From Mesorhizobium australicum (GTDB taxonomy: Bacteria; Pseudomonadota; Alphaproteobacteria; Rhizobiales; Rhizobiaceae): 64,000 nucleotides of DNA. The stretch's first letter is position 1. Each line of letters begins with the position of its first letter. This document shows positions 1-64,000 of this stretch, one piece after another. The DNA lies in assembly GCF_900177325.1 (NCBI RefSeq), contig NZ_FXBL01000004.1, positions 1,240,001 to 1,304,000 on the forward strand, given 5' to 3'. Below the pieces are notes generated by a model that did no database searches, had not been told where the DNA came from, and saw only the letters and a list, made by a program, of their open reading frames with translations. Both the position numbers and the translations under genes were made by a program.

Positions 1-1503
1 CATGCGTTCGGCGAGATAGCGGGCGCGCAGTTCGGGCATGTGATCGTCGTAGACCAGCGCCCTGCATTCGTCGATCGTCGCATCGAGCCGGGCATCCTGT
101 CCGCGAACGAGCTCCAACTCCTCAAAGAAGACTTCGCCCGACAGAGGCTCCTTGCGGAAGGCACGCAGGATGTCGAGGCTGATCACGTTGCCCGGGCCCT
201 CCCAGATGCCGTGGATAGGCGATTCACGGTAGACGCGGGGCATCACGGATTCCTCGATGTAACCCGGCCCTCCATGGGTCTCGAGACATTCGTGGACGAA
301 CGGCACAATGCGCTTGTTGACCCAATATTTTGCGACGGCGACAGAGATGCGCCCGAACGCGCGTTCGCGTTCGTCAGACACCGAGGCGTCGAAGGCGCGT
401 GCGATGCGCATCATCATCGTGGTCGCAGCCTCGGACTCGATCGCGAGATCCGCAAGCACGTTGCGCATCAGCGGCTGGTCGACGAGGCGACGCTGGAAGG
501 CCGTGCGGTTGCGCGTGTGATGGATCGCCTGCGTCAGCGACAACCGCATCATGCCGGTCGGGATGAGGGCGCAGCCGAACCGGGTGTGGAGCATGAATTC
601 CATGACCGTTGGAATGCCGCGGCCCTCCTCGCCGATCAGCCAGCCATGGGTGCCCTCGAACTCCAGTTCCGTAGATGCGTTCGACTTGTTGCCGAGCTTG
701 TCCTTGAGGCGCTCCAGAGAGATCGGATTGCGTGTTCCGTCCGGAAGCCAGCGCGGAACGAGGAAGCAGCCCGGACCTTTCTCGGTCTGCGCCACCACGA
801 AGATAATGTCCGCGCCGGCTGCCGAGCAGAACCATTTGTGGCCGGTGAGGAGATATTCGTTGCCCGGTCCCGGCTGACCCGTCGGCGTCGCGAAGGTCGA
901 ATTGCGGCGGATGTCGGAGCCGCCCTGCTTTTCCGTCGAGGTGAAGGCCATACTGATGCCCTTCTTCTCCCAATGCGGGATCTGACGGGAGTCGTATTCC
1001 TTCGAGATCATCAAGGGTTCCCAGACCTTGGCCAGTTCGGGCTGCTTGCGGATCATCGGAACGATGCCGTAGGTGATGTCCACCGGGCACAGAACCCCAC
1101 ATTCGAGCTGCGAGAACAGGATTTCGGCCGCGCCGCGCGCAACATGCGATCCGCTTCGGTTGGCGCGCCACGGCAGCGCATGCACCTCGTGCTCGAACGC
1201 CAGGCCCATGATGTCATGCCATGACGGATGGAATTCCACCGTATCGACACGCTGGCCGAAACGGTTGAAGCGGCGTAGCTCGGGCACGATCCGGTTCGCA
1301 AGGTTTGCCTTCTCGATCCACTCGGGATCGAAAACCTTGCCGCCAAGCGCCATGAGATTGTCGTTCGCCCAGGCACCTCCTTCCCGCTCGACCGCCTCTC
1401 TAAGCACCGTGTCCTGCTCATAGGCGTTCACGAACTCGAGTGGCGGCGGCTGGTTTTCGACGACGTGGGTACGAAGCTGGGTCCTGGGCTGGGGATAGGA
1501 CAT
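1..1503 (-). CDS. aidB: AidB-like acyl-CoA dehydrogenase (3' end cut by window edge)
   Basis: Reading the minus strand from the ATG at 1503 gives 501 open codons that run off the left edge, so the C-terminus and stop are missing. The protein has the AidB/isovaleryl-CoA-dehydrogenase-like layout: an N-terminal helical extension, then the FAD-binding acyl-CoA dehydrogenase core with 'MAFTSTEKQGGSD' and 'GHKWFCSAAGAD', and a C-terminal helical domain with 'ETHGGPGYIEESVMPRVYRE' and 'GIWEGPGNV', which are hallmarks of AidB. AidB proteins are flavoproteins linked to the adaptive response to DNA alkylation; isovaleryl-CoA oxidation is weak at best in the known member. The start is supported by a GGAG motif 8 bases upstream. 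It stands alone and is transcribed away from the TRAP genes. An ordinary acyl-CoA dehydrogenase is the alternative. Confidence 0.85.
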   Translation of the reverse strand, partial: MSYPQPRTQLRTHVVENQPPPLEFVNAYEQDTVLREAVEREGGAWANDNLMALGGKVFDPEWIEKANLANRIVPELRRFNRFGQRVDTVEFHPSWHDIMGLAFEHEVHALPWRANRSGSHVARGAAEILFSQLECGVLCPVDITYGIVPMIRKQPELAKVWEPLMISKEYDSRQIPHWEKKGISMAFTSTEKQGGSDIRRNSTFATPTGQPGPGNEYLLTGHKWFCSAAGADIIFVVAQTEKGPGCFLVPRWLPDGTRNPISLERLKDKLGNKSNASTELEFEGTHGWLIGEEGRGIPTVMEFMLHTRFGCALIPTGMMRLSLTQAIHHTRNRTAFQRRLVDQPLMRNVLADLAIESEAATTMMMRIARAFDASVSDERERAFGRISVAVAKYWVNKRIVPFVHECLETHGGPGYIEESVMPRVYRESPIHGIWEGPGNVISLDILRAFRKEPLSGEVFFEELELVRGQDARLDATIDECRALVYDDHMPELRARYLAERM

Positions 1504-1736
1504 AGACAATCTCCGATTCGGCCAGCGCGGGAATGCACGCACATGCCCGACGCACTAAATGGTATGGTGACTTACGATACACTTCATGCTGAAGACGTCC
1601 AGAGTTTATGGCTCCCCAAAATTGTATTCCAGCATAAAGTTAGCTTGCTTACGTTATCGGCTCGGTGCTACAGCTTGGATGGTTACGACCTCAGCGTCGC
1701 GATCGGCTGGGTCCTCACGGGGGAGCGAGAAACCCA

Positions 1737-2231
1737 ATGCGCAAACTCGGAAATCTGATTTCCTACGCGGCGTCCGCCCTGATGCTCAGCCTCATGGTGC
1801 TGACCGTCTTGGACGTCATCGGGCGGAACGTCTTCGGCCATCCGCTCCGCGGGGCGACGGAATTGACCGAGATCGCACTTGTCGTCCTGACGTTCTTGCT
1901 GTTTCCATTTCTCGCTTTGAGATCCCAGCACATCGTCGCCGATGTCGCCGATTCGTTCGGTAGCCGTATTCTCGACGTTCTGCAGATCCTCCTGACGGCG
2001 GTGCTTGGCGCGCTGCTCTTCGCCCTGATCACCTGGCGCCTGTGGATCCTTGCCGGGCGCTCCACGGCTTACGGAGACGTGACCAGCAGCTTCGGGTTCC
2101 AGATCGGGCCGATCCTTTATTTCACGGCGGTCTTGGCAGCGCTTTCCGCTCTCGCCTTCCTGCCACCGCTTCTGAAGTTCATCCGGCGTCCCGCGGAGGC
2201 CGAGCCCACGCATCAGCAGAGCATTCTCTGA
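1737..2231 (+). CDS. dctQ: TRAP transporter small membrane subunit (DctQ family)
   Basis: The product is 164 residues with four hydrophobic segments (about residues 10-30, 45-65, 85-110 and 125-150), the size and topology of DctQ/TRAP small permease subunits. The motif 'DVIGRNVFGHPLRGATELTE' after the first segment is typical of the family. With DctM and a periplasmic receptor it drives sodium-coupled uptake of an organic acid or similar solute across the inner membrane. The reading frame stays open to 1665, but the ATG at 1737 has a good GGGAG ribosome site about 10 bases upstream and gives the normal family length. The DctM gene follows 22 bases later. No receptor gene is visible next to it, so the substrate cannot be guessed. 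Confidence 0.88.
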   Translation: MRKLGNLISYAASALMLSLMVLTVLDVIGRNVFGHPLRGATELTEIALVVLTFLLFPFLALRSQHIVADVADSFGSRILDVLQILLTAVLGALLFALITWRLWILAGRSTAYGDVTSSFGFQIGPILYFTAVLAALSALAFLPPLLKFIRRPAEAEPTHQQSIL

Positions 2232-2253
2232 CAGCCATTTGGGAGCCGCGTCC

Positions 2254-3546
2254 ATGCTCGTCGCCAGCGTCGGATTTCTTGCGTCCTTCGTCCTGATCTT
2301 TCTGCGCGTGCCGATCGCCATATCCCTGGCGCTCGTGGGTTTCGCGGGCTTCGGCTACATCATCGGCTGGAATCAGGCCGGCGTGATGCTTGCGCTGGTG
2401 ACCAAGGAGAGCACGATGAGCTATGGCCTCGTCGTCATCCCGCTGTTCATCCTCATGGGCAATCTTGTTGCCGGTGCCGGCATATCGGGCGACCTCTACA
2501 AGGCCGCGCAAGCTTGGCTGGGACATCGGCGCGGCGGCCTGGCTTCTGCCACTGTCGTCTCTTGCGGTGGATTCGCGGCCGTTTGCGGATCAAGCGTCGC
2601 GACGGTCGTCACCATCGGCAAGGTCGCGCTTCCGTCGATGAAGCACTACAACTATTCCGACCGCCTCTCGACGGCGTCCGTCGCCGCTGGTGCGACGCTA
2701 GGGATTATCATTCCGCCATCGATCATGCTGGTCATGTACGGGATCATCACCGAGACGCATATCGGCAAGCTCTACGCCGCTGGCCTTGTACCCGGCATCC
2801 TAGGAATGATCTTCTACGTGCTGGCGGTGAAATGGACCGTCTGGAGGAACCCCGACAGCGCGCCTAAAGCCGAGCGCGCGAGCCGCGAGGAGAAGTGGAA
2901 GTCGCTGCTCGGCGTCTGGCAGATCTGTGTTCTCTTCGTCTTCGTCGTCGGCGGCATCTACAGCGGAATGTTCACCGCCGCGGAAGCATCCGGTATAGGG
3001 GCGGCCGGCGCGTTGGCGCTGGCACTGGCCCAGCGCCGCCTGACATGGGCTCGACTGCACGAGATCCTAATCGATTCCGCGAGCACGTCGGCGATGCTGT
3101 TCGCCATGCTCATCGGAGCCTCGGTCTTCACCGAATTCCTGAACTACACGGGCGCTCACGAGGGGTTGCTCGCATTGCTGAACGATGCCGGACTTCCGCC
3201 GCTCGGCGTTATCCTGATGATATGCATGATCTATATCATTCTGGGCGCCCTTATGGAGGAGCTGTCCATGCTGCTTCTCACCGTGCCATTGTTTTTTCCG
3301 GTCGTAATCGGTCTGGGATACGATCCGGTTTGGTTCGGCGCCCTTGTGGTCGTCCTGTGCGAGCTTGGAATGATCGCGCCGCCCATCGGCGTAAACCTCT
3401 TCGTCGTCCGTTCAATCGCGCCCACCGTCCCCTTGATGGAAATCGTCCGTGGTATCGGGCCATTCGTGGTTGCGAACGTAATTCGCATCCTCTTGATCGC
3501 GGTCTTTCCGATAATCGCGCTGTTAGTGCCTAACCTACTTTTTTGA
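2254..3546 (+). CDS. dctM: TRAP transporter large membrane subunit (DctM family)
   Basis: The 430-residue protein is hydrophobic throughout, with about a dozen membrane segments, matching the usual 425-435 residue DctM subunit. Family features include 'LFILMGNLVAGAGISGDLYK' near residue 65, the conserved 'GFAAVCGSSVATVVTIGKVA' stretch near residue 110, and a C-terminal half ending in a 'GMIAPPIGVNLFVV' motif. It forms the translocation channel with DctQ. The ATG at 2254 was preferred to the in-frame TTG at 2239 because a GGGAG motif sits 8 bases before it. The TRAP periplasmic receptor (DctP) is absent between this gene and the next regulator. Confidence 0.92.
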   Translation: MLVASVGFLASFVLIFLRVPIAISLALVGFAGFGYIIGWNQAGVMLALVTKESTMSYGLVVIPLFILMGNLVAGAGISGDLYKAAQAWLGHRRGGLASATVVSCGGFAAVCGSSVATVVTIGKVALPSMKHYNYSDRLSTASVAAGATLGIIIPPSIMLVMYGIITETHIGKLYAAGLVPGILGMIFYVLAVKWTVWRNPDSAPKAERASREEKWKSLLGVWQICVLFVFVVGGIYSGMFTAAEASGIGAAGALALALAQRRLTWARLHEILIDSASTSAMLFAMLIGASVFTEFLNYTGAHEGLLALLNDAGLPPLGVILMICMIYIILGALMEELSMLLLTVPLFFPVVIGLGYDPVWFGALVVVLCELGMIAPPIGVNLFVVRSIAPTVPLMEIVRGIGPFVVANVIRILLIAVFPIIALLVPNLLF

Positions 3547-3716
3547 GCGCGGTCGGCCTGTTTGGCGGCAGGGTTATTCGGACTAATAAAGGGCATACGC
3601 TCTCCCGCTATCGTCTACATACGGCACGCATCGATCATCGATGCTATGCTGGAAGGGGCGCACGCGCGGGAATACGCAAAGGATGACGCTGCGGCTGGGT
3701 GGGTTACGTCAGAGCT

Positions 3717-3821
3717 CACTTGTTCGACTACATCGAGCGCCTTTACGATCGCCTGCGGAGACACTTGACGTTAGCCTATCTCAGCTCCGTCGAGCTCGAA
3801 GAGAAAGCTATGCTAGCTTAG
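3717..3821 (+). pseudogene. IS3-family transposase C-terminal remnant
   Basis: Thirty-four codons read 'HLFDYIERLYDRLRRH' followed by 'LAYLSSVELEEKAMLA' and a stop. This is the end of IS3-family OrfB transposases (usual form FDYIERFYNRRRRHS..YLSPVEFE). Upstream the frame is broken: a TGA lies 33 bases before, and a stretch resembling the preceding transposase residues ('AREYAKDDA', near 3660-3690) lies in another frame. Only the tail of the element is left, about 100 bases before the MocR gene. It is a decayed insertion, not an active element. Confidence 0.75.
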
Positions 3822-3826
3822 CTGCG

Positions 3827-3851
3827 TGTCCACGAAACCGGCAGCAGGCCA
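3827..3851 (+). repeat. Right terminal inverted repeat of the IS3-family remnant (probable)
   Basis: Immediately after the transposase remnant stop lies TGTCCACGAAACCGGCAG, continuing CAGGCCA. Its complement has the CCGGTTTCGTGGACA core seen at IS3-family ends. The matching left end is not present in the window, so the assignment rests on its position and core sequence only. The remaining bases of 3547-3950 hold no other gene I can recognise. Confidence 0.5.
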
Positions 3852-3950
3852 GAGCCGTGTCGCCATCCGAAGGCAGACGCTAGAGGTCGCCACCTTTGTA
3901 TTGCCGCACGATGCCCTTGACGGCGGTGCCCGGACGTAGACGGTGGCACT

Positions 3951-5492
3951 ATGGTAGAGACCCGCAAATTCGATCGTTCGTGGGGAGGTGGCAAGTGGCT
4001 GTTCGATGCTGGCGCTGTCGACCGCGCGCTGGGACAGCTGCACGTCCAGACCATGCACATCCTGCTCGACGGCATGCGTCGCAGCCAAGTCCCTGAAGGC
4101 GCGCGTATGCCGTCGAGCCGGGTGATCGCCGAGGTTCTGGGCATCAGTCGCAACACCGCCAAGCTGGCGATCGAAGGGCTGGTCGAACAGGGCGTGCTCC
4201 GGGTGCGCGACCGCTCGGGAACCTATGTCGCCGCCGCCTCTCCCGCCTGTGACATTCCGGACAAGGAGGTCCGGGCGGCGGGCACCGTTGACTGGGAAGG
4301 ACGCTTCACCCTGGCGCTCAATCCGGCGATCGAAGTACCAGCCGCACGCGCAGCCACGGTGAGCTTTCTCTACGGGCAATTCGACGCATCGGTGTTTCCG
4401 GCTGGACGCTGGAGGGAATGCGAACGGGCGGCGCTCAGCGTGGCGGAAATCCAGAGCTGGGGAAAGGACGTGGTTGATGAGGACGACCCACTGCTCGTCG
4501 AGCAGTTGCGCGAGCAGGTGCTGCCGCGGCACGGCATCCTCGCGCGTGCTGAGAACATCCTGATTACGCTCGGCGGTCAGCAGGGGCGTTATCTCGTCAG
4601 CCAACTGTTCGGCGTCGCCGGCACCATAACCGGCATCGAACATCCTGGCATGCCGGACATCGCCAAGATACTTGCCTTGTCGCCCACTCGACGCCGGCCG
4701 CTGCGGCTGGATCGCGACGGCGTCATCCTCGGCGACCAGCTACGCGGTTGTGACACTGTCTTCGTCACCTGTGGCCACCAGTGCCCGACGACTGCGGTGA
4801 TGCCGCTCGAGCGCCGCCGCGGGCTGCTCGAACAGGCCGGTCAGGACGATTTCATCATCGTGGAGGACACGTTCGAGACGGAACTCTTCATCGCACCAGA
4901 AAACTTGCCTGCCCTCAAGGCGATGCCTGAGTCCGAGCGTGTGATCCATGTCGGTAGCCTGTCAAAGTTGATCGCGCCGGGGCTGCGGCTCGGTTATGTC
5001 GTTGCCGAACCGCCGGTCATCGCGCAGATGCGCGCATTGCGGCGGCTGATCCACCGTCATCCGCCGGGCAACAACCAGCGGGCGCTGGCGATCTTCATCG
5101 AGCGCGGGTACTACCGGGCGTTCCTGCGTCGCGCCAAGGCGGTGATGGAGGAACGTGAGCTGGTCATGGAAGAAGCGCTCCACCGACACTTCCCCGGTTC
5201 GCAATGGCGCCACTGTCCCGGCGCGTCGACGTTCTGGATCAGGTTGCCCGAAGGGCTGGGCAGCGAGGATTTCTGCCGCCACGCCGCCGCGTGCGGCATT
5301 CTCGTCGAAACCGGCACGCGGTATTTCTATGCCGGGGCGCCCGACGGCGACTATCTGCGTCTTTCGGTCTCGAGCATCCCCGCCGCCCGCATTCCCGAAG
5401 GCGTGCGGCTGCTCGCCGCCGCTTTCCACGACCACGCGTCGGCGCCCGGCACGACCGCGGCGGAAACCCGCGAAACAAACTGGGACCGTTGA
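3951..5492 (+). CDS. MocR/PdxR-type regulator (GntR HTH + aminotransferase-like domain)
   Basis: This 513-residue protein has an N-terminal GntR winged helix (about residues 20-95, with 'PSSRVIAEVLGISRNTAKLA' as the recognition region) joined to a fold-type-I aminotransferase domain (about 130-500). The PLP lysine lies in 'HVGSLSKLIAPGLRLGYV', and 'YFYAGAPDGDYLRLSVS' is the expected C-terminal segment. MocR regulators bind PLP or an amino compound and control neighbouring catabolic or vitamin genes. It lies upstream of, and in the same direction as, the NMT1-type importer and nucleoside enzymes, which are its likely targets. The length is normal for the family. Confidence 0.92.
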   Translation: MVETRKFDRSWGGGKWLFDAGAVDRALGQLHVQTMHILLDGMRRSQVPEGARMPSSRVIAEVLGISRNTAKLAIEGLVEQGVLRVRDRSGTYVAAASPACDIPDKEVRAAGTVDWEGRFTLALNPAIEVPAARAATVSFLYGQFDASVFPAGRWRECERAALSVAEIQSWGKDVVDEDDPLLVEQLREQVLPRHGILARAENILITLGGQQGRYLVSQLFGVAGTITGIEHPGMPDIAKILALSPTRRRPLRLDRDGVILGDQLRGCDTVFVTCGHQCPTTAVMPLERRRGLLEQAGQDDFIIVEDTFETELFIAPENLPALKAMPESERVIHVGSLSKLIAPGLRLGYVVAEPPVIAQMRALRRLIHRHPPGNNQRALAIFIERGYYRAFLRRAKAVMEERELVMEEALHRHFPGSQWRHCPGASTFWIRLPEGLGSEDFCRHAAACGILVETGTRYFYAGAPDGDYLRLSVSSIPAARIPEGVRLLAAAFHDHASAPGTTAAETRETNWDR

Positions 5493-5587
5493 ATCTCGGA
5501 AACTGGAGCGTTGTCGTTGCTGCACTGCGGTGATGGCATTGCACACATAAGCGCGCATCAGACGCGACCAACATTGGGGAACGACAA

Positions 5588-6649
5588 ATGACCGATACTG
5601 CCAACCAAGCCGGCATTGCCGGCAGGACGAACAGACGTGATTTCCTCCGCCTTTCGACCGGTGCGATCGCTGCGGCATCGCTCGGCACCGGGGCTTTCGT
5701 CACCATCGGGCGCGCCAACGCGGCCGGCGCCACGCCGGTCCAGATCCAGTACGACTGGTTGATCGGAAATGGCCAGATCGGCGACATTGTCGCCCTCAAG
5801 AAAGGCTGGTTCGCCGAGGAGGGCCTCGAAGTGACGCTCGGCGGCGGCGGTCCGAACGCGCAGACGTTGCCGCCGCTTCTCACCGGGCAGGCGCTGATGG
5901 GCCAGATGACGAGCTCGCAGACGCTCGTCGCCCATGGCGCAGGGCGTCCAGTCATGCTCTTTGCCTGCGGCTACCAGTACTCGCCCTATGCCTACGTCTC
6001 GCTGCCGCGCTCGCCGATCCGGACGCCGCAAGACATGGTCGGCAAGACCATCGCGGTCAATCCGAACGGCCGTTTCACCTTGCAGCTTATCCAGAACCTG
6101 CATGGGATCGATCCCGCCAGCATGAAGGTGATCACGCAGGGCGCGGACATGACCGCGCTGCTGGTCGGGCAGGCGGACGCCGTGACCGGGTTCCTCACCA
6201 ACACCTCCGCGCTCGCGGCGCTCGGCCCCGACATCATCACCATGACCTCGGAGGACGCCGGCGTCGTCGGTTACGCCAACGCTTACATCTGCACGCAGGA
6301 CGCCTTTGCGGAGAACCAAGAGATTTACGCCAAGTTCATTCGCGCCTGCGGCAAAGGATGGGGTTGGACCTTCGAGAACCGGAAGGAGGCGGTGGACATC
6401 ATGTGCGACGCCTATCCGAACCTCGATCGGACCGTCGAGCACGCGACCGTCGACACGGTGATGAAGATCGCCTTCGGCCCCGACACCAAGGCCAATGGCT
6501 GGGGCTGGTTCGAGCCGGCGAAGCTGCAGAAGCAGATCGACCTGTTCGCCAGCGGCAAGGCCTTCGAGACGCGGACCCCCTTGCTCGCCGACGTCGCCTC
6601 GCAGGCGATTCTTCAGGCGACGGCGGCCGACCGGCCGAAGCTCGGATGA
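5588..6649 (+). CDS. ABC transporter periplasmic receptor, NMT1/THI5-SsuA type, Tat-exported
   Basis: The 353-residue precursor begins with a twin-arginine signal ('RRDFLRLSTGAIAAAS', residues 18-33) followed by a hydrophobic stretch and an alanine cleavage region near residue 45. The mature part matches NMT1/THI5-like or SsuA receptors: 'VQIQYDWLIGNGQIGDIVALKKG' spans the first strand and helix, then 'FAEEGLEVTLGGGGPNAQTL' and the 'GQADAVTGFLTN' hinge. These bind pyrimidine-type vitamin precursors, sulfonates or related solutes. Its stop overlaps the ATPase start by four bases (ATGA), so the importer is translationally coupled. Enzymes downstream suggest a nucleoside or nucleobase ligand, which is inference. 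Confidence 0.88.
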   Translation: MTDTANQAGIAGRTNRRDFLRLSTGAIAAASLGTGAFVTIGRANAAGATPVQIQYDWLIGNGQIGDIVALKKGWFAEEGLEVTLGGGGPNAQTLPPLLTGQALMGQMTSSQTLVAHGAGRPVMLFACGYQYSPYAYVSLPRSPIRTPQDMVGKTIAVNPNGRFTLQLIQNLHGIDPASMKVITQGADMTALLVGQADAVTGFLTNTSALAALGPDIITMTSEDAGVVGYANAYICTQDAFAENQEIYAKFIRACGKGWGWTFENRKEAVDIMCDAYPNLDRTVEHATVDTVMKIAFGPDTKANGWGWFEPAKLQKQIDLFASGKAFETRTPLLADVASQAILQATAADRPKLG

Positions 6650-7428
6650 TGCCGGCCATCAGCCTCTCCGGTGTGGACGTTTCGTTCGCCACCCCGGCCG
6701 GCCCCTTCCGGGCGCTCGACAAGGTCGCCCTCGAGGTGCCGGATGGCCGGTTCTGCGTGCTGATCGGACCGTCGGGCTGCGGGAAGTCGACGCTCCTGCG
6801 GGTAATGGCGGACCTGCAGCAACCGAGCAACGGCAGCGTCTCGGTGTTCGGCCGCGATCCGGCCGCGGCACGGCGGGAGCGCCGCATCTCCTTCGTCTTC
6901 CAGGATGCGACCTTGCTGCCGTGGCGCAGCGTCCTCGACAACGTGCGGCTGCCGCTGCAGGTCGGCGGCTGGTCGAAGCTCGGACGGGCACATCGCGATC
7001 CGGCCGAGATGATCGCGCTGGTCGGGCTGGCCGGACGCGAATCGGCCTTGCCGCATCAGCTCTCCGGCGGACAGCGCCAGCGCGTGGCGATCGCCCGCGC
7101 GCTGGTGACACGGCCCGACATCCTGCTGATGGACGAGCCTTTCGGAGCCCTCGACGAGATCACCCGCGAGCGGCTGAACGAGGAATTGCTACGCATCTGG
7201 CAGGAAACCCGCACCACCGTAGTCTTCGTGACCCACAGCCTCTCGGAGGCGGCATTCCTGGGGCAGACGATCGTCGTCATGGGCGCGCGGCCCGGCCGGC
7301 TGACCAAGGTCGTCAGCCTCGACAAGGACACCTCCACCCATGACATCGACAGAAGCTCTGCGGAGTTTTTCGAAATCACGTCGGCTCTCCGGACCCACCT
7401 CGAAGAGGCCGAAAGGGCCGCGGCCTGA
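6646..7428 (+). CDS. ABC transporter ATPase, SsuB/TauB/ThiZ type
   Basis: This 260-residue ATP-binding subunit has Walker A 'GPSGCGKST', Q-loop 'FVFQDATLLPWRSV', signature 'LSGGQRQRVAIARAL', Walker B 'ILLMDEPFGALD' and H-loop 'VFVTHSLSEAAFLG'. The 'LLPWRSVLDNV' wording after the Q-loop is typical of nitrate/sulfonate/taurine/NMT1-type importers. It starts at the ATG that overlaps the receptor stop. Its C-terminal 30 codons may overlap an alternative upstream start of the permease. It energises uptake through the next gene's product. Confidence 0.95.
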   Translation: MMPAISLSGVDVSFATPAGPFRALDKVALEVPDGRFCVLIGPSGCGKSTLLRVMADLQQPSNGSVSVFGRDPAAARRERRISFVFQDATLLPWRSVLDNVRLPLQVGGWSKLGRAHRDPAEMIALVGLAGRESALPHQLSGGQRQRVAIARALVTRPDILLMDEPFGALDEITRERLNEELLRIWQETRTTVVFVTHSLSEAAFLGQTIVVMGARPGRLTKVVSLDKDTSTHDIDRSSAEFFEITSALRTHLEEAERAAA

Positions 7429-7435
7429 TCTGGTG

Positions 7436-8173
7436 ATGAAGCTTGCCAGACCGATCCTAGGTTTCGTGTCGCTCATCGCGGCGTGGGCGCTCGTGACGTG
7501 GCTTTTCGCTGTGCCCACCTACATTTCGCCGGGGCCATTCGCTGTTGCGCGCGCCTTCGTCGCCAATCTCGGACTGCTGTTGGCCAATCTGCTGCCAACG
7601 GCGCAGGCAGCGATCGGCGGTTTCGTTATCGGCAACATCGCGGCGGTACTGCTGGCGACCCTGTTCGTGCACGGGCAGCGCGTACGCGAATCCTACATGC
7701 CAGTCGCGATTTTTTTCAACACCATCCCTATCATCGCGCTCGCGCCGGTGGTGATCCTCATCTTTGGCCTGGGCGTCGCCTCGAAGATCGTCGTCGCGGC
7801 CATCGTCTGCTTCTTCCCGACGCTCATCAACATGATCCGCGGCTTCGAATCCGTCTCGCCGTCGGAGCTCGAACTGATGCGGGTGATGTCGGCGTCGCGG
7901 AGCGAGGTGTTCTTCCGGCTGCGATTGCCGCGCTCGGTTCCGTTCCTCTTCGCGGCCTTGCGCATCTCGGCCACCGCGAGCGTCATCGGCGCGATCGTGG
8001 CGGAGTGGATCGGCGCGGAGATGGGCCTCGGCGTGCTGATCATCCAGACCACCTTCGACTACCGCACCGAGCTGCTCTACGCCGCCATCTGCGCCTCGTC
8101 GCTGCTGGCGCTGGCGATGTTCGCGATCGTCGTCATCGCCGAAAGCCTGATCGTGAAGTGGCGCACCAACTGA
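7436..8173 (+). CDS. ABC transporter permease, SsuC/TauC/ThiX type
   Basis: The 245-residue inner-membrane protein has about six hydrophobic segments. The coupling loop 'SPSELELMRVMSASRSEVFFRLRLP' corresponds to the EAA motif, and 'GAIVAEWIGAEMGLG' is characteristic of SsuC-like permeases. I chose the ATG at 7436, just after the ATPase stop; the frame also opens at an ATG at 7340, which would add 32 polar residues and overlap the ATPase by 89 bases. With the two genes before it this completes a one-receptor, one-ATPase, one-permease importer. Confidence 0.92.
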   Translation: MKLARPILGFVSLIAAWALVTWLFAVPTYISPGPFAVARAFVANLGLLLANLLPTAQAAIGGFVIGNIAAVLLATLFVHGQRVRESYMPVAIFFNTIPIIALAPVVILIFGLGVASKIVVAAIVCFFPTLINMIRGFESVSPSELELMRVMSASRSEVFFRLRLPRSVPFLFAALRISATASVIGAIVAEWIGAEMGLGVLIIQTTFDYRTELLYAAICASSLLALAMFAIVVIAESLIVKWRTN

Positions 8174-8213
8174 CCCCGCCTCCCTTTCCCCCAACACCTG
8201 AAAGCGCAGACAG

Positions 8214-9044
8214 ATGACCTCCAGCTCCACCGGCCCGAACGCGACGATCGGCGACCAGCGCCGCCTCAACCTGCTCAGCGAGATCGCGCTTCCCCCCTAT
8301 GTGCTGATGCCGGGCGATCCGGATCGCGTCGACGTGATGGCGTCGCAGTGGGAGGACGCCACCGTCGTCGCGCTGCCGCGCGGTTACAAGGCGGCCTCCG
8401 GCACCTATCGCGGCGTCCGCATCGGCGCCATCTCCACGTCGATCGGCGCCCCGTCGCTGGAGTCCATCTTCACCGATCTCGCGCGCCTCGGCGTCCACAG
8501 TTTCATCCGGGTCGGCACCTGCGGCACGTTGTGGGCCGACATCGAGCCGGGCTCGCTGATCGTCAACGACGCGGCGGTGCGCCTCGACGGCACGACGAAT
8601 TTCTATGCCCGGGCGGAGTTTCCGGCGGTAGCCTCGTTCGAGGCGACGCTCGCCCTTTCGGATGCGGCGAACGCGCTCGGCCACGCCTACCGCGTCGGTA
8701 CCGGCTGCACCGCAGGCTCCTTCCTCACGGGCCAGGGCCGGCCCGGCTACAACGACTTCCTCTCGCCGCACAGCCAGACGATCGTGGAGGAGATGGCCAA
8801 TCTCGGAGTGCTCAACTTCGAGATGGAGACGGCCTCACTGCTCACCTTTGCCCGCATCTTCCGCCTTCGTGCCGGCTCGGTCTGCTCGGTGATCGCCAAC
8901 CGCCGGACCGGCGTGTGGGGCGACAATGGTGGCATCGAGAAGGCCTGCCTCACCGGGGCCGAGGCGCTGTGGCGCCTGGCCACATGGGACGGCGCACGCG
9001 GCGGCGAACGCCCGCTGGTGGCCTCCGACATCACGCCCGCCTGA
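8214..9044 (+). CDS. Nucleoside phosphorylase, uridine phosphorylase-like
   Basis: This 276-residue cytoplasmic enzyme belongs to the PNP/UDP phosphorylase family. It shows 'MPGDPDRVDVMA' (phosphate site), 'RVGTCGTL', 'DAAVRLDGTTNF', 'PAVASFEA' and 'NFEMETASLLT', all parallel to Escherichia coli Udp. The segment 'TGQGRPGYND' keeps the Gln and Arg that contact the uracil ring in Udp ('GQERYD'), which favours a pyrimidine-type or uridine-like substrate over a purine. The reaction is phosphorolysis of a nucleoside to base and (deoxy)ribose 1-phosphate. It lies between the importer and an isomerase that could use the sugar 1-phosphate. Confidence 0.9.
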   Translation: MTSSSTGPNATIGDQRRLNLLSEIALPPYVLMPGDPDRVDVMASQWEDATVVALPRGYKAASGTYRGVRIGAISTSIGAPSLESIFTDLARLGVHSFIRVGTCGTLWADIEPGSLIVNDAAVRLDGTTNFYARAEFPAVASFEATLALSDAANALGHAYRVGTGCTAGSFLTGQGRPGYNDFLSPHSQTIVEEMANLGVLNFEMETASLLTFARIFRLRAGSVCSVIANRRTGVWGDNGGIEKACLTGAEALWRLATWDGARGGERPLVASDITPA

Positions 9045-9067
9045 CGGGCCTCATCGAAAGCATCGGC

Positions 9068-10084
9068 ATGAAAACGGTTCCCACTCCCACGCTCATCCGG
9101 GACAGCGTCATCCTGGAGCCTGGCCGCGTCCGCGTGCTCGACCGGCGGATCTTCCCGCTGCGCATTGCGTTCGTGGACTGCCCCGACGTCGAGGCCTGCG
9201 CGCGCGCCATCGAGGAAATGGTCACCCAGAGCGCGGGTCCCGGCAAGTTGGCCGGCGCTGCCATGGTGCTGGCGGCAGAAGCCTGCGCCGGCAGTGCCGC
9301 CGAGGCGCGCAAGGCAGCGATGAAGGAAGCCGGCGTCCGGTTGCTGAAAACGCGGCCGACTAATAACAACATCCGCGATATCGTCGGCGCCGTGCTGGCC
9401 ACGCTCGACGCACTGGCGGCGAGCGACGAGTTCGTTACCGCCGTCGAACGGATCGTGCGACAGGAATGGGACAAGCGGCACCGCAACAGCCGCCGGCTCG
9501 GCACCGCCGCGGCCGGACTGATCGAGGACGGCGACGCCATCCTCACTCATTGCTGGGCCGAGACGAGCCTGATCGACACTTTGACGGTGGCGACGGAGAC
9601 CGGCAAGAAGATCACGGTCGTCTGCACGGAGACGCGGCCCTACCTGCAAGGCGCTCGGCTCACCGCGCATTCGGTCGCCGAGATGGGGCTGCCGGTGACG
9701 GTGATTACCGACGGCATGGCGGCCCACGCAATGGCGACAGGCATGGTGTCGCGCTACATGACGGCTGCCGACCGCGTCACGCTCTCCGGCCATGTCTTCA
9801 ACAAGGTCGGCACGTTCCAGATCGCAACCGCGGCAAGGGCGCTGAACGTGCCCTACGTGGCTATGGTGCTGCGGCCGGACCGGCTAGCGCCGGGGCCGGA
9901 GGCGGTAGAGCTCGAGATGCGGGATGGCGAGGAATCCCTTCACTGCCTCGGCCATCGCACCGCAACGCCGCTCGCGACCGGCTGGTATCCGGCGTTCGAC
10001 ATCACGCCCCCCGACTTCGTCTCCGCCTATGCGACAGAGGAAGGGGTTTTTCGAGCCGGCGACCTCGCGGGAAGGTTCGGCTGA
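9068..10084 (+). CDS. MtnA/eIF2B-family sugar 1-phosphate isomerase
   Basis: The 338-residue protein is of the aldose-1-phosphate isomerase branch of the eIF2B alpha/beta/delta family. It has 'ETRPYLQGARLTAHSVAEMG', 'ADRVTLSGHVFNKVGT', the catalytic Cys in 'ILTHCWAETS' (Cys162) and the catalytic Asp in 'VITDGMAAH' (Asp215). Known members isomerise 5-methylthioribose 1-phosphate, 5-deoxyribose 1-phosphate or ribose 1,5-bisphosphate to the ribulose form. The frame is open upstream, but the ATG at 9068 follows the phosphorylase by 23 bases and gives the expected length. Which sugar 1-phosphate it accepts cannot be told from sequence; the neighbours suggest the product of the preceding phosphorylase. 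Confidence 0.88.
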   Translation: MKTVPTPTLIRDSVILEPGRVRVLDRRIFPLRIAFVDCPDVEACARAIEEMVTQSAGPGKLAGAAMVLAAEACAGSAAEARKAAMKEAGVRLLKTRPTNNNIRDIVGAVLATLDALAASDEFVTAVERIVRQEWDKRHRNSRRLGTAAAGLIEDGDAILTHCWAETSLIDTLTVATETGKKITVVCTETRPYLQGARLTAHSVAEMGLPVTVITDGMAAHAMATGMVSRYMTAADRVTLSGHVFNKVGTFQIATAARALNVPYVAMVLRPDRLAPGPEAVELEMRDGEESLHCLGHRTATPLATGWYPAFDITPPDFVSAYATEEGVFRAGDLAGRFG

Positions 10085-10085
10085 C

Positions 10086-11603
10086 GTGGAGCTACACGGG
10101 GCAGAGACGACCATCCTCCACGGCGGCGCGCTGTGGAACGGTACCGGCTTCGACCGCGCCGATGTAGCGATCGCCGATGGCCGGATCGCGGCGATCCTGC
10201 CGCCCGCACGCGCCTACGAGGGCGATGTCGAGATCGTCGACGCGCGGGGTTGCGCTATCCTGCCCCCCTTCTTCGACGGCCATGTGCACTCCTCCTCGAC
10301 CCTGCTTCGCGGCACCGAGAACAGCTATCCGCTCGAACTCTGGTCGTTCTGGGCGATTGGCTACGGGCGCGGTGCCACCGCTGCTTCGATCAGGGCATCG
10401 ATGCGGCTGACAGCGATCGAGATGATCCGGGCGGGCATCGGCGGCTATGTCGACCATTTCCCGCCGGCGCGCTTCATGGCGCAGGGCCTTGAGGTCCATC
10501 GCGAAAGCGGCCTGCGCATCGGCTTCGCCCCGTTCTTCGCCGACCTTGTCGACGAAGACCTGCTGGATATACCGCTCGACCGGTCGGTGATCGCGGCGGT
10601 GGCGCCGGTCGTTCCAAGCGACCCGGACGAACTGCGTCGGCGGACGACTGCGCTCGCCGCCATGGCGGACGACCGCATCACTCCGCTCCTTGGACCCAAC
10701 GCCCCGCAGCGCTGTTCGGCCGAACTCATCTCCCTGTGGGCGAGGCTGGCGGTGGAGCACGACCTGGGCAGCCACACCCACCTGCTCGAGACCTATCCCC
10801 AGTCGCGCGCGGCAGCGGCGCGCTGGGCCGGCGGCGTGGTGGGCGAACTCGATCGGCTCGGGCTGCTCCATGGCCGAACGTCGCTTGCCCATGCCATCTG
10901 GCTCGACGCGCCGGCCCGCTGCCTGCTCGCCGAACGCGGGGCGACGGCGATCCACAATCCACTGAGCAACCAGATGCTGGGATCTGGGCGGATGCCGGTG
11001 CGATCGATGCTGGACGATGGCGTACGCCTGGGGCTCGGCACGGACTGCTCTAACACATCAGGCCGGCACGACCTGTTCGAAGCGATGCGGCAGATGCTGG
11101 TGGCGGGACGCGATGCAGGCAGTCGCCACGACGCATGGATCCGGCCCGAGGAGGTTCTGAGGGCTGCGGTCGAGGATGGCTGGGCTTCGCTTGGCAAGGG
11201 GCCGGCACGGCTGATTGCCGGTGCGCCGGCCGATCTGATGGTGCTTGATTTTCGTACGGCATCGCTCGCGGCGGCAGAGATTTCGGCCGCCAGCATCGTA
11301 AGCCATGGCGATGCAAGCGCCGTGCGCGACCTCATGGTCGGTGGCCGCTGGCTGATGCGCGACCGGACGATCCGGGTGTTCGACGAGGCCGAAATTATCG
11401 ACGAGGCGGCGGGCCACGCGGCGGCGCTGCGTGAAGGCGCGCGGCCGTCCCTGGAGCGGCTGCACCCGCATGTCGGGGACTACGACCGGTGGAGCGTCGG
11501 GGTCTTTTCCAGCCTGGGCTGCCCGCATTGCGGCCGTGCCGGCGGGCTGCACGGCTTCGCCGCCGAGCCGGCCGGGGAACCGGCCGCGCCGGCGAAACCG
11601 TAG
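10086..11603 (+). CDS. Amidohydrolase, nucleoside/MTA-SAH deaminase-like, with Cys-rich tail
   Basis: A 505-residue metal-dependent hydrolase of the TrzN/AtzA/MTA-SAH deaminase group, starting at a GTG one base after the isomerase stop. Metal ligands are visible as 'DGHVHSSST', 'SHTHLLET', 'LAHAIWL' and 'GLGTDCSN'; 'NPLSNQMLGSGRMPV' is the usual substrate loop. These enzymes remove an amino group (or chloride) from purine, pyrimidine or triazine rings in the cytoplasm. Beside a phosphorylase, isomerase and aldolase it could deaminate an imported nucleoside before cleavage. An odd feature is a C-terminal tail of about 35 residues with 'GCPHCGRAGGLHG', a CxxC element outside the normal fold. 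Confidence 0.85.
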   Translation: MELHGAETTILHGGALWNGTGFDRADVAIADGRIAAILPPARAYEGDVEIVDARGCAILPPFFDGHVHSSSTLLRGTENSYPLELWSFWAIGYGRGATAASIRASMRLTAIEMIRAGIGGYVDHFPPARFMAQGLEVHRESGLRIGFAPFFADLVDEDLLDIPLDRSVIAAVAPVVPSDPDELRRRTTALAAMADDRITPLLGPNAPQRCSAELISLWARLAVEHDLGSHTHLLETYPQSRAAAARWAGGVVGELDRLGLLHGRTSLAHAIWLDAPARCLLAERGATAIHNPLSNQMLGSGRMPVRSMLDDGVRLGLGTDCSNTSGRHDLFEAMRQMLVAGRDAGSRHDAWIRPEEVLRAAVEDGWASLGKGPARLIAGAPADLMVLDFRTASLAAAEISAASIVSHGDASAVRDLMVGGRWLMRDRTIRVFDEAEIIDEAAGHAAALREGARPSLERLHPHVGDYDRWSVGVFSSLGCPHCGRAGGLHGFAAEPAGEPAAPAKP

Positions 11604-11638
11604 CGATGACGCAATCTTTCGAACGGGAGGAAACGAGC

Positions 11639-12268
11639 ATGGTCGACGCCGAGGGGCTTCGGGACGAATTGTGCAGGACCTATCGCGCCATGGATGCCGC
11701 CGGGCTGATCTTCCTGGCGGCAGGCAATCTGAGCGTACGTTTCGGCGGCGGCATGCTGATCTCGCCGGCCGGCGCCTCGGCCGCCGCGATCACGCCCGCC
11801 TCCTTCGTGGAGACGGCATTCGACGGCAGCGCCCAGGCGGGGCGGCCGTCGAGCGAGTGGGCGATGCACGCGGCCATCTACGAGGCCTATCCGCAGGCGC
11901 ATTCCGTCGTGCACACCCATTCCGACCATTGCGTGGCGCTCGCCGCCACGGGCGAGAATCTGCCGCCCTTCCACTACATGGTCGCTGCCTTCGGCGGCGA
12001 CGACGTCCGCTGCGCGCCCTACGTCCACTGGGCGACCCGGGCGCTGGCGGACAGCGCGGTGGCGGCGCTGCGCGGCCGCAGCGCCTGCCTTCTTGGCAAT
12101 CACGGCATGATCTGCCACGGCAAGACCATCGGCGCTGCCTTCAACGCCGCATTGCGGCTGGAAGTGCTGTCGCGCCAATACATCCTGGCGCGGCAGGCGG
12201 GCGCTGTCCGGCTGCTCGACGACGCGGAAATGCGCGCCGCCAACGAGCGGTATATCGGATATGGGTGA
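11639..12268 (+). CDS. Class II (zinc) aldolase, fuculose-1-phosphate aldolase family
   Basis: This 209-residue enzyme has the class II aldolase/adducin fold: 'AAGNLSVRFGGGMLISPAG' near the start, the catalytic Glu in 'PSSEWAMHAAIYEA', zinc histidines in 'VVHTHSDHC' and 'LLGNHGMIC'. Members cleave ketose 1-phosphates (fuculose, rhamnulose, ribulose or 5-deoxyribulose 1-phosphate) to DHAP and an aldehyde. The ATG at 11639 has a strong GGGAGG ribosome site 8 bases upstream and is preferred to the in-frame ATG at 11606. It is the last gene of the run from 5588 and would accept the isomerase product. Confidence 0.88.
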   Translation: MVDAEGLRDELCRTYRAMDAAGLIFLAAGNLSVRFGGGMLISPAGASAAAITPASFVETAFDGSAQAGRPSSEWAMHAAIYEAYPQAHSVVHTHSDHCVALAATGENLPPFHYMVAAFGGDDVRCAPYVHWATRALADSAVAALRGRSACLLGNHGMICHGKTIGAAFNAALRLEVLSRQYILARQAGAVRLLDDAEMRAANERYIGYG

Positions 12269-12343
12269 TCCCTTCGATCGTCCTTGTCTTGTATCGGAAG
12301 CTGCTATTCCGCTGACGGCCCCGCAACTTCCTCAGGAAATGCT

Positions 12344-12733
12344 CTAGCCGGCCCTGGTGTGCCGCTCGGCCACGGGATTGCCGCTCTTCTTCCATTCGGA
12401 GAAGCCGCCGCGGAGGCTGCGGGCATCGAGGCCCATCTCCTGAGCGATTCTTGCTGCGAGCAGCGACCGCCAGCCGGAGGCGCAGTAGAAGACGAAGGTC
12501 TTCTGCTGCGCGAACACCGGCTTGTGGTAGGGGCTCTCCGGATCGATCCAGAACTCCAGCATGCCACGCGGGGCGTGGAAGGCGCCGGGGATCATGCCCT
12601 CGCGCTCCAATTCGCGCGGGTCGCGGATGTCGACCATCACCACCTCGTCCGGCGTGGCGGCCATATCGGCCACCTCGACGGAGCGGACGACGGCCTCAGC
12701 CTCGGCCAAGAGGTCCTTGTAACCCTTCGCCAT
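12344..12733 (-). CDS. Rhodanese-like sulfurtransferase, single domain
   Basis: The 129-residue protein is one rhodanese domain: 'EVVMVDIRDPRELEREGMIP' in the first half, the active-site loop 'YCASGWRS' with the catalytic Cys near residue 94, and 'LDARSLRGGFSEWKKSG' at the end. Such proteins carry sulfane sulfur on the Cys and pass it to acceptors such as cyanide or thiols. It is the last gene of the ten-gene minus-strand operon; its start lies two bases after the stop of the peroxidase-related gene. It converges on the class II aldolase gene. The sulfur acceptor is unknown. Confidence 0.9.
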   Translation of the reverse strand: MAKGYKDLLAEAEAVVRSVEVADMAATPDEVVMVDIRDPRELEREGMIPGAFHAPRGMLEFWIDPESPYHKPVFAQQKTFVFYCASGWRSLLAARIAQEMGLDARSLRGGFSEWKKSGNPVAERHTRAG

Positions 12734-12735
12734 GG

Positions 12736-13305
12736 TCAGCGGCCCATCGCGTAGAATTCGTCATTGGGGCGCATGCTGGTGACGTTGGCCAGCCGGTTCG
12801 ACATGCCGAAGAAGGCCGAAATGGCGGCGATGTCCCAGGCGTCCTCCTCGGTGAAGCCATGGGTCCTCAACTCGGCGACGTCGGCGTCGCCGACCTCGTA
12901 GGCGCGCGCCGACACCTTCATGGCGAAGTCGATCATCGCCATCTGGCGCGGTGTGATGTCGGCCTTGCGGTAGTTGATCGCCACCTGGTCGGCGATCTGC
13001 GGGTTCTTGGCGCGGATGCGCAGGATCGCGCCGTGGGCAACCACGCAGTACTGGCACTGGTTGGCGTTGCTGGTCGCCACCACGATCATCTCGCGCTCCG
13101 CCTTGGTGATCGGGCCGGGCTTGTCCATCAGTGCGTCGTGATAGGCGAAGAAGGCGCGGAACTCGTCGGGCCGGTGCGCCAGCACGAGGAAGACGTTGGG
13201 CACGAAGCCGGATTTCTCCTGCACGGTAAGGATGCGTTCGCGGATATCGTCGGGCAGGCCGGCAATCTCGGGAACGGGGAAGCGGCTTATGGCGGGTGCG
13301 GTCAT
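12736..13305 (-). CDS. Peroxidase-related / AhpD-like carboxymuconolactone decarboxylase-family protein
   Basis: The 189-residue protein has the all-helical AhpD-like fold with the redox motif 'NQCQYCVVAHG' (CxxC plus His) around residue 85, as in the uncharacterised peroxidase-related enzyme family. 'RFPVPEIAGLPDDIRERI' and 'GFVPNVFLVLAHRP' at the N-terminus are usual for that group. The ATG at 13305 is preceded by a good GGGAGAG ribosome site; the frame extends 15 codons further without one. In the operon it sits between the molybdoenzyme and the rhodanese, suggesting a thiol-redox or peroxide defence role in the same pathway. The reaction is not known. Confidence 0.88.
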   Translation of the reverse strand: MTAPAISRFPVPEIAGLPDDIRERILTVQEKSGFVPNVFLVLAHRPDEFRAFFAYHDALMDKPGPITKAEREMIVVATSNANQCQYCVVAHGAILRIRAKNPQIADQVAINYRKADITPRQMAMIDFAMKVSARAYEVGDADVAELRTHGFTEEDAWDIAAISAFFGMSNRLANVTSMRPNDEFYAMGR

Positions 13306-13318
13306 GATTGTCTCTCCC

Positions 13319-15631
13319 TTATGCGGCCGCCAGGGCGACCAGCTTCTCATGATACTGCTCGAAGGCGTCGCCCGACGCGCCGGTGTAGCGCTCGATGCTG
13401 ACCATGCAGGTCTGGGCCGAGCAGCCCTGGCCGAACTGCGAGGTGCCGACGTCGAGCGTCAGCACGTTGGGATTGCCGGCGACCTCGAGGCCACTATTGC
13501 CGGTGGGCGTGAACCAGGCGCCGGTCGGTAGGATGACGACGCCCTGACGAATGCCGTCGCTCAGATCGGCGGTGGCGAGGCATGCGCCGCGCTCGTTGGA
13601 AAGCCGCACCGTGTCTCCGTCGGCAATGCCGAGGGTTGCGGCGTCGGTCGCGTTGATGAGCACTTGCTCGCGCCCGCCCCGCTTCATCGCGCGGCTTGCC
13701 TCGCCGGTCTCCAGTTGGCTGTGAAGGCGGCCGACCGGTTGCTGAGAGAGCAGGTGGAACTGGCCTGCATTGCCGGCGGCGCCCAGCCATTCGGCAGGTT
13801 CGATCCAGGCAGGGTGCTCGCGGCAGTCGGCATAGTCGAGCCTCGCCAGCGTCTCGCTGCCGAGCACGATGCGACCGCTCTCGGTGGCGAGTGCGTTATC
13901 CTGCGGATTGTCGCGGAATTCGGCCAGATAGACGTGGTCTGTCTTCATCGGGCAGCGCGCCCAGCCCTGTTCCCAGAACGTGTCGAAGTCGGGCATGTCG
14001 AAGCCGAGGCGGCCGGCTGCGTCGTCGCGGCTTATGTTGTAGAGGTGGCGCAGCCAGCCCATTTCGTCGCGGCCTTCGTTGAAGCGCTCGCCGACGCCGA
14101 GCTTGCCGGCAATTTCGTCGAAGATGGCGAAATCCGAGCGCGAATTGCCGACGGGGTCGATCGCCTTGTGCATGGCCAGGATGAAGTCCGAACGTTTGTT
14201 GCCGGCGATGTCGTTGCGTTCGATTGAGGTGTTCGCCGGCAGGACGATGTCGGCGCGCTGGGCCGTGGCGGTAAACATCGGGTCCTGGACAATGATCGTC
14301 TCCGGCCGAGTCCAGGCCCGGCCGAGGCGGTTGAGGTCCTGGTGGTGGTGGTAGGGATTGCCGCCGGCCCAGTAGACGAGGCGGATGTGGGGATAGGTCC
14401 GTGTCTGCCCTTCATAGGTGTAGGACGCGCCGGGATTGAGCAGCATGTCGCTGATGCGGGCGACTGGAATGAAGCTGTCGATCGGCTTGGCGAGCTGCGA
14501 CATGCCTGGCGACTTGCCGAGATTGTAGTGCGCACCGACGCCGCCTAGGGAGGCGTAGCCGTAGCCGACGCCGCCGCCCGGTAGGCCGATCTGGCCGACC
14601 ATGGAGGCGAGGCCGAGGGCGGCCCAGAAGGGCTGCTCGCCATGATGGGCCCGCTGAAGACTCCAGCTCACGGTGAGCATGCTGCGCGTGTCGACGAGGC
14701 GGCGCGCCAGTTGCGCGATCGCATCGGCTGGAAGCCCGCAGATCTCCGCCGCCCAGTCGGCGTCCTTGCGCACGCCATCCTCGCTGCCGTCGAGATAGGC
14801 GAGCAGCCGATCCGCGCCGCTGGTGCAGCGGGAGAGGAAGTCGCGGTCGTGGCGGCCGGCCTTCGCGATCTCGCCGGCCATGCCCAGCATCAGCGCGGCG
14901 TCGGTATTGGGGCGGATCGGCCACCATTCCGCCGGCAGCCAGTCGGGCAGGTCGTCGCGGAGGGGCGAGACCAGCACGACCTTCACGCCGCGCTCGGCGA
15001 TGCGGCGCAAATGCTTCTCCAGCGCGTGGCTGCCGATGCCGCCGGCCTCGCTCTGGGCGGTCCGGGGCGACAGCGCGCCGAACACGACGAGCGTCTCCGT
15101 ATGCTCCGCGATGGTGTCCAGCGTGTTGGCCTGGCCGCCACAGGCGACATCGCTGCCCAGCGTATGGCGCAGGATCACCGGCCCGGCCGCGATCGAATAG
15201 GTGTCGACATGGCCGGTGAAGCCGCCGGCCAGGTTCATTGTCCGCTTGAGCAGCGACGAGGCATGGTGAAAGCGCCCGCAACTGGTCCAGCCATACGAGC
15301 CGGCGAAGATCGAGGCGTTGCCATGTTCGCCGGAGACGCGGCGGATCTCGTCCGCCACCAGCGTGGTGGCGTCGTCCCAGCTGACGGGCACGAATTTCTC
15401 GCTGCCGCGGCCGCTCCTGTCGCTGCGCTCGCGCTTCTCCAGCCAGCCGGAGCGCACCATGGGCTGCAGCACGCGCCGGTCGGGCCTGGCCCATTCGCGG
15501 ATGGAGTCGATGATCGGTGACGGCGCCGGATCATGCGCAAACGGCTCGACGCCGACGATGCGGCCGTCTTCGACCAGAATCGTGTAAGCGCCCCAGTGGC
15601 TACAGTGCGGATAGCGTCGGATCGCTCCCAT
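13319..15631 (-). CDS. Molybdopterin oxidoreductase, biotin/DMSO/TMAO reductase (BisC) type, cytoplasmic
   Basis: The 770-residue protein belongs to the DMSO-reductase family branch without an iron-sulfur cluster (BisC, TorA/TorZ, DorA). 'FAGSYGWTSCGRFHH' holds the serine expected to ligate molybdenum (Ser117), and the later 'GGNPYHHHQDLNRL', 'DPMFTATAQRADIVLP' and C-terminal 'LEVAGNPNVLTLDVGTSQFG' are typical bis-MGD binding segments. There is no Tat signal or hydrophobic leader: the protein starts 'MGAIRRYPHCSHWGAY', so it should be cytoplasmic like BisC. It probably reduces an S-oxide or N-oxide. It lies 12 bases after the ThDP enzyme and 13 before the peroxidase-related gene. Confidence 0.88.
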   Translation of the reverse strand: MGAIRRYPHCSHWGAYTILVEDGRIVGVEPFAHDPAPSPIIDSIREWARPDRRVLQPMVRSGWLEKRERSDRSGRGSEKFVPVSWDDATTLVADEIRRVSGEHGNASIFAGSYGWTSCGRFHHASSLLKRTMNLAGGFTGHVDTYSIAAGPVILRHTLGSDVACGGQANTLDTIAEHTETLVVFGALSPRTAQSEAGGIGSHALEKHLRRIAERGVKVVLVSPLRDDLPDWLPAEWWPIRPNTDAALMLGMAGEIAKAGRHDRDFLSRCTSGADRLLAYLDGSEDGVRKDADWAAEICGLPADAIAQLARRLVDTRSMLTVSWSLQRAHHGEQPFWAALGLASMVGQIGLPGGGVGYGYASLGGVGAHYNLGKSPGMSQLAKPIDSFIPVARISDMLLNPGASYTYEGQTRTYPHIRLVYWAGGNPYHHHQDLNRLGRAWTRPETIIVQDPMFTATAQRADIVLPANTSIERNDIAGNKRSDFILAMHKAIDPVGNSRSDFAIFDEIAGKLGVGERFNEGRDEMGWLRHLYNISRDDAAGRLGFDMPDFDTFWEQGWARCPMKTDHVYLAEFRDNPQDNALATESGRIVLGSETLARLDYADCREHPAWIEPAEWLGAAGNAGQFHLLSQQPVGRLHSQLETGEASRAMKRGGREQVLINATDAATLGIADGDTVRLSNERGACLATADLSDGIRQGVVILPTGAWFTPTGNSGLEVAGNPNVLTLDVGTSQFGQGCSAQTCMVSIERYTGASGDAFEQYHEKLVALAAA

Positions 15632-15643
15632 GGCGGCACTCCC

Positions 15644-17194
15644 TCAGATCATCGCTTCGATAAGGAACGGTCCCTTGCGCCGGCAAGCGGACGCAAGCAA
15701 GTCGGCGAAGCGCCCGGCCGTATCGGCGCGTGCGGCCTCCACGCCCATAGCACCTGCGAGCTTGACCCAGTCAAGCGCGGGATCGTCCAGATTGAGCATG
15801 CGGCTGGCGTTCTCGCCCGGTGCGCCGGCCCCGACATTCTTCAGTTCGCCCAGCAGGATTTGGTAGCGGCGGTTGGAGAAGACGATGGTGACGACGTCGA
15901 GCCTCTCGCGTGCGTGGGTCCACAGCGCCTGGACGGTATACATGCCGCTGCCGTCGGCCTGCAGCACGATCACCTTGCGATCGGGGCAAGCGATGGCCGC
16001 GCCGGTGGCGAGCGGCAGGCCGATGCCGATCGCGCCGCCGGTAAGCTGGAGGAAATCGTGCGGCTCGGCGCCATAGGTGCTGCGGAAGAAGTCGCGCCCG
16101 GAGGTCACTGATTCGTCGCAGATGATGCTGTCCGCCGGCATCAGCCGGGCGAGGGCGACGGCGATGGCTTCTGGCGTCAGCTTCCCAGTCGGCATATCGG
16201 GGGAATGGCGCGGCGAGAGTCGGGGGGGCGGCGCCTGGGTCACGCCGACGGCGTCGGCCAGCGCTTCGATCGCCGCGACGGGATCCTCGCCCTCGGCATA
16301 TAGGTCGAGCACCAGGCAACCCTCGGGCAGCATGCTGCCCGGCTTGCCCGGATAGGCGAAGAAGCCGACCGGCGCCTTCGCGCCGAGCAGGATCAACTGC
16401 TCGGTGTCGGCAAACGTCGCGACTGCCTGGTCGATGACATAGGGCACGCGGTCGAGGGCCACGCGCCCGGCGCCACGCTGCATACGGCTGTTGGCCTGCT
16501 GGGCCATCAGACGCGCGCCGGTGCGCTGGACGATGCGGTCGAGCCGTTCGAGCTGCGGTGCGCGCAACGCGATGCCGGTGACGAGGATTGTCGTGCGTCG
16601 GCCGGCCTGCAGGGCCGTGGCGGCGGCATCGATACGTGCCTGGTCGGGCTGCCCAGAAACGGCCTGGGGAAGGGGCGCGGGCATGTCGTGCGATGTCTCG
16701 TTCCACGCGGCGTCGGCATGCAGGATCATGGTCGCGATCCGGCCGGGCGTGCCGCGGGCGGCGCCGATCGCTTCCTCGGTCCGCTCGCCCACAGTGTCGG
16801 CGGTTGCGGCGCGTCCGACCCAGTGCGACATGGGGCGCGCGAGCGACTCGATATCGGAGGTAAGCGGCGCGTCGTAAGCGAGGTGATAGGTTGCATGGTC
16901 GCCGACCACATTGACGATCGGCGATCGCGCGCGCCGCGCATTGTGCAGATTGGCCAGGCCGTTGGCCAGCCCGGGGCCGAGGTGGAGCAGGGTGGCGGCG
17001 GGTTTGTCTGCCATGCGCGCATAGCCGTCGGCCGCGCCGGTGACGACGCCTTCGAACAGGCCCAGCACGCAGCGCATGCGCGGCTGGCGGTCGAGGGCGG
17101 CGACGAAATGCATCTCCGACGTGCCCGGATTGGCGAAGCACACGTCGATGTCGTTGGCGAGCAATGTCTCGCAGAGCAGGTCGGCGCCGTTCAT
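15644..17194 (-). CDS. Thiamine diphosphate-dependent enzyme, acetolactate synthase large-subunit-like
   Basis: This 516-residue protein has all three ThDP-enzyme domains. 'NPGTSEMHFVAALD' and the catalytic Glu in 'GLFEGVVTGAADGYARM' (Glu48) form the Pyr domain; the C-terminal PP domain has the ThDP/Mg motif beginning 'ADGSGMYTVQALW' and ending in an Asn about 30 residues on. It resembles the uncharacterised IlvX/benzoylformate-decarboxylase-like group more than true acetolactate synthases and is shorter than sulfoacetaldehyde acetyltransferase. It probably decarboxylates or ligates a 2-oxo acid. Its ATG overlaps the FGGY kinase stop (ATGA), so the two are coupled. The substrate is unknown. 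Confidence 0.86.
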   Translation of the reverse strand: MNGADLLCETLLANDIDVCFANPGTSEMHFVAALDRQPRMRCVLGLFEGVVTGAADGYARMADKPAATLLHLGPGLANGLANLHNARRARSPIVNVVGDHATYHLAYDAPLTSDIESLARPMSHWVGRAATADTVGERTEEAIGAARGTPGRIATMILHADAAWNETSHDMPAPLPQAVSGQPDQARIDAAATALQAGRRTTILVTGIALRAPQLERLDRIVQRTGARLMAQQANSRMQRGAGRVALDRVPYVIDQAVATFADTEQLILLGAKAPVGFFAYPGKPGSMLPEGCLVLDLYAEGEDPVAAIEALADAVGVTQAPPPRLSPRHSPDMPTGKLTPEAIAVALARLMPADSIICDESVTSGRDFFRSTYGAEPHDFLQLTGGAIGIGLPLATGAAIACPDRKVIVLQADGSGMYTVQALWTHARERLDVVTIVFSNRRYQILLGELKNVGAGAPGENASRMLNLDDPALDWVKLAGAMGVEAARADTAGRFADLLASACRRKGPFLIEAMI

Positions 17195-18705
17195 TCGGGC
17201 GAGGTCTCCATGACGTGGTCGGCAAGATCGCGGATCACGGACATCTTCTGCCAAAGAGGCGCAATCGAATCGAGCAGGCTTACAAACAGCGCATGTTTTT
17301 CACGAGCATAGTCTGCCACTTTGCCCGTCTGCGGCATGGCGACAGCATCGGGCGTGTTCACCCATGCGCGGGCGAGTTCGGCGTCGCCCGCGTCCAGCAG
17401 GTGCCTGGCTCCGATCGTCGCGAGGCCGCGCAGACCGGCCTGGGCGCCACTGGCGCGCTCGACGGGAATACCCAGCAGCGTCGCCAGGAATCCTGCGAAG
17501 TACGGGTCGGACGCCAGGCCGCCGCCGAGCGAGAGCACGCCGGCGGGCGCGTTCATCATGTCGTGGCTGATCCGCGCGACGAAGGCCAGGCCTTCGCGGG
17601 CGGCCCAGGCGATCTGCTCGGGCCGGGTGTGCGCCGTCAGCCCCAGCAGCGCGCCGCTGGCATCGGGCGTCGTATAGGGCGCTCGCTCGCCGCCTGGCTC
17701 GAAGAAAGGGTGCAGGATCAGCCCGGAATAAGCCGGGCCGACGTGGATCGGCAGGCCGACGGCGATGCGTCCGACGTGCTGGAACAGCGTTGCGCCGTTG
17801 AAGCTCGGGTGGAACGACAGAAAGCCTTCGCCGAGGACGAAACGCTGGAGCATGGCGCCGGGCGGCGTCTGGCGCATCTGCGTCGGGTCGAGGATGTGGC
17901 AAGCATGGATTGCGCTAGTACCGAAGATCGATGCGCGCGTCACCGAGGGTCGGATGCCGAGGCCGAGGCCGACTAGCGTCGACTGCACATCGCCGGGTCC
18001 GAGCAGGACCGGCGTTCCGGCCGCGACGCCGATGGCCGCGGCCGCGGCCGACGAAAGCGTGGCACGGCATTCGCCTACCGGGGCGAAGTCCGGGAGGAGC
18101 TCCAACCCGCGCTCAAGGCCCAACGCGCGCTGGACGAGATCCGACATGGCGCCGGTTCGCCAGTCGCCCCAGACGGGTAGGGCGGCTGTCGGCTCGCCGC
18201 ACAAGGCTCCCGTCAGCGTGAAGAAAAGCCATTCCTTGAGGCGAAGCACATGGGCGATGCGCGACAGGCGCTGCGGATCGTTGCGCTGCAGCCAGAGCAG
18301 TTGCAGGCTCTGCGACGCCGCCGTCGGGCGGGACCCTGTCACCGCATGGATTTCGTCCTGGGCGCCCGAGGCCTGCAGTTCTGCCGAAATCTGCCTTACC
18401 CGGCCGTCAAGCCAGGTCATGGCGTGGCCGGCCGGCTGCGTGGCCGCGTCGAGCGGCCACAGGCCGTCGCCTTGGCCGGTGACGAGGATGCCCTCGACCG
18501 GACCGCCGAGCCCGGCGGCGCAGTCGCGCAGCACCGCGAAGGCGTCGTCCCGCGTCACCGCCATGTCCTGCTCGACGCGCGCGCCGTCGCGTCGCAGCGC
18601 CTGATTCTGCCGTTCCGCCGTCGCCACGATCCGGCCATGCCTGTCGAACGCAGCGGCCTTGACGGCCGTCGTTCCGGAATCGAGGCAGAGCAGGAAAGGG
18701 CCCAT
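17191..18705 (-). CDS. FGGY-family carbohydrate kinase
   Basis: The 504-residue protein has the two actin-like domains of FGGY kinases: 'LCLDSGTTAVKAAAFDRHGR' (phosphate 1) at the N-terminus, 'GQGDGLWPLD', and in the C-terminal domain 'ASIFGTSAIHAC' and 'SLGGGLASDPYFAGFLATLL' (adenosine site). Substrates in the family include ribulose, xylulose, fuculose, erythrulose and glycerol. A class II aldolase begins eight bases upstream in the same operon, so phosphorylation of a ketose at C1 followed by aldol cleavage is the natural reading, as in fucose or rhamnose catabolism. The start at 18705 was chosen because 'MGPFLLCLDSG' is the conserved beginning of the fold. Confidence 0.9.
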   Translation of the reverse strand: MGPFLLCLDSGTTAVKAAAFDRHGRIVATAERQNQALRRDGARVEQDMAVTRDDAFAVLRDCAAGLGGPVEGILVTGQGDGLWPLDAATQPAGHAMTWLDGRVRQISAELQASGAQDEIHAVTGSRPTAASQSLQLLWLQRNDPQRLSRIAHVLRLKEWLFFTLTGALCGEPTAALPVWGDWRTGAMSDLVQRALGLERGLELLPDFAPVGECRATLSSAAAAAIGVAAGTPVLLGPGDVQSTLVGLGLGIRPSVTRASIFGTSAIHACHILDPTQMRQTPPGAMLQRFVLGEGFLSFHPSFNGATLFQHVGRIAVGLPIHVGPAYSGLILHPFFEPGGERAPYTTPDASGALLGLTAHTRPEQIAWAAREGLAFVARISHDMMNAPAGVLSLGGGLASDPYFAGFLATLLGIPVERASGAQAGLRGLATIGARHLLDAGDAELARAWVNTPDAVAMPQTGKVADYAREKHALFVSLLDSIAPLWQKMSVIRDLADHVMETSPE

Positions 18706-18713
18706 GTTCTGGT

Positions 18714-19391
18714 TCAGGAAGCCTGCCGCAGCCCCTGGAGCGCGGCGGTTCCCTGCTGGCCGTAGGTCTTGAACTTCACCAGCACCTCCGCGATCTGGCT
18801 CTCCGACAGCACCGGCGGCTCGCCGAAGGGCAGGCACAGCAGATATTGCTGCGCCAGGGTCTCGACCGTCACCGCCAGCGCCAGGGCGCGGGCGATGGAG
18901 ACATGCGCGGCAATGACGCCATGATGGGCCATGAGGCAGGCGCGACGGCCTTCAAGCGCCTTGACCACGACGTCGGCCAGCGCCTGCGATCCGAAGATCT
19001 CGTAGGGCGCGCAGGGGATCGTGCCGCCGCCCGTCGCAGCGATCGAATAGTGGATCGCCGGAATGTCCTTGCCGAGGATCGAAACGGCAGTTGCATGGGT
19101 GGAATGGGTGTGCACCACCGCGTTCAGATCCGGCCGGGCGCGCAGGATGTCGCGGTGGAAGCGCCATTCGCTCGACGGCAGCACGTCGCCGGCATAGGTG
19201 GCGTCCCAGTTCATGGCCACGACGTGCTCGGGCAGCAGGTCCTTGTAGGGAATGCCGGTCGGGGAGATGAGGAAACCGTCGCCGTGGCGGACGCTTATGT
19301 TGCCTGCCGTGCCCTTGTTGATGCCGAGGGCGTTCATGCTGCGGCACGCCTCGATCAGTTCGGTCCTCAGTGCGCGTTCTTCGTCTGTCAT
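18714..19391 (-). CDS. Class II (zinc) aldolase, fuculose-1-phosphate aldolase family (second copy)
   Basis: The 225-residue enzyme shows 'NKGTAGNISVRHGDGFLISP', catalytic Glu in 'PSSEWRFHRDILRA', zinc histidines in 'VVHTHSTHAT' and 'LMAHHGVIAAH'. It is a paralogue in family terms of the aldolase at 11639 but clearly divergent, so the two probably act on different ketose phosphates. It lies between a hydroxyacid dehydrogenase and the FGGY kinase with 8-base gaps, all in one operon. Expected products are DHAP and an aldehyde or hydroxyaldehyde. The start at 19391 gives the standard family length. Confidence 0.9.
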   Translation of the reverse strand: MTDEERALRTELIEACRSMNALGINKGTAGNISVRHGDGFLISPTGIPYKDLLPEHVVAMNWDATYAGDVLPSSEWRFHRDILRARPDLNAVVHTHSTHATAVSILGKDIPAIHYSIAATGGGTIPCAPYEIFGSQALADVVVKALEGRRACLMAHHGVIAAHVSIARALALAVTVETLAQQYLLCLPFGEPPVLSESQIAEVLVKFKTYGQQGTAALQGLRQAS

Positions 19392-19399
19392 GGCAAGGT

Positions 19400-20455
19400 T
19401 CACTTCGTCGGGTAGAGGGGCTGCTCGCCTTCCAGGATACGGCCGATGTCCTCGGCGATCATGTCGGCGGCCTTGGTGATCGAATAGCGGGACGCGCCGG
19501 CAATGTGCGGCGACAGCGTCACGTTGGGAAGTTTCAGAAGCGGCCAGTCGGCTGGCGGCGGCTCGGGATCGAAGGTGTCGAGGGCCGCGCCGCGCAGATG
19601 TCCCGAGACCAGCCCATCGTAAAGCGCGGAGTAGTCGAGGACCTGGCCGCGCGTCGTGTTGACGATATATGAGCCGGGCTTCATCGCGGCGATCTGGGCG
19701 CGGCCGATCATGTTTTTGGTTTGCGGCGTGACGCGCGGATGCAGCGTGACGACGTCGCAATGCGCCAGGAGCTCGTCCAGCTCCATCTTGCGGATTCCGG
19801 CGTCGGCCTCTTCCTGCGTCAACTGCCGGAACGGATCGTAGATGGCGATGCGGCACCCGAATGGCCGCAGCAGCCGCGCCACGCGCGAGCCGATGTCGCC
19901 GAATCCGACGATGCCGACGGTGAGTTCGCAGAGTTCCGGTCCCGTATGATCAAAGTGGTAGAATTCGCGGCGGAATTCGCCGCTTGCCACCGACAGGTGG
20001 CCGCGGATCAGGTTGCGCGTTTCGGCGAGCAGAGACGCAACCGTAAATTCGGCGACCGCGGAGGCGTTGCGGCCGGGCGTGTTGACGACGGTGATGCCGC
20101 GGGCACGGGCGGCCGCCATCTCGATGTTGACCGGACCGCCGCGCGACACGGCGATGATCTTCAGCTTCGGCGCGTGCTCCAGGCTCCTGGCGGTGATCGG
20201 CGCCAGGTGCGTCACCAGGACATCGAGGTCGGCGATAAAGTCGAAATAATGCTCCGGCCGGCCGACGAACTCGGCGACGGGAAGATCGGGATCGAACTTC
20301 GTCGACTGCACCTTGAGCGGCCAGTCGAGCTGCATCTGGCGATAGGTCGCGGCGCGCCCAGCGAGCCGCTTCGTCAGCGCACCCTCGAAGAAGGCCGGCT
20401 GCATGAAACCGTCACCGATGATCCCGATCGACAGCGAGCGCGTCTGGTTCATCAT
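19400..20455 (-). CDS. D-2-hydroxyacid dehydrogenase, PGDH-like
   Basis: This 351-residue protein is an NAD-dependent D-isomer 2-hydroxyacid dehydrogenase. The Rossmann motif is 'TVGIVGFGDIGSRVARLL'; catalytic residues are in 'NTTRGQVLDYSAL' (Arg), 'DTFDPEPPPADWPL' (Glu region) and 'TLSPHIAGAS' (His). It should interconvert a 2-hydroxy acid and a 2-oxo acid, which fits supply of a 2-oxo acid to the ThDP enzyme in the same operon. Two nearby starts exist; the ATG at 20455 lies 8 bases after GGAGG, while the ATG at 20461 lies only 2 bases after it, so 20455 is preferred. The specific acid is unknown. Confidence 0.88.
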   Translation of the reverse strand: MMNQTRSLSIGIIGDGFMQPAFFEGALTKRLAGRAATYRQMQLDWPLKVQSTKFDPDLPVAEFVGRPEHYFDFIADLDVLVTHLAPITARSLEHAPKLKIIAVSRGGPVNIEMAAARARGITVVNTPGRNASAVAEFTVASLLAETRNLIRGHLSVASGEFRREFYHFDHTGPELCELTVGIVGFGDIGSRVARLLRPFGCRIAIYDPFRQLTQEEADAGIRKMELDELLAHCDVVTLHPRVTPQTKNMIGRAQIAAMKPGSYIVNTTRGQVLDYSALYDGLVSGHLRGAALDTFDPEPPPADWPLLKLPNVTLSPHIAGASRYSITKAADMIAEDIGRILEGEQPLYPTK

Positions 20456-20475
20456 GTTCATGACCTCCGGCGCTC

Positions 20476-21690
20476 CTATGCGGTCTTCGCCTTGGCCGGC
20501 GCGGGACCGTCTACTTCATACCCCGGCAGGACGTCCCGGTAGCGTTCGCCGTCTAGCGCGATCTCGCCCAGAATCTCGGCCGTATGCTCGGCGAATTGCG
20601 GCGGCGCGAGGCGATAGCTCGCCGGTGTGCGCGCCATCTTGATCGGACTGCCGGTGCCGCGATAGGCGCCGATGTCGACGACCATCTCGCGGTGGCTTGT
20701 GTGGGGATCGGCGACCACCTGGTCGATGGTGCGCACCGCGCCGCACGGAACGCCGGCCTTGATCAGCGTGTCGGCGAGCGGGTCGCACTCGAAGCCCGCA
20801 AGCGCCCGTTCGAGCTCGACCTTCAGCGCGTCACGGTTGACGTTGCGTTCGCCATTGCTGGCGAAACGCGCGTCGCCGGGCAGGTCGGGGCGGCCGATGA
20901 TGCGGCACAACGTCTCGAACTGCCGGTTGTTGCCGACGGCGAGGAAGATCGGCTCAGTGCCGGTGGCAAAGGTGTCGTAGGGACAGATGTTCGGATGCGC
21001 GTTGCCGGACGGGCCGGGGACCTTGCCGGACAGGTAGTAGTTCGGCAGGTGAGGATGCAGCAGCGAGATCCCGCAGTCGTAGAGCGTCGTCTCGACGAAC
21101 TGGCCCTTGCCGCTCAGCGTCCGCTCGTTGAGCGCGAGCAGGATGCCGATCACCGCGTTGAGGCCGGTCACCATGTCGACGACCGGCAGGCCGACGCGCA
21201 GGGGATCGCCGCCGAGCTCGCCGTTGACGCTCATGATGCCGGTGGATGCCTGGATCGCGGCATCATATCCCGGCAGGCCGCCGAGTGGGCCGTCGGCGCC
21301 GAAGCCTGAGACGCGGCAGTGGACGAGGCGCGGAAAGCGGCGCTCCAGTTCCTCGCGCGTCAGGCCCCATCGTTCGAGCGTGCCGGTCTTGAAATTTTCG
21401 ATGAAGACGTCGGCCGTCTCCAACAGAGCCAGCAGCAGTTCCTGGCCGGCCGGCTGCGCCATGTCGAGCGCCATGCCGCGCTTGTTGCGGTTGAGGCCGA
21501 GGAAGTAGCTCGCGGTGCCGTTTAGGAAGGGAGGGCCCCAGCCGCGCGTCTCGTCGCCTGCCGGCGGCTCGATCTTGATGACAGAGGCGCCGTGGTCGGC
21601 CAGCACCTGGCCGGCATAGGGACCGCCCAGCACGCGGCTGGCGTCGATCACCTTGATGTTGGCCAGAGAGCCCGTATTCAGCATCATCAT
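20476..21690 (-). CDS. Class III CoA-transferase (CaiB/formyl-CoA transferase family)
   Basis: The 404-residue protein has the interlocked-dimer class III CoA-transferase signature: 'LANIKVIDASRVLGGPYAGQ' at the N-terminus, 'VIKIEPPAGDETRGWGPP', 'NRNKRGMALDMAQPAGQELL', and the catalytic Asp in 'GLPGYDAAIQASTGIM'. Such enzymes move CoA between a donor acyl-CoA and a carboxylic acid. Three consecutive ATG codons (21690, 21687, 21684) are possible starts. It is in the ten-gene operon beside the class I CoA-transferase, so the pathway appears to use two different CoA-activation steps. The acids used are unknown. Confidence 0.9.
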   Translation of the reverse strand: MMMLNTGSLANIKVIDASRVLGGPYAGQVLADHGASVIKIEPPAGDETRGWGPPFLNGTASYFLGLNRNKRGMALDMAQPAGQELLLALLETADVFIENFKTGTLERWGLTREELERRFPRLVHCRVSGFGADGPLGGLPGYDAAIQASTGIMSVNGELGGDPLRVGLPVVDMVTGLNAVIGILLALNERTLSGKGQFVETTLYDCGISLLHPHLPNYYLSGKVPGPSGNAHPNICPYDTFATGTEPIFLAVGNNRQFETLCRIIGRPDLPGDARFASNGERNVNRDALKVELERALAGFECDPLADTLIKAGVPCGAVRTIDQVVADPHTSHREMVVDIGAYRGTGSPIKMARTPASYRLAPPQFAEHTAEILGEIALDGERYRDVLPGYEVDGPAPAKAKTA

Positions 21691-21704
21691 TCTGTCCAGT
21701 TCAA

Positions 21705-22478
21705 TTATGAAGCGAGCATGCAAGGAGCCGGATCGCGAAGATCCCGGCGCAACTGCTCGGCGAATTCGGGGTAGGTCTCGGCCAGCTCGTCGAGGACGCG
21801 TCCGCGCAGCAGGGCGAGTGTCGCTTCGTCCGGAAGCGCCGTCTGCTTCGGCGCCTCGTCATGGGCGAAATCGAAGCCGGTCGACTGGCGGATCTCGGCC
21901 AGGTCGTGGCCCGGATGCACGCTGTCCAGCCGGAAGCCGGGCCGCGCCTTGTCGAAGGAAAACAACGCCTTGCCGGTCAGCAGGCCATAGGGGCCGCCGG
22001 TGCGATAGACGCCATCGTCGCTGACGCCCGGCGCGCTGATGAAATCGACCTTGTCGACGAAGACGCGCGGGCTGTGCTCCTCGCGGAAGAGGATGACGCG
22101 GGGCACGACGAAATAGAGGTAGCTGGAGCCGAAGGAGCCCGGCCAGCGCACGCTGGAGCGGGGATAATCTCCGGCGCCGACGAGGTTGACGTTGCCGCGG
22201 CCGTCGATCTGGCCACCGCCAAGAAAGAAGGCGTCGATGCGGCCCTGGCCGGCGCAGTCGAACAGTTCGGCCGAGCCGTTGGTGAAGAAGTTGTGCTCGA
22301 CCGAGCCGAGGATCGAGATCCGCGGCTCGGGCGCTCCGGCCCTGGCCTTCATGGCGCGCAGCAGCATGGCGCCGGCCGCGGGTATCGGCGAGGAGGCCCC
22401 AACCGCGACGTGGCGGACGCCGTCGAGCAATCGTGCGATTGTGCAGATCAGCACTTCGCGGGGAAGGATATCGCTCAT
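21705..22478 (-). CDS. Class I CoA-transferase, beta subunit (glutaconate CoA-transferase/IpdB-like)
   Basis: The 257-residue protein resembles the beta subunit of glutaconate-type CoA-transferases and of IpdB, with 'VAVGASSPIPAAGAMLLRAM', 'FFLGGGQIDGRGNVNLVGAG' and 'VRWPGSFGSSYLYF'. In true transferases the beta subunit provides a catalytic Glu; the matching stretch here, 'SILGSVEHNFFTNGSAELF', cannot be assigned with certainty, so it may be a CoA-thioester transferase or a hydrolase of the IpdAB kind. The start overlaps the alpha subunit stop by four bases. It acts with the alpha subunit in the cytoplasm. Confidence 0.85.
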   Translation of the reverse strand: MSDILPREVLICTIARLLDGVRHVAVGASSPIPAAGAMLLRAMKARAGAPEPRISILGSVEHNFFTNGSAELFDCAGQGRIDAFFLGGGQIDGRGNVNLVGAGDYPRSSVRWPGSFGSSYLYFVVPRVILFREEHSPRVFVDKVDFISAPGVSDDGVYRTGGPYGLLTGKALFSFDKARPGFRLDSVHPGHDLAEIRQSTGFDFAHDEAPKQTALPDEATLALLRGRVLDELAETYPEFAEQLRRDLRDPAPCMLAS

Positions 22479-23290
22479 TGCGCGGGCTCCAACCGGGCCG
22501 ATTCCATGTAGCCGGCAAACCCGACCGCAGTTCTGGCGGCGCGAGCATAGCGGAGGATTTCCGCGGTATCCGTCGGGTACTCGCCCCATAAACCATAGGG
22601 CCAGGCACCCTTCGGCGCATGGGCGATCGCGCTGACGTAGAGCGCCGGCAAAGTGCCCGCGGCGGTGGTCTCCGACAAGAGAAGGTTCTCGTCGACAATG
22701 CGTTCGACCGTGACAAGCGTGCTAGCGGACGCGTAGGCCATAGCGGCCAGTTCGCGGCGACGCCCGATCCAGACATTGCCGAAGCGGTCCGCCATCGGCG
22801 CATGGAAAATGGCGAGGTCGGGCTTGATGGCAGGGATGAGGACGATCGGGTCGCCCCGTTCGGCGAAGGGATTGTCGATGACGCGCCAGTCGTCACGGTG
22901 GCGCAGGACGTCGGTGCCGATGAGGCCGCGCATCGGCAGGAAGGGGCTGCCCTTCTGCGCCGCCATCAGGCCTGCATGGATGGCGGGGCAGGTTGCGTCC
23001 ATGATCCGGATCGCGCCCTCGCGAACCGCCTCGTTGAATCGCGGCGCTCCACCGGCCTCGCCGAGGGATACCGCGCTGGTCTCCACCGTGCGCACGAGGC
23101 CTGCGCCGACGAGCTGGTCGACCTGGAGGCCGCCGGTCGGCACGCAGACGATGTGGAGGTCGCCCGCGCCGTGCTCGATGATCGGCCTGGTCATAGCCAT
23201 CGACACGCCCGCATAGTCGACGGGCAAAGCGATGCGCATGCCTTGCTCGACATGCTTCGCCATGTCGCGAAGTGAAGTAGGCACTTCCAT
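22475..23290 (-). CDS. Class I CoA-transferase, alpha subunit (glutaconate CoA-transferase/IpdA-like)
   Basis: The 271-residue protein matches alpha subunits of class I CoA-transferases: 'GDLHIVCVPTGGLQVDQLVG', 'FLPMRGLIGTDVL', 'KPDLAIFHAPMADRFGNVWI' and a C-terminal 'GAWPYGLWGEYPTD'. It is the first gene of the ten-gene operon that runs down to the rhodanese. Start choice is open: the ATG at 23290 directly abuts GGGAGG, so a GTG at 23284 (six bases after it) or the ATG at 23260 may be the true start. Its promoter region is shared with the divergent ABC importer and carries two matching palindromes. Confidence 0.87.
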   Translation of the reverse strand: MEVPTSLRDMAKHVEQGMRIALPVDYAGVSMAMTRPIIEHGAGDLHIVCVPTGGLQVDQLVGAGLVRTVETSAVSLGEAGGAPRFNEAVREGAIRIMDATCPAIHAGLMAAQKGSPFLPMRGLIGTDVLRHRDDWRVIDNPFAERGDPIVLIPAIKPDLAIFHAPMADRFGNVWIGRRRELAAMAYASASTLVTVERIVDENLLLSETTAAGTLPALYVSAIAHAPKGAWPYGLWGEYPTDTAEILRYARAARTAVGFAGYMESARLEPAQ

Positions 23291-23355
23291 CCTCCCAAAT
23301 CCGCCTCGGCGCCCTGAGGCGGTCGAGACGGTTAGCTTTTGGACTTCCAACAGGT

Positions 23356-23372
23356 GTTCTATAATATAGAAC
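23356..23372. promoter_or_regulatory. Perfect 17-bp palindrome, probable operator (CoA-transferase side)
   Basis: GTTCTATAATATAGAAC is a perfect inverted repeat with a one-base centre. It lies 66 bases before the CoA-transferase alpha start in the 287-base gap between divergent operons. A close copy lies at 23542-23560. IclR-family regulators bind such short AT-centred palindromes, and an IclR gene follows the importer. Confidence 0.65.
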
Positions 23373-23541
23373 GCTTTTCTGAAAATGAGCCTAGTCCTGG
23401 TAGCGTGTTCCTGTCAATCCGGTTTTGGGTGCTTCACTGTCGGTGCCACGCTCCCACAGGGGGCATGTTTACACCGCGCCGGCTGCTTTCACGAAAGGCT
23501 TGACAAGCAGGTAGCGGCAGCAAATGATAAAAACAGAAAGC

Positions 23542-23560
23542 TGTTCTACAATATGGAACA
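23542..23560. promoter_or_regulatory. Matching 19-bp imperfect palindrome, probable operator (importer side)
   Basis: TGTTCTACAATATGGAACA has the same GTTCTA-AATAT-GAAC skeleton and the same central A as the palindrome at 23356, with two mismatched pairs between its arms. It ends 17 bases before the ATPase start, overlapping the ribosome-binding region, so a bound protein would block the importer operon. Confidence 0.6.
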
Positions 23561-23577
23561 GCGGGAGGAGAGATAGG

Positions 23578-24732
23578 ATGGCCGAAAAGGTGGCCGGGCG
23601 CGTCGAGCGCAGGAACGCCGGGGACAATACGTCCGCCGCCACGAGCGAAGCTTTCGAGCGCAGCGTCATCGGGTCGGGGATCGCCGTCCGGGAGATAGTG
23701 AAGTCGTACGGGGCCTTCCGCGCCGCGGATCAAGTCAGCCTCGAGATCGAGCCCGGCGAGTTCATCACGTTGCTCGGCCCGTCGGGCAGCGGCAAGACGA
23801 CGCTGCTCAACCTTATCGCCGGCTTCCAGAAGCCAGACGATGGTGAAATCCTGGTGGACGGAAAGGCCATTCAGGACGTGCCGACCCACAAGCGCGGCTT
23901 CGGCATGGTGTTCCAGAGCTACGCGCTGTTCCCCAACATGACGGTGACGCAGAACGTCGCCTTTCCGTTGCGAATGGCCGGCGTCGACCGCGCGACCGCC
24001 GAGCGGCGAGTCGCCGAGACGCTCGACATGATGCGGTTGTCGGAACATGCCGCAAAGAGCCCGTCGCAGATGTCGGGCGGGCAACAGCAGCGCGTGGCGA
24101 TCGCGCGCGCCATTGTCCTGCGGCCAAAGGTCGTGCTGATGGACGAACCGCTGAGCGCTCTGGATCGGCGGCTGCGCGAATCGATCCAGATCGAGATCCG
24201 ACAGCTTCACCGCACCCTCGGCAGCACGATCCTCTTCGTTACCCACGACCAGGGCGAAGCGCTTACCATGAGCGACCGCATCGCCGTCATGGATGCCGGC
24301 AAGATCGTCCAGGTTGGCACGCCGACCGAAATCTACCGCCACCCCAAGGATCGCTTCGTTGCATCCTTCGTCGGCGAGAGCAATCTGATCGAGGCCGAGG
24401 TCGTGCAGAAGCGCGGCACGACGATGACGCTCAAGAACCGCGCCGGCTACGTCTTCAGCGCGGAAAGCCGCGACGCGATCGACGTCGGACGTGCCTCGGT
24501 GCTCGTCCGCCCGGAGAGGATCGCGATTTCGGATGTGCCGACGGCGAACTCCATTCCGGCGGTGGTGACCTCCGCACTGTTCCTCGGCGAGATCCTGCGC
24601 GTCGAGGTGCGTATGGAGGGCGGCGAGACATTGCTCATCCGCTGCACCGACAGGACTGGCCGGCCCTTACCGTCCGTCGGCGACTTGCTGCATGTCAGCT
24701 GGGGTGCCGAAGACTGCTGGGTCCTGTCATGA
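23578..24732 (+). CDS. ABC transporter ATPase, PotA/spermidine-putrescine type
   Basis: The 384-residue ATPase has Walker A 'GPSGSGKTT', Q-loop 'MVFQSYALFPNMTV', signature 'MSGGQQQRVAIARAI', Walker B 'VVLMDEPLSALD', H-loop 'LFVTHDQGEALTMSD', and a C-terminal TOBE domain (about residues 300-384) as in PotA/PotG/FbpC. The start at 23578 has a strong GGGAGGAG site. A weakly conserved 40-residue N-terminal extension precedes the fold. Its stop overlaps the permease start. Together with the next two genes it forms a polyamine/opine-type importer expressed divergently from the ten-gene operon. Confidence 0.93.
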   Translation: MAEKVAGRVERRNAGDNTSAATSEAFERSVIGSGIAVREIVKSYGAFRAADQVSLEIEPGEFITLLGPSGSGKTTLLNLIAGFQKPDDGEILVDGKAIQDVPTHKRGFGMVFQSYALFPNMTVTQNVAFPLRMAGVDRATAERRVAETLDMMRLSEHAAKSPSQMSGGQQQRVAIARAIVLRPKVVLMDEPLSALDRRLRESIQIEIRQLHRTLGSTILFVTHDQGEALTMSDRIAVMDAGKIVQVGTPTEIYRHPKDRFVASFVGESNLIEAEVVQKRGTTMTLKNRAGYVFSAESRDAIDVGRASVLVRPERIAISDVPTANSIPAVVTSALFLGEILRVEVRMEGGETLLIRCTDRTGRPLPSVGDLLHVSWGAEDCWVLS

Positions 24733-26525
24733 CCACGGCCGCCTTCGATGCGCGGCCGCCGCGCAGGCCAGCGATCCAGCTCTCTGAGTGGATCAAGAAT
24801 CCCGCCGTTCTGCTCCTGCCGGCAGCCGGTTTCCTCGCCTTCATCTACCTGCTGCCGCTGATCGACCTCGGCCGCATCAGCGTCAGCGGACCCACTTGGT
24901 CAGTCTACTTCGAGCGCGTCTTCTCGGTCCCGCTCTACTGGGAATCACTGCTGCGCACGATGCAGATATCGTTGACGGTCGCCTGCCTGTGCCTCGTACT
25001 TGGCTATCCGACCGCACTGCTGATCCATCGCAGCCGCGGGATCGTCCAGGTACTGATCGCGACCGCGATCGTGCTGCCTTACTTCATCGCGATCCTGATC
25101 CGCACCTATGCGTGGATGGTGCTGCTCGGCCGCAACGGGCCAATCAACAAGCTGATGGCGGCGCTGGGCGTCTTCGCCGAACCGGCGCAGCTGCTGTTCA
25201 ATCGCGGCAGCGTGCTGCTCGGCATGACCGCGGTGCTGCTGCCGCTCATGGTACTGAGCATCTATGCGAGCGTAGCGCGGCTGGACCAGAGTCTTGCGCG
25301 CGCGGCGCTGGCGGCGGGAGCGGGACCCATCGCTGTTTTCTGGCGGGTGCTGTTCCCCCTGACGCTGCCCGGCGTCGGCGCCGGCTTCCTGCTGGTCTTC
25401 GTGACCGCGCTCGGCTTCTTCATCACGCCCACCCTGCTCGGCGGGCCAGGCGACCAGATGTTCGCCATGCACATCACCCAGCAGGCCGACTTCGCTACGT
25501 CGGAGGGCTTTCTGCAGTCGCTCGCGGTCGTGCTGCTCGTCATCACGCTCGCGGTGGTGGGCATCGCCGGCCGCTTCCTCGGCTTCGAGTTTATCTGGGG
25601 CGGCGGCAAGCTGTCGGATTCGGTGGAAAAGCCCACCGCCGTCGCGGCGCAAAGCGCGACCGACGGCCGACGGTCGCTCGCCAGCGCCATCGCCGACGTG
25701 ATCGGCTGGCCATTGCTGCGCCTGGCCGGGCACCTCCCGGCGAGTTTCGGCACCTGGACCGTACGCCTGATGGGCGGCCTCGTGGTGGCGGGGCTGATCC
25801 TGCCCATTGTGGTGGTGATGATCATCTCGTTCAGCAGCGCCACCTACCTGACCTTCCCGCCGCCGTCGTTCTCGCTGCGCTGGTACGAGAAGTTCTTCTC
25901 CGATTCCAACTGGATGTCGGCGTTCTGGAATTCCCTGGTAATCGCCTCCATGTCGGCCTGCATCGCGGTGACGCTGGGCGCGTCGGCGGCGATGGGCATC
26001 GTGCGCAGCCGAATCAAGGGCAAATCGGCGATCATGCTGTTGCTGGTCAGCCCGGTGATCGTGCCGCCGGTGGTGCTCGGCCTGTCGCTCTACTCGCTGT
26101 TCCTGCGCTTCGACCTGGTCGGCTCGATGTGGGGACTGGCCGCCGCGCATGCCATCGGCGGCCTTCCTCTCGTCGTCGTTATCCTGTCGGCGGCGCTGCA
26201 GGCGGTCGATCCGCGGCTAGAGCAGGCCGCGGCTGTCCATGGCGCCTCGCCGCTGACGGTGTTCCGCACCGTGACGCTGCCGGCGATCGCTCCCGGCCTT
26301 GCCGCTGCGACCTTCTTCGCCTTCCTGCACTCGTTCGACGAACTGGTGCTCTCTCTGTTCCTGTCGAGTGCGCATCTGCGGACCCTGCCGCTGATGCTGT
26401 GGGCCGACATCAACTACCAACTCAATCCGGTCCTCGCTGTCGTGTCGACACTCGAGGTCCTGCTTGTCGTGGGAGGAATAGCTCTTGCGCGCCCGGTTCT
26501 CACTCGGTCGCGGGGAGTCGCTTGA
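24729..26525 (+). CDS. Fused ABC permease: PotB-like and PotC-like domains in one chain
   Basis: The 598-residue protein contains two complete permease units. The first (about residues 25-290) carries the EAA-type loop 'ARAALAAGAGPIAVFWRVLF' and the second (about 335-590) carries 'EQAAAVHGASPLTVFRTVTL'. Spermidine/putrescine importers normally encode these as separate PotB and PotC chains of about 280 residues, so this is a gene fusion with a 40-50 residue linker. Fused two-domain permeases are known in the iron (FbpB) branch, so an iron(III)-type transporter must be considered, but the receptor is polyamine-like. The start overlaps the ATPase stop by four bases. Confidence 0.9.
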   Translation: MTTAAFDARPPRRPAIQLSEWIKNPAVLLLPAAGFLAFIYLLPLIDLGRISVSGPTWSVYFERVFSVPLYWESLLRTMQISLTVACLCLVLGYPTALLIHRSRGIVQVLIATAIVLPYFIAILIRTYAWMVLLGRNGPINKLMAALGVFAEPAQLLFNRGSVLLGMTAVLLPLMVLSIYASVARLDQSLARAALAAGAGPIAVFWRVLFPLTLPGVGAGFLLVFVTALGFFITPTLLGGPGDQMFAMHITQQADFATSEGFLQSLAVVLLVITLAVVGIAGRFLGFEFIWGGGKLSDSVEKPTAVAAQSATDGRRSLASAIADVIGWPLLRLAGHLPASFGTWTVRLMGGLVVAGLILPIVVVMIISFSSATYLTFPPPSFSLRWYEKFFSDSNWMSAFWNSLVIASMSACIAVTLGASAAMGIVRSRIKGKSAIMLLLVSPVIVPPVVLGLSLYSLFLRFDLVGSMWGLAAAHAIGGLPLVVVILSAALQAVDPRLEQAAAVHGASPLTVFRTVTLPAIAPGLAAATFFAFLHSFDELVLSLFLSSAHLRTLPLMLWADINYQLNPVLAVVSTLEVLLVVGGIALARPVLTRSRGVA

Positions 26526-26557
26526 CACTGCAAAAATCCAACGGAGGAGACGAGACT

Positions 26558-27649
26558 ATGATTGCAAGGACATTACGCACTCTGTCGCCGGCTTTGCTTG
26601 CGGCGACCGTCATGATGACGGTCGGCGCGGGCGCGGCCATGGCCCAGAGCAAGGAAGTCATTATGCAGGATCCGGGCGGCGGCTACGGCGAAGCGCTTCG
26701 CAAGGTGATGTACGACCCGTTCGAGAAGGAGACCGGGATCAAGGTCATTACCGTGCAAGAGGCGCGTAGCGGTCCCCGCATCAAGGCCCAGGCCGAAGCC
26801 GGCAAGGCGGAATGGGACCTGACCTTCATCTTCGACCAGGAGACCAAGCTGCTTGGCGATTGCTGCCTTGAGGATATCGACTATTCGATGCTGTCGGAGC
26901 CGGCCCAGAAGACGCTGGCCGCGATGCCGGAGAACCTGAAGCGCAAGAAGGGCGTGGCGCTGCAGGTGATCGGGTTGTCGATCGTCTACAACACGGACAA
27001 GTTCAGCGGCGACAACGTGCCAAAGAGCTGGGCCGATTTCTGGGACGTCGAGAAGTTCCCGGGTCGCCGCTGCCTGCCGGGCTGGCCGCGCTTCGTATTC
27101 GAAGCTGCGCTAATGGCCGACGGCGTCGAGAAGGACAAGCTCTACCCGCTCGACATGGAGCGCGCGCTGAAGAAGGTCGCCGAGATCAAGCCGCACATCG
27201 CCAAATGGTGGACGACTTCGGCGCAGCCGCCGCAGCTGTTGTTGGATGGCGAGGCCGACATGTGCATGGCCTATACCGGCTCGATGAGCAAGCTTGCGCT
27301 CGAAGGCGCGCCGGTCGAACTCGAGTGGAACCAGGGCTTCGTCTATTACGACTTCTTCTCGATCCCCAAGGGCGCGCCCAACCGCGAGAACGCGCACAAG
27401 CTCCTGTCGTGGCGACTCGATCCGCAGCGCGCAGCCGAACTGACGTCCAACTTCCCGGTGGCGCTGCCGTCCCCGGTGGTGTTCGAAGCGGCCGATCCCG
27501 CGATCAGCATCTATTGGGCCAACAACCCGAAGAACGTCTCGCGGGCGATCGAGTGGAGCCCGGACTACTGGGGCGCACCTTCGCCGGCCGGTAACTCCAC
27601 CAACGAAGAGTACGGCCAGGAGAAGCTGAACGGGCTCCTCGCACAGTAA
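26558..27649 (+). CDS. ABC transporter periplasmic receptor, PotD/extracellular solute-binding family
   Basis: The 363-residue precursor has a Sec signal peptide ending near 'AGAAMAQS' (residue 29). The mature part begins 'KEVIMQDPGGGYGEALRKVM' and contains 'GVALQVIGLSIVYNTDKF' and 'PKSWADFWDVEKFPGRRCLP', the usual hinge and Trp-rich pieces of spermidine/putrescine-type receptors. The start has a GGAGGAGA ribosome site. The frame is open far upstream through the permease gene, but that is a shadow frame. A terminator follows the stop. The ligand is unknown; nearby CoA-transferases and aldehyde dehydrogenase suggest an organic acid or amine. Confidence 0.9.
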   Translation: MIARTLRTLSPALLAATVMMTVGAGAAMAQSKEVIMQDPGGGYGEALRKVMYDPFEKETGIKVITVQEARSGPRIKAQAEAGKAEWDLTFIFDQETKLLGDCCLEDIDYSMLSEPAQKTLAAMPENLKRKKGVALQVIGLSIVYNTDKFSGDNVPKSWADFWDVEKFPGRRCLPGWPRFVFEAALMADGVEKDKLYPLDMERALKKVAEIKPHIAKWWTTSAQPPQLLLDGEADMCMAYTGSMSKLALEGAPVELEWNQGFVYYDFFSIPKGAPNRENAHKLLSWRLDPQRAAELTSNFPVALPSPVVFEAADPAISIYWANNPKNVSRAIEWSPDYWGAPSPAGNSTNEEYGQEKLNGLLAQ

Positions 27650-27669
27650 CGTCTCCCAACACGACCCCC

Positions 27670-27700
27670 GGGCGGCTGCGATACTGTATCGTAGTCGCCC
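27670..27700 (+). terminator. Probable intrinsic terminator after the importer operon
   Basis: The arms GGGCGGCTGCGATA and TATCGTAGTCGCCC pair over 14 positions (two G-U pairs) around the loop CTG, followed by TTGTC. It lies 20 bases after the receptor stop and 70 bases before the IclR gene. Confidence 0.65.
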
Positions 27701-27770
27701 TTGTCAGTGGGCTTTGGCGGCGCGGCCCGGCGTGCTACAGCCCCCGGGTTGGACATCGAAGCGGTCATAC

Positions 27771-28526
27771 ATGGACAAAGCCTTCACCAAAGGACTGAGA
27801 CTTCTCGAAACGCTTGCGCTCAGTGAACAGCCCAGAGGCGTGACCGATCTTGCGGCGGAACTCAAGTTCACCAAGAGCAATGTGCACCGCCTGCTGACGA
27901 CGCTGCAACTCCAGGGCTATGTCCGCCAGATCCAGCCGCACAGCACCTATGAACTCACCACGCGGATCTGGGAGCTTGGCAATCTCGTCATCCGCCGCAT
28001 GGATCTCGTCAAGCTGGCACGCCCTGCGATGACCAAGCTCGCCGCCGCGACGGGCGAGACAATCCATCTGTCGGTGCTGCAGGACACCGAGGTGCTCTAC
28101 GTCGACAAGATCGAGAGCGACCACCATATTCGCGCCAACACCAGCGTTGGCGCCCGGGCGCCCGCCTACACGGTGGCGACCGGCAAAGCTATGCTGGCGC
28201 AGCTCCCCGACAGCTATCTCGAACGTTTTCGCCCATTGCTGAAGCGCTACACCGATACCACGCGCACCACGATGGAGGAGCTGCGCGAGGACGTGGAACT
28301 GGCGCGTTCGCAGGGCTATGCCTCTGTGCTTCACGGCGAATGGCGCGAGGGTATCGCGGCCTGTGCCTGCGCCATCCTGGGCCGCGACGGCGAGCTGGTC
28401 GGCGCGATCGGCATGTCGGGCCCGGATACGCGCATCAAGCGCAAGCACATCAAGCAGTTCTCCGTCGATGTCATCGAGGCGGCACGCAGCATCTCTACCG
28501 CCCTCGGCTACACGGCCCGCGGCTGA
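27771..28526 (+). CDS. IclR-family transcriptional regulator
   Basis: The 251-residue protein has an N-terminal winged helix ('[20 protein letters not shown]' is the helix-turn-helix, residues 20-39) and a C-terminal effector-binding IclR domain with '[16 protein letters not shown]' and '[20 protein letters not shown]'. IclR proteins act as dimers that sense small aromatic or aliphatic acids. It sits between the importer and the aldehyde dehydrogenase and is the best candidate to bind the palindromes at 23356 and 23542. The start at 27771 gives normal family length; an ATG-like opening at 27714 adds an unconserved leader. Confidence 0.92.
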
Positions 28527-28570
28527 GCCGCGAAACCCGCCATCCCATCTCGTTCATCGAAGGACGCCCT

Positions 28571-30013
28571 ATGTCGATTCCCTATCCGAACACGAAGCTC
28601 TTCATCGACGGCCAATGGCGCGATGCCAGCGACGGCCGCACGATCGAGGTCGGCGATCCGGCAACAGGGATGACGATCGGCAACGTGGCCCATGCGAGCC
28701 GTGGCGACCTGGACGACGCGCTCGCGGCCGCCGACAAGGGGTCGCGCATCTGGGCGGCGACGGGAGCGTTCGACCGCTACAAGCTGATGCGCAAGGCGGC
28801 CGAGCTGCTGCGCTCGCGCGCCGACACGATCGCCGGAATCATGACGCTCGAGCAAGGCAAGCCACTGGCCGAAGCGCGTTCGGAAACCATGGGCGGCGCC
28901 GACACGATCGACTGGTTCGCCGAGGAGGCGCGGCGCGCGTACGGACAAATCATCCCGGCGCGCATGGGCGGCGTGTCGCAGTTCGCCATCAAGCTGCCGG
29001 TCGGGCCAGTCGCGGCCTTTACGCCCTGGAATTTCCCGATCAACCAGATCGTGCGCAAGCTCTCTGCGGCGATTGCCGCCGGCTGCTCGATCATCGTCAA
29101 GGCGCCGGAGGAAACGCCGGCCTCGCCGGCCGAACTTATCCGCTGCTTCATTGATGCCGGCATCCCGGCAGGCGTCGTCAACCTCGTCTACGGTGTGCCG
29201 TCCGAAATCTCCGAATACCTCATCCCGCATCCGGTGATCCGCAAGATCTCCTTCACAGGCTCCACACCGGTCGGAAAGCACCTGGCCAGCCTCGCCGGCC
29301 TGCACATGAAACGCGCCACGATGGAACTGGGCGGCCACGCGCCGGCAATCGTCTTCGACGACGCCGACGTCGCCAAGGCGATCAAGGTCCTGTCGGCCAG
29401 CAAGTACCGCAATGCCGGTCAGGTCTGCATCTCGCCGACGCGCTTCCTGATCCAGGACGGAGTCTACGACCAGTTCCTCGACGGTATCACCAGCGCCGCC
29501 AGGGCGATCAAGGTCGGCAGTGGCCTCGATCCGGAGAGCCAGATGGGGCCGCTGGCGAACGAGCGCCGTATTCCGGCGATCGAAGGGCTGCTCGCCGACG
29601 CCGTGTCGCGCGGCGCCGAAGTCACCGCGGGCGGGCGGCGCATCGGCAATGTCGGGAACTTCTTCGAGCCGACCGTGGTCGCCAACGCTCCGACGGATTC
29701 GCGCATCATGAACGAGGAACCGTTCGGCCCGGTCGCGATCGTCAACCGCTTCTCCAGCCTTGACGAAGTGGTCGACGAGGCGAACCGGCTACCCTTCGGC
29801 CTCGCCTCCTACGCCTTCACGCGGTCGGCGGAGACGATCAGGGCGCTCGGCCTGCGCATCGACGCAGGCATGACCACGATCAACCACAACGGCCTCGCCT
29901 TGCCGGAAGTGCCGTTCGGCGGCGTGCGCGATTCGGGCTACGGCACTGAGGGCGGATCCGAGGCGATCGAGGCCTATCTGGTGACCAAATACGTGACCGA
30001 GATGGCGGCCTAG
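28571..30013 (+). CDS. NAD(P)-dependent aldehyde dehydrogenase, GabD/AldA-like
   Basis: The 480-residue enzyme has the aldehyde dehydrogenase catalytic Cys in '[12 protein letters not shown]' (Cys286), general base Glu in 'TMELGGHAP' (Glu252), '[10 protein letters not shown]' and '[10 protein letters not shown]' (cofactor site). It is closest in type to succinate-semialdehyde or glycolaldehyde dehydrogenases of the GabD group. It lies 44 bases after the IclR gene and could oxidise an aldehyde released by the aldolase in the divergent operon (inference). It converges on the AcuI-like gene. Confidence 0.92.
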
Positions 30014-30073
30014 AAGCCGCTGACCAGCCGCTCGCGCGACGGGCTGGCGGCGGGTTAGGGCCTGGCAAGCGCC

Positions 30074-31069
30074 TCAGGCCGAGACGTCGATGACGACACG
30101 TCCCTGGATCTTCCCGGCCACGATCTCCTCGGCCAGTCGAGGCAGGTCGGACAGCGGCTCGACGCGGGCGATGCGGGCGAGGTGGGCGGCGTCGAGATGA
30201 GCGGCCAGGGTGCGCCAGGCGCGCTCGCGTTTCTTCGCCGGCGCCATGACGCTGTCGATGCCGATGAGGGTCACGCCGCGCAGGATGTGTGGCGCGACCG
30301 AGCCGGGCAGGTCCATTCCACCGGCCAGTCCGCAGGCGGCCACGGCGCCGCCATAGAAGGTCTGTGCAAGAACGTTGGCGAGGGTGGTGGAGCCGACCGA
30401 ATCGATGGCACCGCCCCAGCGCTCCTTCTGCAGGGCGCCACCCCTTTCGGCCAAGGTCGCGCGGTCGACGAAGCCGGTCGCACCGAGTTCGGTCAGGTAG
30501 GCATGGGATTCGGGACGTCCGGTGGACGCGGTAACCGTGTAGCCTTTGCGGGCGAGCAGGCTGATGGCGGTTGAACCGACGCCGCCGGCCGCCCCGGTGA
30601 CCAGCACCTCGCGGCCGCCTGCTTCGATCGAGCCCCAGTCCTCCAGGGCATCGACGCACAGCGCGGCCGTGTAGCCGGCGGTGCCGATCGCCATTGCCTG
30701 TTCGAGGCTGAAGGCGTCGGGAAGCCGCGTCAGCCATTGCGGCTTGAGGCGTTGGAAGCGGGTGTAGCCGCCCCATTCGGTCTCGGAGAGGCCCCAGCCG
30801 TTCACGACGACTTTGTCGCCCGCCTGCCACTCGGGCGAGCGGCTCTCGACGACTGTGCCGGCGAGATCGATGCCCGCGACCATGGGCAGTCGGCGAGCGA
30901 TGCGACCCTTGCCCGACACGGCCAGGCCGTCCTTGTAGTTCAGCGTCGAATAGGAGACCTCGACCAGCACGTCGTGATCGGGCAGTTCCGAAAGCGCAAG
31001 CTGGCGGAAGGCGGCTTTCGGCTTGCCCTCCTCGTCGACGATCATCAGGGCGCGGAATGTGTCGCTCAC
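30074..31069 (-). CDS. acuI: Acrylyl-CoA reductase-type zinc-independent medium-chain dehydrogenase (AcuI/YhdH family)
   Basis: The 331-residue protein is a YhdH/AcuI-type quinone oxidoreductase-like reductase: 'SYSTLNYKDGLAVSGKGRIA' at the N-terminus, 'WGGYTRFQRLKPQWL', the NADPH motif 'VLVTGAAGGVGSTAISLLA', and 'GIDSVMAPAKKRERAW'. AcuI reduces acryloyl-CoA to propionyl-CoA with NADPH, protecting cells from acrylate made during DMSP or 3-hydroxypropionate use. It lies 21 bases downstream of the FadR-type regulator on the same strand. Assignment to AcuI rather than a general quinone reductase is by family resemblance. Confidence 0.88.
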   Translation of the reverse strand: MSDTFRALMIVDEEGKPKAAFRQLALSELPDHDVLVEVSYSTLNYKDGLAVSGKGRIARRLPMVAGIDLAGTVVESRSPEWQAGDKVVVNGWGLSETEWGGYTRFQRLKPQWLTRLPDAFSLEQAMAIGTAGYTAALCVDALEDWGSIEAGGREVLVTGAAGGVGSTAISLLARKGYTVTASTGRPESHAYLTELGATGFVDRATLAERGGALQKERWGGAIDSVGSTTLANVLAQTFYGGAVAACGLAGGMDLPGSVAPHILRGVTLIGIDSVMAPAKKRERAWRTLAAHLDAAHLARIARVEPLSDLPRLAEEIVAGKIQGRVVIDVSA

Positions 31070-31090
31070 GGTGTTTCCTCTCTTCAGGTT

Positions 31091-31846
31091 TCAGGCCGTC
31101 GCCGGTCGGTTGGCGCGGGCGGCGCGCCGCTCGAGCGCTGCGGTGACCTCGCTGTGCATGCCTTCTAGATGGCGGCGCATCAGCGCAGCGGCCGCGTCGC
31201 CGTCACGCTGCTCGACGGCGCGCAGGATGCGTTCGTGCGCGTCCGACGTGCGCTTGCGCTCGCGGGTGCGGTAGGTCAGCAGGTTCGTGACCGGAATGAA
31301 GCTCTCGATCACCGTATGCATCATCAATTGCATCGGGCCGTTTGCTGTGGCGGTCACCAGAGCGCGGTGGAAACGCACGTCCGAGGCGCAGAACTCCTCG
31401 TCGGACAGATCCTCTTGCCGCTGCAGCGCGATCTCCGCGGCCATTGCATCGATGTCGGCCTCCGACCGGTTCGCGGCGGCCATCCGGCAACAGACGATCT
31501 CGGTCTCGATACGGGCAGAGACCATTTCGTCCCCGCCGAAGGCGCCGAGGCCGACCAGCAGCGTCGTGGCGCCGGTGAGGGTCCGGCTGACGGCGTCGAT
31601 GTCGGGGCGGGTGACGAAATTGCCGCCCGCGGGGCCGCGCCGCGAACTGATTAGATTCTGCGCCGCGAGCCGCTTCAGCGCCTCCCGTACCGTCGGCCGC
31701 GAGACCTTGAAGCGGCGCGCCATCTCCTCCTCGTTGGGAAGGCGCTCGTCGATGCGCAGACGGCCGTCCATGATGGCGGCACGGATCGTCTCGGCGACCT
31801 GCCTAGCCAGTCCGGACCGCACGATGGTGTCGTAGTTCAGCTCCAC
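31091..31846 (-). CDS. GntR-family regulator, FadR/FCD subfamily
   Basis: The 251-residue protein has a GntR winged helix at residues 5-75 ('EEMARRFKVSRPTVREALKR') and a C-terminal all-helical FCD domain with 'DVRFHRALVTATAN' and 'HERILRAVEQRDGDAAAALM', which include the His residues that bind a metal and carboxylate ligand. It starts at a GTG with GGAG nine bases upstream. FCD regulators usually repress neighbouring genes for hydroxy acids such as glycolate or lactate, which fits the divergent GlcD-type oxidoreductase. It is followed by the AcuI-like gene. Confidence 0.92.
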   Translation of the reverse strand: MELNYDTIVRSGLARQVAETIRAAIMDGRLRIDERLPNEEEMARRFKVSRPTVREALKRLAAQNLISSRRGPAGGNFVTRPDIDAVSRTLTGATTLLVGLGAFGGDEMVSARIETEIVCCRMAAANRSEADIDAMAAEIALQRQEDLSDEEFCASDVRFHRALVTATANGPMQLMMHTVIESFIPVTNLLTYRTRERKRTSDAHERILRAVEQRDGDAAAALMRRHLEGMHSEVTAALERRAARANRPATA

Positions 31847-31892
31847 AGCGTTCGGCTCCGTGGCTGGGTTTCTCAGGGACGCTCGATATCAG

Positions 31893-31918
31893 GATTGCAA
31901 TCTAATATAGGTTTGACA
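31893..31918. promoter_or_regulatory. Candidate operator and -35 element in the FadR-type/GlcD-type divergent gap
   Basis: The gap contains a perfect 10-base palindrome GATTGCAATC (31893-31902) and, 10 bases on, TTGACA (31913-31918) directed towards the GlcD-type gene. FCD regulators bind short palindromes in such positions. A clear -10 hexamer was not identified. Confidence 0.4.
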
Positions 31919-31970
31919 AATAGGGAATTGCGGATAGCCTCCCGACATACATTTTTCGCGAGACTCCATC

Positions 31971-33389
31971 ATGCTCGGTCCCGGATCGAATGCCCCTGAC
32001 GCCGGCGATGCCGCTGATCCAGCGCTGCTCGAGCGGCTGGCGTCGGCGCTGCCGCGCAACGCGCTTTTGGTCGGCGACGCAATCGATCCGCGCTACCAGG
32101 AGGACCGGCGCGGGCGGTACTCGGCGCGGCCACGCTTCATCGCGCGGCCTGGCACGACGGCGGAAGTCGCCGCCTGTCTCGCCGCCTGCAACGCTTTCGG
32201 CCAGACACTGGTCGTGCATGGTGGCCGCACAGGGTTGTCTGGCGGCCACCGCATCGCCGACGGGGAGGCGGTTCTATCGACCGAGCGTCTGACCTTGCTC
32301 GGCGACGTACAGCCGCTGACGCGCACGGTGCTGGCATCGGCGGGAACGCCGCTGCAGGCGGTGCAGGAGGCGGCCGCCGCCGCTGGCTATCAGTTCGGCG
32401 TCGACATTGGTGCGCGCGGTACCGCGACGGTAGGCGGCAATGTTGCCACCAATGCCGGCGGCATACGCGTGCTCCGCTACGGCATGTTCCGCGCCCAGGT
32501 GGCGGGGCTCGAAACGGTGCTCGCGGATGGTACGGTGCTTTCGGCGCTGCGCGGTCTCGACAAGGACAATGCCGGTTACGATCTCAACCAGCTCTTCATC
32601 GGCAGCGAAGGAACGCTGGGCGTGGTGACACGGGCTTTGCTGCGGCTCCATCCAAAACCGCTGGACGAGGCCAACGCCTTCGTCGCGCTGAGTTCGGTCG
32701 GGGCCGCGCTGGCGCTGCTCGAGCGGTTGCGCGCCGACGTCGGCTCCGGCCTGTCGGCCTTCGAGATCATGCTGCCACAAGCCTATGAGGGCGTGACCGG
32801 CTTCCTCGGCATGCCGCTTCCGCTTGCGGCGCGGGCACCTTTTTACGTGCTCGCCGAGGTGCAGGCCTTCCGCGACGACCAGACGATCGAGCGCTTCTCG
32901 CAGAGCCTGATGGAAGCGCTGGACGAGGGCAAGGCACAGGATGCGGTCGTGTCGCAGTCGTCGCGCGAATTCCAGGCGTTGTGGACGATGCGGGACTCCT
33001 GCGCCGACTACGTGCGCACCCGCGACCACATCATGGGCGGTGACCTCAGCGTGCCGATTCACCACGTCGAAGCCGTCCTGGCGGCGAGCCAGGCGGCCGT
33101 CCGGCGCATTGACCCCGATACCGAATTTATCGTCTTCGGCCATCTGGGCGACGGCAATCTGCATTATGTGATCCGCACCCCGAAAGCGCGCGAGGCAATG
33201 GTTGCTGTCTATGCCCTGGTGGCGGAGAGCGGCGGGTCGATTGCCGCCGAACACGGTATCGGTATCGACAAGAAGCCCTGGCTGCACCTATCGCGCAGTG
33301 CGGCCGAGATCAACACGATGCGTCGGTTGAAAGCCGCCCTCGACCCGAACGCAATCCTCAACCGCGGCCGCATCTTTGACACTGCCTGA
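31971..33389 (+). CDS. FAD-binding 2-hydroxyacid oxidoreductase, GlcD/D-lactate dehydrogenase family
   Basis: The 472-residue flavoprotein has an N-terminal PCMH-type FAD domain ('VVHGGRTGLSGGHRIADGEA', 'GARGTATVGGNVATNAGGIR', 'FIGSEGTLGVVTRALL') and a C-terminal FAD-oxidase domain with the metal/substrate histidines in 'FGHLGDGNLHYVI' and 'AAEHGIGIDKKPWL'. Members oxidise D-lactate, D-2-hydroxyglutarate or glycolate and pass electrons to a quinone or electron-transfer flavoprotein. It is divergent from the FadR-type regulator, its probable controller. No GlcE/GlcF partners are present, so it is more like the single-chain D-2-hydroxyacid dehydrogenases. Confidence 0.92.
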   Translation: MLGPGSNAPDAGDAADPALLERLASALPRNALLVGDAIDPRYQEDRRGRYSARPRFIARPGTTAEVAACLAACNAFGQTLVVHGGRTGLSGGHRIADGEAVLSTERLTLLGDVQPLTRTVLASAGTPLQAVQEAAAAAGYQFGVDIGARGTATVGGNVATNAGGIRVLRYGMFRAQVAGLETVLADGTVLSALRGLDKDNAGYDLNQLFIGSEGTLGVVTRALLRLHPKPLDEANAFVALSSVGAALALLERLRADVGSGLSAFEIMLPQAYEGVTGFLGMPLPLAARAPFYVLAEVQAFRDDQTIERFSQSLMEALDEGKAQDAVVSQSSREFQALWTMRDSCADYVRTRDHIMGGDLSVPIHHVEAVLAASQAAVRRIDPDTEFIVFGHLGDGNLHYVIRTPKAREAMVAVYALVAESGGSIAAEHGIGIDKKPWLHLSRSAAEINTMRRLKAALDPNAILNRGRIFDTA

Positions 33390-33915
33390 CAGTGAAGGTG
33401 AGTGGCAGTCTCAAATGGTGGGCTACTCCGGCTCGGCAAGACGACGCTAAAGTGTTGCATACTGTAGTTCGACAGGCTGACATCGCGCATAACTCGGTTC
33501 GACCGCCGAGACATCCATGCGATTTCGGGCAAGGAATGGTTCATCAGAAGATGGATGTCCAATTCCAAAACCGCTGCCGCCTGCGCCAGCTTTGGCGAAG
33601 ATCGTTGCCCGATTTCGAGAGCACAACCCGCTCCTCCTTGTGCTCGATCAGGTGTCCGCTGTCACTGCCAGCCGTGAACAGCCAGAACTCAGCCTAGACT
33701 GGACACAGGATGCGGCCAGCACGGATAGGTCGCAGGATGCAGCGGATCATCGCCGAGATAGAGGAATGTCGAAAGCTTTCTTCATACCACCCTTGGGCTT
33801 CGCTACAAAATTTCACGATGAAACGCTAAAAATCACAGTATTATCAGCATATAAAGTCGATACCAATCGTGGCTTGGCGAGGGCGCTCGAAAGCTCAAAA
33901 ATTGCGAAAATCATA
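33390..33915. other. Gene-free stretch left of the tRNA fragment
   Basis: About 525 bases without a recognisable gene on either strand. The last 200 bases are visibly more AT-rich than the surroundings. The open frame 33517-33963 spans it and the tRNA fragment and matches no family I recognise; it is most likely non-coding or debris of lost mobile DNA. Confidence 0.5.
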
Positions 33916-33956
33916 CTACGAATCTGGGGGTCAGGAGTTCGAATCTATTCGGGCGC
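33916..33956 (+). repeat. 3' half of tRNA-Arg(ACG): probable attachment-site scar
   Basis: Forty-one bases match the exact geometry of a tRNA from the anticodon loop to the acceptor end: CTACGAA (loop, anticodon ACG), TCTGG, GGGTC (variable), AGGAG, TTCGAAT (T loop), CTATT, CGGGCGC. The 5' half (expected to begin GCGCCCG-TAGCTCAG) is absent; the bases before the loop cannot pair with TCTGG. One T-stem pair is broken (G-A). Such 3' fragments are left where an integrase copies the tRNA end as attL or attR. It cannot encode a functional tRNA. Confidence 0.75.
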
Positions 33957-34116
33957 CATTTAACCCACTAAGGTCACGTATATATTCGACGATCTCCCAA
34001 ATGCACCCAGCATAAGATTCCGTTTAGTCTGGGTTTTCGCGCCTGGGCGCGGAGACACTGGCAACACATGGCTCGGTCCTCTATCGCGAGCGGCGACCGT
34101 TGGCATCACGCCTAGG

Positions 34117-34237
34117 GTGCGGCACAGCGATTACATCGGCGCGTGGATCGACACGATGCGCGAGGCTTCCCGCGTCGTCTTCCGCGCAGCCTCCCAGGTC
34201 AGCAAGGCGGCCATCTGGATTCTCTCCCTCCAACTAG
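34117..34237 (+). pseudogene. ArdC-family antirestriction protein, C-terminal remnant
   Basis: Reading from 34117 gives 'HSDYIGAWIDTMREASRVVF' and then 'RAASQVSKAAIWI', the C-terminal helix region of ArdC-type proteins (DUF1738/zincin-like domain; usual form HAAYI.SWIK.L..DKRAIF.AA..AQ.A). Nothing upstream continues the family, and the frame runs into the left end of the IS element. ArdC proteins protect incoming conjugative DNA, so this is debris of a plasmid or integrative element. Confidence 0.65.
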
Positions 34238-34258
34238 GCCGTAGACTCATTACGTTTG

Positions 34259-34690
34259 TCACCAGATGCGGGCTGCGACGAGTTTGACGGCGGCGAGGTA
34301 GTCGGCGGGGTCCTTGTCGTATCGGGTTGCGATGCCCCGGAAGTGTTTGATGCGGTTGAAGAAGCGCTCGACGAGGTTGCGCTGGCGATAGAGCCACGCG
34401 GAGAAGGCGAAGGTACCTTTGCGGTTTGCCTTGGGCGGAATGTTGGCCCAGGCCTTTCTCTGCTTCGCCCTGGCGCGGATCGCATCGCTGTCGTAGCCCT
34501 TGTCTGCCAGCAGGATGTCACCCTCGCCGAGGCCTTCGATCAGCGCTTCGCCTTGCGTGCAGTCGGCAATCTGGCCGGCCGTCAGGCGCAGGGTGACGGG
34601 ACGGCCTTCGGCATCGACGAGAGCATGGATCTTGCTGGTCAGGCCGCCGCGGGAACGTCCCATGCAGCCATCGTCTCCATCCCCCTTTTT
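34259..34690 (-). CDS. IS5-family transposase, frame B (DDE catalytic part)
   Basis: Frame B continues from the A-run with 'GDGDDGCMGRSRGGLTSKIH', then 'ILLADKGYDSDAIR' (second catalytic Asp) and 'RNLVERFFNRIKHFRGIATR' (catalytic Glu region), ending 'YLAAVKLVAARIW'. It is produced as a fusion with frame A by programmed -1 frameshifting, as in other members of this group. There is no good independent start, so the left coordinate of the gene product is set at the slip site. Confidence 0.85.
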   Translation of the reverse strand, partial: KKGDGDDGCMGRSRGGLTSKIHALVDAEGRPVTLRLTAGQIADCTQGEALIEGLGEGDILLADKGYDSDAIRARAKQRKAWANIPPKANRKGTFAFSAWLYRQRNLVERFFNRIKHFRGIATRYDKDPADYLAAVKLVAARIW

Positions 34691-35010
34691 CCCGTGGCCG
34701 CATGCTGGTGGACACGGACACAGGAGGAATCGATCATGACGATGTCGCCGTCGTAGGCTTCTGAAACAGCTGCGAGAAGCCGATCCCAGACCCCTGCCTT
34801 TCGCCAGCGCACGAAGCGATTGTAGCAGGTTGTCGGCGGGTCGTAGCGTTCGGGAACCTCCGCCCATGGCGATCCCGTGCGAAACCGCCACAGGATGCCG
34901 TTCAAGACCCGCCGATCGTCAACGCACGGAATACCGCGCGGCTTGTTCGGCAACAGCGGAGCGATGATCGACCACTCACGATCGGTCAGTTCGTAACGGC
35001 GACGGGACAT
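34639..35010 (-). CDS. IS5-family transposase, frame A
   Basis: The 123-residue frame starts at 35010 with 'MSRRRYELTDREWSIIAPLL' and includes 'GSPWAEVPERYDPPTTCYNR' and 'DIVMIDSSCVRVHQHA', the N-terminal DUF4096 region and first catalytic Asp (in 'MIDSS') of IS427-type transposases. It ends shortly after an A5G5 run (complement of 34681-34690), where ribosomes are expected to slip one base back to enter frame B. Alone it lacks the rest of the catalytic domain. Confidence 0.88.
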   Translation of the reverse strand: MSRRRYELTDREWSIIAPLLPNKPRGIPCVDDRRVLNGILWRFRTGSPWAEVPERYDPPTTCYNRFVRWRKAGVWDRLLAAVSEAYDGDIVMIDSSCVRVHQHAATGKRGMETMAAWDVPAAA

Positions 35011-35098
35011 AAGAGTCCTCCCCTTTTGGGAAGCCCTTGAATCACCAGCCTACTCAGATGCCAAGAAATTTTATGAGTTTACAGCCTAGGGCGAAACC

Positions 35099-35241
35099 AT
35101 GATCGACAGGAGGGCGGTGATCCTCCTGAACGACGAGTTGCGCAGCAACTTCTCGCCAATGGCCGCCAGCGCGACGTCGACCATGTGCCGGTGGTGAAGT
35201 TGTTCAATCCGCTTGGCGAGGGCGTCCGGCTCGCGTCCTGA
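35099..35241 (+). pseudogene. DUF2958 protein remnant with frameshift
   Basis: The ATG at 35099 reads 'MIDRRAVILLNDELRSNF'; a one-base shift then restores the family sequence 'QQLLANGRQRDVDHVPVVKL' and 'FNPLGEGVRLAS', ending in a stop at 35239. DUF2958 proteins of about 110 residues begin this way and are typical cargo of conjugative elements, often next to ArdC. The C-terminal two thirds are gone. It lies directly right of the IS element. Confidence 0.7.
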
Positions 35242-35380
35242 ACGCGGAGATTCGAGGCCTGCCCGAACAACGCCCGCCTAAAAGGCGGCGATGGATTTGC
35301 CGAGGACCGCTCCTTCGTTAGGCGCAAAATGTCCAAACCTCAATTGACACGGAGGCAAATGCCGTATTAGCTATTCACAT

Positions 35381-35409
35381 ATAGGAACATTGATCCGATA
35401 ATAGGAACA
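35381..35409. promoter_or_regulatory. Direct repeat ATAGGAACA x2, probable IclR operator
   Basis: ATAGGAACA occurs at 35381-35389 and 35401-35409, 20 bases start to start (about two helical turns), ending one base before the IclR start codon. A TTGACA -35-like element lies at 35344-35349. The layout suggests autoregulation by the following gene. Confidence 0.5.
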
Positions 35410-35410
35410 A

Positions 35411-36232
35411 ATGAAAACAGCAAGCCAATCTCTGGCACGTGGCCTGGACATCCTGACCGTGATCGACGCCTCGCCGGTCCCGATGGGGGTTCGCGAGATC
35501 GGTCGGCATCTCGACCTCAGCTCAGCGATTGTGCAGCGGCTCCTGAACACGCTGCTGTCTTACGGCTTTGTCGAGCAGGACCCGTCTACAAGGCGCTACC
35601 GGATAGGCCATCGCTCAATGGCGCTGGGGGCGTCGAACAGGAATGCCGACGGGATGATGCGCAGCGCGCACGACATCCTGCGCAAGCTTGCCGAGGAGGA
35701 GAACCTCAACGGTTATCTCGGGGCAGTGTCGGGTGGCAGGGGCATCTATCTTCTGTCGGTGCCGAGCCGCTGGATCATCCTGCGCGTCGACGCCGGCGAA
35801 GCGCTTTCCATGCATTGCACGGCATTGGGCAAGATCCTGCTCGCTGCCCTTCCCAACGCACAGGCGCGCGCCCTTCTGGGCGACGATCCTCTGCCGAGGA
35901 AGACGGAGCATACGATCACCGACGCGCAGATCGTTCTGACGCAGTTGCCGGGCATCCGCGCGGCCGGCTATTCGCAGGTGCGCGAGGAGAATCTTCCCGG
36001 CGTGATTTCCGTCGCGGCCCCCATCGCCAACGATGCCGGAGAGATCGTCGCTGGACTCAGCGTCGCCTACGCCACCGGCACGATCAGTATTTCCCACGAC
36101 CGCGTCATCGAGCTCACCATCGAAGCCGCGCACAGGATCTCGCGCGGGCTCGGCTGCCCCGCGAGCCTCATCGACCGCTGGAGAAGCGATCCGGCGTCCG
36201 AACCCGCCCTGCCCGATACACGGCAGGCGTGA
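35411..36232 (+). CDS. IclR-family transcriptional regulator
   Basis: The 273-residue protein has the winged-helix domain at residues 5-65 ('PMGVREIGRHLDLSSAIVQR' is the helix-turn-helix) and an IclR effector domain with 'LGAVSGGRGIYLLSVPSRWI', 'AGYSQVREENLPGVISVAAP' and 'DAGEIVAGLSVAY'. It lies 28 bases upstream of the Liv-type importer and hydrolase genes in the same direction and is their likely regulator. The direct repeat just before its start suggests self-control. Confidence 0.92.
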   Translation: MKTASQSLARGLDILTVIDASPVPMGVREIGRHLDLSSAIVQRLLNTLLSYGFVEQDPSTRRYRIGHRSMALGASNRNADGMMRSAHDILRKLAEEENLNGYLGAVSGGRGIYLLSVPSRWIILRVDAGEALSMHCTALGKILLAALPNAQARALLGDDPLPRKTEHTITDAQIVLTQLPGIRAAGYSQVREENLPGVISVAAPIANDAGEIVAGLSVAYATGTISISHDRVIELTIEAAHRISRGLGCPASLIDRWRSDPASEPALPDTRQA

Positions 36233-36260
36233 CCGACCACAAGCAATAACGGGAACTCAA

Positions 36261-37397
36261 ATGCTACGAACACTGACGCTCGCAGGCCTTGTCATTTCCG
36301 CCGTCGGCCTGACGGCCCACGCGCAGGAGAAGATCCAGATCGGCGCAGCCATGCCGATCACCGGCCCCGTCGCACACGGCGCGCTGCAGGAGAAGCGTGG
36401 CCTTGAGATCGCGCTGGAGGAAATCAACGCCAAAGGGGGCGTGCTCGGCAAGCAGATCGAGTTGCTCTACGAGGACAACCAGTGCAACCCCTCGCTCGCT
36501 GTGACGGTGACTAACAAGCTGCTTGAGGCCGGCGTTCCGGCCGTGCTCGGCCAGCAGTGCAGCTCGGCGGTGCTTGCCACCATGCCCCTGTTCCAGAAGG
36601 CGGAAGTGCCGCTCGTTTCGTCGATCGCCACCAATCCGAAGATTTCGCAGCTCGCCGGCGTGGGCGGCAATCCCTGGGTGTTCCGCCTCAACCCGTCCGA
36701 CCGCGAGCTGGCGGTCGCGAACGTCAACTATCTCGCCAGTCTCGGCGGCATCCAGAAGATCGCCATCGTGGCCGAGAGCACCGACTATGGCCGCGGCGGC
36801 GCGGATGCCTTCGCGGAAGCTGCGAAGGACAAGGGCCTGGAGGTCGTGTCGACCGATTTCCACCCGCTCGGTGCACCCGACTTCACAACGATCATCGCCC
36901 GACTGCAGAACAACGGCGCACAGGCCGTGGCCGTCTACCAGGCACATGCCGACAATGCGAACTTCGCTCGCCAGGCGCATTCGATGGGTCTGAAGACCGT
37001 CATGACCGGAAAGCTCAGCCTCGACGGCGACACGTTTGCGGAACTGATCAAGCAGGGCGCCTATGACGACGCCGTCACCGCATTCCCGTATTCGCCGGCT
37101 GTCGACACGCCGGAGAACAAGGATTTTGCCGCCCGCGTCCTGGCGAAATACGGCGAGAGCGCAACCTACGAGACCTTCGCCGGCTATGAGTCGCTGCACA
37201 TCCTCGCCCAGGCGATCGAACGCGCGGGCAGCGCCGAGCCGAAGGCCATCCGCGATGCGCTGGTCAAGACCAGCTACAAGTCGATGATCGGCGCGACGGT
37301 GGACTTCGACGATCACAACCAGGCGCACAACAATGCCGTGATCATCACGGTCAAGGACCGCGTACTCGGCGTCCGCGACGTCTTCCCGACCAAGTAA
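36261..37397 (+). CDS. livK: ABC transporter periplasmic receptor, branched-chain amino acid (LivK) type
   Basis: The 378-residue precursor has a Sec signal peptide ('MLRTLTLAGLVISAVGLTAH', cleavage near AHAQ). The mature protein begins 'EKIQIGAAMPITGPVAHGAL' and contains 'GLEIALEEINAKGGVLGKQI', 'SAVLATMPLFQKAEVPLVSS' and 'VAESTDYGRGG', as in periplasmic-binding-protein type I LivJ/K receptors. Related proteins bind amino acids, amides, urea or aromatic acids, so the ligand is not settled by family. It is the first gene of a five-gene importer set, followed by two enzymes. Confidence 0.92.
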   Translation: MLRTLTLAGLVISAVGLTAHAQEKIQIGAAMPITGPVAHGALQEKRGLEIALEEINAKGGVLGKQIELLYEDNQCNPSLAVTVTNKLLEAGVPAVLGQQCSSAVLATMPLFQKAEVPLVSSIATNPKISQLAGVGGNPWVFRLNPSDRELAVANVNYLASLGGIQKIAIVAESTDYGRGGADAFAEAAKDKGLEVVSTDFHPLGAPDFTTIIARLQNNGAQAVAVYQAHADNANFARQAHSMGLKTVMTGKLSLDGDTFAELIKQGAYDDAVTAFPYSPAVDTPENKDFAARVLAKYGESATYETFAGYESLHILAQAIERAGSAEPKAIRDALVKTSYKSMIGATVDFDDHNQAHNNAVIITVKDRVLGVRDVFPTK

Positions 37398-37406
37398 GCC
37401 AGAGCG

Positions 37407-38300
37407 ATGAGCTACGAATTCCTTCTGCAGCTCATCGCCAACGGCATCGTAATCGGCCTGATCTACGGGCTGATCGCGACCGGCCTGGCGCTGCTGTTCG
37501 GCATCCTCCACATCGTCAACTTTGCGCATGGCGAGATGGTTATGCTGGCGATGTATGCGATCGCCATCGTTGTGCCGTTCCTCGGCGGCAGCTATGTCGC
37601 GAGCTTCGCGATAATCGTGCTGGCGGCGGCGCTGCTCGGCTGGCTGGTCTCCGGCGGTCTTCTGGCCGCGCTCTCCTCGAAGCGGAGCGACATGGCGGTG
37701 TTCGAGAAGAGCCTGCTCCTCACGCTCGGTCTCTCGATCATCCTCCTCAACGGCGTGCAGTATGTCTTCACCGCCACGCCGATGATGGTGACGACCGACA
37801 TCCCGGTCGGCGCCTTCATGCTCGGTCCTGTCCGACTGAGCTATGGCCATGCCATGGCGGGAGCAGTCGCCATCGTCGTCTTCGTCGGGCTCTACCTCTT
37901 CCTGACCCGCACGAACAGCGGTAGGGCACTGCGCGCCGTGGCACAGAACCGCGACGCGGCGTTGATGATCGGACTGGATCCCGAGCGCGTCGCGCGGCAG
38001 GCCATCACGCTCGGCATCGTGCTCTGCGCGGTCGGCGGCGCGGTGCTGATACCGCTCTACGTCTTCCAGCCGATCGTCGGACAGGCACTCCTGCTCAAGG
38101 CCTTCGCCATTGTTATCATCGGCGGCATGGGCAACGTGCTCGGGGCTGCGGTTGTGGCGCTCGGCCTGGGCATTCTGGAGAGCGTGGTCGGTGGCTTCGC
38201 CAGCATCGTGTGGCAGAACGCGATCGCCTTCATCGGCATGATCGCGGTCCTCCTTGTCCGTCCGCAGGGCTTGTTCGCTCTCGCCATGCGAAAGGGCTGA
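37407..38300 (+). CDS. livH: ABC transporter permease, LivH type
   Basis: The 297-residue inner-membrane protein has eight hydrophobic segments and the LivH motifs 'GLIYGLIATGLALLFGILHI', 'NFAHGEMVMLAMY', 'RALRAVAQNRDAALMIGLDP' (coupling loop) and 'VIIGGMGNVLGAAV'. It lies 9 bases after the receptor and 3 before LivM, so the genes are one operon. It forms the translocation pore with LivM. Confidence 0.94.
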   Translation: MSYEFLLQLIANGIVIGLIYGLIATGLALLFGILHIVNFAHGEMVMLAMYAIAIVVPFLGGSYVASFAIIVLAAALLGWLVSGGLLAALSSKRSDMAVFEKSLLLTLGLSIILLNGVQYVFTATPMMVTTDIPVGAFMLGPVRLSYGHAMAGAVAIVVFVGLYLFLTRTNSGRALRAVAQNRDAALMIGLDPERVARQAITLGIVLCAVGGAVLIPLYVFQPIVGQALLLKAFAIVIIGGMGNVLGAAVVALGLGILESVVGGFASIVWQNAIAFIGMIAVLLVRPQGLFALAMRKG

Positions 38301-38303
38301 CAC

Positions 38304-39299
38304 ATGCCGGGCAAGATATCCGTGACATGGAACCTGGGCATGGCGGCGGCTTTGCTCGTCGCCGGCATCGCCGTACCTTTTCTGACCCATTCGTCCTACT
38401 TCCTCACGATCGGCATCTCCGCGATGATCTTCACGGTCTTCGCGATGAGCCTCAACATCGTCTACGGCTATGCGGGACTGCTGTCGCTGGCACAGGTCGG
38501 TTTCTGGGGTGTCGGCAGCTACGTCGCTGCCCTTGTCGTGACCCGGCTCGACGGCTCGATCTGGGAAGGCATGATCGCGGCCGCCGTCGTTAGTGCGGTG
38601 GGCGGCGTGATGATCGGCGCCGCGGCGCTGCGGCTCTCCAACCATGCCTTCGTCATCGTCTCGCTTTGCTTCACGCTGCTGATGCAGATGCTGGCACAGG
38701 AGTGGATCGACCTGACCAATGGGCCGATGGGCATTCCAGGCTTGCCGTCGCCCAGCATCGGCTTCGGTGAGGCAGCCTTCACCTTCGGCACGCCGACGCG
38801 CTTCTTCTACCTGACGCTGGCCTTCGCCGCACTGTCGCTGGCGGCGATCTGGATCGTCGTTACGTCCCGCATCGGCCGAACCTTCCGGATGATCAAGCAC
38901 GACGAGACGCTGGCGCGTTCGCTCGGCGTCCGGGTGACGGTGTGGAAGCTGGTCGCGATCGCGCTGGCCTCCGTGTTCGCAGCCCTTTCCGGCGCGCTCT
39001 ATGTCTTCTACGTCACCATTGTCGATCCGCTGATCTTCGACGTCTACTACACCCAGGTCATCCTGGTCATCGTCATCATAGGCGGCCTCGGCAGCTTCTG
39101 GCCGGTCGTCATCGGTGGCCTGCTGATCACCGTCCTGCCCGAAATCCTGCGGACACCGAACGAGCTCCGGATGATCAGCTATGGCGTGATCCTGATGCTT
39201 GCCGTGCTCGTCATGCCTACCGGCATTGCCGGTCTTGTCGCCAGGGCGCGCGCCCAGCGGACGGTGCCAACCCGGGCGGCCGCAGAGGTGTCGCCATGA
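38304..39299 (+). CDS. livM: ABC transporter permease, LivM type
   Basis: The 331-residue permease shows 'AMSLNIVYGYAGLLSLAQVG', 'FWGVGSYVAALVV', the coupling loop 'RTFRMIKHDETLARSLGVRV' and 'VIIGGLGSFWPVVIGGLLIT', typical of LivM. Nine to ten hydrophobic segments are visible. Its stop overlaps the LivG start by four bases (ATGA). It pairs with LivH in the inner membrane. Confidence 0.94.
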   Translation: MPGKISVTWNLGMAAALLVAGIAVPFLTHSSYFLTIGISAMIFTVFAMSLNIVYGYAGLLSLAQVGFWGVGSYVAALVVTRLDGSIWEGMIAAAVVSAVGGVMIGAAALRLSNHAFVIVSLCFTLLMQMLAQEWIDLTNGPMGIPGLPSPSIGFGEAAFTFGTPTRFFYLTLAFAALSLAAIWIVVTSRIGRTFRMIKHDETLARSLGVRVTVWKLVAIALASVFAALSGALYVFYVTIVDPLIFDVYYTQVILVIVIIGGLGSFWPVVIGGLLITVLPEILRTPNELRMISYGVILMLAVLVMPTGIAGLVARARAQRTVPTRAAAEVSP

Positions 39300-40076
39300 G
39301 TTCCTCGCAGACGGCCGCCAACCTGATCGAGGTGCGGGGCTTGAGGCGCAGCTTTGCCGGCGTTCATGCCGTCGACGGGCTCGACCTCGACGTCGCGCAA
39401 GGGTCGGTCACCGGCCTGATCGGGCCGAACGGTTGCGGCAAGACCACCTCGGTCAACTGCATCACCGGCTTCGACCGCGGCTTCACGGGTCAGGTTGACA
39501 TGGAAGGCAAGCCGCTGGCGGGCCTCGCGCCCGACGCCATCGCGCGGGGCGGCCTGATGCGGACATTCCAGGCGATCCGGGTGTTCGACACCTTCACGGT
39601 GCTGGAGAACGTCAAGCTCGCCATGCAGAGCTTCGACGGCGTCTCGACGTTGCAGGCGCTGGCGCGCACGCCGAAACTCCGCCGTACCGAAGAAGAGACC
39701 GAGGCGAAGGCTCACGAGCTTCTCGCCCTGGTCGGGCTGAGCGCCAAGTCGAATGACGCAGCGGGGGAACTCTCCTACGGGCAGAAGAAGCTGCTGTCGC
39801 TCGCCGGCATCCTGATGTCCGGCCCGCGGCTGGTGATCCTCGACGAGCCCGTCGCGGGCGTGAACCCGACACGGGCAATGGAGATCGCCGACATCATCAA
39901 GACGGTCAACGCACGCGGCACGACGTTCCTGATCATCGAGCACAACATTCCGTTCGTCATGCGCCTTTGCGACAGCGTCGTTGTGATGGATCGCGGCAAG
40001 CGCCTCGTCCAGGACACGCCCGACGCGATCCGCAACGATCCGGCCGTGCTCGAAGCCTATCTCGGAGGCGCTGCCA

Positions 40077-40090
<14 letters not shown>
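39296..40090 (+). CDS. livG: ABC transporter ATPase, LivG type
   Basis: The 264-residue ATPase has Walker A 'GPNGCGKTT', the LivG-specific Q-loop 'LMRTFQAIRVFDTFTVLENV', signature 'LSYGQKKLLSLAGIL', Walker B 'LVILDEPVAGVNP' and H-loop 'FLIIEHNIPFVMRLCD'. The ending 'PAVLEAYLGG' is characteristic. The ATG at 39296 overlaps the LivM stop; the frame is open upstream but only as a shadow. Confidence 0.94.
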
Positions 40091-40817
<727 letters not shown>

Positions 40818-40841
40818 CAACAGACCCAGAAGTGAGGAAGC

Positions 40842-42023
40842 ATGACTGATCTCCCCGCCATGACGGAGCTCGCCGCCGAGCTGCGCGGCAAGGCCTTCCG
40901 CGAGGTACCGGACGACGTCGAGCTGATCGTCTCGTCGGAGAGCGCCAACAAGGCCTATCTGTCCGGCTATGTCAGCATGTCGCACGACGTCGCCCCGAAT
41001 TACCGCTCGGCGGCCCTGGCGACGCGCGAAAGGGCCTCCCTCGTCGTCAGCGCCGCCGATGCCGGGCCGGCCTTCGACCTGCTGCGTGACCCGGGTCTCA
41101 TCCACCGCTACGGCGAGTTCTACTTCGAGACCGCCGGCGACGGCGAGCCGAAGGGTTACAACGTCAAGCCGAAGGCATCGTTCGACGAGGCGGCGGCCGA
41201 CGCGCTTCGCGCCTTGAAGCCCGCCGGCGGACGCGTCGGCATCGACCGGGCGGATGGCGACCTGCTCTGGACTCTCGGCCGCGACATTCTGGGCGAGGCC
41301 AAGGTGATCGATGTCACCGACAACCTCCGCCGGGCCCGGACGACCAAGACCGCGAACGAGGTCGAGCGCCTGCGCCGTGCGACCGTGCTGGTCGAGGACG
41401 GCTTTCGCAAGATCATCGACACCGCGCATACGGGAATGTCAGAGACCGACCTCGCGGCGATGATCGCCGAGCGGATGGTCGCCGGCGGCGGCATCCCGCG
41501 CTTCATCTCCGTCACCACCGGCCCGCGGTCGGCGCTGGCAGACGCCTATGCGACCGATCGCAAGATCGCCAAGGGCGAGCTGATCCGCATCGATGCCGGC
41601 TGCACGGTGGATGGCTACTGGTCCGACATGGCACGCACCTTTGTCTTCGGCGAGCCGGACGCGCGGCAGAGTCGAACCTACCGCGCGCTGCATATCGGCC
41701 TTGAGGAGGAACTGGCGGCGGTCACGGCCGGCATCGCGGCGAACGAGCTGTTCGCAGTGGCGATGAACGCCGTCAAGGCGAACGGCATCCCGCATTACAA
41801 GCGACAGCACTGCGGCCACGGCATCGGTCTGCGCACGTACGACTCGCCGCTCGTCAACTCTGTCGACACGACGAAGCTGGTCGAAGGCATGTGCCTCTGC
41901 GTCGAGACGCCGTACTACGAGTTCAACCTTGACGGCATGATGGTCGAGGACACGATCCGAGTGACCGCGAACGGCTACGAGCCGATCACGACGATCTCGC
42001 GGGAACTGTTCGCCATCCCCTGA
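40842..42023 (+). CDS. M24-family metallohydrolase (Xaa-Pro peptidase/creatinase/ectoine hydrolase-like)
   Basis: The 393-residue protein has a creatinase-type N-terminal domain and an M24 pita-bread domain. Metal ligands are visible: 'IRIDAGCTVDGYWSDMAR' (two Asp), 'QHCGHGIGL' (His), 'CVETPYYEF' (Glu) and 'MMVEDTIRV' (Glu). The family includes proline dipeptidases, creatinase and the ectoine hydrolase DoeA/EutD. It follows LivF by 24 bases with a GAGGAAG ribosome site, so it belongs to the importer operon and probably hydrolyses the imported compound. The substrate is not decided by sequence. Confidence 0.88.
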   Translation: MTDLPAMTELAAELRGKAFREVPDDVELIVSSESANKAYLSGYVSMSHDVAPNYRSAALATRERASLVVSAADAGPAFDLLRDPGLIHRYGEFYFETAGDGEPKGYNVKPKASFDEAAADALRALKPAGGRVGIDRADGDLLWTLGRDILGEAKVIDVTDNLRRARTTKTANEVERLRRATVLVEDGFRKIIDTAHTGMSETDLAAMIAERMVAGGGIPRFISVTTGPRSALADAYATDRKIAKGELIRIDAGCTVDGYWSDMARTFVFGEPDARQSRTYRALHIGLEEELAAVTAGIAANELFAVAMNAVKANGIPHYKRQHCGHGIGLRTYDSPLVNSVDTTKLVEGMCLCVETPYYEFNLDGMMVEDTIRVTANGYEPITTISRELFAIP

Positions 42024-42094
42024 GCAGGGCGTTCCATCCATCCGAACCAGAGATGAGCATTTGCCGGGCGTCAATCCGGCGACTGGAGGAAGAC

Positions 42095-43339
42095 ATGTCG
42101 GCAGGCAACAAGACGGCCTCGCTCGCGACCGGACAACGGTCGTTTGGGCCGGGCAATCCCGAGTTCCCGCTGTTTCCGACGCATCTGTCGGGCTGTCCCG
42201 TCACGTCGACGGCGGAGATGCAGTATCCGCTCGAACTCGCCTTCGACTACGGCGAGGCGAAGGACGTCGGCTTCACGGAAGCCTCACGGCAGAGCTGGCA
42301 GCAGCTGATGCCGCCGCTGCATCCGGCCTCGTCGATGCCGGTCGGCCTGACGCCGCTGATCGACGTCTCGGCGATCGCCCCCGAACGACTTCGCGACCGT
42401 GGCGTCTTCATCAAGGACGAGAGCCGCAACCCGACCTGGAGCCACAAGGATCGGCTGAACAAATACACGATCAGCGCGGCGCGTTTCGAGGAAGCTTCGA
42501 CCATCATCGTCGCCTCGTCCGGCAACCACGGCGTCTCGGCTGCCGCAATGGCGGCTCGCGCCGGCCTGAACTGCATCGTCATCACCATGCCGGATGTCAG
42601 CCCGGCCTTCCGCGACATGATCCTCGGCTACGGCGCCTTCCCGATCTTCCTACAGGTGGACGCTCGGTGGCCGGCGATGCGCGCGTTGCGCGAGGTGCCG
42701 GGTACCTATCCGGTGAGCAACCTAACCGCGATCCACACTGGCCACCCCTGGGGGCCGGAAGGCTACAAGACGATCGCCTACGAGATCCTGGCTTCGCCGG
42801 GCGGCGAGCCGCCCGCCGCAGTCGTCGTGCCGACGGGATATGGCGAGATGCTTTACGGCATCTTCAAGGGGTTCCGAGAGGCGCGCGATCTGGGCCTGAC
42901 ACAGCGCATCCCGCAGCTCGTCTCCGTAGAACCGGCCGCACGCGGACCGCTCTATCACGCGCTCAAGTCGGGCAAACAGGCGACGACGGTGCCGGGAAAG
43001 CCGACGATCCAGGGCGGAACAGGCACGACGGTCAACGGCTATCGGGCGGTCGTCGCGGTGCGCGACAGCAACGGCATCCCCTTGCTGGCAAGCGACGAGG
43101 CGGCGCTCGCGGCGCACGCAAAGCTCGCGCGTCAGGGCATCTGGCAGGAATATTCGTCGAGCGCCGCCTTCGCCGCCCTCGACGACCTCGAAGGACTCTC
43201 TCATGACGGCCCGGTGGTCGTGATCAACTGCTCGACTGGCCTGAAGGAGCCGCCGAGGTCGATGCAGGTCAAGGAGGCCACGCCAGACCTTCCGTCTCTC
43301 CGAGCATATCTGAAGTCAGAATTTGGATTTGATTTGTGA
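42095..43339 (+). CDS. PLP-dependent threonine synthase-like lyase
   Basis: The 414-residue protein is a fold-type-II PLP enzyme. The PLP lysine is in 'NPTWSHKDRLNKYT' (threonine synthase form SFKDR), followed by 'IIVASSGNHGVSAAAMAARA' (phosphate loop) and 'TGYGEMLYGIFKGF'. It starts at the ATG with GGAGG eight bases upstream. Unlike housekeeping threonine synthases it is in an uptake operon after an M24 hydrolase, so a catabolic role (ammonia or phosphate/hydroxyl elimination from a 3-substituted amino acid) is more likely, though this is inferred. It is the last gene of the operon and converges on tonB. Confidence 0.85.
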   Translation: MSAGNKTASLATGQRSFGPGNPEFPLFPTHLSGCPVTSTAEMQYPLELAFDYGEAKDVGFTEASRQSWQQLMPPLHPASSMPVGLTPLIDVSAIAPERLRDRGVFIKDESRNPTWSHKDRLNKYTISAARFEEASTIIVASSGNHGVSAAAMAARAGLNCIVITMPDVSPAFRDMILGYGAFPIFLQVDARWPAMRALREVPGTYPVSNLTAIHTGHPWGPEGYKTIAYEILASPGGEPPAAVVVPTGYGEMLYGIFKGFREARDLGLTQRIPQLVSVEPAARGPLYHALKSGKQATTVPGKPTIQGGTGTTVNGYRAVVAVRDSNGIPLLASDEAALAAHAKLARQGIWQEYSSSAAFAALDDLEGLSHDGPVVVINCSTGLKEPPRSMQVKEATPDLPSLRAYLKSEFGFDL

Positions 43340-43456
43340 GGTGTACTGCCACCGCATGTGATGCCTCGACGCGAATCCAGATCGTGTTGGCATCTTGAGT
43401 CTTGGCGACTGGAGGAGATTTTCTTAGCCAGTCGCCCGGAACAGGCCGTTCCAGTG

Positions 43457-44487
43457 TCACTGGAATGTCATCGGCAACATGAAGGAATGCGAGCCGGTGA
43501 GACCCGCGGGCGGCGGAGGAATTCGGGCCGCGCGGACGATGCCGAGCGCGGTGCCGTCCAACTTGCTGTTGCCCGAGGAGCGGGCGACGCGGGCCGACAC
43601 TATCGAACCTGAGGCGTTCACCACGAAGGCTATGCTGACGCTGCCACGCGTTCCACGCGCCCGCCGTGCGGCGCGGGCAATGGCGCGCTGAACGGCGCTG
43701 TTCCACTTGTTCGGATTAACCGTCGGCGTGCTCGCCGCTTGCTGCTGGACAGAGGATTCCGAACGCGACTTCGCTTCCTTGCGGACGTCCGCCTTCTTTG
43801 CAGGCTTGGGCATCTCCGCCCTCTTCTTCGGCTTCGGCGTCTCGGTCTTCTTGCGCTCGGCCTTCTTCACGACCTTGGGCTCAGGTTTCGCCTCGGCCGT
43901 CTTGACCGGTTCTTCCGGTGGCGTCTCCTCGACGACATGCTCCGGTCGCGGCAGGGGGATCACCACCTCGGGCTCTACGGCCTCGGCGATCTCCTGCTCG
44001 ATTGCTTCCTCCTCCAGCGGCTCGGCCGTTTTCTGCTCGACAGGCTCGGCGGTCTCCTGCCGGGCGATCTCCGTCTCCTGGGTGACTGGCGTCTCTTCAG
44101 GCTCGGCCTGTTCCAGCGGCGTCTTCTCCGCCTCTGCCTGCTCAACCGGTGTTTCCTCGGTCTCAACCGGCTTCGGCGTTTCCTCGTCCACTATCTGAGG
44201 CGGCTCTTCCTCCATGATCTCGTGAACTTTTTCCGGCGACGTCTCCTCGACGTCCTCTTCTGAGATCACCTCGCTGGGCGACACCGAGGCAGCCATGGCG
44301 AAGGCGACCGGCTCCAGTTCGACCAGCATAGTCTCTTCGACGCTGACTTCTTCGGGCGGGGGCTGAAGGGCCTGGAAGGCAAAGGAAGCCGCGGCATGGG
44401 CGAGAACAACGGACACGGCGGCGAACGTCCAGAGCCCCGCTTCGCGCCGGGAAATCTTCTGACCAAGGACGAGCTCCGCCGGTGCGT

Positions 44488-44491
<4 letters not shown>
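43457..44491 (-). CDS. tonB: TonB-type energy transducer
   Basis: The 344-residue protein has a cytoplasmic N-tail, one membrane anchor (about residues 20-42, 'LWTFAAVSVVLAHAAASFAF'), a long periplasmic Glu/Pro/Thr-rich spacer with repeated 'EETPVEQAE'-like units (about 80-200), a Lys-rich stretch, and a C-terminal TonB domain ending 'PPPPAGLTGSHSFMLPMTFQ'. It transmits proton-motive force from ExbBD to outer-membrane receptors. Its ATG overlaps the exbD stop by four bases. No TonB-dependent receptor is encoded in the window. Confidence 0.92.
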
Positions 44492-44931
<440 letters not shown>

Positions 44932-44941
44932 CGCCCCGCTC

Positions 44942-45913
44942 CTACTCGGCCGCCAGCTTGCGCAGCGGCGCGCCCCGATAGTCGAGGTCGCGGCTGACCA
45001 GCCGTTCGACGCCGGCGGAGGCATCGGCGAGCACTTGGCGATAGCCTGCGATCGAGCGCGCGAACATGTTGTAGATGACGACCGCGGGGATGGCCGCGAC
45101 AAGACCGATCGCGGTTGCCAGCAGCGCCTCGGCGATGCCCGGCGCGACGACGGCGAGATTGGTGGTCTGCGATTCGGAAATGCCGATGAAGGCATTCATG
45201 ATGCCCCAGACCGTTCCGAACAGGCCGACGAAGGGCGCGGTCGAACCGATGGTCGCGAGCAGGCCTGTGCCCCGCGTCATGCGTCGGCTCGCCTGCGCCT
45301 CGATGCGGGACAGCCGTGACCCGACGCGCTCCTTGAGGCCGCTGCCGTCCACATGGTCAAGGGCTGCTTCGGAGAGCTCAACCTCCTGATGCGCCGCCTG
45401 AACGAAAAGCGGGACCGGCCCCTCCTTCCCCGCTAGCGCCGATAGCGCTTCCCGCAGGCTGCGGGCGCGGATGACGACCTCGCCGGCGCGCTGGGCGCGG
45501 GCGCTTGCGCCGAGCAGCTCGAGGGACTTGGCAAGCCAGACCGTCCAGGTGACCAGCGAGGCGAATGCCAGCCCGGTCATCACCGACTTGACGACGATGT
45601 CGGCCTGCATGAACATCCCCCACGGCGACAGGTCGTGCGGCAGGATCGGCGCGATGCCTGCATTCTCGCCGATGGTCATGCCGTTGCCGGCATCGGTCGC
45701 AGCCGCACCGGACGCCGACGCGGTAGGCGCCACATCTGTCGCGGCCGGGGGGGTGACCGCCGGCGCTTCAGGAGCGGGTTGCGCGGGCGCGACGGCCGGG
45801 ACCTGCGCGGTAGGTTGCGTCTCCTGGGTCATGGCGGGCGTCGCCATCGAGAGGACGGCGGCGAATGCGAATGTCAGCAGCGGACGAAGAAAGATCGTGG
45901 TCAAAGCCGGCAC
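44942..45913 (-). CDS. exbB: ExbB biopolymer transport protein with long Pro/Ala-rich leader
   Basis: The 323-residue protein begins with a hydrophobic signal-like stretch and a long Pro/Ala/Thr-rich periplasmic leader (about residues 30-85), then three membrane segments of the MotA/TolQ/ExbB domain with 'GLLATIGSTAPFVGLFGTVW' and 'APGIAEALLATAIGLVAAIP'. This extended form is usual in rhizobia. The start is a GTG at 45913 with a weak ribosome site; a start inside the leader cannot be excluded. It is the first gene of the exbB-exbD-tonB operon. Confidence 0.9.
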   Translation of the reverse strand: MPALTTIFLRPLLTFAFAAVLSMATPAMTQETQPTAQVPAVAPAQPAPEAPAVTPPAATDVAPTASASGAAATDAGNGMTIGENAGIAPILPHDLSPWGMFMQADIVVKSVMTGLAFASLVTWTVWLAKSLELLGASARAQRAGEVVIRARSLREALSALAGKEGPVPLFVQAAHQEVELSEAALDHVDGSGLKERVGSRLSRIEAQASRRMTRGTGLLATIGSTAPFVGLFGTVWGIMNAFIGISESQTTNLAVVAPGIAEALLATAIGLVAAIPAVVIYNMFARSIAGYRQVLADASAGVERLVSRDLDYRGAPLRKLAAE

Positions 45914-45977
45914 CTGTTAATCTGACTATTATACTCAACTATTACGGCAGGTCGATGGCGCGAAGCGATGCCGCTTG

Positions 45978-46262
45978 TCAATGCCTCGTTCCGGATGTTG
46001 ACAGTCCGGCGTACAGACGGCCGTAAATTCCGCGTTTCGTGATCAGCTGCGAATGCGTGCCCTGGTCGGCGATGCGAACGTCGCCGAACTCGAGGAAAGG
46101 CGCGTAGAGCCGCTTCAGCATCATCGAAGGCGCGGCAAGCTGCACTTCGGCATTGGCGGTCAGTAGGCGCCCAGCCATGGCGCGGCACTCCCTTGCCTGT
46201 GAGGTAGATCAGATAAGGCCCGCCGAGGATCGAACCAACCAGGGCGAACGGAAAAGCCACAG
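45978..46262 (-). pseudogene. Decayed iron-siderophore ABC transporter remnant (FecCD end + ATPase pieces)
   Basis: Reading down from 46260 gives 'VAFPFALVGSILGGPYLIYL', the C-terminal end of FecCD-type iron permeases. It is followed by 'MAGRLLTANAEVQL' (46178), which looks like the start of the partner ATPase; the frame then jumps to 'FGDVRIADQGTHSQLI' and 'TKRGIYGRLYAG', the extreme C-terminus of an ABC exporter-type ATPase. Walker and signature motifs are missing. The pieces appear fused by deletion just upstream of exbB. Confidence 0.55.
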
Positions 46263-46270
46263 GTTCTGTG

Positions 46271-46726
46271 CTACTTTGTGTGTCCTTCAATCGTCGGATG
46301 ATTTCCGTCACCATCCATCATCATGACACCATCGAAGGTGGAGAACTTGGCGATGACCGAGGCGTCGATCTTAGCCTCAGCCGCGACAACAGCGGCAGCC
46401 ATTGAGGCTGCTTCACCGGCGCTCAGCCCAAAATGCTGAAGCGACTTTGCCTCCTTGAGTGCGTCGCCGCTGCAGAGCGTTAAGACCCATTTGCCGTGCT
46501 TCTTCCGAAGCAAGGTACGCCCACCCATATCGCCTTGGGACCATCCGGCCACGGCGATATCATTGTAGACCGTCACCGGATCGACTGTCAGGCGCGACTG
46601 GGGTTTGTCGAACGTGGCCATCATCAACTGACGAATGTCGTCCGGCTCGCCGGCAGATGATGGGATCGCCGTGGCGAGTGTGGATGCAACCGCGCCTGCG
46701 ATCAGCAGGGGCCTCAGATAGCTCAT
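46271..46726 (-). CDS. Small exported protein of the copper cluster
   Basis: The 151-residue precursor has a signal peptide ('LLIAGAVASTLATAIPSSAG') and a mature domain with 'IAVAGWSQGDMGGRTLLRKK' and 'WVLTLCSGDALKEAKSL'. It resembles proteins annotated in alphaproteobacteria as copper-uptake-system-associated; I know no function. The ATG at 46726 has GAGGAA eight bases upstream. It is the last gene of the copper run, 32 bases after the CopC-CopD fusion. One Cys and several Met/His near the C-terminus ('GVMMMDGDGNH') could contact metal, but this is a guess. Confidence 0.7.
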   Translation of the reverse strand: MSYLRPLLIAGAVASTLATAIPSSAGEPDDIRQLMMATFDKPQSRLTVDPVTVYNDIAVAGWSQGDMGGRTLLRKKHGKWVLTLCSGDALKEAKSLQHFGLSAGEAASMAAAVVAAEAKIDASVIAKFSTFDGVMMMDGDGNHPTIEGHTK

Positions 46727-46758
46727 CGTTACAATTCCTCGTTCTTGCGGCGTCACGC

Positions 46759-48372
46759 TCACGGTCGAATCTGGATCTTGCCTTCGATGCGCGCCATCTC
46801 GAAGTCGGTGATCAGGATATCAACGCGCACGGTCCATTCTCCTGGCAACGGCAGAACGACATCCTCGGCCAGCCATGTTCCGTCGCCGGGCTTTGCCGCC
46901 TTCCGCTTGAATGGTTCTATCCCGGCCTTGGCATTCGAGAACACGAAGGTGACATCCTTCGCATCGAGCGCACCGAAGTCGCCGGTCATCAGCATCGCTG
47001 TCACGCTAACCTTTCCGGTGCGGCCGGGGATTACAGTGAGATCCGCCATCGCCTTTTCGGTGTGGATATGAGTCGTCGCGGGGGCTGCCGCCGCAGCTGC
47101 GAGTGCACGCGGCGGCGGAGTGAAGCGCCAGGCCGCAACTGCACCGAAGATGGCGAGTGCGATCAGCGTTTCGACCACAATTGACCGTACGAGCCTGCGT
47201 GTGGCGGACGGATCGCCGCTCTCGGTCGGTTTGGTGAGTACCCAGCGGTTTGCAGCAACAAGCGCGAACAATCCCGCAAGAAGCGTCAGTTTGACCAGAA
47301 AGACCTGCCCGTATGCTGTGTCGAACACCGCTTTGGGGTTGCCGACCTGCACCACGGTCAAGATGGCGCCGGCGAGAACGAGCAATGCCACAAAGGCTGG
47401 TATCGCACGTGAGAACCTTTTCAAGGCTGGAACAGCGACTGTGTCCTTCGCATGAAGTGCGAGACCGAGCGGCATAAGTGCGCCGATCCAGGCGGCAACC
47501 GCAGCGACATGCGCGAATACCGTTGGCCGCATCAGCCACTGGGGCGAGGCGGCGCTCGCATGGCCGCTGATGGCGAGGGATGTTCCAGTAGCCAAAAGCC
47601 CAGCCACGGCTACGATACCACCGGACAGCCCGCTTATCCCTAGGCCAAGCACGCCGAAGGCGAATGCGACGAGGGCGCTGGCGACCGTGTTGCCATAGCT
47701 GGTGCCTAGTCCAGTGCTCCAGACGATCGCGTCGAAGAAGCGGGGGAGGGGGGCTTCGAGCGCATCGAGGCCCTGGAGGCCGACCGATACAATGGCGCCC
47801 AGGATGCCGATGGCGATTGCCGCGACGAACAAAGGGCGGCCTCGGAAAAGCCCGGGCATCAGCACGCGGATGGCGAAGACGCCGCCGACACCAATGAACA
47901 GCCCGACGTAGAGCGCGACCTTTGACAGCCAAAGCAGGCCTCGAACCGTCCAGTCCACCGTTTCCTGCACGACCGGTGCGACAGTGCTCGGTTCGCCGAT
48001 CGAGAAGACGACCGATCCACCGATCGGATGGCCATCGGCCGAGACGACGCGCCAGCTCAGCACATGTGTGCCGCGATCGAGTTCGGAAGGTGGGCTGATT
48101 TCGACGACATTGCCGCGCAAGGCGAACTTGTCGAGCGGGAGGTTGGATCCATCGGGCCGCACGATACGGAGCGAGAGCGGTGCGACAGGTTCCGAGAATG
48201 TCAGCCTGTAGATCGCGGGCGCGGATTCGATCACAGCTCCATCGGCGGGCGACGTGGAATTCAGCGATGCATGAGCCGCTGCGGTTCCAGCGAGCGCGGC
48301 CAGAATCATGAGCACTGCGATCAGGCGCGCTCCGATCAGGCAGATAACTCTCCGGGAAGGTGTCCGCGGCAC
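46759..48372 (-). CDS. CopC-CopD fusion copper transport protein
   Basis: The 537-residue protein has a signal peptide, a CopC domain (about residues 33-130; copper-binding N-terminal His in 'AHASLNSTSPADGA' and 'VVSADGHPIGGSVVF'), a CopD membrane domain with about eight segments (about 150-410), and a C-terminal periplasmic domain of the FixH/YtkA-like kind (about 440-537, 'GEWTVRVDILITD'). It is thought to bind copper in the periplasm and move it inwards. It starts at a GTG. The gene is in a run with SCO1 and PCuAC, indicating copper supply to cytochrome oxidase. Confidence 0.9.
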   Translation of the reverse strand: MPRTPSRRVICLIGARLIAVLMILAALAGTAAAHASLNSTSPADGAVIESAPAIYRLTFSEPVAPLSLRIVRPDGSNLPLDKFALRGNVVEISPPSELDRGTHVLSWRVVSADGHPIGGSVVFSIGEPSTVAPVVQETVDWTVRGLLWLSKVALYVGLFIGVGGVFAIRVLMPGLFRGRPLFVAAIAIGILGAIVSVGLQGLDALEAPLPRFFDAIVWSTGLGTSYGNTVASALVAFAFGVLGLGISGLSGGIVAVAGLLATGTSLAISGHASAASPQWLMRPTVFAHVAAVAAWIGALMPLGLALHAKDTVAVPALKRFSRAIPAFVALLVLAGAILTVVQVGNPKAVFDTAYGQVFLVKLTLLAGLFALVAANRWVLTKPTESGDPSATRRLVRSIVVETLIALAIFGAVAAWRFTPPPRALAAAAAAPATTHIHTEKAMADLTVIPGRTGKVSVTAMLMTGDFGALDAKDVTFVFSNAKAGIEPFKRKAAKPGDGTWLAEDVVLPLPGEWTVRVDILITDFEMARIEGKIQIRP

Positions 48373-48388
48373 GTTACTACTCCAATGT

Positions 48389-48417
48389 ATCTGGCGGCGG
48401 CTTGGCCGCCGCCAGAT
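48389..48417 (-). terminator. Perfect 13-bp intercistronic hairpin
   Basis: ATCTGGCGGCGGC and GCCGCCGCCAGAT pair perfectly around a three-base loop in the 52-base gap between the DUF1775 gene and the CopC-CopD gene. There is no T-run on the minus-strand exit side, so it may attenuate or protect mRNA rather than stop transcription fully. Confidence 0.55.
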
Positions 48418-48424
48418 CGGCTGA

Positions 48425-48952
48425 TCAGTGCCCGCCGGTCTTCTCCAGGATCTTTATGCCGGGAGCAGGTGATTCCAGATCGTCGCTCGACTGGCCGGCG
48501 GTCGGAGTTTCGATCCAGCGCTCGGCCGCTCCGTCCGGGCATTCCTGAATGATCGGGAAGTAGAGCATCTCGCCAACCTTGAAGTCTCCGGCCAGCGAAC
48601 CACGCAGGATGAATTCGTCATATTCGTCGTCAGGCAGGCTGCCGCCGCTCCAGATGACTTCCTTGACGCCCTCGGTCATCGGCGTGCCGTGATAGTCATA
48701 GGACTTGGCGTAGGCGCCGCGCACCTTCTCCAGCTTCCAGCCTGCCTTCGGCATCGGCTTGACCGCGATCACGCCTTCCGGGATCTGCACGCGGACTGTG
48801 ATGGTCGGCTTGCCTTCGCAACCGTGCGGCACGCGGAACACGGCCTTGTAGGTCGAGCCCAGAGCGGCCTCGCCCTTTTCAAGCGTGGCGTGGGCGAATG
48901 CAGGCGAAGTGATAGCCACCGCTGCGGCTGCAAACATGAGTTTCCGGAACAT
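48425..48952 (-). CDS. DUF1775 (YcnI-like) periplasmic copper protein
   Basis: The 175-residue precursor has a signal peptide ('MFRKLMFAAAAVAITSPAFA') cleaved to expose 'HATLEKGEAALGSTYKAVFR', the N-terminal His that binds copper in YcnI proteins. 'VPHGCEGKPTITVRVQIPEG' and 'YFPIIQECPDGAAERWIETP' are family hallmarks, including a conserved Trp. YcnI-family proteins are periplasmic copper-binding proteins that co-occur with CopCD. There is no C-terminal membrane anchor, unlike many Gram-positive members. Confidence 0.92.
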   Translation of the reverse strand: MFRKLMFAAAAVAITSPAFAHATLEKGEAALGSTYKAVFRVPHGCEGKPTITVRVQIPEGVIAVKPMPKAGWKLEKVRGAYAKSYDYHGTPMTEGVKEVIWSGGSLPDDEYDEFILRGSLAGDFKVGEMLYFPIIQECPDGAAERWIETPTAGQSSDDLESPAPGIKILEKTGGH

Positions 48953-49070
48953 TGTCTCTCTCCTTGCTTTACCGGCATCCTCTGCCGGCAGGGATATGAA
49001 GGGCTCACCGGCGCGATCGGTCGGTGAGGGGCGTCGAAACGCCCCGGTTGTGCTGAGATCGACTGGGCGA

Positions 49071-49844
49071 TCACGAAGTGCCCCCAGCCATGAGCTTCCT
49101 GAGCTTCCCGATGCGAGTCTCGGATTGCTCGCCGTAAGCGATGGTCCCGACGAACTGGCCGGCTGTATCCATCAGATAGACCGACGCCGTATGATCCATC
49201 GTATAATCGCCGTCGTCCGTCGGGATTTTGCGCCAGTAGGCGCGGTAGGATTTGCCGACCGCCGCGATCTGCGCCTCCGTGCCAGTCAGGCCGACGATGC
49301 GCGGATCGAACGATTGCAGGTACTGCGCCAGGAATTCTGGCGTATCACGCGTCGGGTCGATCGAGATGAACAGGACCCTAAGCTTCTCCGCATCCGGCCC
49401 AAGCGCCTTGAGTGCCTCGGACATCTCCCACAACGTCGTCGGACAGACTTCCGGACAGTGGGTGAAGCCGAAGAAGACCGCGAACGGCACACCGCTGAGA
49501 TCCGCGCTCGAGAGCGTCGAGCCGTCCTGGGCGACCAACTCGAACGGTCCGCCGATCGAAGCGGTAGAGGTCGTGTTTCGGTCCGCCAGGGATTGGAATG
49601 CCACGAAGGCAATTGCCGCGGCGACGAGGATTATAGCTGCGAAGCCAGCGATCAGCAGCCCACGTCGGATGGGCCGTATATCCGTCCTGGTCGCTGAGCT
49701 CGCAGACGGCGCGCGATAGCCGTTCAGCTCGGTTGCGTCGTCAGGAGTCGAACCCGCTTGCGAGTGAGCCGCAGTCGATGCAAACGTAGCCGTCGTCATC
49801 GCCGGCGACGCAGCCAGCGCTTTGATTGTCCCCTCGCTTGCCAT
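49071..49844 (-). CDS. SCO1/SenC-type copper chaperone
   Basis: The 257-residue protein has a long N-terminal tail, one membrane anchor (about residues 60-85), and a thioredoxin-like SCO domain with the copper-binding pair in 'FTHCPEVCPTTL' and the third ligand His in 'YTMDHTASVYLMD'. SCO proteins deliver copper to the CuA or CuB centre of cytochrome oxidase. The ATG at 49844 is one base after the PCuAC stop; a shorter start at 49799 would remove part of the poorly conserved tail. It acts in the periplasm, tethered to the inner membrane. Confidence 0.93.
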   Translation of the reverse strand: MASEGTIKALAASPAMTTATFASTAAHSQAGSTPDDATELNGYRAPSASSATRTDIRPIRRGLLIAGFAAIILVAAAIAFVAFQSLADRNTTSTASIGGPFELVAQDGSTLSSADLSGVPFAVFFGFTHCPEVCPTTLWEMSEALKALGPDAEKLRVLFISIDPTRDTPEFLAQYLQSFDPRIVGLTGTEAQIAAVGKSYRAYWRKIPTDDGDYTMDHTASVYLMDTAGQFVGTIAYGEQSETRIGKLRKLMAGGTS

Positions 49845-49845
49845 G

Positions 49846-50400
49846 TCAGCCCCCGTGCGCACCGTGGCTGGCAGGGGCGCCCATCTTCTCGACGGCGAAT
49901 TCGACGTCGATCGTTCCGGCCTTTTCCAGGGTCAGAGAGCCTTTGAACGGCTGGCCTTCCGTTGCCGGCTTCGAGAGCTGGAGGAACATGATGTGATAGC
50001 CGCCCGGCTTCAGTTCGACCGAGCTGCCAGGCGGTATCTCTATTCCCTCGACAGGGCGCATGGTCATCACGCCTTTGTCGTCGACGGCCATCTCGTGGAC
50101 CTCGGTCTTGCCGGCGATCTCGCCGCTGACGGCGATCAGCCGGTCTGGCGTGGAGCCGTTGTTCGTGATGATGAGATAGCCGGCAGCGACCTTGGCACCT
50201 GCAGGCGTCGCGCGCGACCAGGGATGATCAACGACAATGTCGCCGGATTTGAACTCATGCGCAAAGAGCGAATTGGTCATCGCAAACAATGCGAGAAGGA
50301 TAAACATCGCCATCCCCATGCGCTCCTCGATCGACCGGAAGCGGGACAGCAGATAGGTGTTAGAAAGCGTGCGCGCAGCGCCGCGAATTGACGTTGACAT
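49846..50400 (-). CDS. PCuAC-type periplasmic copper chaperone (DUF461)
   Basis: The 184-residue precursor carries a hydrophobic export segment '[15 protein letters not shown]' unusually far in (about residues 30-46) and a mature PCuAC domain with the copper motif: '[16 protein letters not shown]' and '[10 protein letters not shown]', i.e. the conserved His/Met set. It ends in a His-rich tail ('ASHGAHGG'). PCuAC extracts and transfers Cu(I) to SCO or CuA. The ATG at 50400 has GGAG eight bases upstream; starting at an internal Met near residue 28 would give a conventional signal peptide. Confidence 0.9.
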
Positions 50401-50476
50401 GGGATAGCTCCGTTGCCCGACGCGAGGCGTTCTTGGGCTCGATCTGAATTCGGGGCGCGCGAATGCGCCCGGCGGA

Positions 50477-50863
50477 TCAGAGTCCCACGGGAGGTGCGCG
50501 GGGCGATCCTGGATCGTGGTCGTCACGATGGTGGATAGCGGTTTCGCGTGCGGGGAACCGGACGACAGTTCCGCCGGCGAATTCCCGCACAAGCTGTACA
50601 TTGTCGTCCGGGTCGGCGAGCGTTGTGACCGACATGCTGCACCCCATGGCGCAGCAGTTTGGGATTTTGACCGACCCGTCATGCGGTGTCGAACTCCCAT
50701 CTGACGACGTGATACAGAGCGGATTGCCGAACGTATCCACCGGCACGGTTCCGGACGCAGCCGCGCCCGTTGTCCATGCCGTAAAGAAGGCCTGCAGCAA
50801 CAGAATGATGGCCGCGGCGATCGCCACGGACCTATCCTTCCTGTGTGCCTTGAGATTCAGCAT
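50477..50863 (-). CDS. DUF2946-like small exported/membrane protein
   Basis: The 128-residue protein has one N-terminal hydrophobic segment (residues 14-35) and a periplasmic part with 'PLCITSSDG' and '[12 protein letters not shown]', a cysteine/methionine cluster typical of DUF2946 proteins that accompany copper genes. The C-terminal tail is Arg/His/Asp-rich. It is the first gene of the copper run on the minus strand. A direct function is unknown; the Cys-Met cluster suggests copper binding. Confidence 0.75.
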
Positions 50864-50957
50864 CTAGCCTCCACCCTTCGCGTAGCACATAGGGTGTTGA
50901 GTGCGAAAGCCCGAACTATGCGGCATTTTGCGACCATCGCGTTGAGACGCTACGCAT

Positions 50958-51245
50958 TCAGATATCGTCTCCAGCGATTTCGCTGGATGGCAGGTCGCTC
51001 CGCTGGATATCACTCAGAGGCTTGTGTACGCGCAGCGGCTTTATCTTCTCCCCCAGGCGCATGATCCCGATGACCGTCTCAATGTCCGGGCAGCCGTCTT
51101 CGCGGCAGACCAATTCCGTTACCGCAATCACAACGTCCTCGGCGAGCCCATACTGCTCTCGAACCCAGTCCTTGATCAGACGCGTCTTTTCGGGAAGCGC
51201 ACGGCGGGGTGCAAGGGGGTTATTTAAGCGGATAGACGCTGACAT
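50958..51245 (-). CDS. Uncharacterised 95-residue protein with a CxxxxC motif
   Basis: I do not recognise a named family. The protein begins 'MSASIRLNNPLAPRRALPEK' and contains 'IAVTELVCREDGCPDIETVI' and 'IKPLRVHKPLSDI', reading like a small folded cytoplasmic protein with a possible metal-binding Cys pair. It has no signal peptide. The ATG at 51245 gives the most compact product; the frame extends 17 codons upstream. It lies 13 bases from the broken COG0523 gene on the same strand, so it may have been a partner of that metallochaperone. Confidence 0.6.
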   Translation of the reverse strand: MSASIRLNNPLAPRRALPEKTRLIKDWVREQYGLAEDVVIAVTELVCREDGCPDIETVIGIMRLGEKIKPLRVHKPLSDIQRSDLPSSEIAGDDI

Positions 51246-51258
51246 GAGTGGCTCGCAA

Positions 51259-51516
51259 TTACTCGGAACCAGCCGCAACCAGCGCCTGCTCGGCACGGCA
51301 CTTCATGAAACCGTTACGGAGAGTATCGCGAGGTAGGTCGCGTCTGATGAACACAATGCGCGTGACGCGGCCCTCGGTCGAGCGCCATGCGCGTTGATGC
51401 TCACCTTCGAGCAGCATGTGGACAGCCTGGACGACAAACCTGTCGTCATCGTCTTTGAAGGAGACAACGCCCTTCATACGGAGGATGTCCGCGCCGAACT
51501 CTGCGTGACGACCTTC
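51259..51516 (-). pseudogene. COG0523 (CobW-type) GTPase, C-terminal fragment only
   Basis: The minus strand from about 51510 reads 'AEFGADILRMKGVVSFKDDD', then 'VHMLLEGEHQRAW' and 'RVTRIVFIRRDLPRDTLRNG', the CobW C-terminal domain. The frame closes upstream at 51517, so the P-loop GTPase domain of some 240 residues is missing. It abuts the truncated gene on the other strand. It was presumably a zinc or cobalt metallochaperone and should now be non-functional. Confidence 0.8.
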
Positions 51517-52640
51517 TCAAGGAGGTTCGCAAACTCTCCAGAGAAGGCTGCTTCGATTATCTGCTTATAGAGGGGACAGGCATCGCCGAACCATTGCCTG
51601 TCGCTACCACATTCGACTTTCGTGACGAGAGTGGCGACAGCCTGTCGGACGTTGCCAGGCTGGATACGATGGTCACGGTTGTCGATGCAGTGAACCTGCT
51701 GAAAGACTATTCCTCGCACGATTTTCTCCGCGACCGGGGTGAGACGGCTGGTGACGGCGACGACCGCGCCCTTGTCGATCTGCTTGTCGAGCAGATCGAA
51801 TTCGCGGACGTCATCGTGTTGAACAAGGTGTCAGATACGCCGCCTCATGACCTCGACCTCGCCCGCAAGATTATCCGCGCGCTGAACCCGGATGCCGATC
51901 TCATCGAGACCGATTTTGGCAAGGCGCCGCTCGAAAAAATTCTCGACACCAAACGCTTCGACTTCGACAGGGCACAGGAGCATCCCTTGTGGTTCAAGGA
52001 ACTGAATGGCTTCAAGGATCACGTTCCGGAAACGGAAGAATACGGCATCCGCTCTTTCGTCTACCGGGCCCGCAGACCATTCGAGCCCAGCAAGTTGCAG
52101 GCGTTCATCAACAGGCCTTGGCCCGGCGTTGTCCGTACCAAGGGTTTCTTCTGGCTGGCCACCCGTCCTCACTATGTCGGTGAGCTCAGCCAGGCCGGTG
52201 CGCTCATAAGGACCGGCAAGCGGGGACTTTGGTGGGCTTCTGTGCCGCTGCACCAATGGCCGGATCATCCGGAATGGAGAGCTTCAATGAAGCCCTATCT
52301 CGATCCGATATGGGGCGATCGTCGGCAGGAGATCGTGTTCATCGGCTGCGATCCCATGGACGAGCGCCTGATCCGCGCTGAACTGGACGCATGCCTGGTG
52401 ACAGATCTGGATTTCTCACCTGGCCGTTGGAGAGACCTCGCGGATCCGTTTCCAAGTTGGAACGCGCGGCATGACATACGTCAGATGGTGCAGGCGATCG
52501 TCGGGCCGTTCAAGAACCAAGTCTATCTGCGTGGCACGAACCTTCTGAACGAGGTGGCGCTGAACCATACCTCGTTCATTAAGGATGTAGCACCACTGCG
52601 CGGCAGGCACATCGGGTTCGGTATCAAGACGGAGTTCTAA
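51498..52640 (+). pseudogene. COG0523 (ZigA-type) GTPase lacking its N-terminal P-loop region
   Basis: Family resemblance starts abruptly at 'TLRDDLLKEVRKLSREGCFD' (51498), continuing 'YLLIEGTGIAEPLPVATTFD', 'MVTVVDAVNLLKDY', 'VIVLNKVSD' and a C-terminal domain to 52640. The first 90-100 residues, with the GxxGxGKT P-loop and the GCICC metal motif, are absent; just before the break the sequence reads 'GCPRR' instead of GCICC. No credible start exists (a TTG at 51594 only). The remaining 380 codons are open, so the loss is probably recent. Confidence 0.75.
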
Positions 52641-52702
52641 GGGAACTCCTGCAAAATAGTGCAGCGGCATTGTATGCCGTTGCGCATGAAATCAGGAAAA
52701 AC

Positions 52703-52744
52703 GGAACATCTTCGGTGATGCCGATCTCACCGAAGATGTTCTGC
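52703..52744. repeat. Long perfect hairpin after the truncated ZigA-type gene
   Basis: GAACATCTTCGGTGA (52705-52719) and TCACCGAAGATGTTC (52728-52742) pair perfectly over 15 bases around an 8-base loop, extendable by a G-T and a C-G pair. No T-run follows on either side, so it is not a typical intrinsic terminator. Confidence 0.7.
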
Positions 52745-53007
52745 TGACCAACGCGCTCCGACCGCGCGTCTGCCGATGCAAATTGATTGGCGCACCTTCT
52801 CGTCGATTTTCCGCAACGAGTCGAACGGACCAACGAGAAAGCTGCGACGCGAATACGGTCTTGGTGTCGCCAACGGGGCAAAGGCGACACGTGCGGTGGC
52901 TTCCGCAGGTCATTCGAAGCCCCCTTGCAACATCGAGATCCGGCTGCCGCCGCAACAGGCACCCCGGCCGCCTGCCTCAAACCAAGCACAACCTAGCGGA
53001 AACCGTC
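52745..53007. other. Gene-free stretch before the IclR promoter
   Basis: Together with the hairpin this gap spans 432 bases. Open frames exist in several phases on both strands, but none has a ribosome site or family resemblance. I see no gene here. Confidence 0.5.
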
Positions 53008-53064
53008 TTGACAGACGCCGCTTCGCGAGGCTGTATTATATATAGCAATAGTGTTGCTGTATAT
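53008..53064 (+). promoter_or_regulatory. IclR-gene promoter with 27-bp operator-like inverted repeat
   Basis: TTGACA (53008-53013) is followed 17-20 bases later by the AT-rich CTGTATTATATA. Overlapping this, ATATATAGCAA-TAGTG-TTGCTGTATAT (53038-53064) is an inverted repeat with 10 of 11 arm positions matching. It ends eight bases before the regulator's start codon, a position suited to autorepression. Confidence 0.6.
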
Positions 53065-53072
53065 GGGACAAA

Positions 53073-53870
53073 ATGAGCTCGCTCGAAAATGCTCTCAAGA
53101 TCATGTCGCTGCTGGATCGCACCCGGCCGGTGCTGCGCGTCGGCGAGGTCTGCCGTGAGATCGGCATCCCGAAGAGCTCTGTGTCGCGGCTGATGAAGAC
53201 GCTGGGCGACTACGGCATTCTCGAGCGCGAAGCGGGAGAGGGGGTCGGTTACGTCGCGGGGCCGCGCTCGCTGCTACTTGCCGATCTCTACTCGGCGCAA
53301 CATTCGCTGAAGGACCAGGTCGAGGTCGCGCTGGAGCGGCTTACCGAGGAGTTCGGCTTCGCCGGCTACGTATCGGTCATCAATGGGGCCGACATCATCA
53401 TCCTGTCGGTCCGCCACGGCTCCTATCCGCTGCGGCTGGTGCGCGAGATCGGCCAGCCGATGCCCGCCTTCACGACGTCGGTCGGCAGGGCGCTGATGTC
53501 CTACCTGGAGGACGGCGAGATCATCCGTCGCGCCCGCGTCCATATGGGTGACCGCTATTCGGACCAGGAAATCCTCGCCCGCGTCGAGATGGTGCGGAAA
53601 TACGGCGTCGCCTGGGGGCAGAGTGCGATCATTCCGGGGATCGCCGCGCTGGCGGCGGCGGTGTGGGACCTGCGCCGCGGCGATGGCATCGGCCTTTCCA
53701 TCTCCTATCCCACGGCCGCCGTCGACCCGGCCTTGCGCATGCGCATGTTCGAACGTCTGCGCGAGGAGGCGGCCGCGATCGGGCGCAGGGCACGCGACCC
53801 GATCTGGGAGGCGCGCTCCGTGGCGGACGGACCAATTCCAGACTTCGAGGCCGAAGAGCTCGTCGAGTGA
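53073..53870 (+). CDS. IclR-family transcriptional regulator
   Basis: The 265-residue protein has the winged helix at residues 3-62 ('RVGEVCREIGIPKSSVSRLM' is the helix-turn-helix) and an effector domain with 'GYVSVINGADIIILSVRHGS', 'TSVGRALMSYLEDGEIIRR' and 'WGQSAIIPGIAALAAAVWDL'. It lies 41 bases upstream of the second polyamine-type importer in the same direction and is its probable regulator. The inverted repeat before its start suggests it also controls itself. Confidence 0.92.
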   Translation: MSSLENALKIMSLLDRTRPVLRVGEVCREIGIPKSSVSRLMKTLGDYGILEREAGEGVGYVAGPRSLLLADLYSAQHSLKDQVEVALERLTEEFGFAGYVSVINGADIIILSVRHGSYPLRLVREIGQPMPAFTTSVGRALMSYLEDGEIIRRARVHMGDRYSDQEILARVEMVRKYGVAWGQSAIIPGIAALAAAVWDLRRGDGIGLSISYPTAAVDPALRMRMFERLREEAAAIGRRARDPIWEARSVADGPIPDFEAEELVE

Positions 53871-53911
53871 GTTTCGGCTGAAATCCTGAACACAAAAAAG
53901 GGGAACCAACG

Positions 53912-54994
53912 ATGACCACAAATGAACGCTTCTCGATGTCCCGTCGCTCGCTGCTCAGGGCAGGCGGCGCTTTCGCCGGCGCGGCTGCGCTTGGCGGCCT
54001 CGGCACGTCCGGCGCCGCCGCGGCCGGCGGCCTAAACATCCTGATGGCCGGGGGCTCGTGGAAGGAATGGGTCGATCAGACCTTCGTCGCGCCCTTCGCG
54101 CAGGCGAATGACGTCGACGTGGCATGGAAGCTCGGACTGGGCCAGGAGCCGCTGGTGATGGCGCAGAAGGCGCGCCCGCAATGGGATCTCATCCATACCG
54201 GCCAGATGCGCGCCGGACAGCTCGGCGCCATGGGACTCTACAAGCCGCTGAGCGAGGAGAGCCTGCCGAACCTCAAGCAGATCCATCCCTCGTTCCGCTA
54301 TGAATATCTCGCCGGCAAGTGCCACACGCCCTACGGCCTGTGCGTCAATACCAAGCGCATCGCGCGTCCGATCACGTCCTGGAACGATCTGTGGGATCCC
54401 GAGTTCAAGGGCCGTGTCGCCTTCCCGGCCTGGGGCTGGATCGGCGACGAAGTGTTCTATTCGCTGAACCAGGCGTTCGGCGGCACGTCCGAAGACATCG
54501 GTCCCGGTATTGAAAAGCTGAAGACGCTCTTCACCGAGAATGGCGCGGTCGTCGCAAACAATGTCGAGCACACCCGCCAGCTGATCGATTCCGAAGAAAT
54601 CTGGCTCGTCCCGTTCTTCGGCGGTCGTATCGCTCAGGCTGCCGCGGCCGGCACCCCGGTCGAGTTCGTCATTCCGGAAGAGGGTGGACTTTCCTGGGTC
54701 TGGAACATGGCGATCATCGCCAACCGTCCGGAACAGTTCACCAAGAACGCTGAGGTGCTCATCAACGAGACCTATGACGCGGAGAAGCAGATCGCCTTCG
54801 CCAAGTTGACCGGCTATCCGCCGACCAACATGGAAGCAATGAAGAACCTGCCGCCGGAACTGAAGAAGATCGAGCTTTCGGACGCGCAGGTCGAGCTCCT
54901 CGGCAAGCTGCAGAGCAAGGTCGATCCGATGGTCGTCTTCGCCTATCGCGACCAGTACGCCGAGCGCTGGAACAAGGAAGTCATCGGCGCCTGA
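53912..54994 (+). CDS. ABC transporter periplasmic receptor, PotD-like, Tat-exported
   Basis: The 360-residue precursor has a twin-arginine signal ('SRRSLLRAGGAFAGAAALGG', residues 10-29) and then 'GGLNILMAGGSWKEWVDQTF'. Later motifs 'YGLCVNTKRIARPITSWNDL', 'WDPEFKGRVAFPAWGWIGDE' and 'MAIIANRPEQFTKNAEV' are those of spermidine/putrescine and related receptors. It binds a solute in the periplasm for the ABC importer that follows. The downstream deacylases suggest an N-acylated amine or amino acid, which is inferred from context. Confidence 0.9.
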   Translation: MTTNERFSMSRRSLLRAGGAFAGAAALGGLGTSGAAAAGGLNILMAGGSWKEWVDQTFVAPFAQANDVDVAWKLGLGQEPLVMAQKARPQWDLIHTGQMRAGQLGAMGLYKPLSEESLPNLKQIHPSFRYEYLAGKCHTPYGLCVNTKRIARPITSWNDLWDPEFKGRVAFPAWGWIGDEVFYSLNQAFGGTSEDIGPGIEKLKTLFTENGAVVANNVEHTRQLIDSEEIWLVPFFGGRIAQAAAAGTPVEFVIPEEGGLSWVWNMAIIANRPEQFTKNAEVLINETYDAEKQIAFAKLTGYPPTNMEAMKNLPPELKKIELSDAQVELLGKLQSKVDPMVVFAYRDQYAERWNKEVIGA

Positions 54995-55050
54995 CGTCGC
55001 TGACGGCGTCGTGCCGATGAGGAGCGGCGCCCGTTCCACCCCGATCAGAC

Positions 55051-56178
55051 ATGACCGGCTGTCCGCCCACGCCCCTGCGTGGCGGACTCCACGTGAAGGA
55101 CTTTGCCTTGGATCACGCCCTCAAACTGGAGAAGATCGTCAAGCGCTATGCGACGGCGACTGCTCTCGGCCCTGTCGATATCGACGTGCAGAAGGGCGAA
55201 CTGCTGACCCTTTTGGGACCGTCCGGCTGCGGCAAGACGACGACCCTTCACATCATCGCTGGCCTGACGGCCCCGACCGAGGGACGTCTGGTCCTCGGCG
55301 GTCGCGACATCACCAACCTCGCGCCTCCTTACCGGGACATTGGCCTGGTCTTCCAGAACTACGCTCTCTTTCCACACCGAACGATCGCCCAGAACGTCGC
55401 CTTCGGCCTGAGGATGCGGAAGGTGCCCAAGCCGGAGATCACCGACAGGGTCCGGCGCATGCTCGAGGTCGTCGGCCTGCCGAATGTGGAGGAACGCTAT
55501 CCGTCGCAGCTCTCGGGAGGGCAGCGGCAGCGTGTGGCACTTGCCCGCGCGCTCGTGATCGAGCCCTCGATCCTGCTTCTCGACGAGCCGCTATCCAATC
55601 TGGACGCGCTGCTGCGCAAGAGGATGCGGCTGGAGCTGCGCGATATCCAGCAGCGCCTCGGCATCACCACCGTCTTCGTCACTCACGACCAGGACGAAGC
55701 CTTCGAAATGTCCGACCGCGTGGTGCTGATGAACAGCGGGCATGTCGAGCAGGTCGGCTCGCCGGAGACGCTCTACGACAGGCCACAGACGCGTTTTGCC
55801 GCGACCTTCATCGGCGAGGCGAGTCTGATCCCGTGTCGGATCGCCGAGGCGACAGGCGAGGATCTGCTGGTCGAGCTCGAGAAGGGGTATAAGGTAACTG
55901 CGAAGTCCGTGCGCGGCGCGCCGGTGGCGGGCTCGGAAGCCTTGCTGATGACACGCCCGGAACGCGTGTCGCTCGCAGCTCCCGACACTCCGGAGGCAGT
56001 GCCCGCAAAGATCTCGAAGCGTGTTTTCCAGGGCGAGCGGATTCTCTTCGAGCTGGAGACACCAGCCGGGCACGCGATCCAGTGCTCGGTGCCGAGCCTC
56101 GAAAACTATCGGGCGATGCAGCTCGGCGAAAAGGTCGGCGCCATCTTGCGCGAATGCCGCGTGATTCCGGGAGCCTGA
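55051..56178 (+). CDS. ABC transporter ATPase, PotA type
   Basis: This 375-residue ATPase has Walker A 'GPSGCGKTT', Q-loop 'LVFQNYALFPHRTIAQNV', signature 'LSGGQRQRVALARAL', Walker B 'ILLLDEPLSNLD', H-loop 'VFVTHDQDEAFEMSD' and a C-terminal TOBE domain. The ATG at 55051 has a poor ribosome site; a GTG at 55093 ('VKDFALDHALKLEKIVKRY') is an alternative that removes an unconserved leader. It shares a two-base gap with the next permease gene. Confidence 0.92.
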   Translation: MTGCPPTPLRGGLHVKDFALDHALKLEKIVKRYATATALGPVDIDVQKGELLTLLGPSGCGKTTTLHIIAGLTAPTEGRLVLGGRDITNLAPPYRDIGLVFQNYALFPHRTIAQNVAFGLRMRKVPKPEITDRVRRMLEVVGLPNVEERYPSQLSGGQRQRVALARALVIEPSILLLDEPLSNLDALLRKRMRLELRDIQQRLGITTVFVTHDQDEAFEMSDRVVLMNSGHVEQVGSPETLYDRPQTRFAATFIGEASLIPCRIAEATGEDLLVELEKGYKVTAKSVRGAPVAGSEALLMTRPERVSLAAPDTPEAVPAKISKRVFQGERILFELETPAGHAIQCSVPSLENYRAMQLGEKVGAILRECRVIPGA

Positions 56179-56179
56179 C

Positions 56180-57037
56180 ATGACCCGCGAACAAGGCAAG
56201 GGCGGGAATGTGTTTGGCACGGCGCTGATGACGCCGATCGGCATCCTTTACCTGTTCTTCCTGATCATCCCGATCGGCTTCTTCCTGTCGCTCAGCTTCC
56301 TCACCTACTCGGCCGAAGAGATGTATGTCGCGCGGCCGACGCTCGAGAACTACGGCCGCCTGGTCCTCGACGGCTATTATCGTGGCATCATATTTGACAC
56401 GATCAGAGTGTCGCTGATCGTCACGCTGATCACGCTGGTGCTCGGCTATGTGCTCGCGCTCTTTCTTTCGAGAATGAAGAGCGCCTGGCGCGGGATCATG
56501 ATGTTCCTGATCATTGCTCCGCTGATGACCGGCGTCATCGTGCGCACCTACGGCTGGATCGTCCTCCTTGGCACCGACGGGCTGGTGAACATGCTGCTCG
56601 TCGGAAGCGGCATCGTCGAGCGTCCGCTTCAGATGTTGAACAACGAGCGTACGGCCATCGTGGCGCTGGTGCACATCATGCTGCCCTATATGGTCTTCCC
56701 GATCTTCTCGTCACTGGTAGCACAGGATCCGCATCTCGTGCCGGCCGCGGGAACACTTGGTGCGCGGCCGTTGCGGACCTTTCTCGAAATCACCCTGCCG
56801 CTCAGCCGGCCCGGAATTGTGATGGCCTCGGTCATTGTCTTCACAATGACGTCGGGCTCGATCGTGACCGTCGATCTGCTCGCAGGCCGCGACCTGACGA
56901 TCATGGGGCAGGTGATCTACCAGCTCATCATGTCGACCTTCAACTGGCCGCTGGCGGCCGCGGTCGCAGCGCTGCTTGTGCTCTGCCAGTTCGCCCTGAT
57001 CTCCTATTATTTCCGGAAGACGCGCCGTGGATACTGA
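56180..57037 (+). CDS. ABC transporter permease, PotB type
   Basis: The 285-residue inner-membrane protein has six hydrophobic segments, 'GVIVRTYGWIVLLGTDGLVN' and the coupling loop 'VPAAGTLGARPLRTFLEITL', as in PotB/spermidine-preferential permeases. It begins one base after the ATPase stop and overlaps the PotC-type gene by 11 bases. Here the two permeases are separate chains, unlike the fused form at 24729. Confidence 0.93.
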   Translation: MTREQGKGGNVFGTALMTPIGILYLFFLIIPIGFFLSLSFLTYSAEEMYVARPTLENYGRLVLDGYYRGIIFDTIRVSLIVTLITLVLGYVLALFLSRMKSAWRGIMMFLIIAPLMTGVIVRTYGWIVLLGTDGLVNMLLVGSGIVERPLQMLNNERTAIVALVHIMLPYMVFPIFSSLVAQDPHLVPAAGTLGARPLRTFLEITLPLSRPGIVMASVIVFTMTSGSIVTVDLLAGRDLTIMGQVIYQLIMSTFNWPLAAAVAALLVLCQFALISYYFRKTRRGY

Positions 57038-57887
57038 GAGCAACACGAACGTCGTAGCGGCGCGCCTCGGGCAGCCGATCACGGCACCTGCCGTCGACCT
57101 GACTGCCCTCAATCGGTTCCTGTTCGGCCTGCTGGTGACGGCGATCTACGTCTTCCTGCTTGCGCCGATACTGATCGTGGTGTTCACCTCGTTCAGCCCG
57201 GACATGCGCAACACCTACAGCCTCTCGCAGGCTTCGCTGCATTGGTACCGCGAGTTCCTGAACAGTTCGAGCTTCACGAGCTCGTTCAAGTTCAGCCTAG
57301 TTCTGGCCGTGCTGGCGTCGATCTTCTCCACGGTCATCGGGCTTCTGACCTCGTATGCATTGGTTCGGTTCCTGGGCAAGACACGGACCATCGGGCAGTC
57401 GATCGCGATGCTGCCGATGATGATCCCGCACATTCTCATCAGCCTGTCTCTGCTTTTGCTTCTGACGCAGCTGCCGATCCCTGAAATGGCGGTGCTGGTG
57501 ATCGGCCACGTGTTGATCTGCCTGCCGTTCACCATCGCGGGCATCACCGCGAGCCTAGAAGGCGTCGATCCGGACGTGGAGGCCGCGGCCTACACGCTCG
57601 GCGCCGGCAGGCTTCGCGTGTTGTGGGAGGTGACTGTGCCGCTGGTCGCGCCGGGCGTGCTGTCGTCGGCGATCTTCGCGCTGATCATCTCCTTCGGCGA
57701 CGTCTATATCGCATTGTTCATCTCTGGCCCCGGCGCGACGACCCTGCCGGTCGAGATCTTCTCCTACGTCCAGTGGGAAAGCTCCCCCATCGTCGCGGCG
57801 ATCACGACCGTGCAGATCGTGATGATCATCCTGTTCGGCCTCTTCATCGAGCGGCTCGTCGGGCTGCGGTCGGTCATGCGCATCTGA
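57027..57887 (+). CDS. ABC transporter permease, PotC type
   Basis: The 286-residue permease has six hydrophobic segments, 'HWYREFLNSSSFTSSFKFSL' after the first and the coupling loop 'VEAAAYTLGAGRLRVLWEVT', typical of PotC. It overlaps the PotB-type gene by 11 bases. A 45-base gap with an AAGGAAAGGAA ribosome site leads to the first deacylase gene. Confidence 0.93.
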   Translation: MDTESNTNVVAARLGQPITAPAVDLTALNRFLFGLLVTAIYVFLLAPILIVVFTSFSPDMRNTYSLSQASLHWYREFLNSSSFTSSFKFSLVLAVLASIFSTVIGLLTSYALVRFLGKTRTIGQSIAMLPMMIPHILISLSLLLLLTQLPIPEMAVLVIGHVLICLPFTIAGITASLEGVDPDVEAAAYTLGAGRLRVLWEVTVPLVAPGVLSSAIFALIISFGDVYIALFISGPGATTLPVEIFSYVQWESSPIVAAITTVQIVMIILFGLFIERLVGLRSVMRI

Positions 57888-57932
57888 CGGCCGCGTCGGC
57901 CGGCGTGTTTTTTCAAGGAAAGGAACCTACCC

Positions 57933-58913
57933 ATGCAGACAATCGAGGTTGGCACCGCGCGCGCGGACGGCCCCGGCCGTTTCGACGGCGCGCTCAAGGT
58001 CGCGGAGAACCCGGACGGCACGCCGGTCGAGATCCCGGTGACGATCGTGCGCGGCGCGAAGGACGGTCCGGTGCTCTGGATGCATGCCTGCGTGCACGGC
58101 GACGAATATTGCGGCACGTTCAACGTGCAGTCCTTCGTGCGCTCGCTCGTGCCCGCCGAAATGAGCGGCGCGGTGGTGGCCCTTCCGATCCTGAACATCA
58201 CCGCGTTCCGGGCCCAGCATCGCATGAGCCCACTCGAAGGCTTCAACAACGGTGACATGAACCGCTGCTTCCCGGGCAATCCCAATGGCGGCTTCACCGA
58301 GCAGACGGCCTATGTCGTCTACCAGAACCTGAAAAAGCATGCGACGCACCTGGTCGACTTCCATACCGCCTATACGCGCGACACGCGCTGGGCGCTCTAC
58401 GCCGATCACGGCGGCGAGGTCAGCCGTGTCGGCCGGTTGATGGCGGAAGCTTTCGGATATCCCCACACGCTCCCCACTCCGGTCGGCACGCTCGTTGGCT
58501 CCTCCATGATGTCGGCGGGCGGCGACGGCATTCCCGCCTACATCATCGAGGCGGGCGGGCTTGGCTCCTCCTTCGACATGGAGATTGTCGCCGACGTGAC
58601 CGAGCGCCTCCGCAACCTCGCCCGCGCCATCGGCATCCTCGAAGGTGCCGTGACCGACTACGGCCCGCTCACCACCTTCTCCAATTTCCACTGGGCAAAC
58701 GCGCCGCGCGGCGGCCTGTTCAGGCCATCCGTCAAGGGCGGCGATATGGTGAAGGAGGGCGACGTGGTCGGCACCTATTACAACCTGCATGGCGACGCCA
58801 GCGGCGAGGTCACCGCACCGGCCTCCGGCGTGGTGCTTGCCTACCATCCCGGCCCGATCATCCCCCAGGGCGACGTGCTGATCCATATCGGCCTCAATCC
58901 CCAGACAGCGTGA
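57933..58913 (+). CDS. AstE/AspA-family (succinylglutamate desuccinylase/aspartoacylase) deacylase, copy 1
   Basis: The 326-residue zinc hydrolase has the M14-like metal motif 'HACVHGDEYCGT' (His55, Glu58), substrate-binding 'NGDMNRCFPGNPNGG' and the third metal His in 'LVDFHTAYT', followed by a C-terminal beta domain with 'APASGVVLAYHPGPI'. The family removes acyl groups from N-acyl amino acids (succinylglutamate, N-acetylaspartate, N-acetyl-diaminobutyrate). It follows the importer and precedes a closely similar paralogue, so the imported solute is probably an N-acylated compound. It is cytoplasmic. Confidence 0.88.
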   Translation: MQTIEVGTARADGPGRFDGALKVAENPDGTPVEIPVTIVRGAKDGPVLWMHACVHGDEYCGTFNVQSFVRSLVPAEMSGAVVALPILNITAFRAQHRMSPLEGFNNGDMNRCFPGNPNGGFTEQTAYVVYQNLKKHATHLVDFHTAYTRDTRWALYADHGGEVSRVGRLMAEAFGYPHTLPTPVGTLVGSSMMSAGGDGIPAYIIEAGGLGSSFDMEIVADVTERLRNLARAIGILEGAVTDYGPLTTFSNFHWANAPRGGLFRPSVKGGDMVKEGDVVGTYYNLHGDASGEVTAPASGVVLAYHPGPIIPQGDVLIHIGLNPQTA

Positions 58914-58921
58914 GACTGAAC

Positions 58922-59908
58922 ATGACCAAGGAAATCATTGTCGGAACGGCCCGCTCGACAGGGCCTGGCGTCGCCAAAGGCAATCTGAAGATCGGCGAGA
59001 CGCCGGCCGGCCGTGCGATCGAGGCGCCCGTCGTTATCGTGCGCGGCGAGAAGGAAGGTCCGGTCCTGTGGATGCATGGCTGCGTCCACGGTAACGAATA
59101 TTGCGGCACCTTCATCATCCACGAATTCCTCAATTCGCTGGACCCGAAGACGCTCAAAGGAACGGTCGTCGCCATTCCCGTGCTGAACGTGACGGCCTTC
59201 GAGAAGCGGCAGCGCATGAGCCCTTTCGAAGGCTTCAACGGCGGCGACCTTAACCGGCAGTTCCCCGGTAACCCCGGCGGCACGCTGACGCAGCAAATGG
59301 CCTACGCACTGTACGAGCCACTGAAGACCTACGCCGACGTGCTGATCGACTTCCACACCGCGCTCACGCCGGACGTGCGCTGGGCGCTCTTCCCGAAGAA
59401 CGGCAAGGCGGCCTTGACGTCGGAGAAGGTCGCCAAAGCGTTCGGCTATCGCGACACGCTGCCGGTTCCCGACGAACTGCTCGCCGGCTCGGCTATGATG
59501 ACCGCTGCGAAGGACGGCATCGCGAGCTACATCGTCGAGTGCGGCGGCAAGGCGCGCTCCTTCACCGACGAGTCCGTCACGGATGCCGTCGAGCGGCTGA
59601 CCAACGTGCTCAGGGCGTTGGAGATGCTGGAAGGCGACGTCGTCGACTACGGCGCGATGAACTACTTCTCAAGCTTCGAATGGGTCACCGCCAGGCAGGG
59701 CGGCCTGTTCGAGCGCTTCGTCAAGTGCGGCGACACGGTGGAAGAGGGGACCGAGATCGGCCGCTACTTCGACATGCACGGCAACGAGCGCGGCAAGGCG
59801 ATCGCGCCGAAGCCGGGCGTCGTGCTGGCGATCCATTCGGGTCCGATCATGGCGTCCGGCGAGACGCTGATCCATATCGGCCTCGACCCGAGACAGGTCC
59901 GCGCCTGA
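58922..59908 (+). CDS. AstE/AspA-family deacylase, copy 2
   Basis: The 328-residue protein is clearly a paralogue of the previous gene: 'HGCVHGNEYCGTF', 'MSPFEGFNGGDLNRQFPGNP', 'LIDFHTALTPDVRWALF' and the C-terminal 'GETLIHIGLDP' line up along the full length. Metal ligands are retained, with Asn in place of Asp in HGNE. The ATG at 58922 is 8 bases after the first copy's stop. The two copies may have split acyl-group or amino-acid preference. A terminator follows. Confidence 0.88.
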   Translation: MTKEIIVGTARSTGPGVAKGNLKIGETPAGRAIEAPVVIVRGEKEGPVLWMHGCVHGNEYCGTFIIHEFLNSLDPKTLKGTVVAIPVLNVTAFEKRQRMSPFEGFNGGDLNRQFPGNPGGTLTQQMAYALYEPLKTYADVLIDFHTALTPDVRWALFPKNGKAALTSEKVAKAFGYRDTLPVPDELLAGSAMMTAAKDGIASYIVECGGKARSFTDESVTDAVERLTNVLRALEMLEGDVVDYGAMNYFSSFEWVTARQGGLFERFVKCGDTVEEGTEIGRYFDMHGNERGKAIAPKPGVVLAIHSGPIMASGETLIHIGLDPRQVRA

Positions 59909-59921
59909 CCACGGGCGCAGC

Positions 59922-59954
59922 GGGGAGCCGCCGTTCAGGCGGCTCCCCTTTCTT
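59922..59954 (+). terminator. Intrinsic terminator after the deacylase pair
   Basis: GGGGAGCCGCC and GGCGGCTCCCC form a perfect 11-bp stem with loop GTTCA, followed by TTTCTT. It lies 13 bases after the deacylase stop and ends the importer-deacylase operon before the DMT transporter. Confidence 0.88.
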
Positions 59955-59981
59955 AGCGCGAAACCGAGATCGGAAGACAGG

Positions 59982-60908
59982 ATGGGCTCGAACAATCGCG
60001 CCACGACCGGCCGCGCGCTGGTGATGGTGGCCGTGTTCATGATGGCCGCGGGCAAGGTGGCCTACGGCACCTTGCTGACCGCCGTGCCGTCGCAGATCTA
60101 TGTCCTGTTCTGCTTCGGCGTCATGCCGCTCCTCTTCTGGCCGCGCTACGGCCGGCGTGTCGGGACCATGTCCTGGCGTCCCATCCTCATGCTCAATCTC
60201 AGCACGGCCCTGTGCTTCCTGTTCTTCTTCTACGCGCTGAAGCTGATCGAGCCGGCCGTCGCCGGCGCGGTCCAGTTTGGTGTCGGACCGGGCCTGTCGA
60301 TGCTGATCCTGTTCCTCGTGTCCGGCATCGTTCCGGGCCGCGCCCGCGTCGCCGTCTGCCTCGGCCTCCTCGCCGGCTGCTCGATCCTGGCGGCGTCGGC
60401 CGTGCAGGGCTCCGGCTTCGCGGTCGGAACGTCCGGCGGCTGGACGGGGCTTGTCGCGATCCTCCTGTCGGCGACAGGATCGGTCCTCATCACCTTCGCC
60501 TCCAAGGCGCTCAACGACCGCGGCTGGCCGTCGGGCGCGATCCTCGCGCATCGCTGCTACCTCATCGTCCCGATCGCCGTCGTGCTGACCGTGCTCGACG
60601 AGAAGGCCTGGCTCATCGACTGGACGCCGCGGCTCATGCTGATCCTTGCCGCGGTCGGCCTTTTGGGAACGGTCATTCCGATGGTGTTCCTGCAGATGGG
60701 CATCGAACGGACCGATCCGCACACCGTCCTGGTGATGATGGCCGCCATGCCGATCTTCACCTTCGCGCTGGAGGGTTTTTCACCCCTCTACGTCTGGTCG
60801 CCGTTGACCGCCGCCGGCCTGTGCGTGATCGCGTTGTTCATCGCTCTCGATGTAGTCTCCACTCGGGGCCACACATCTGCCGGGCCGAATCCTGCCAAAG
60901 AGGTGTAA
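59982..60908 (+). CDS. EamA-family (DMT superfamily) transporter
   Basis: The 308-residue inner-membrane protein has ten hydrophobic segments in two five-helix repeats, as in EamA/RhaT-type exporters. 'LNLSTALCFLFFFYALKLIE' and 'AGAVQFGVGPGLSMLILFLV' mark the first repeat, and 'MVFLQMGIERTDPHTVLVMM' the second. DMT transporters commonly export amino acids or metabolites. The terminator between it and the deacylases makes it a separate unit, though likely related. The ATG at 59982 has an AAGACAGG ribosome site. Confidence 0.88.
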   Translation: MGSNNRATTGRALVMVAVFMMAAGKVAYGTLLTAVPSQIYVLFCFGVMPLLFWPRYGRRVGTMSWRPILMLNLSTALCFLFFFYALKLIEPAVAGAVQFGVGPGLSMLILFLVSGIVPGRARVAVCLGLLAGCSILAASAVQGSGFAVGTSGGWTGLVAILLSATGSVLITFASKALNDRGWPSGAILAHRCYLIVPIAVVLTVLDEKAWLIDWTPRLMLILAAVGLLGTVIPMVFLQMGIERTDPHTVLVMMAAMPIFTFALEGFSPLYVWSPLTAAGLCVIALFIALDVVSTRGHTSAGPNPAKEV

Positions 60909-61352
60909 TCCCGAAGTGTGCAGGACAGAGCCGTGGCAATCGACAATGCCGGCCGCAGGATGGTTCCCGGAAATTGGGACAACTGGTCCGGTTCCTCAGG
61001 GAACTCGACAGGTGCGGCCCACAGTTGACGGGCTTGCGAAACCGCCATGCCAAGGATGAAGATCTTGCCCGCGAGGCAGGAGCAGGTCGCGTCAATCGCG
61101 CCATTCGCCCTCCAGCTCGAGACCTGACCCCGCAACGAGTTGTTTCCTGGCTGCTACGTCGGGCATGCGCCGACGGCTTGTGGTGGATGCATCCTACCCC
61201 GCAAGCGGTCATGCCTTCGCAACCCGGCGAATGGTCTGCCGCCGCATGGGAATCTCTCAAGAATCACCAATAAAGCACTGAGCCAGGTACTTACGCTCAG
61301 CACACATCAGGTCCGATCGCGAAATGACGCGGTGCGGGCATGAAAGCTGCTC
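60909..61352. other. Gene-free stretch between the DMT and amino-acid importer genes
   Basis: About 444 bases. A plus-strand frame runs through it in phase with a shadow of the DMT gene and ends at 61273, but it has no start, ribosome site or family resemblance. I see no gene. The promoter of the amino-acid importer must lie near its right end. Confidence 0.5.
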
Positions 61353-62039
61353 ATGGGCGAAGTGGTCTGGTCGATGCGGTTCTCCGAGGTCTTCTCCTAT
61401 AGCCACATGCTGATCTCGGGGCTGATCGTCAGCATATGGGTGTGCATCGTCTCGGCCGGAATCGGTTTTGCCCTCGCGCTTCTGTGCGCCGAAGCCAGGT
61501 CTTCAAGCCGTCTCATGATCCGCGCGCCCGTTGTCTGGTACGTCGAAGCCATCCGGAATACGCCGTTCATCGTGCAATTGTTCTTCATCTACTTCGGGAT
61601 TGCGGCACTGGGCCTCAGGCTTAATCCCAGCGCAGCCGCGATCGCCGCCTTGTCGCTCAATATTGGAGCCTATTTCACGGAGATCGTCCGCGGCGGGCTC
61701 GAGAACTCGAGAAAGGGAATTTCGGAGGCTGCCCGAGCACAGGGCATGACGCCCCTTCAGGTCTACTGGCGCATCTTGCTGCCTCCCGCCCTTGCCAAAG
61801 TCGACCGCCTGCTGGTTGGCCAATTCGTGCTCGTCTTCCTTGGATCGGCTGTGATTTCGCAAATAGCCGTCGAAGATCTGACCTATGCCGGCCAGTTCAT
61901 CCAGACGCGGACTTTCCGCGCGTTCGAGAGCTATCTGGTCATCACGGTCATGTACGCGGCGGCCGGTATCGCTTTCGCCACGGTCTACGCACTGATCCGC
62001 CCATTCCTCTTTCCCTGGGAGAGGGATATGCGCAAATGA
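61353..62039 (+). CDS. ABC permease, polar amino-acid (HisM/GlnP) type, first
   Basis: The 228-residue protein has five hydrophobic segments, 'EAIRNTPFIVQLFFIYFGI' and the coupling loop 'SEAARAQGMTPLQVYWRILL' that define amino-acid importer permeases. The ATG at 61353 is taken as the start; an ATG at 61374 ('MRFSEVFSYSHML') is equally good for topology. It overlaps the second permease by four bases. It forms a heterodimeric channel. Confidence 0.92.
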   Translation: MGEVVWSMRFSEVFSYSHMLISGLIVSIWVCIVSAGIGFALALLCAEARSSSRLMIRAPVVWYVEAIRNTPFIVQLFFIYFGIAALGLRLNPSAAAIAALSLNIGAYFTEIVRGGLENSRKGISEAARAQGMTPLQVYWRILLPPALAKVDRLLVGQFVLVFLGSAVISQIAVEDLTYAGQFIQTRTFRAFESYLVITVMYAAAGIAFATVYALIRPFLFPWERDMRK

Positions 62040-62686
62040 GCGGTTCGTTCAGCAATCTGGCGATTGTTCAGACACTTATCGGAAAAGTCCCCTGGACATT
62101 GGCGCTCTCGTTGATCGCGTTCGTCGGCGGAGCGACCGTCGCGTCCCTGTTCACCGTGGTCTCCGTTCTTGGCGGAAGGTATGTCTGGGGCGTCGTGTCG
62201 TTTGTCACGGTGATTATCCAGAGCACTCCGCTGCTTATGGTGATCTTCCTGTGCTTCTTTGGACTGCCGCTTCTCGGCATCGACGTCTCGCCCTGGTTCG
62301 CGTCCTCCCTTGCGCTGATCGCCTTTTCCGGGGCTTTCCTGACCGAGATCTGGCGATCGGCAGTGCGCGCAGTGCCGGTCGGTCAATGGGAGGCATCTGA
62401 GGCGTCCGGTCTCTCGCGGCTGCAGGCGCTATGGCACATCGTGCTTCCGCAATCTGTCCAGATCGCGATACCGCCGACGGTCGGCTTTGGCGTTCAGATT
62501 GTCAAAGCCACTGCACTGACATCGATCGTCGGCTTCGTCGAAGTGACGCGTGCCGGTTACGTGCTGAACAACGTCACCTTCAAGCCGTTCTTCATCTTCT
62601 TTGTCGTCGGCCTGATCTACATGGCCATCAACCTGCCGCTTTCCGTGGCGGCCAGAAAGCTGGAGCGGCGTTTCACGCCGAAATGA
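62036..62686 (+). CDS. ABC permease, polar amino-acid (HisQ/GlnP) type, second
   Basis: The 216-residue permease has 'IIQSTPLLMVIFLCFFGLPL' and the coupling loop 'WEASEASGLSRLQALWHIVL', the usual amino-acid importer motifs, and five hydrophobic segments. Its ATG overlaps the preceding stop. It probably pairs with the first permease. The receptor gene follows after 56 bases. Confidence 0.92.
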   Translation: MSGSFSNLAIVQTLIGKVPWTLALSLIAFVGGATVASLFTVVSVLGGRYVWGVVSFVTVIIQSTPLLMVIFLCFFGLPLLGIDVSPWFASSLALIAFSGAFLTEIWRSAVRAVPVGQWEASEASGLSRLQALWHIVLPQSVQIAIPPTVGFGVQIVKATALTSIVGFVEVTRAGYVLNNVTFKPFFIFFVVGLIYMAINLPLSVAARKLERRFTPK

Positions 62687-62742
62687 CCAGGAAGACAATA
62701 GCAACTTGCAAATAATACCATCAACAACAATGGGGAACAAAA

Positions 62743-63537
62743 ATGCTGAAGCGACTTTCTTCTTTCTTTGTTTCGGTCACCGCGGCCTTGCTTGTGATGC
62801 AGAGCAGCGCGTTTTCCGGGACACTCGACGAAATTCTCCAGCGAGGGACCGTCCGTATCGCGGTCATGCAGGACTTTGCGCCGTTCGGAGCTCTCAATGC
62901 CAAACTGGAACCGGAAGGCTATGACATCGACGTCGCCAAACGCATCGCCGAGAACCTGGGCGTGAAGCTCGAACTGGTCGTCACGACAGGGGCAAATCGC
63001 ATTCCCTATCTTCAAACCGACAAGGCCGACATCGTCGTTGCGGCACTCGGCGCAAATCCGGAACGGGCCAAATCGATCTGGTTCTCAAGCGCCTACGCTC
63101 CCTTCTATTCCGGCGTATTTGCCTCCGGTAAGGTCGACATAAAAAGTTACGCCGATCTCGCCGGCAAGACGGTGGGCGTGACGCGAGGCAATCTCGAGGA
63201 CCTCGAGATTTCGCGGCTTGCTCCCCCCGATGCGAACATCATGCGTTTCGAGGACAATGCCACGACAACGTCGGCATGGCTCACGGGTCAGGTCGAAGTG
63301 CTGGTGAGCGGAAACACCGCAGCTGCGGTCATCGCTGCAAACAATCCCGGACTCGATATCGAAAGCAAGATCGTCATCAAGAACTCGCCCGCTTTCCTGG
63401 GTGTCACGCGCGGCAACGAGGATCTGCTTCGTTGGCTGAACGTCTTCATCCTCCACCAGCGACTGGCGGGCGGTCTCGACGAGCTTTCCGAAAAGTGGTT
63501 TGGCGAGCCGCTGCCGGCAACGTTGCCCTCCCTTTGA
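62743..63537 (+). CDS. ABC transporter periplasmic receptor, polar amino-acid (SBP_bac_3) family
   Basis: The 264-residue precursor has a Sec signal peptide ending near 'QSSAFSGT' (residue 26). The mature part begins 'LDEILQRGTVRIAVMQDFAP' and shows 'GYDIDVAKRIAENLGVKLEL', 'GKTVGVTRGNLEDLE' and a C-terminal 'LSEKWFGEPLPATLP', typical of family 3 amino-acid receptors. A GC hairpin lies between it and the ATPase gene. The amino acid bound is unknown. Confidence 0.92.
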   Translation: MLKRLSSFFVSVTAALLVMQSSAFSGTLDEILQRGTVRIAVMQDFAPFGALNAKLEPEGYDIDVAKRIAENLGVKLELVVTTGANRIPYLQTDKADIVVAALGANPERAKSIWFSSAYAPFYSGVFASGKVDIKSYADLAGKTVGVTRGNLEDLEISRLAPPDANIMRFEDNATTTSAWLTGQVEVLVSGNTAAAVIAANNPGLDIESKIVIKNSPAFLGVTRGNEDLLRWLNVFILHQRLAGGLDELSEKWFGEPLPATLPSL

Positions 63538-63546
63538 CCGAAGGCG

Positions 63547-63575
63547 GGGGGACGTCGCATCCAGCGCCGTCCCCC
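63547..63575 (+). terminator. GC-rich hairpin between receptor and ATPase genes
   Basis: GGGGGACG (63547-63554) pairs perfectly with CGTCCCCC (63568-63575) around a 13-base loop. There is no T-run, so it probably slows decay of the receptor mRNA or reduces read-through into the ATPase, as in many importers with excess receptor. Confidence 0.5.
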
Positions 63576-63611
63576 GGTCTGGCCAGACCATTCCAGAAGG
63601 TGGAAAACACG

Positions 63612-64000
63612 ATGAGCCACGTGCCGGCTGTGGAATTTCGACGGGTATCAAAGCGATATGGCTCGTACGAAGTTCTCAAGAACATCGACCTCTCCGTCGG
63701 GGCCGGCGAGCGGGTCGTCATATGTGGTCCGTCAGGATCTGGAAAGTCGACGCTGATCCGATGCATCAACCAGCTCGAGACGCACCACGCCGGGGAAATC
63801 CTTGTTCACGGCCAGAGGGTCGATGGAGGCCCATCGGATATCAGGCGGGTGCGTCAAATGGTTGGAATGGTATTCCAGCAGTTCAACCTCTACCCGCATC
63901 TGACGGCGCTCGAAAACTGCACGATCGCTCCGGTCCTGGTTCGTCGCCTCCCGACGAAGGAGGCGCAGGAGATCGCCATGCGACATCTCGATCGCGTAAG
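63612..64000 (+). CDS. ABC transporter ATPase, amino-acid (HisP/GlnQ) type, cut by window edge
   Basis: From the ATG at 63612 the frame stays open to the right edge (about 129 codons). It shows 'VEFRRVSKRYGSYEVLKNID', Walker A 'GPSGSGKST', 'LIRCINQLETHHAGEILV' and Q-loop 'MVGMVFQQFNLYPHLTALEN', which are diagnostic of the polar amino-acid importer ATPases. The signature and Walker B lie beyond the window. It completes the importer formed with the two permeases and the receptor. Confidence 0.92.
   Translation, partial: MSHVPAVEFRRVSKRYGSYEVLKNIDLSVGAGERVVICGPSGSGKSTLIRCINQLETHHAGEILVHGQRVDGGPSDIRRVRQMVGMVFQQFNLYPHLTALENCTIAPVLVRRLPTKEAQEIAMRHLDRV

Follow-up and report, generated by a model that had tools for sequence, protein, structure and literature searches.

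What is the function of a compact gene run, led by an ABC importer, at positions 5588-12268 of a 64,000-nucleotide stretch of Mesorhizobium australicum DNA (hereafter the window)? The original prediction saw an import-coupled route from a nucleoside to dihydroxyacetone phosphate (DHAP). The importer, phosphorylase, isomerase, amidohydrolase and aldolase genes that it named are all present, about where it had placed them, and have Pfam support:

3951-5492, + strand: MocR/PdxR-type regulator, GntR plus aminotransferase fold (profile matches)
5588-6649, + strand: NMT1/Thi5-type substrate-binding protein with Tat signal (NMT1, 135 bits)
6646-7428, + strand: ABC importer ATPase, taurine/nitrate-type group (ABC_tran, 112 bits)
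7436-8173, + strand: ABC importer permease, SsuC-like, possible start GTG at 7433 (BPD_transp_1, 97 bits)
8214-9044, + strand: uridine-phosphorylase-type nucleoside phosphorylase (PNP_UDP_1, 96 bits)
9068-10084, + strand: eIF2B-fold aldose-1-phosphate isomerase, separate clade (IF-2B, 158 bits)
10086-11603, + strand: ATZ/TRZ-type amidohydrolase, deaminase-like, GTG start (Amidohydro_1, 109 bits)
11639-12268, + strand: divergent class II (fuculose-phosphate-type) aldolase, alternative ATG at 11606 (Aldolase_II, 159 bits)

The genes share one strand, and gaps between the binding-protein and aldolase genes are at most 40 bases, with gene bounds read from the sequence. Superfamily matches of all named operon genes were far over the Pfam curated cut-offs, some queries being open reading frames with extra upstream letters. 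The binding protein passes the Tat profile TIGR01409 (20.7 bits; cut-off 16.7), and among solved structures it matches 3ix1, a formylaminopyrimidine-binding protein, best (57.9 bits). Importers of the NMT1 type are usually linked to thiamine precursors, nitrate and sulfonates. The MocR-type regulator beside the operon did not figure in the original account.

Conservation of the gene order elsewhere had been set as a test of the proposal, and the order is indeed kept in five further genomes, across Rhizobiaceae, Phreatobacter and Pseudooceanicola. The full set, from regulator to aldolase, thus occurs in six genomes (the window's own, L011, L012 = L015, L016, L017 = L066, and L067), whose isomerases are 61-77% identical; in L011 and L067 the match to the binding protein is divided between two reading frames. 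In each of the six the regulator gene adjoins the operon: four times it precedes the binding-protein gene, and twice it lies at the aldolase end. The operon is rare. A phosphorylase of at least 60% identity was found in 3 of 397 genomes of the order (the window's own, G497 and G582), the same three that have an isomerase at this level. At 1e-30 the phosphorylase was matched in 8 of 297 genomes of the family, only 3 of them at 75% identity or more, and at 1e-45 in 1 of 385 genomes of the class, its own. Among the matches listed (120 rows each for isomerase and phosphorylase, and the first 75 of 120 for the amidohydrolase), isomerase and phosphorylase apparently share a contig in 28 cases and all three enzymes in 16, equal contig size serving as proxy.

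The isomerase falls below the cut-offs of the MtnA equivalog TIGR00512 (185-187 bits against 279) and of the ribose-1,5-bisphosphate (R15P) isomerase profile TIGR00511 (151-153 against 314.1), whereas the canonical MtnA encoded elsewhere in the host scores 431.6 on the former. The RGA phosphate loop and THCNAG motif of MtnA (1t9k, 1t5o and the host enzyme) are replaced by MVTQS and THCWAE. The tree separates the clade from MtnA with 100/99 support; L012, a copy of L015, was dropped from residue counts and tree, and the partial L059 from the tree. By these comparisons the clade is apart from the MtnA and R15P isomerase references tested, a set without Bacillus thuringiensis DrdI and the Escherichia coli DHAP-shunt MtnA. 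Relatives at E 1e-3 number 4939 among 7998 scored candidates, not all of them in the clade. The clade's signature in the alignment is MVTQ[SG]xGP, C162, an acidic residue at 165, D235 and N245-K246. Of the two active-site residues originally named, Cys162 stands (49/49 clade rows). Asp215 exists and is equally invariant (49/49), but the catalytic column is that of Asp235 (49/49), which aligns with Asp204 of the R15P isomerase PH0208, the catalytic aspartate of that enzyme. PMC5789824 gives Arg22, Arg65, Gln166 and Lys215 as contacts of the 1-phosphate and Ser137 as that of the 5-phosphate. These contacts are not all found here: Arg96, Gln194 and Lys246 are kept, but Arg22 corresponds to Gln54 and Ser137 to Ala164. 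Because the phosphate-loop Arg of MtnA and R15P isomerase is Gln54 in 48/48 clade rows, homology does not prove sugar-1-phosphate binding. An R15P isomerase role was rejected on the missing 5-phosphate Ser and the low TIGR00511 score.

The phosphorylase does not reach the uridine phosphorylase equivalog TIGR01718 (206.8 bits against 280.3). Nevertheless, the residues R30, R48, R91, F162, Q166, R168, E198 and R223 of E. coli Udp, which we take to contact phosphate, base and 2'-OH, are each identical in 116/116 rows (the window, L032 and the 114 of 120 listed relatives with at least 255 residues, six shorter ones being dropped). The Gln/Arg pair that had been noticed in TGQGRPGYND (Gln174/Arg176) does align with Q166/R168 in every row. 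Its reading as a mark of a pyrimidine-like base goes too far: Q166/R168 read the oxo (lactam) face, and the pair indicates an oxo base (uracil- or hypoxanthine-like) rather than a pyrimidine alone. Hypoxanthine-type bases stay possible because a haloarchaeal Udp-family enzyme prefers guanosine (PMC9700705); a cytidine-only reading was rejected on the same ground. Nor does it follow that the route differs from the known adenine-based shunt, since a deaminase followed by an oxo-purine phosphorylase would use an adenine nucleoside. The Udp His that presumably holds the 5'-OH lacks a counterpart: in the N-terminal segment, neither the window's phosphorylase nor 29/37 relatives have a His before the PGD motif. 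The structure model covers a monomer, whereas the residue expected to bind this hydroxyl would come from the neighbouring subunit.

The amidohydrolase keeps its metal and catalytic residues and carries a C-terminal CPHC motif. Its description as a nucleoside deaminase survives at the superfamily level only. The Glu after the HxH strand, which we take to be TM0936 Glu84 with its role in MTA/SAH deaminases, is absent from its column in 18/18 rows of the window's group, and is present in 4f0r, 4dyk and the amidohydrolase partners of L026 and L035 (actinobacterial, chloroflexal). The reading of the enzyme as a proven MTA deaminase was therefore rejected. A Polaromonas record labelled 'nucleoside deaminase' was left unused because the frame that bears the label matches the aldolase.

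The in-run aldolase shares only 38% identity with FucA. FucA-type residues are kept (PSSEW, VVHTH, NHG and HYM aligned), at positions matching what we take to be the FucA metal ligands E73, H92, H94 and H155 together with Tyr113. A second, canonical aldolase (ALD2), absent from the original account, lies downstream among genes of the opposite strand:

13319-15631, - strand: S/N-oxide reductase, BisC family (putative, from a profile match)
15644-17194, - strand: TPP enzyme, PRK07586 group (putative, from a profile match)
17191-18705, - strand: FGGY kinase
18714-19391, - strand: ALD2, fuculose-phosphate-type aldolase (sequence comparison)
19400-20461, - strand: 2-hydroxyacid dehydrogenase
20476-21723, - strand: CaiB-type CoA transferase
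21705-22484, - strand: CoA-transferase-fold gene, first of two
22475-23350, - strand: CoA-transferase-fold gene, second of two

In L016, L017 and L067, three of the five sister genomes, the aldolase at this place in the operon is 65-67% identical to ALD2 and more closely related to it than to the window's in-run aldolase. Counterparts of the linked genes also adjoin clade isomerases. Those of the BisC/TPP module (13319-17194) occur together in L050, with the TPP gene alone in L019, L087 and L088; those of the FGGY-to-CoA-transferase module (17191-23350, including ALD2) stand beside isomerases in L019 and L050, and the FGGY and 2-hydroxyacid dehydrogenase genes in L070 and L071. The window also has a glycolate-oxidase-like gene at 31971-33389 and, starting at about 28568, a gene for an aldehyde dehydrogenase.

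We then considered the neighbours of the isomerase clade at 47 loci, counting a gene when it scored at least 55 bits to a query; several queries came from the same loci, other gene kinds are missed, and some loci end early (L018, L044 and L047 below 8 kb). Within 6 kb of the isomerase, a nucleoside phosphorylase was found at 24 loci, an MtnK-type kinase at 6, both at none and an aldolase at 23; all eight kinases scanned passed the S-methyl-5-thioribose kinase cut-off. An amidohydrolase occurs at 10 loci, always with a phosphorylase and never with MtnK. The chance of the phosphorylase/MtnK exclusion is 0.009 and that of the amidohydrolase-phosphorylase pairing 0.0004 if loci are taken as independent, which they are not. 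Since 11/47 loci have neither phosphorylase, kinase nor aldolase within 6 kb, the clade is not always part of the proposed pathway. Transporters vary: L033, actinobacterial, combines a CNT transporter with an inosine/guanosine phosphorylase that exceeds its curated cut-off, while L026 has a Bmp-type ABC transporter and L035 an ECF transporter with QueT/CbiQ. In L068 an NMT1-type importer has a Udp-like gene, a cytidine-deaminase-type gene and an inosine-uridine hydrolase as neighbours; in L087 one adjoins a gene labelled MTI phosphorylase. By gene content, the plan recurs in Actinobacteria and Chloroflexi, where the transporters and phosphorylases are of other kinds, as putative independent solutions.

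Altogether, we propose, with a probability of about 0.6, that the operon is an inducible nucleoside-scavenging DHAP shunt, each reaction and substrate being predicted from sequence. The NMT1-type importer would take up a nucleoside, and the amidohydrolase would replace an amino group of the base by an oxo group, either before or after the base is released from the nucleoside. The Udp-type phosphorylase, whose Gln174/Arg176 would need the oxo face, would use phosphate to yield base and sugar 1-phosphate. The isomerase would open the latter to a ketose 1-phosphate, and the in-run aldolase, ALD2 or both would cleave it to DHAP and an aldehyde. The sugar would most likely be 5-deoxyribose, which would yield acetaldehyde, or a ribose with another 5-substituent, which would yield a substituted acetaldehyde. 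The kinase and MTAP-type partners and the host's MtnA and DeoB favour such a sugar; the CNT and inosine-phosphorylase partners make ribose possible. The clustered trio of a sugar-1-phosphate-forming enzyme, an eIF2B-fold isomerase and a class II aldolase is the gene set expected of a DHAP shunt, and conserved order and neighbourhoods support a putative sequence of phosphorolysis, isomerisation and aldol cleavage. The original prediction is thus partly supported: the comparative evidence bears out its three-enzyme logic and the coupling to import. Its idea that a phosphorylase takes the place of the kinase agrees with the 47 loci but is no novelty, the MtnP variant of the shunt being a known kinase-free entry (PMC10986504).

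The same enzymes might instead serve ordinary ribonucleosides, ribose 1-phosphate passing through ribulose 1-phosphate to DHAP and glycolaldehyde without the haloarchaeal kinase and phosphatase. We regard this as possible though rather improbable. Residue 165 of the isomerase, acidic in 46/49 clade rows and Gly in MtnA, could hold the 5-OH; the actinobacterial relatives with CNT and inosine/guanosine phosphorylase or Bmp-type ABC genes point the same way, as do the glycolate-oxidase-like and aldehyde dehydrogenase genes of the window. However, an MtnK-type kinase replaces the phosphorylase at 6/47 loci, the phosphorylase lacks the 5'-OH His, characterised DrdK is inactive on ribose (PMC6079011), and ribose 1-phosphate is already handled by host DeoB (446.1 bits; cut-off 341.2). 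A tentative extension would make the MVTQ clade direct ribose-1-phosphate isomerases, taking nucleosides to DHAP and glycolaldehyde in at least four phyla (Pseudomonadota, Actinomycetota, Chloroflexota and Bacillota) as a two-step bypass of phosphopentomutase and the pentose phosphate pathway, with the operon as its import-coupled form. Searches of the open-licence literature listed no paper that describes this operon or a bacterial route in which an isomerase converts ribose 1-phosphate to ribulose 1-phosphate.

The pyrimidine pathway originally envisaged, from cytidine- to uridine-type nucleosides with a cytidine-like amidohydrolase, seems to us unlikely, even with every Udp base contact kept in 116/116 rows and pyrimidine binders such as 3ix1 among NMT1 proteins. 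Database names for the isomerase's relatives, methylthioribose-1-phosphate isomerase, would suggest methionine salvage. This reading was rejected on the canonical MtnK-MtnA pair located elsewhere in the host, and the tree separates the clade from MtnA; because the host has a canonical MtnA and a DeoB of its own, it does not need the operon for methionine salvage or for ribose 1-phosphate. Unrelated catabolic genes that had come together by chance would hardly keep their order across Rhizobiaceae, Phreatobacter and Pseudooceanicola, and we consider this reading, like methionine salvage, very improbable.

If the scavenging shunt is real, DHAP-shunt chemistry would be a catabolic module with varied importers, phosphorylases and deaminases, and not only repair of radical-SAM and polyamine by-products. 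A sizeable isomerase clade now called methylthioribose-1-phosphate isomerase would gain a testable function, and the NMT1-type importer a possible nucleoside role.

How does the operon compare with known systems? A deaminase-first recycling of 5'-deoxyadenosine has reportedly been proposed for DadD of Methanocaldococcus jannaschii, and in Pseudomonas an MTA deaminase and MTI phosphorylase are said to deaminate to the oxo-purine nucleoside before phosphorolysis. The operon would resemble these routes in forming an oxo-purine nucleoside before phosphorolysis, but their phosphorylases belong to the MTAP family and not to the Udp family, and its amidohydrolase is of another subgroup. The DHAP shunt, or 5-deoxyribose disposal, consists of DrdKIA, or of MtnK or MtnP with MtnA and Ald2, with transporters in some clusters (PMC6079011 and PMC10986504). 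By sequence comparison the operon would be a variant of this shunt, differing in that one operon holds its Udp-type phosphorylase, its dedicated amidohydrolase and its NMT1 ABC importer, and in that the clade of its isomerase lacks the RGA phosphate loop. Finally, it resembles the haloarchaeal non-carboxylating pentose bisphosphate pathway, which also leads nucleoside sugars to DHAP with a Udp-family phosphorylase, an eIF2B-fold isomerase and a FucA-type aldolase (PMC9700705); in contrast to that pathway, the operon run lacks the kinase and phosphatase, and its isomerase does not keep the 5-phosphate contacts.

The original prediction had placed the importer and enzyme genes in one gene run, and this was borne out, with spaces of no more than 40 bases. 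Between the binding-protein and aldolase genes, these are in order an overlap, then 7, 40, 23, 1 and 35 bases. By its profile match, the binding protein has a Tat signal, and the genome carrying the window is 5.86 Mb in size. The features discussed here are the following.

3951-5492, plus strand: MocR-type regulator, 95 bases before the operon
5588-12268, plus strand: operon, a single compact gene set, read from the sequence and profile matches
11530-11545: CPHC motif in the C-terminal tail of the amidohydrolase, at the end of the gene
13319-23350, minus strand: module with a BisC-type S/N-oxide reductase, a TPP enzyme, an FGGY kinase, the second fuculose-phosphate-type aldolase (ALD2), a 2-hydroxyacid dehydrogenase, CaiB and two CoA-transferase-fold genes

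The isomerase stays below the curated cut-offs of both methylthioribose-1-phosphate isomerase (MtnA; 185-187 of 279 bits) and ribose-1,5-bisphosphate (R15P) isomerase (151-153 of 314.1 bits). In a maximum-likelihood tree of 60 rows, rooted at the midpoint and containing some long branches, a branch with 100/99 support separates 54 rows, including that of the window, from three MtnA, two R15P isomerase and one Paenibacillus rows. Where the RGA phosphate loop is expected, this clade has MVTQ, with Gln54 in all 48 rows that have a letter there, and Cys162, Arg96, Gln194, Asp235, Asn245 and Lys246 are invariant (49/49 rows). In R15P isomerase, as described in the available text of PMC5789824, the 1-phosphate is held by Arg65, Gln166 and Lys215 and the 5-phosphate by Ser137. 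Because these three 1-phosphate contacts are conserved in the clade and Arg22 and Ser137 are replaced, we infer that its natural substrate class would be a sugar 1-phosphate without a 5-phosphate.

The isomerase was used to scan named genome contigs once, which gave 47 loci, and further loci came from family and order searches. When genes up to 6 kb from the isomerase were labelled in the 47 loci, phosphorylases of several families were found in 24 and MtnK-type (methylthioribose) kinases in six, but never both together; all eight scanned kinases passed the S-methyl-5-thioribose kinase cut-off. Aldolases were found in 23 loci, 17 of which also had a phosphorylase or kinase, and 11 loci had no activating gene and no aldolase within 6 kb. 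Amidohydrolases occurred in 10 loci, all with a phosphorylase and none with a kinase. Assuming independent loci, the chance is 0.009 for the kinase/phosphorylase exclusion and 0.0004 for the amidohydrolase pattern, values that serve only as guides because the loci are not independent. This pattern would be expected of kinase and phosphorylase as two routes to one kind of sugar 1-phosphate, with the amidohydrolase acting on the nucleoside or base. The CPHC motif, possibly a metal knuckle, is shared by 12 of 13 operon-type relatives, and none of the five remoter ones has it.

The proposed search for conserved gene order met the full set (MocR, binding protein, ATPase, permease, phosphorylase, isomerase, amidohydrolase and aldolase) in five genomes besides the window's own, at loci L011, L012 (= L015), L016, L017 (= L066) and L067. 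The carriers belong to Rhizobiaceae, Phreatobacter, another Hyphomicrobiales MAG and Pseudooceanicola; Mesorhizobium sp. J428 and a Rhizobiaceae MAG are among the named relatives with this operon. The regulator lies at the aldolase end in L011 and L015, and L011 and L067 have a binding-protein match broken across two frames. The exact operon is rare, with 3 of 297 family genomes at a phosphorylase identity of at least 75%. In a sample of 397 genomes of the order, phosphorylase and isomerase, each with at least 60% identity, were found in the same three, the window's own and two others, and at class level only the window's own was found among 385 (operon phosphorylase, E 1e-45).

Which nucleoside would enter this pathway? 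A pyrimidine-like base had been predicted from the Gln/Arg pair of the phosphorylase (Q166/R168 of E. coli Udp). The pair is informative since L013 and L068 encode Udp-like enzymes in which Glu and Asn take these positions, and the Udp residues gripping the uracil face are conserved in 116/116 phosphorylase rows. The oxo face thus stands, but the restriction to a pyrimidine does not, since a haloarchaeal Udp-family enzyme prefers guanosine, according to the available text of PMC9700705. The safe conclusion from these residues is a base predicted to have an oxo face, uracil- or hypoxanthine-like; this need of the phosphorylase would explain the deaminase in the operon. For the sugar, we favour a 5-deoxy or 5-substituted ribose as the probable substrate, given the kinase and MTAP-type partners, the N-terminal His missing from 29 of 37 phosphorylase rows, and the host's own DeoB and MtnA copies. 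Ribose itself is a less likely candidate, to which CNT and inosine phosphorylase as partners would fit, as would the acid at isomerase residue 165 (46 of 49 clade rows). Elsewhere in the host genome, L081 (C4, about 4939394-4941800) has a canonical MtnA, a putative MtnK-like kinase and adjoining ABC importer genes, and is a separate methylthioribose-type cluster.

Other lineages surround the isomerase with other parts. In Actinobacteria, a CNT nucleoside transporter and an inosine/guanosine phosphorylase accompany the isomerase in L033, and six loci have Bmp-type importer genes (L024, L026, confirmed by Pfam, L029, L031, L034 and L043). Six Chloroflexota loci (L035, L037, L039, L040, L044 and L046) combine an ECF-type importer with an MTAP-type phosphorylase, five of them with an amidohydrolase. 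Pfam identifies CbiQ and QueT in the L035 importer; its substrate component (L035:10939-11772) matches QueT with 62.2 bits against a cut-off of 33.7, yet the surrounding genes look like nucleoside salvage. Bacillota have MtnK-isomerase-aldolase trios, so annotated for example in Lactobacillus intestinalis, and in L087 (Polaromonas) the isomerase is accompanied by an NMT1-type importer and by a gene that carries the label S-methyl-5'-thioinosine phosphorylase. L068, which is without the isomerase, has an NMT1-type importer beside genes for a Udp-like enzyme, an inosine-uridine hydrolase and a protein of cytidine-deaminase type; L013 also has an NMT1-type importer with a Udp-like gene without the Gln/Arg pair. 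At L022:5266-8911 (Geodermatophilus), isomerase and aldolase adjoin FAD and molybdopterin subunits of xanthine-dehydrogenase/CO-dehydrogenase type, hinting at purine catabolism.

The aldolase of the operon is 38% identical to FucA and ALD2 55%. Aldolases of the ALD2 type, 65-67% identical to it, occupy the operon aldolase slot in L016, L017 and L067. Moreover, parts of the minus-strand module adjoin same-clade isomerases in L019, L050, L087 and L088, and its FGGY kinase and dehydrogenase lie beside isomerases in L070 and L071. Operon and module may form one catabolic island.

The logic of the operon is that of the DHAP shunt and the 5-deoxyribose disposal pathway, for which phosphorylase entry is already known, as far as the available texts describe them (PMC6079011, PMC10986504). 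The haloarchaeal route, in the corresponding text of PMC9700705, uses similar enzymes but with extra steps. The novelty lies in how the operon combines its parts, in a separate clade of isomerases and the logic of its gene neighbourhoods, and in the type of importer.
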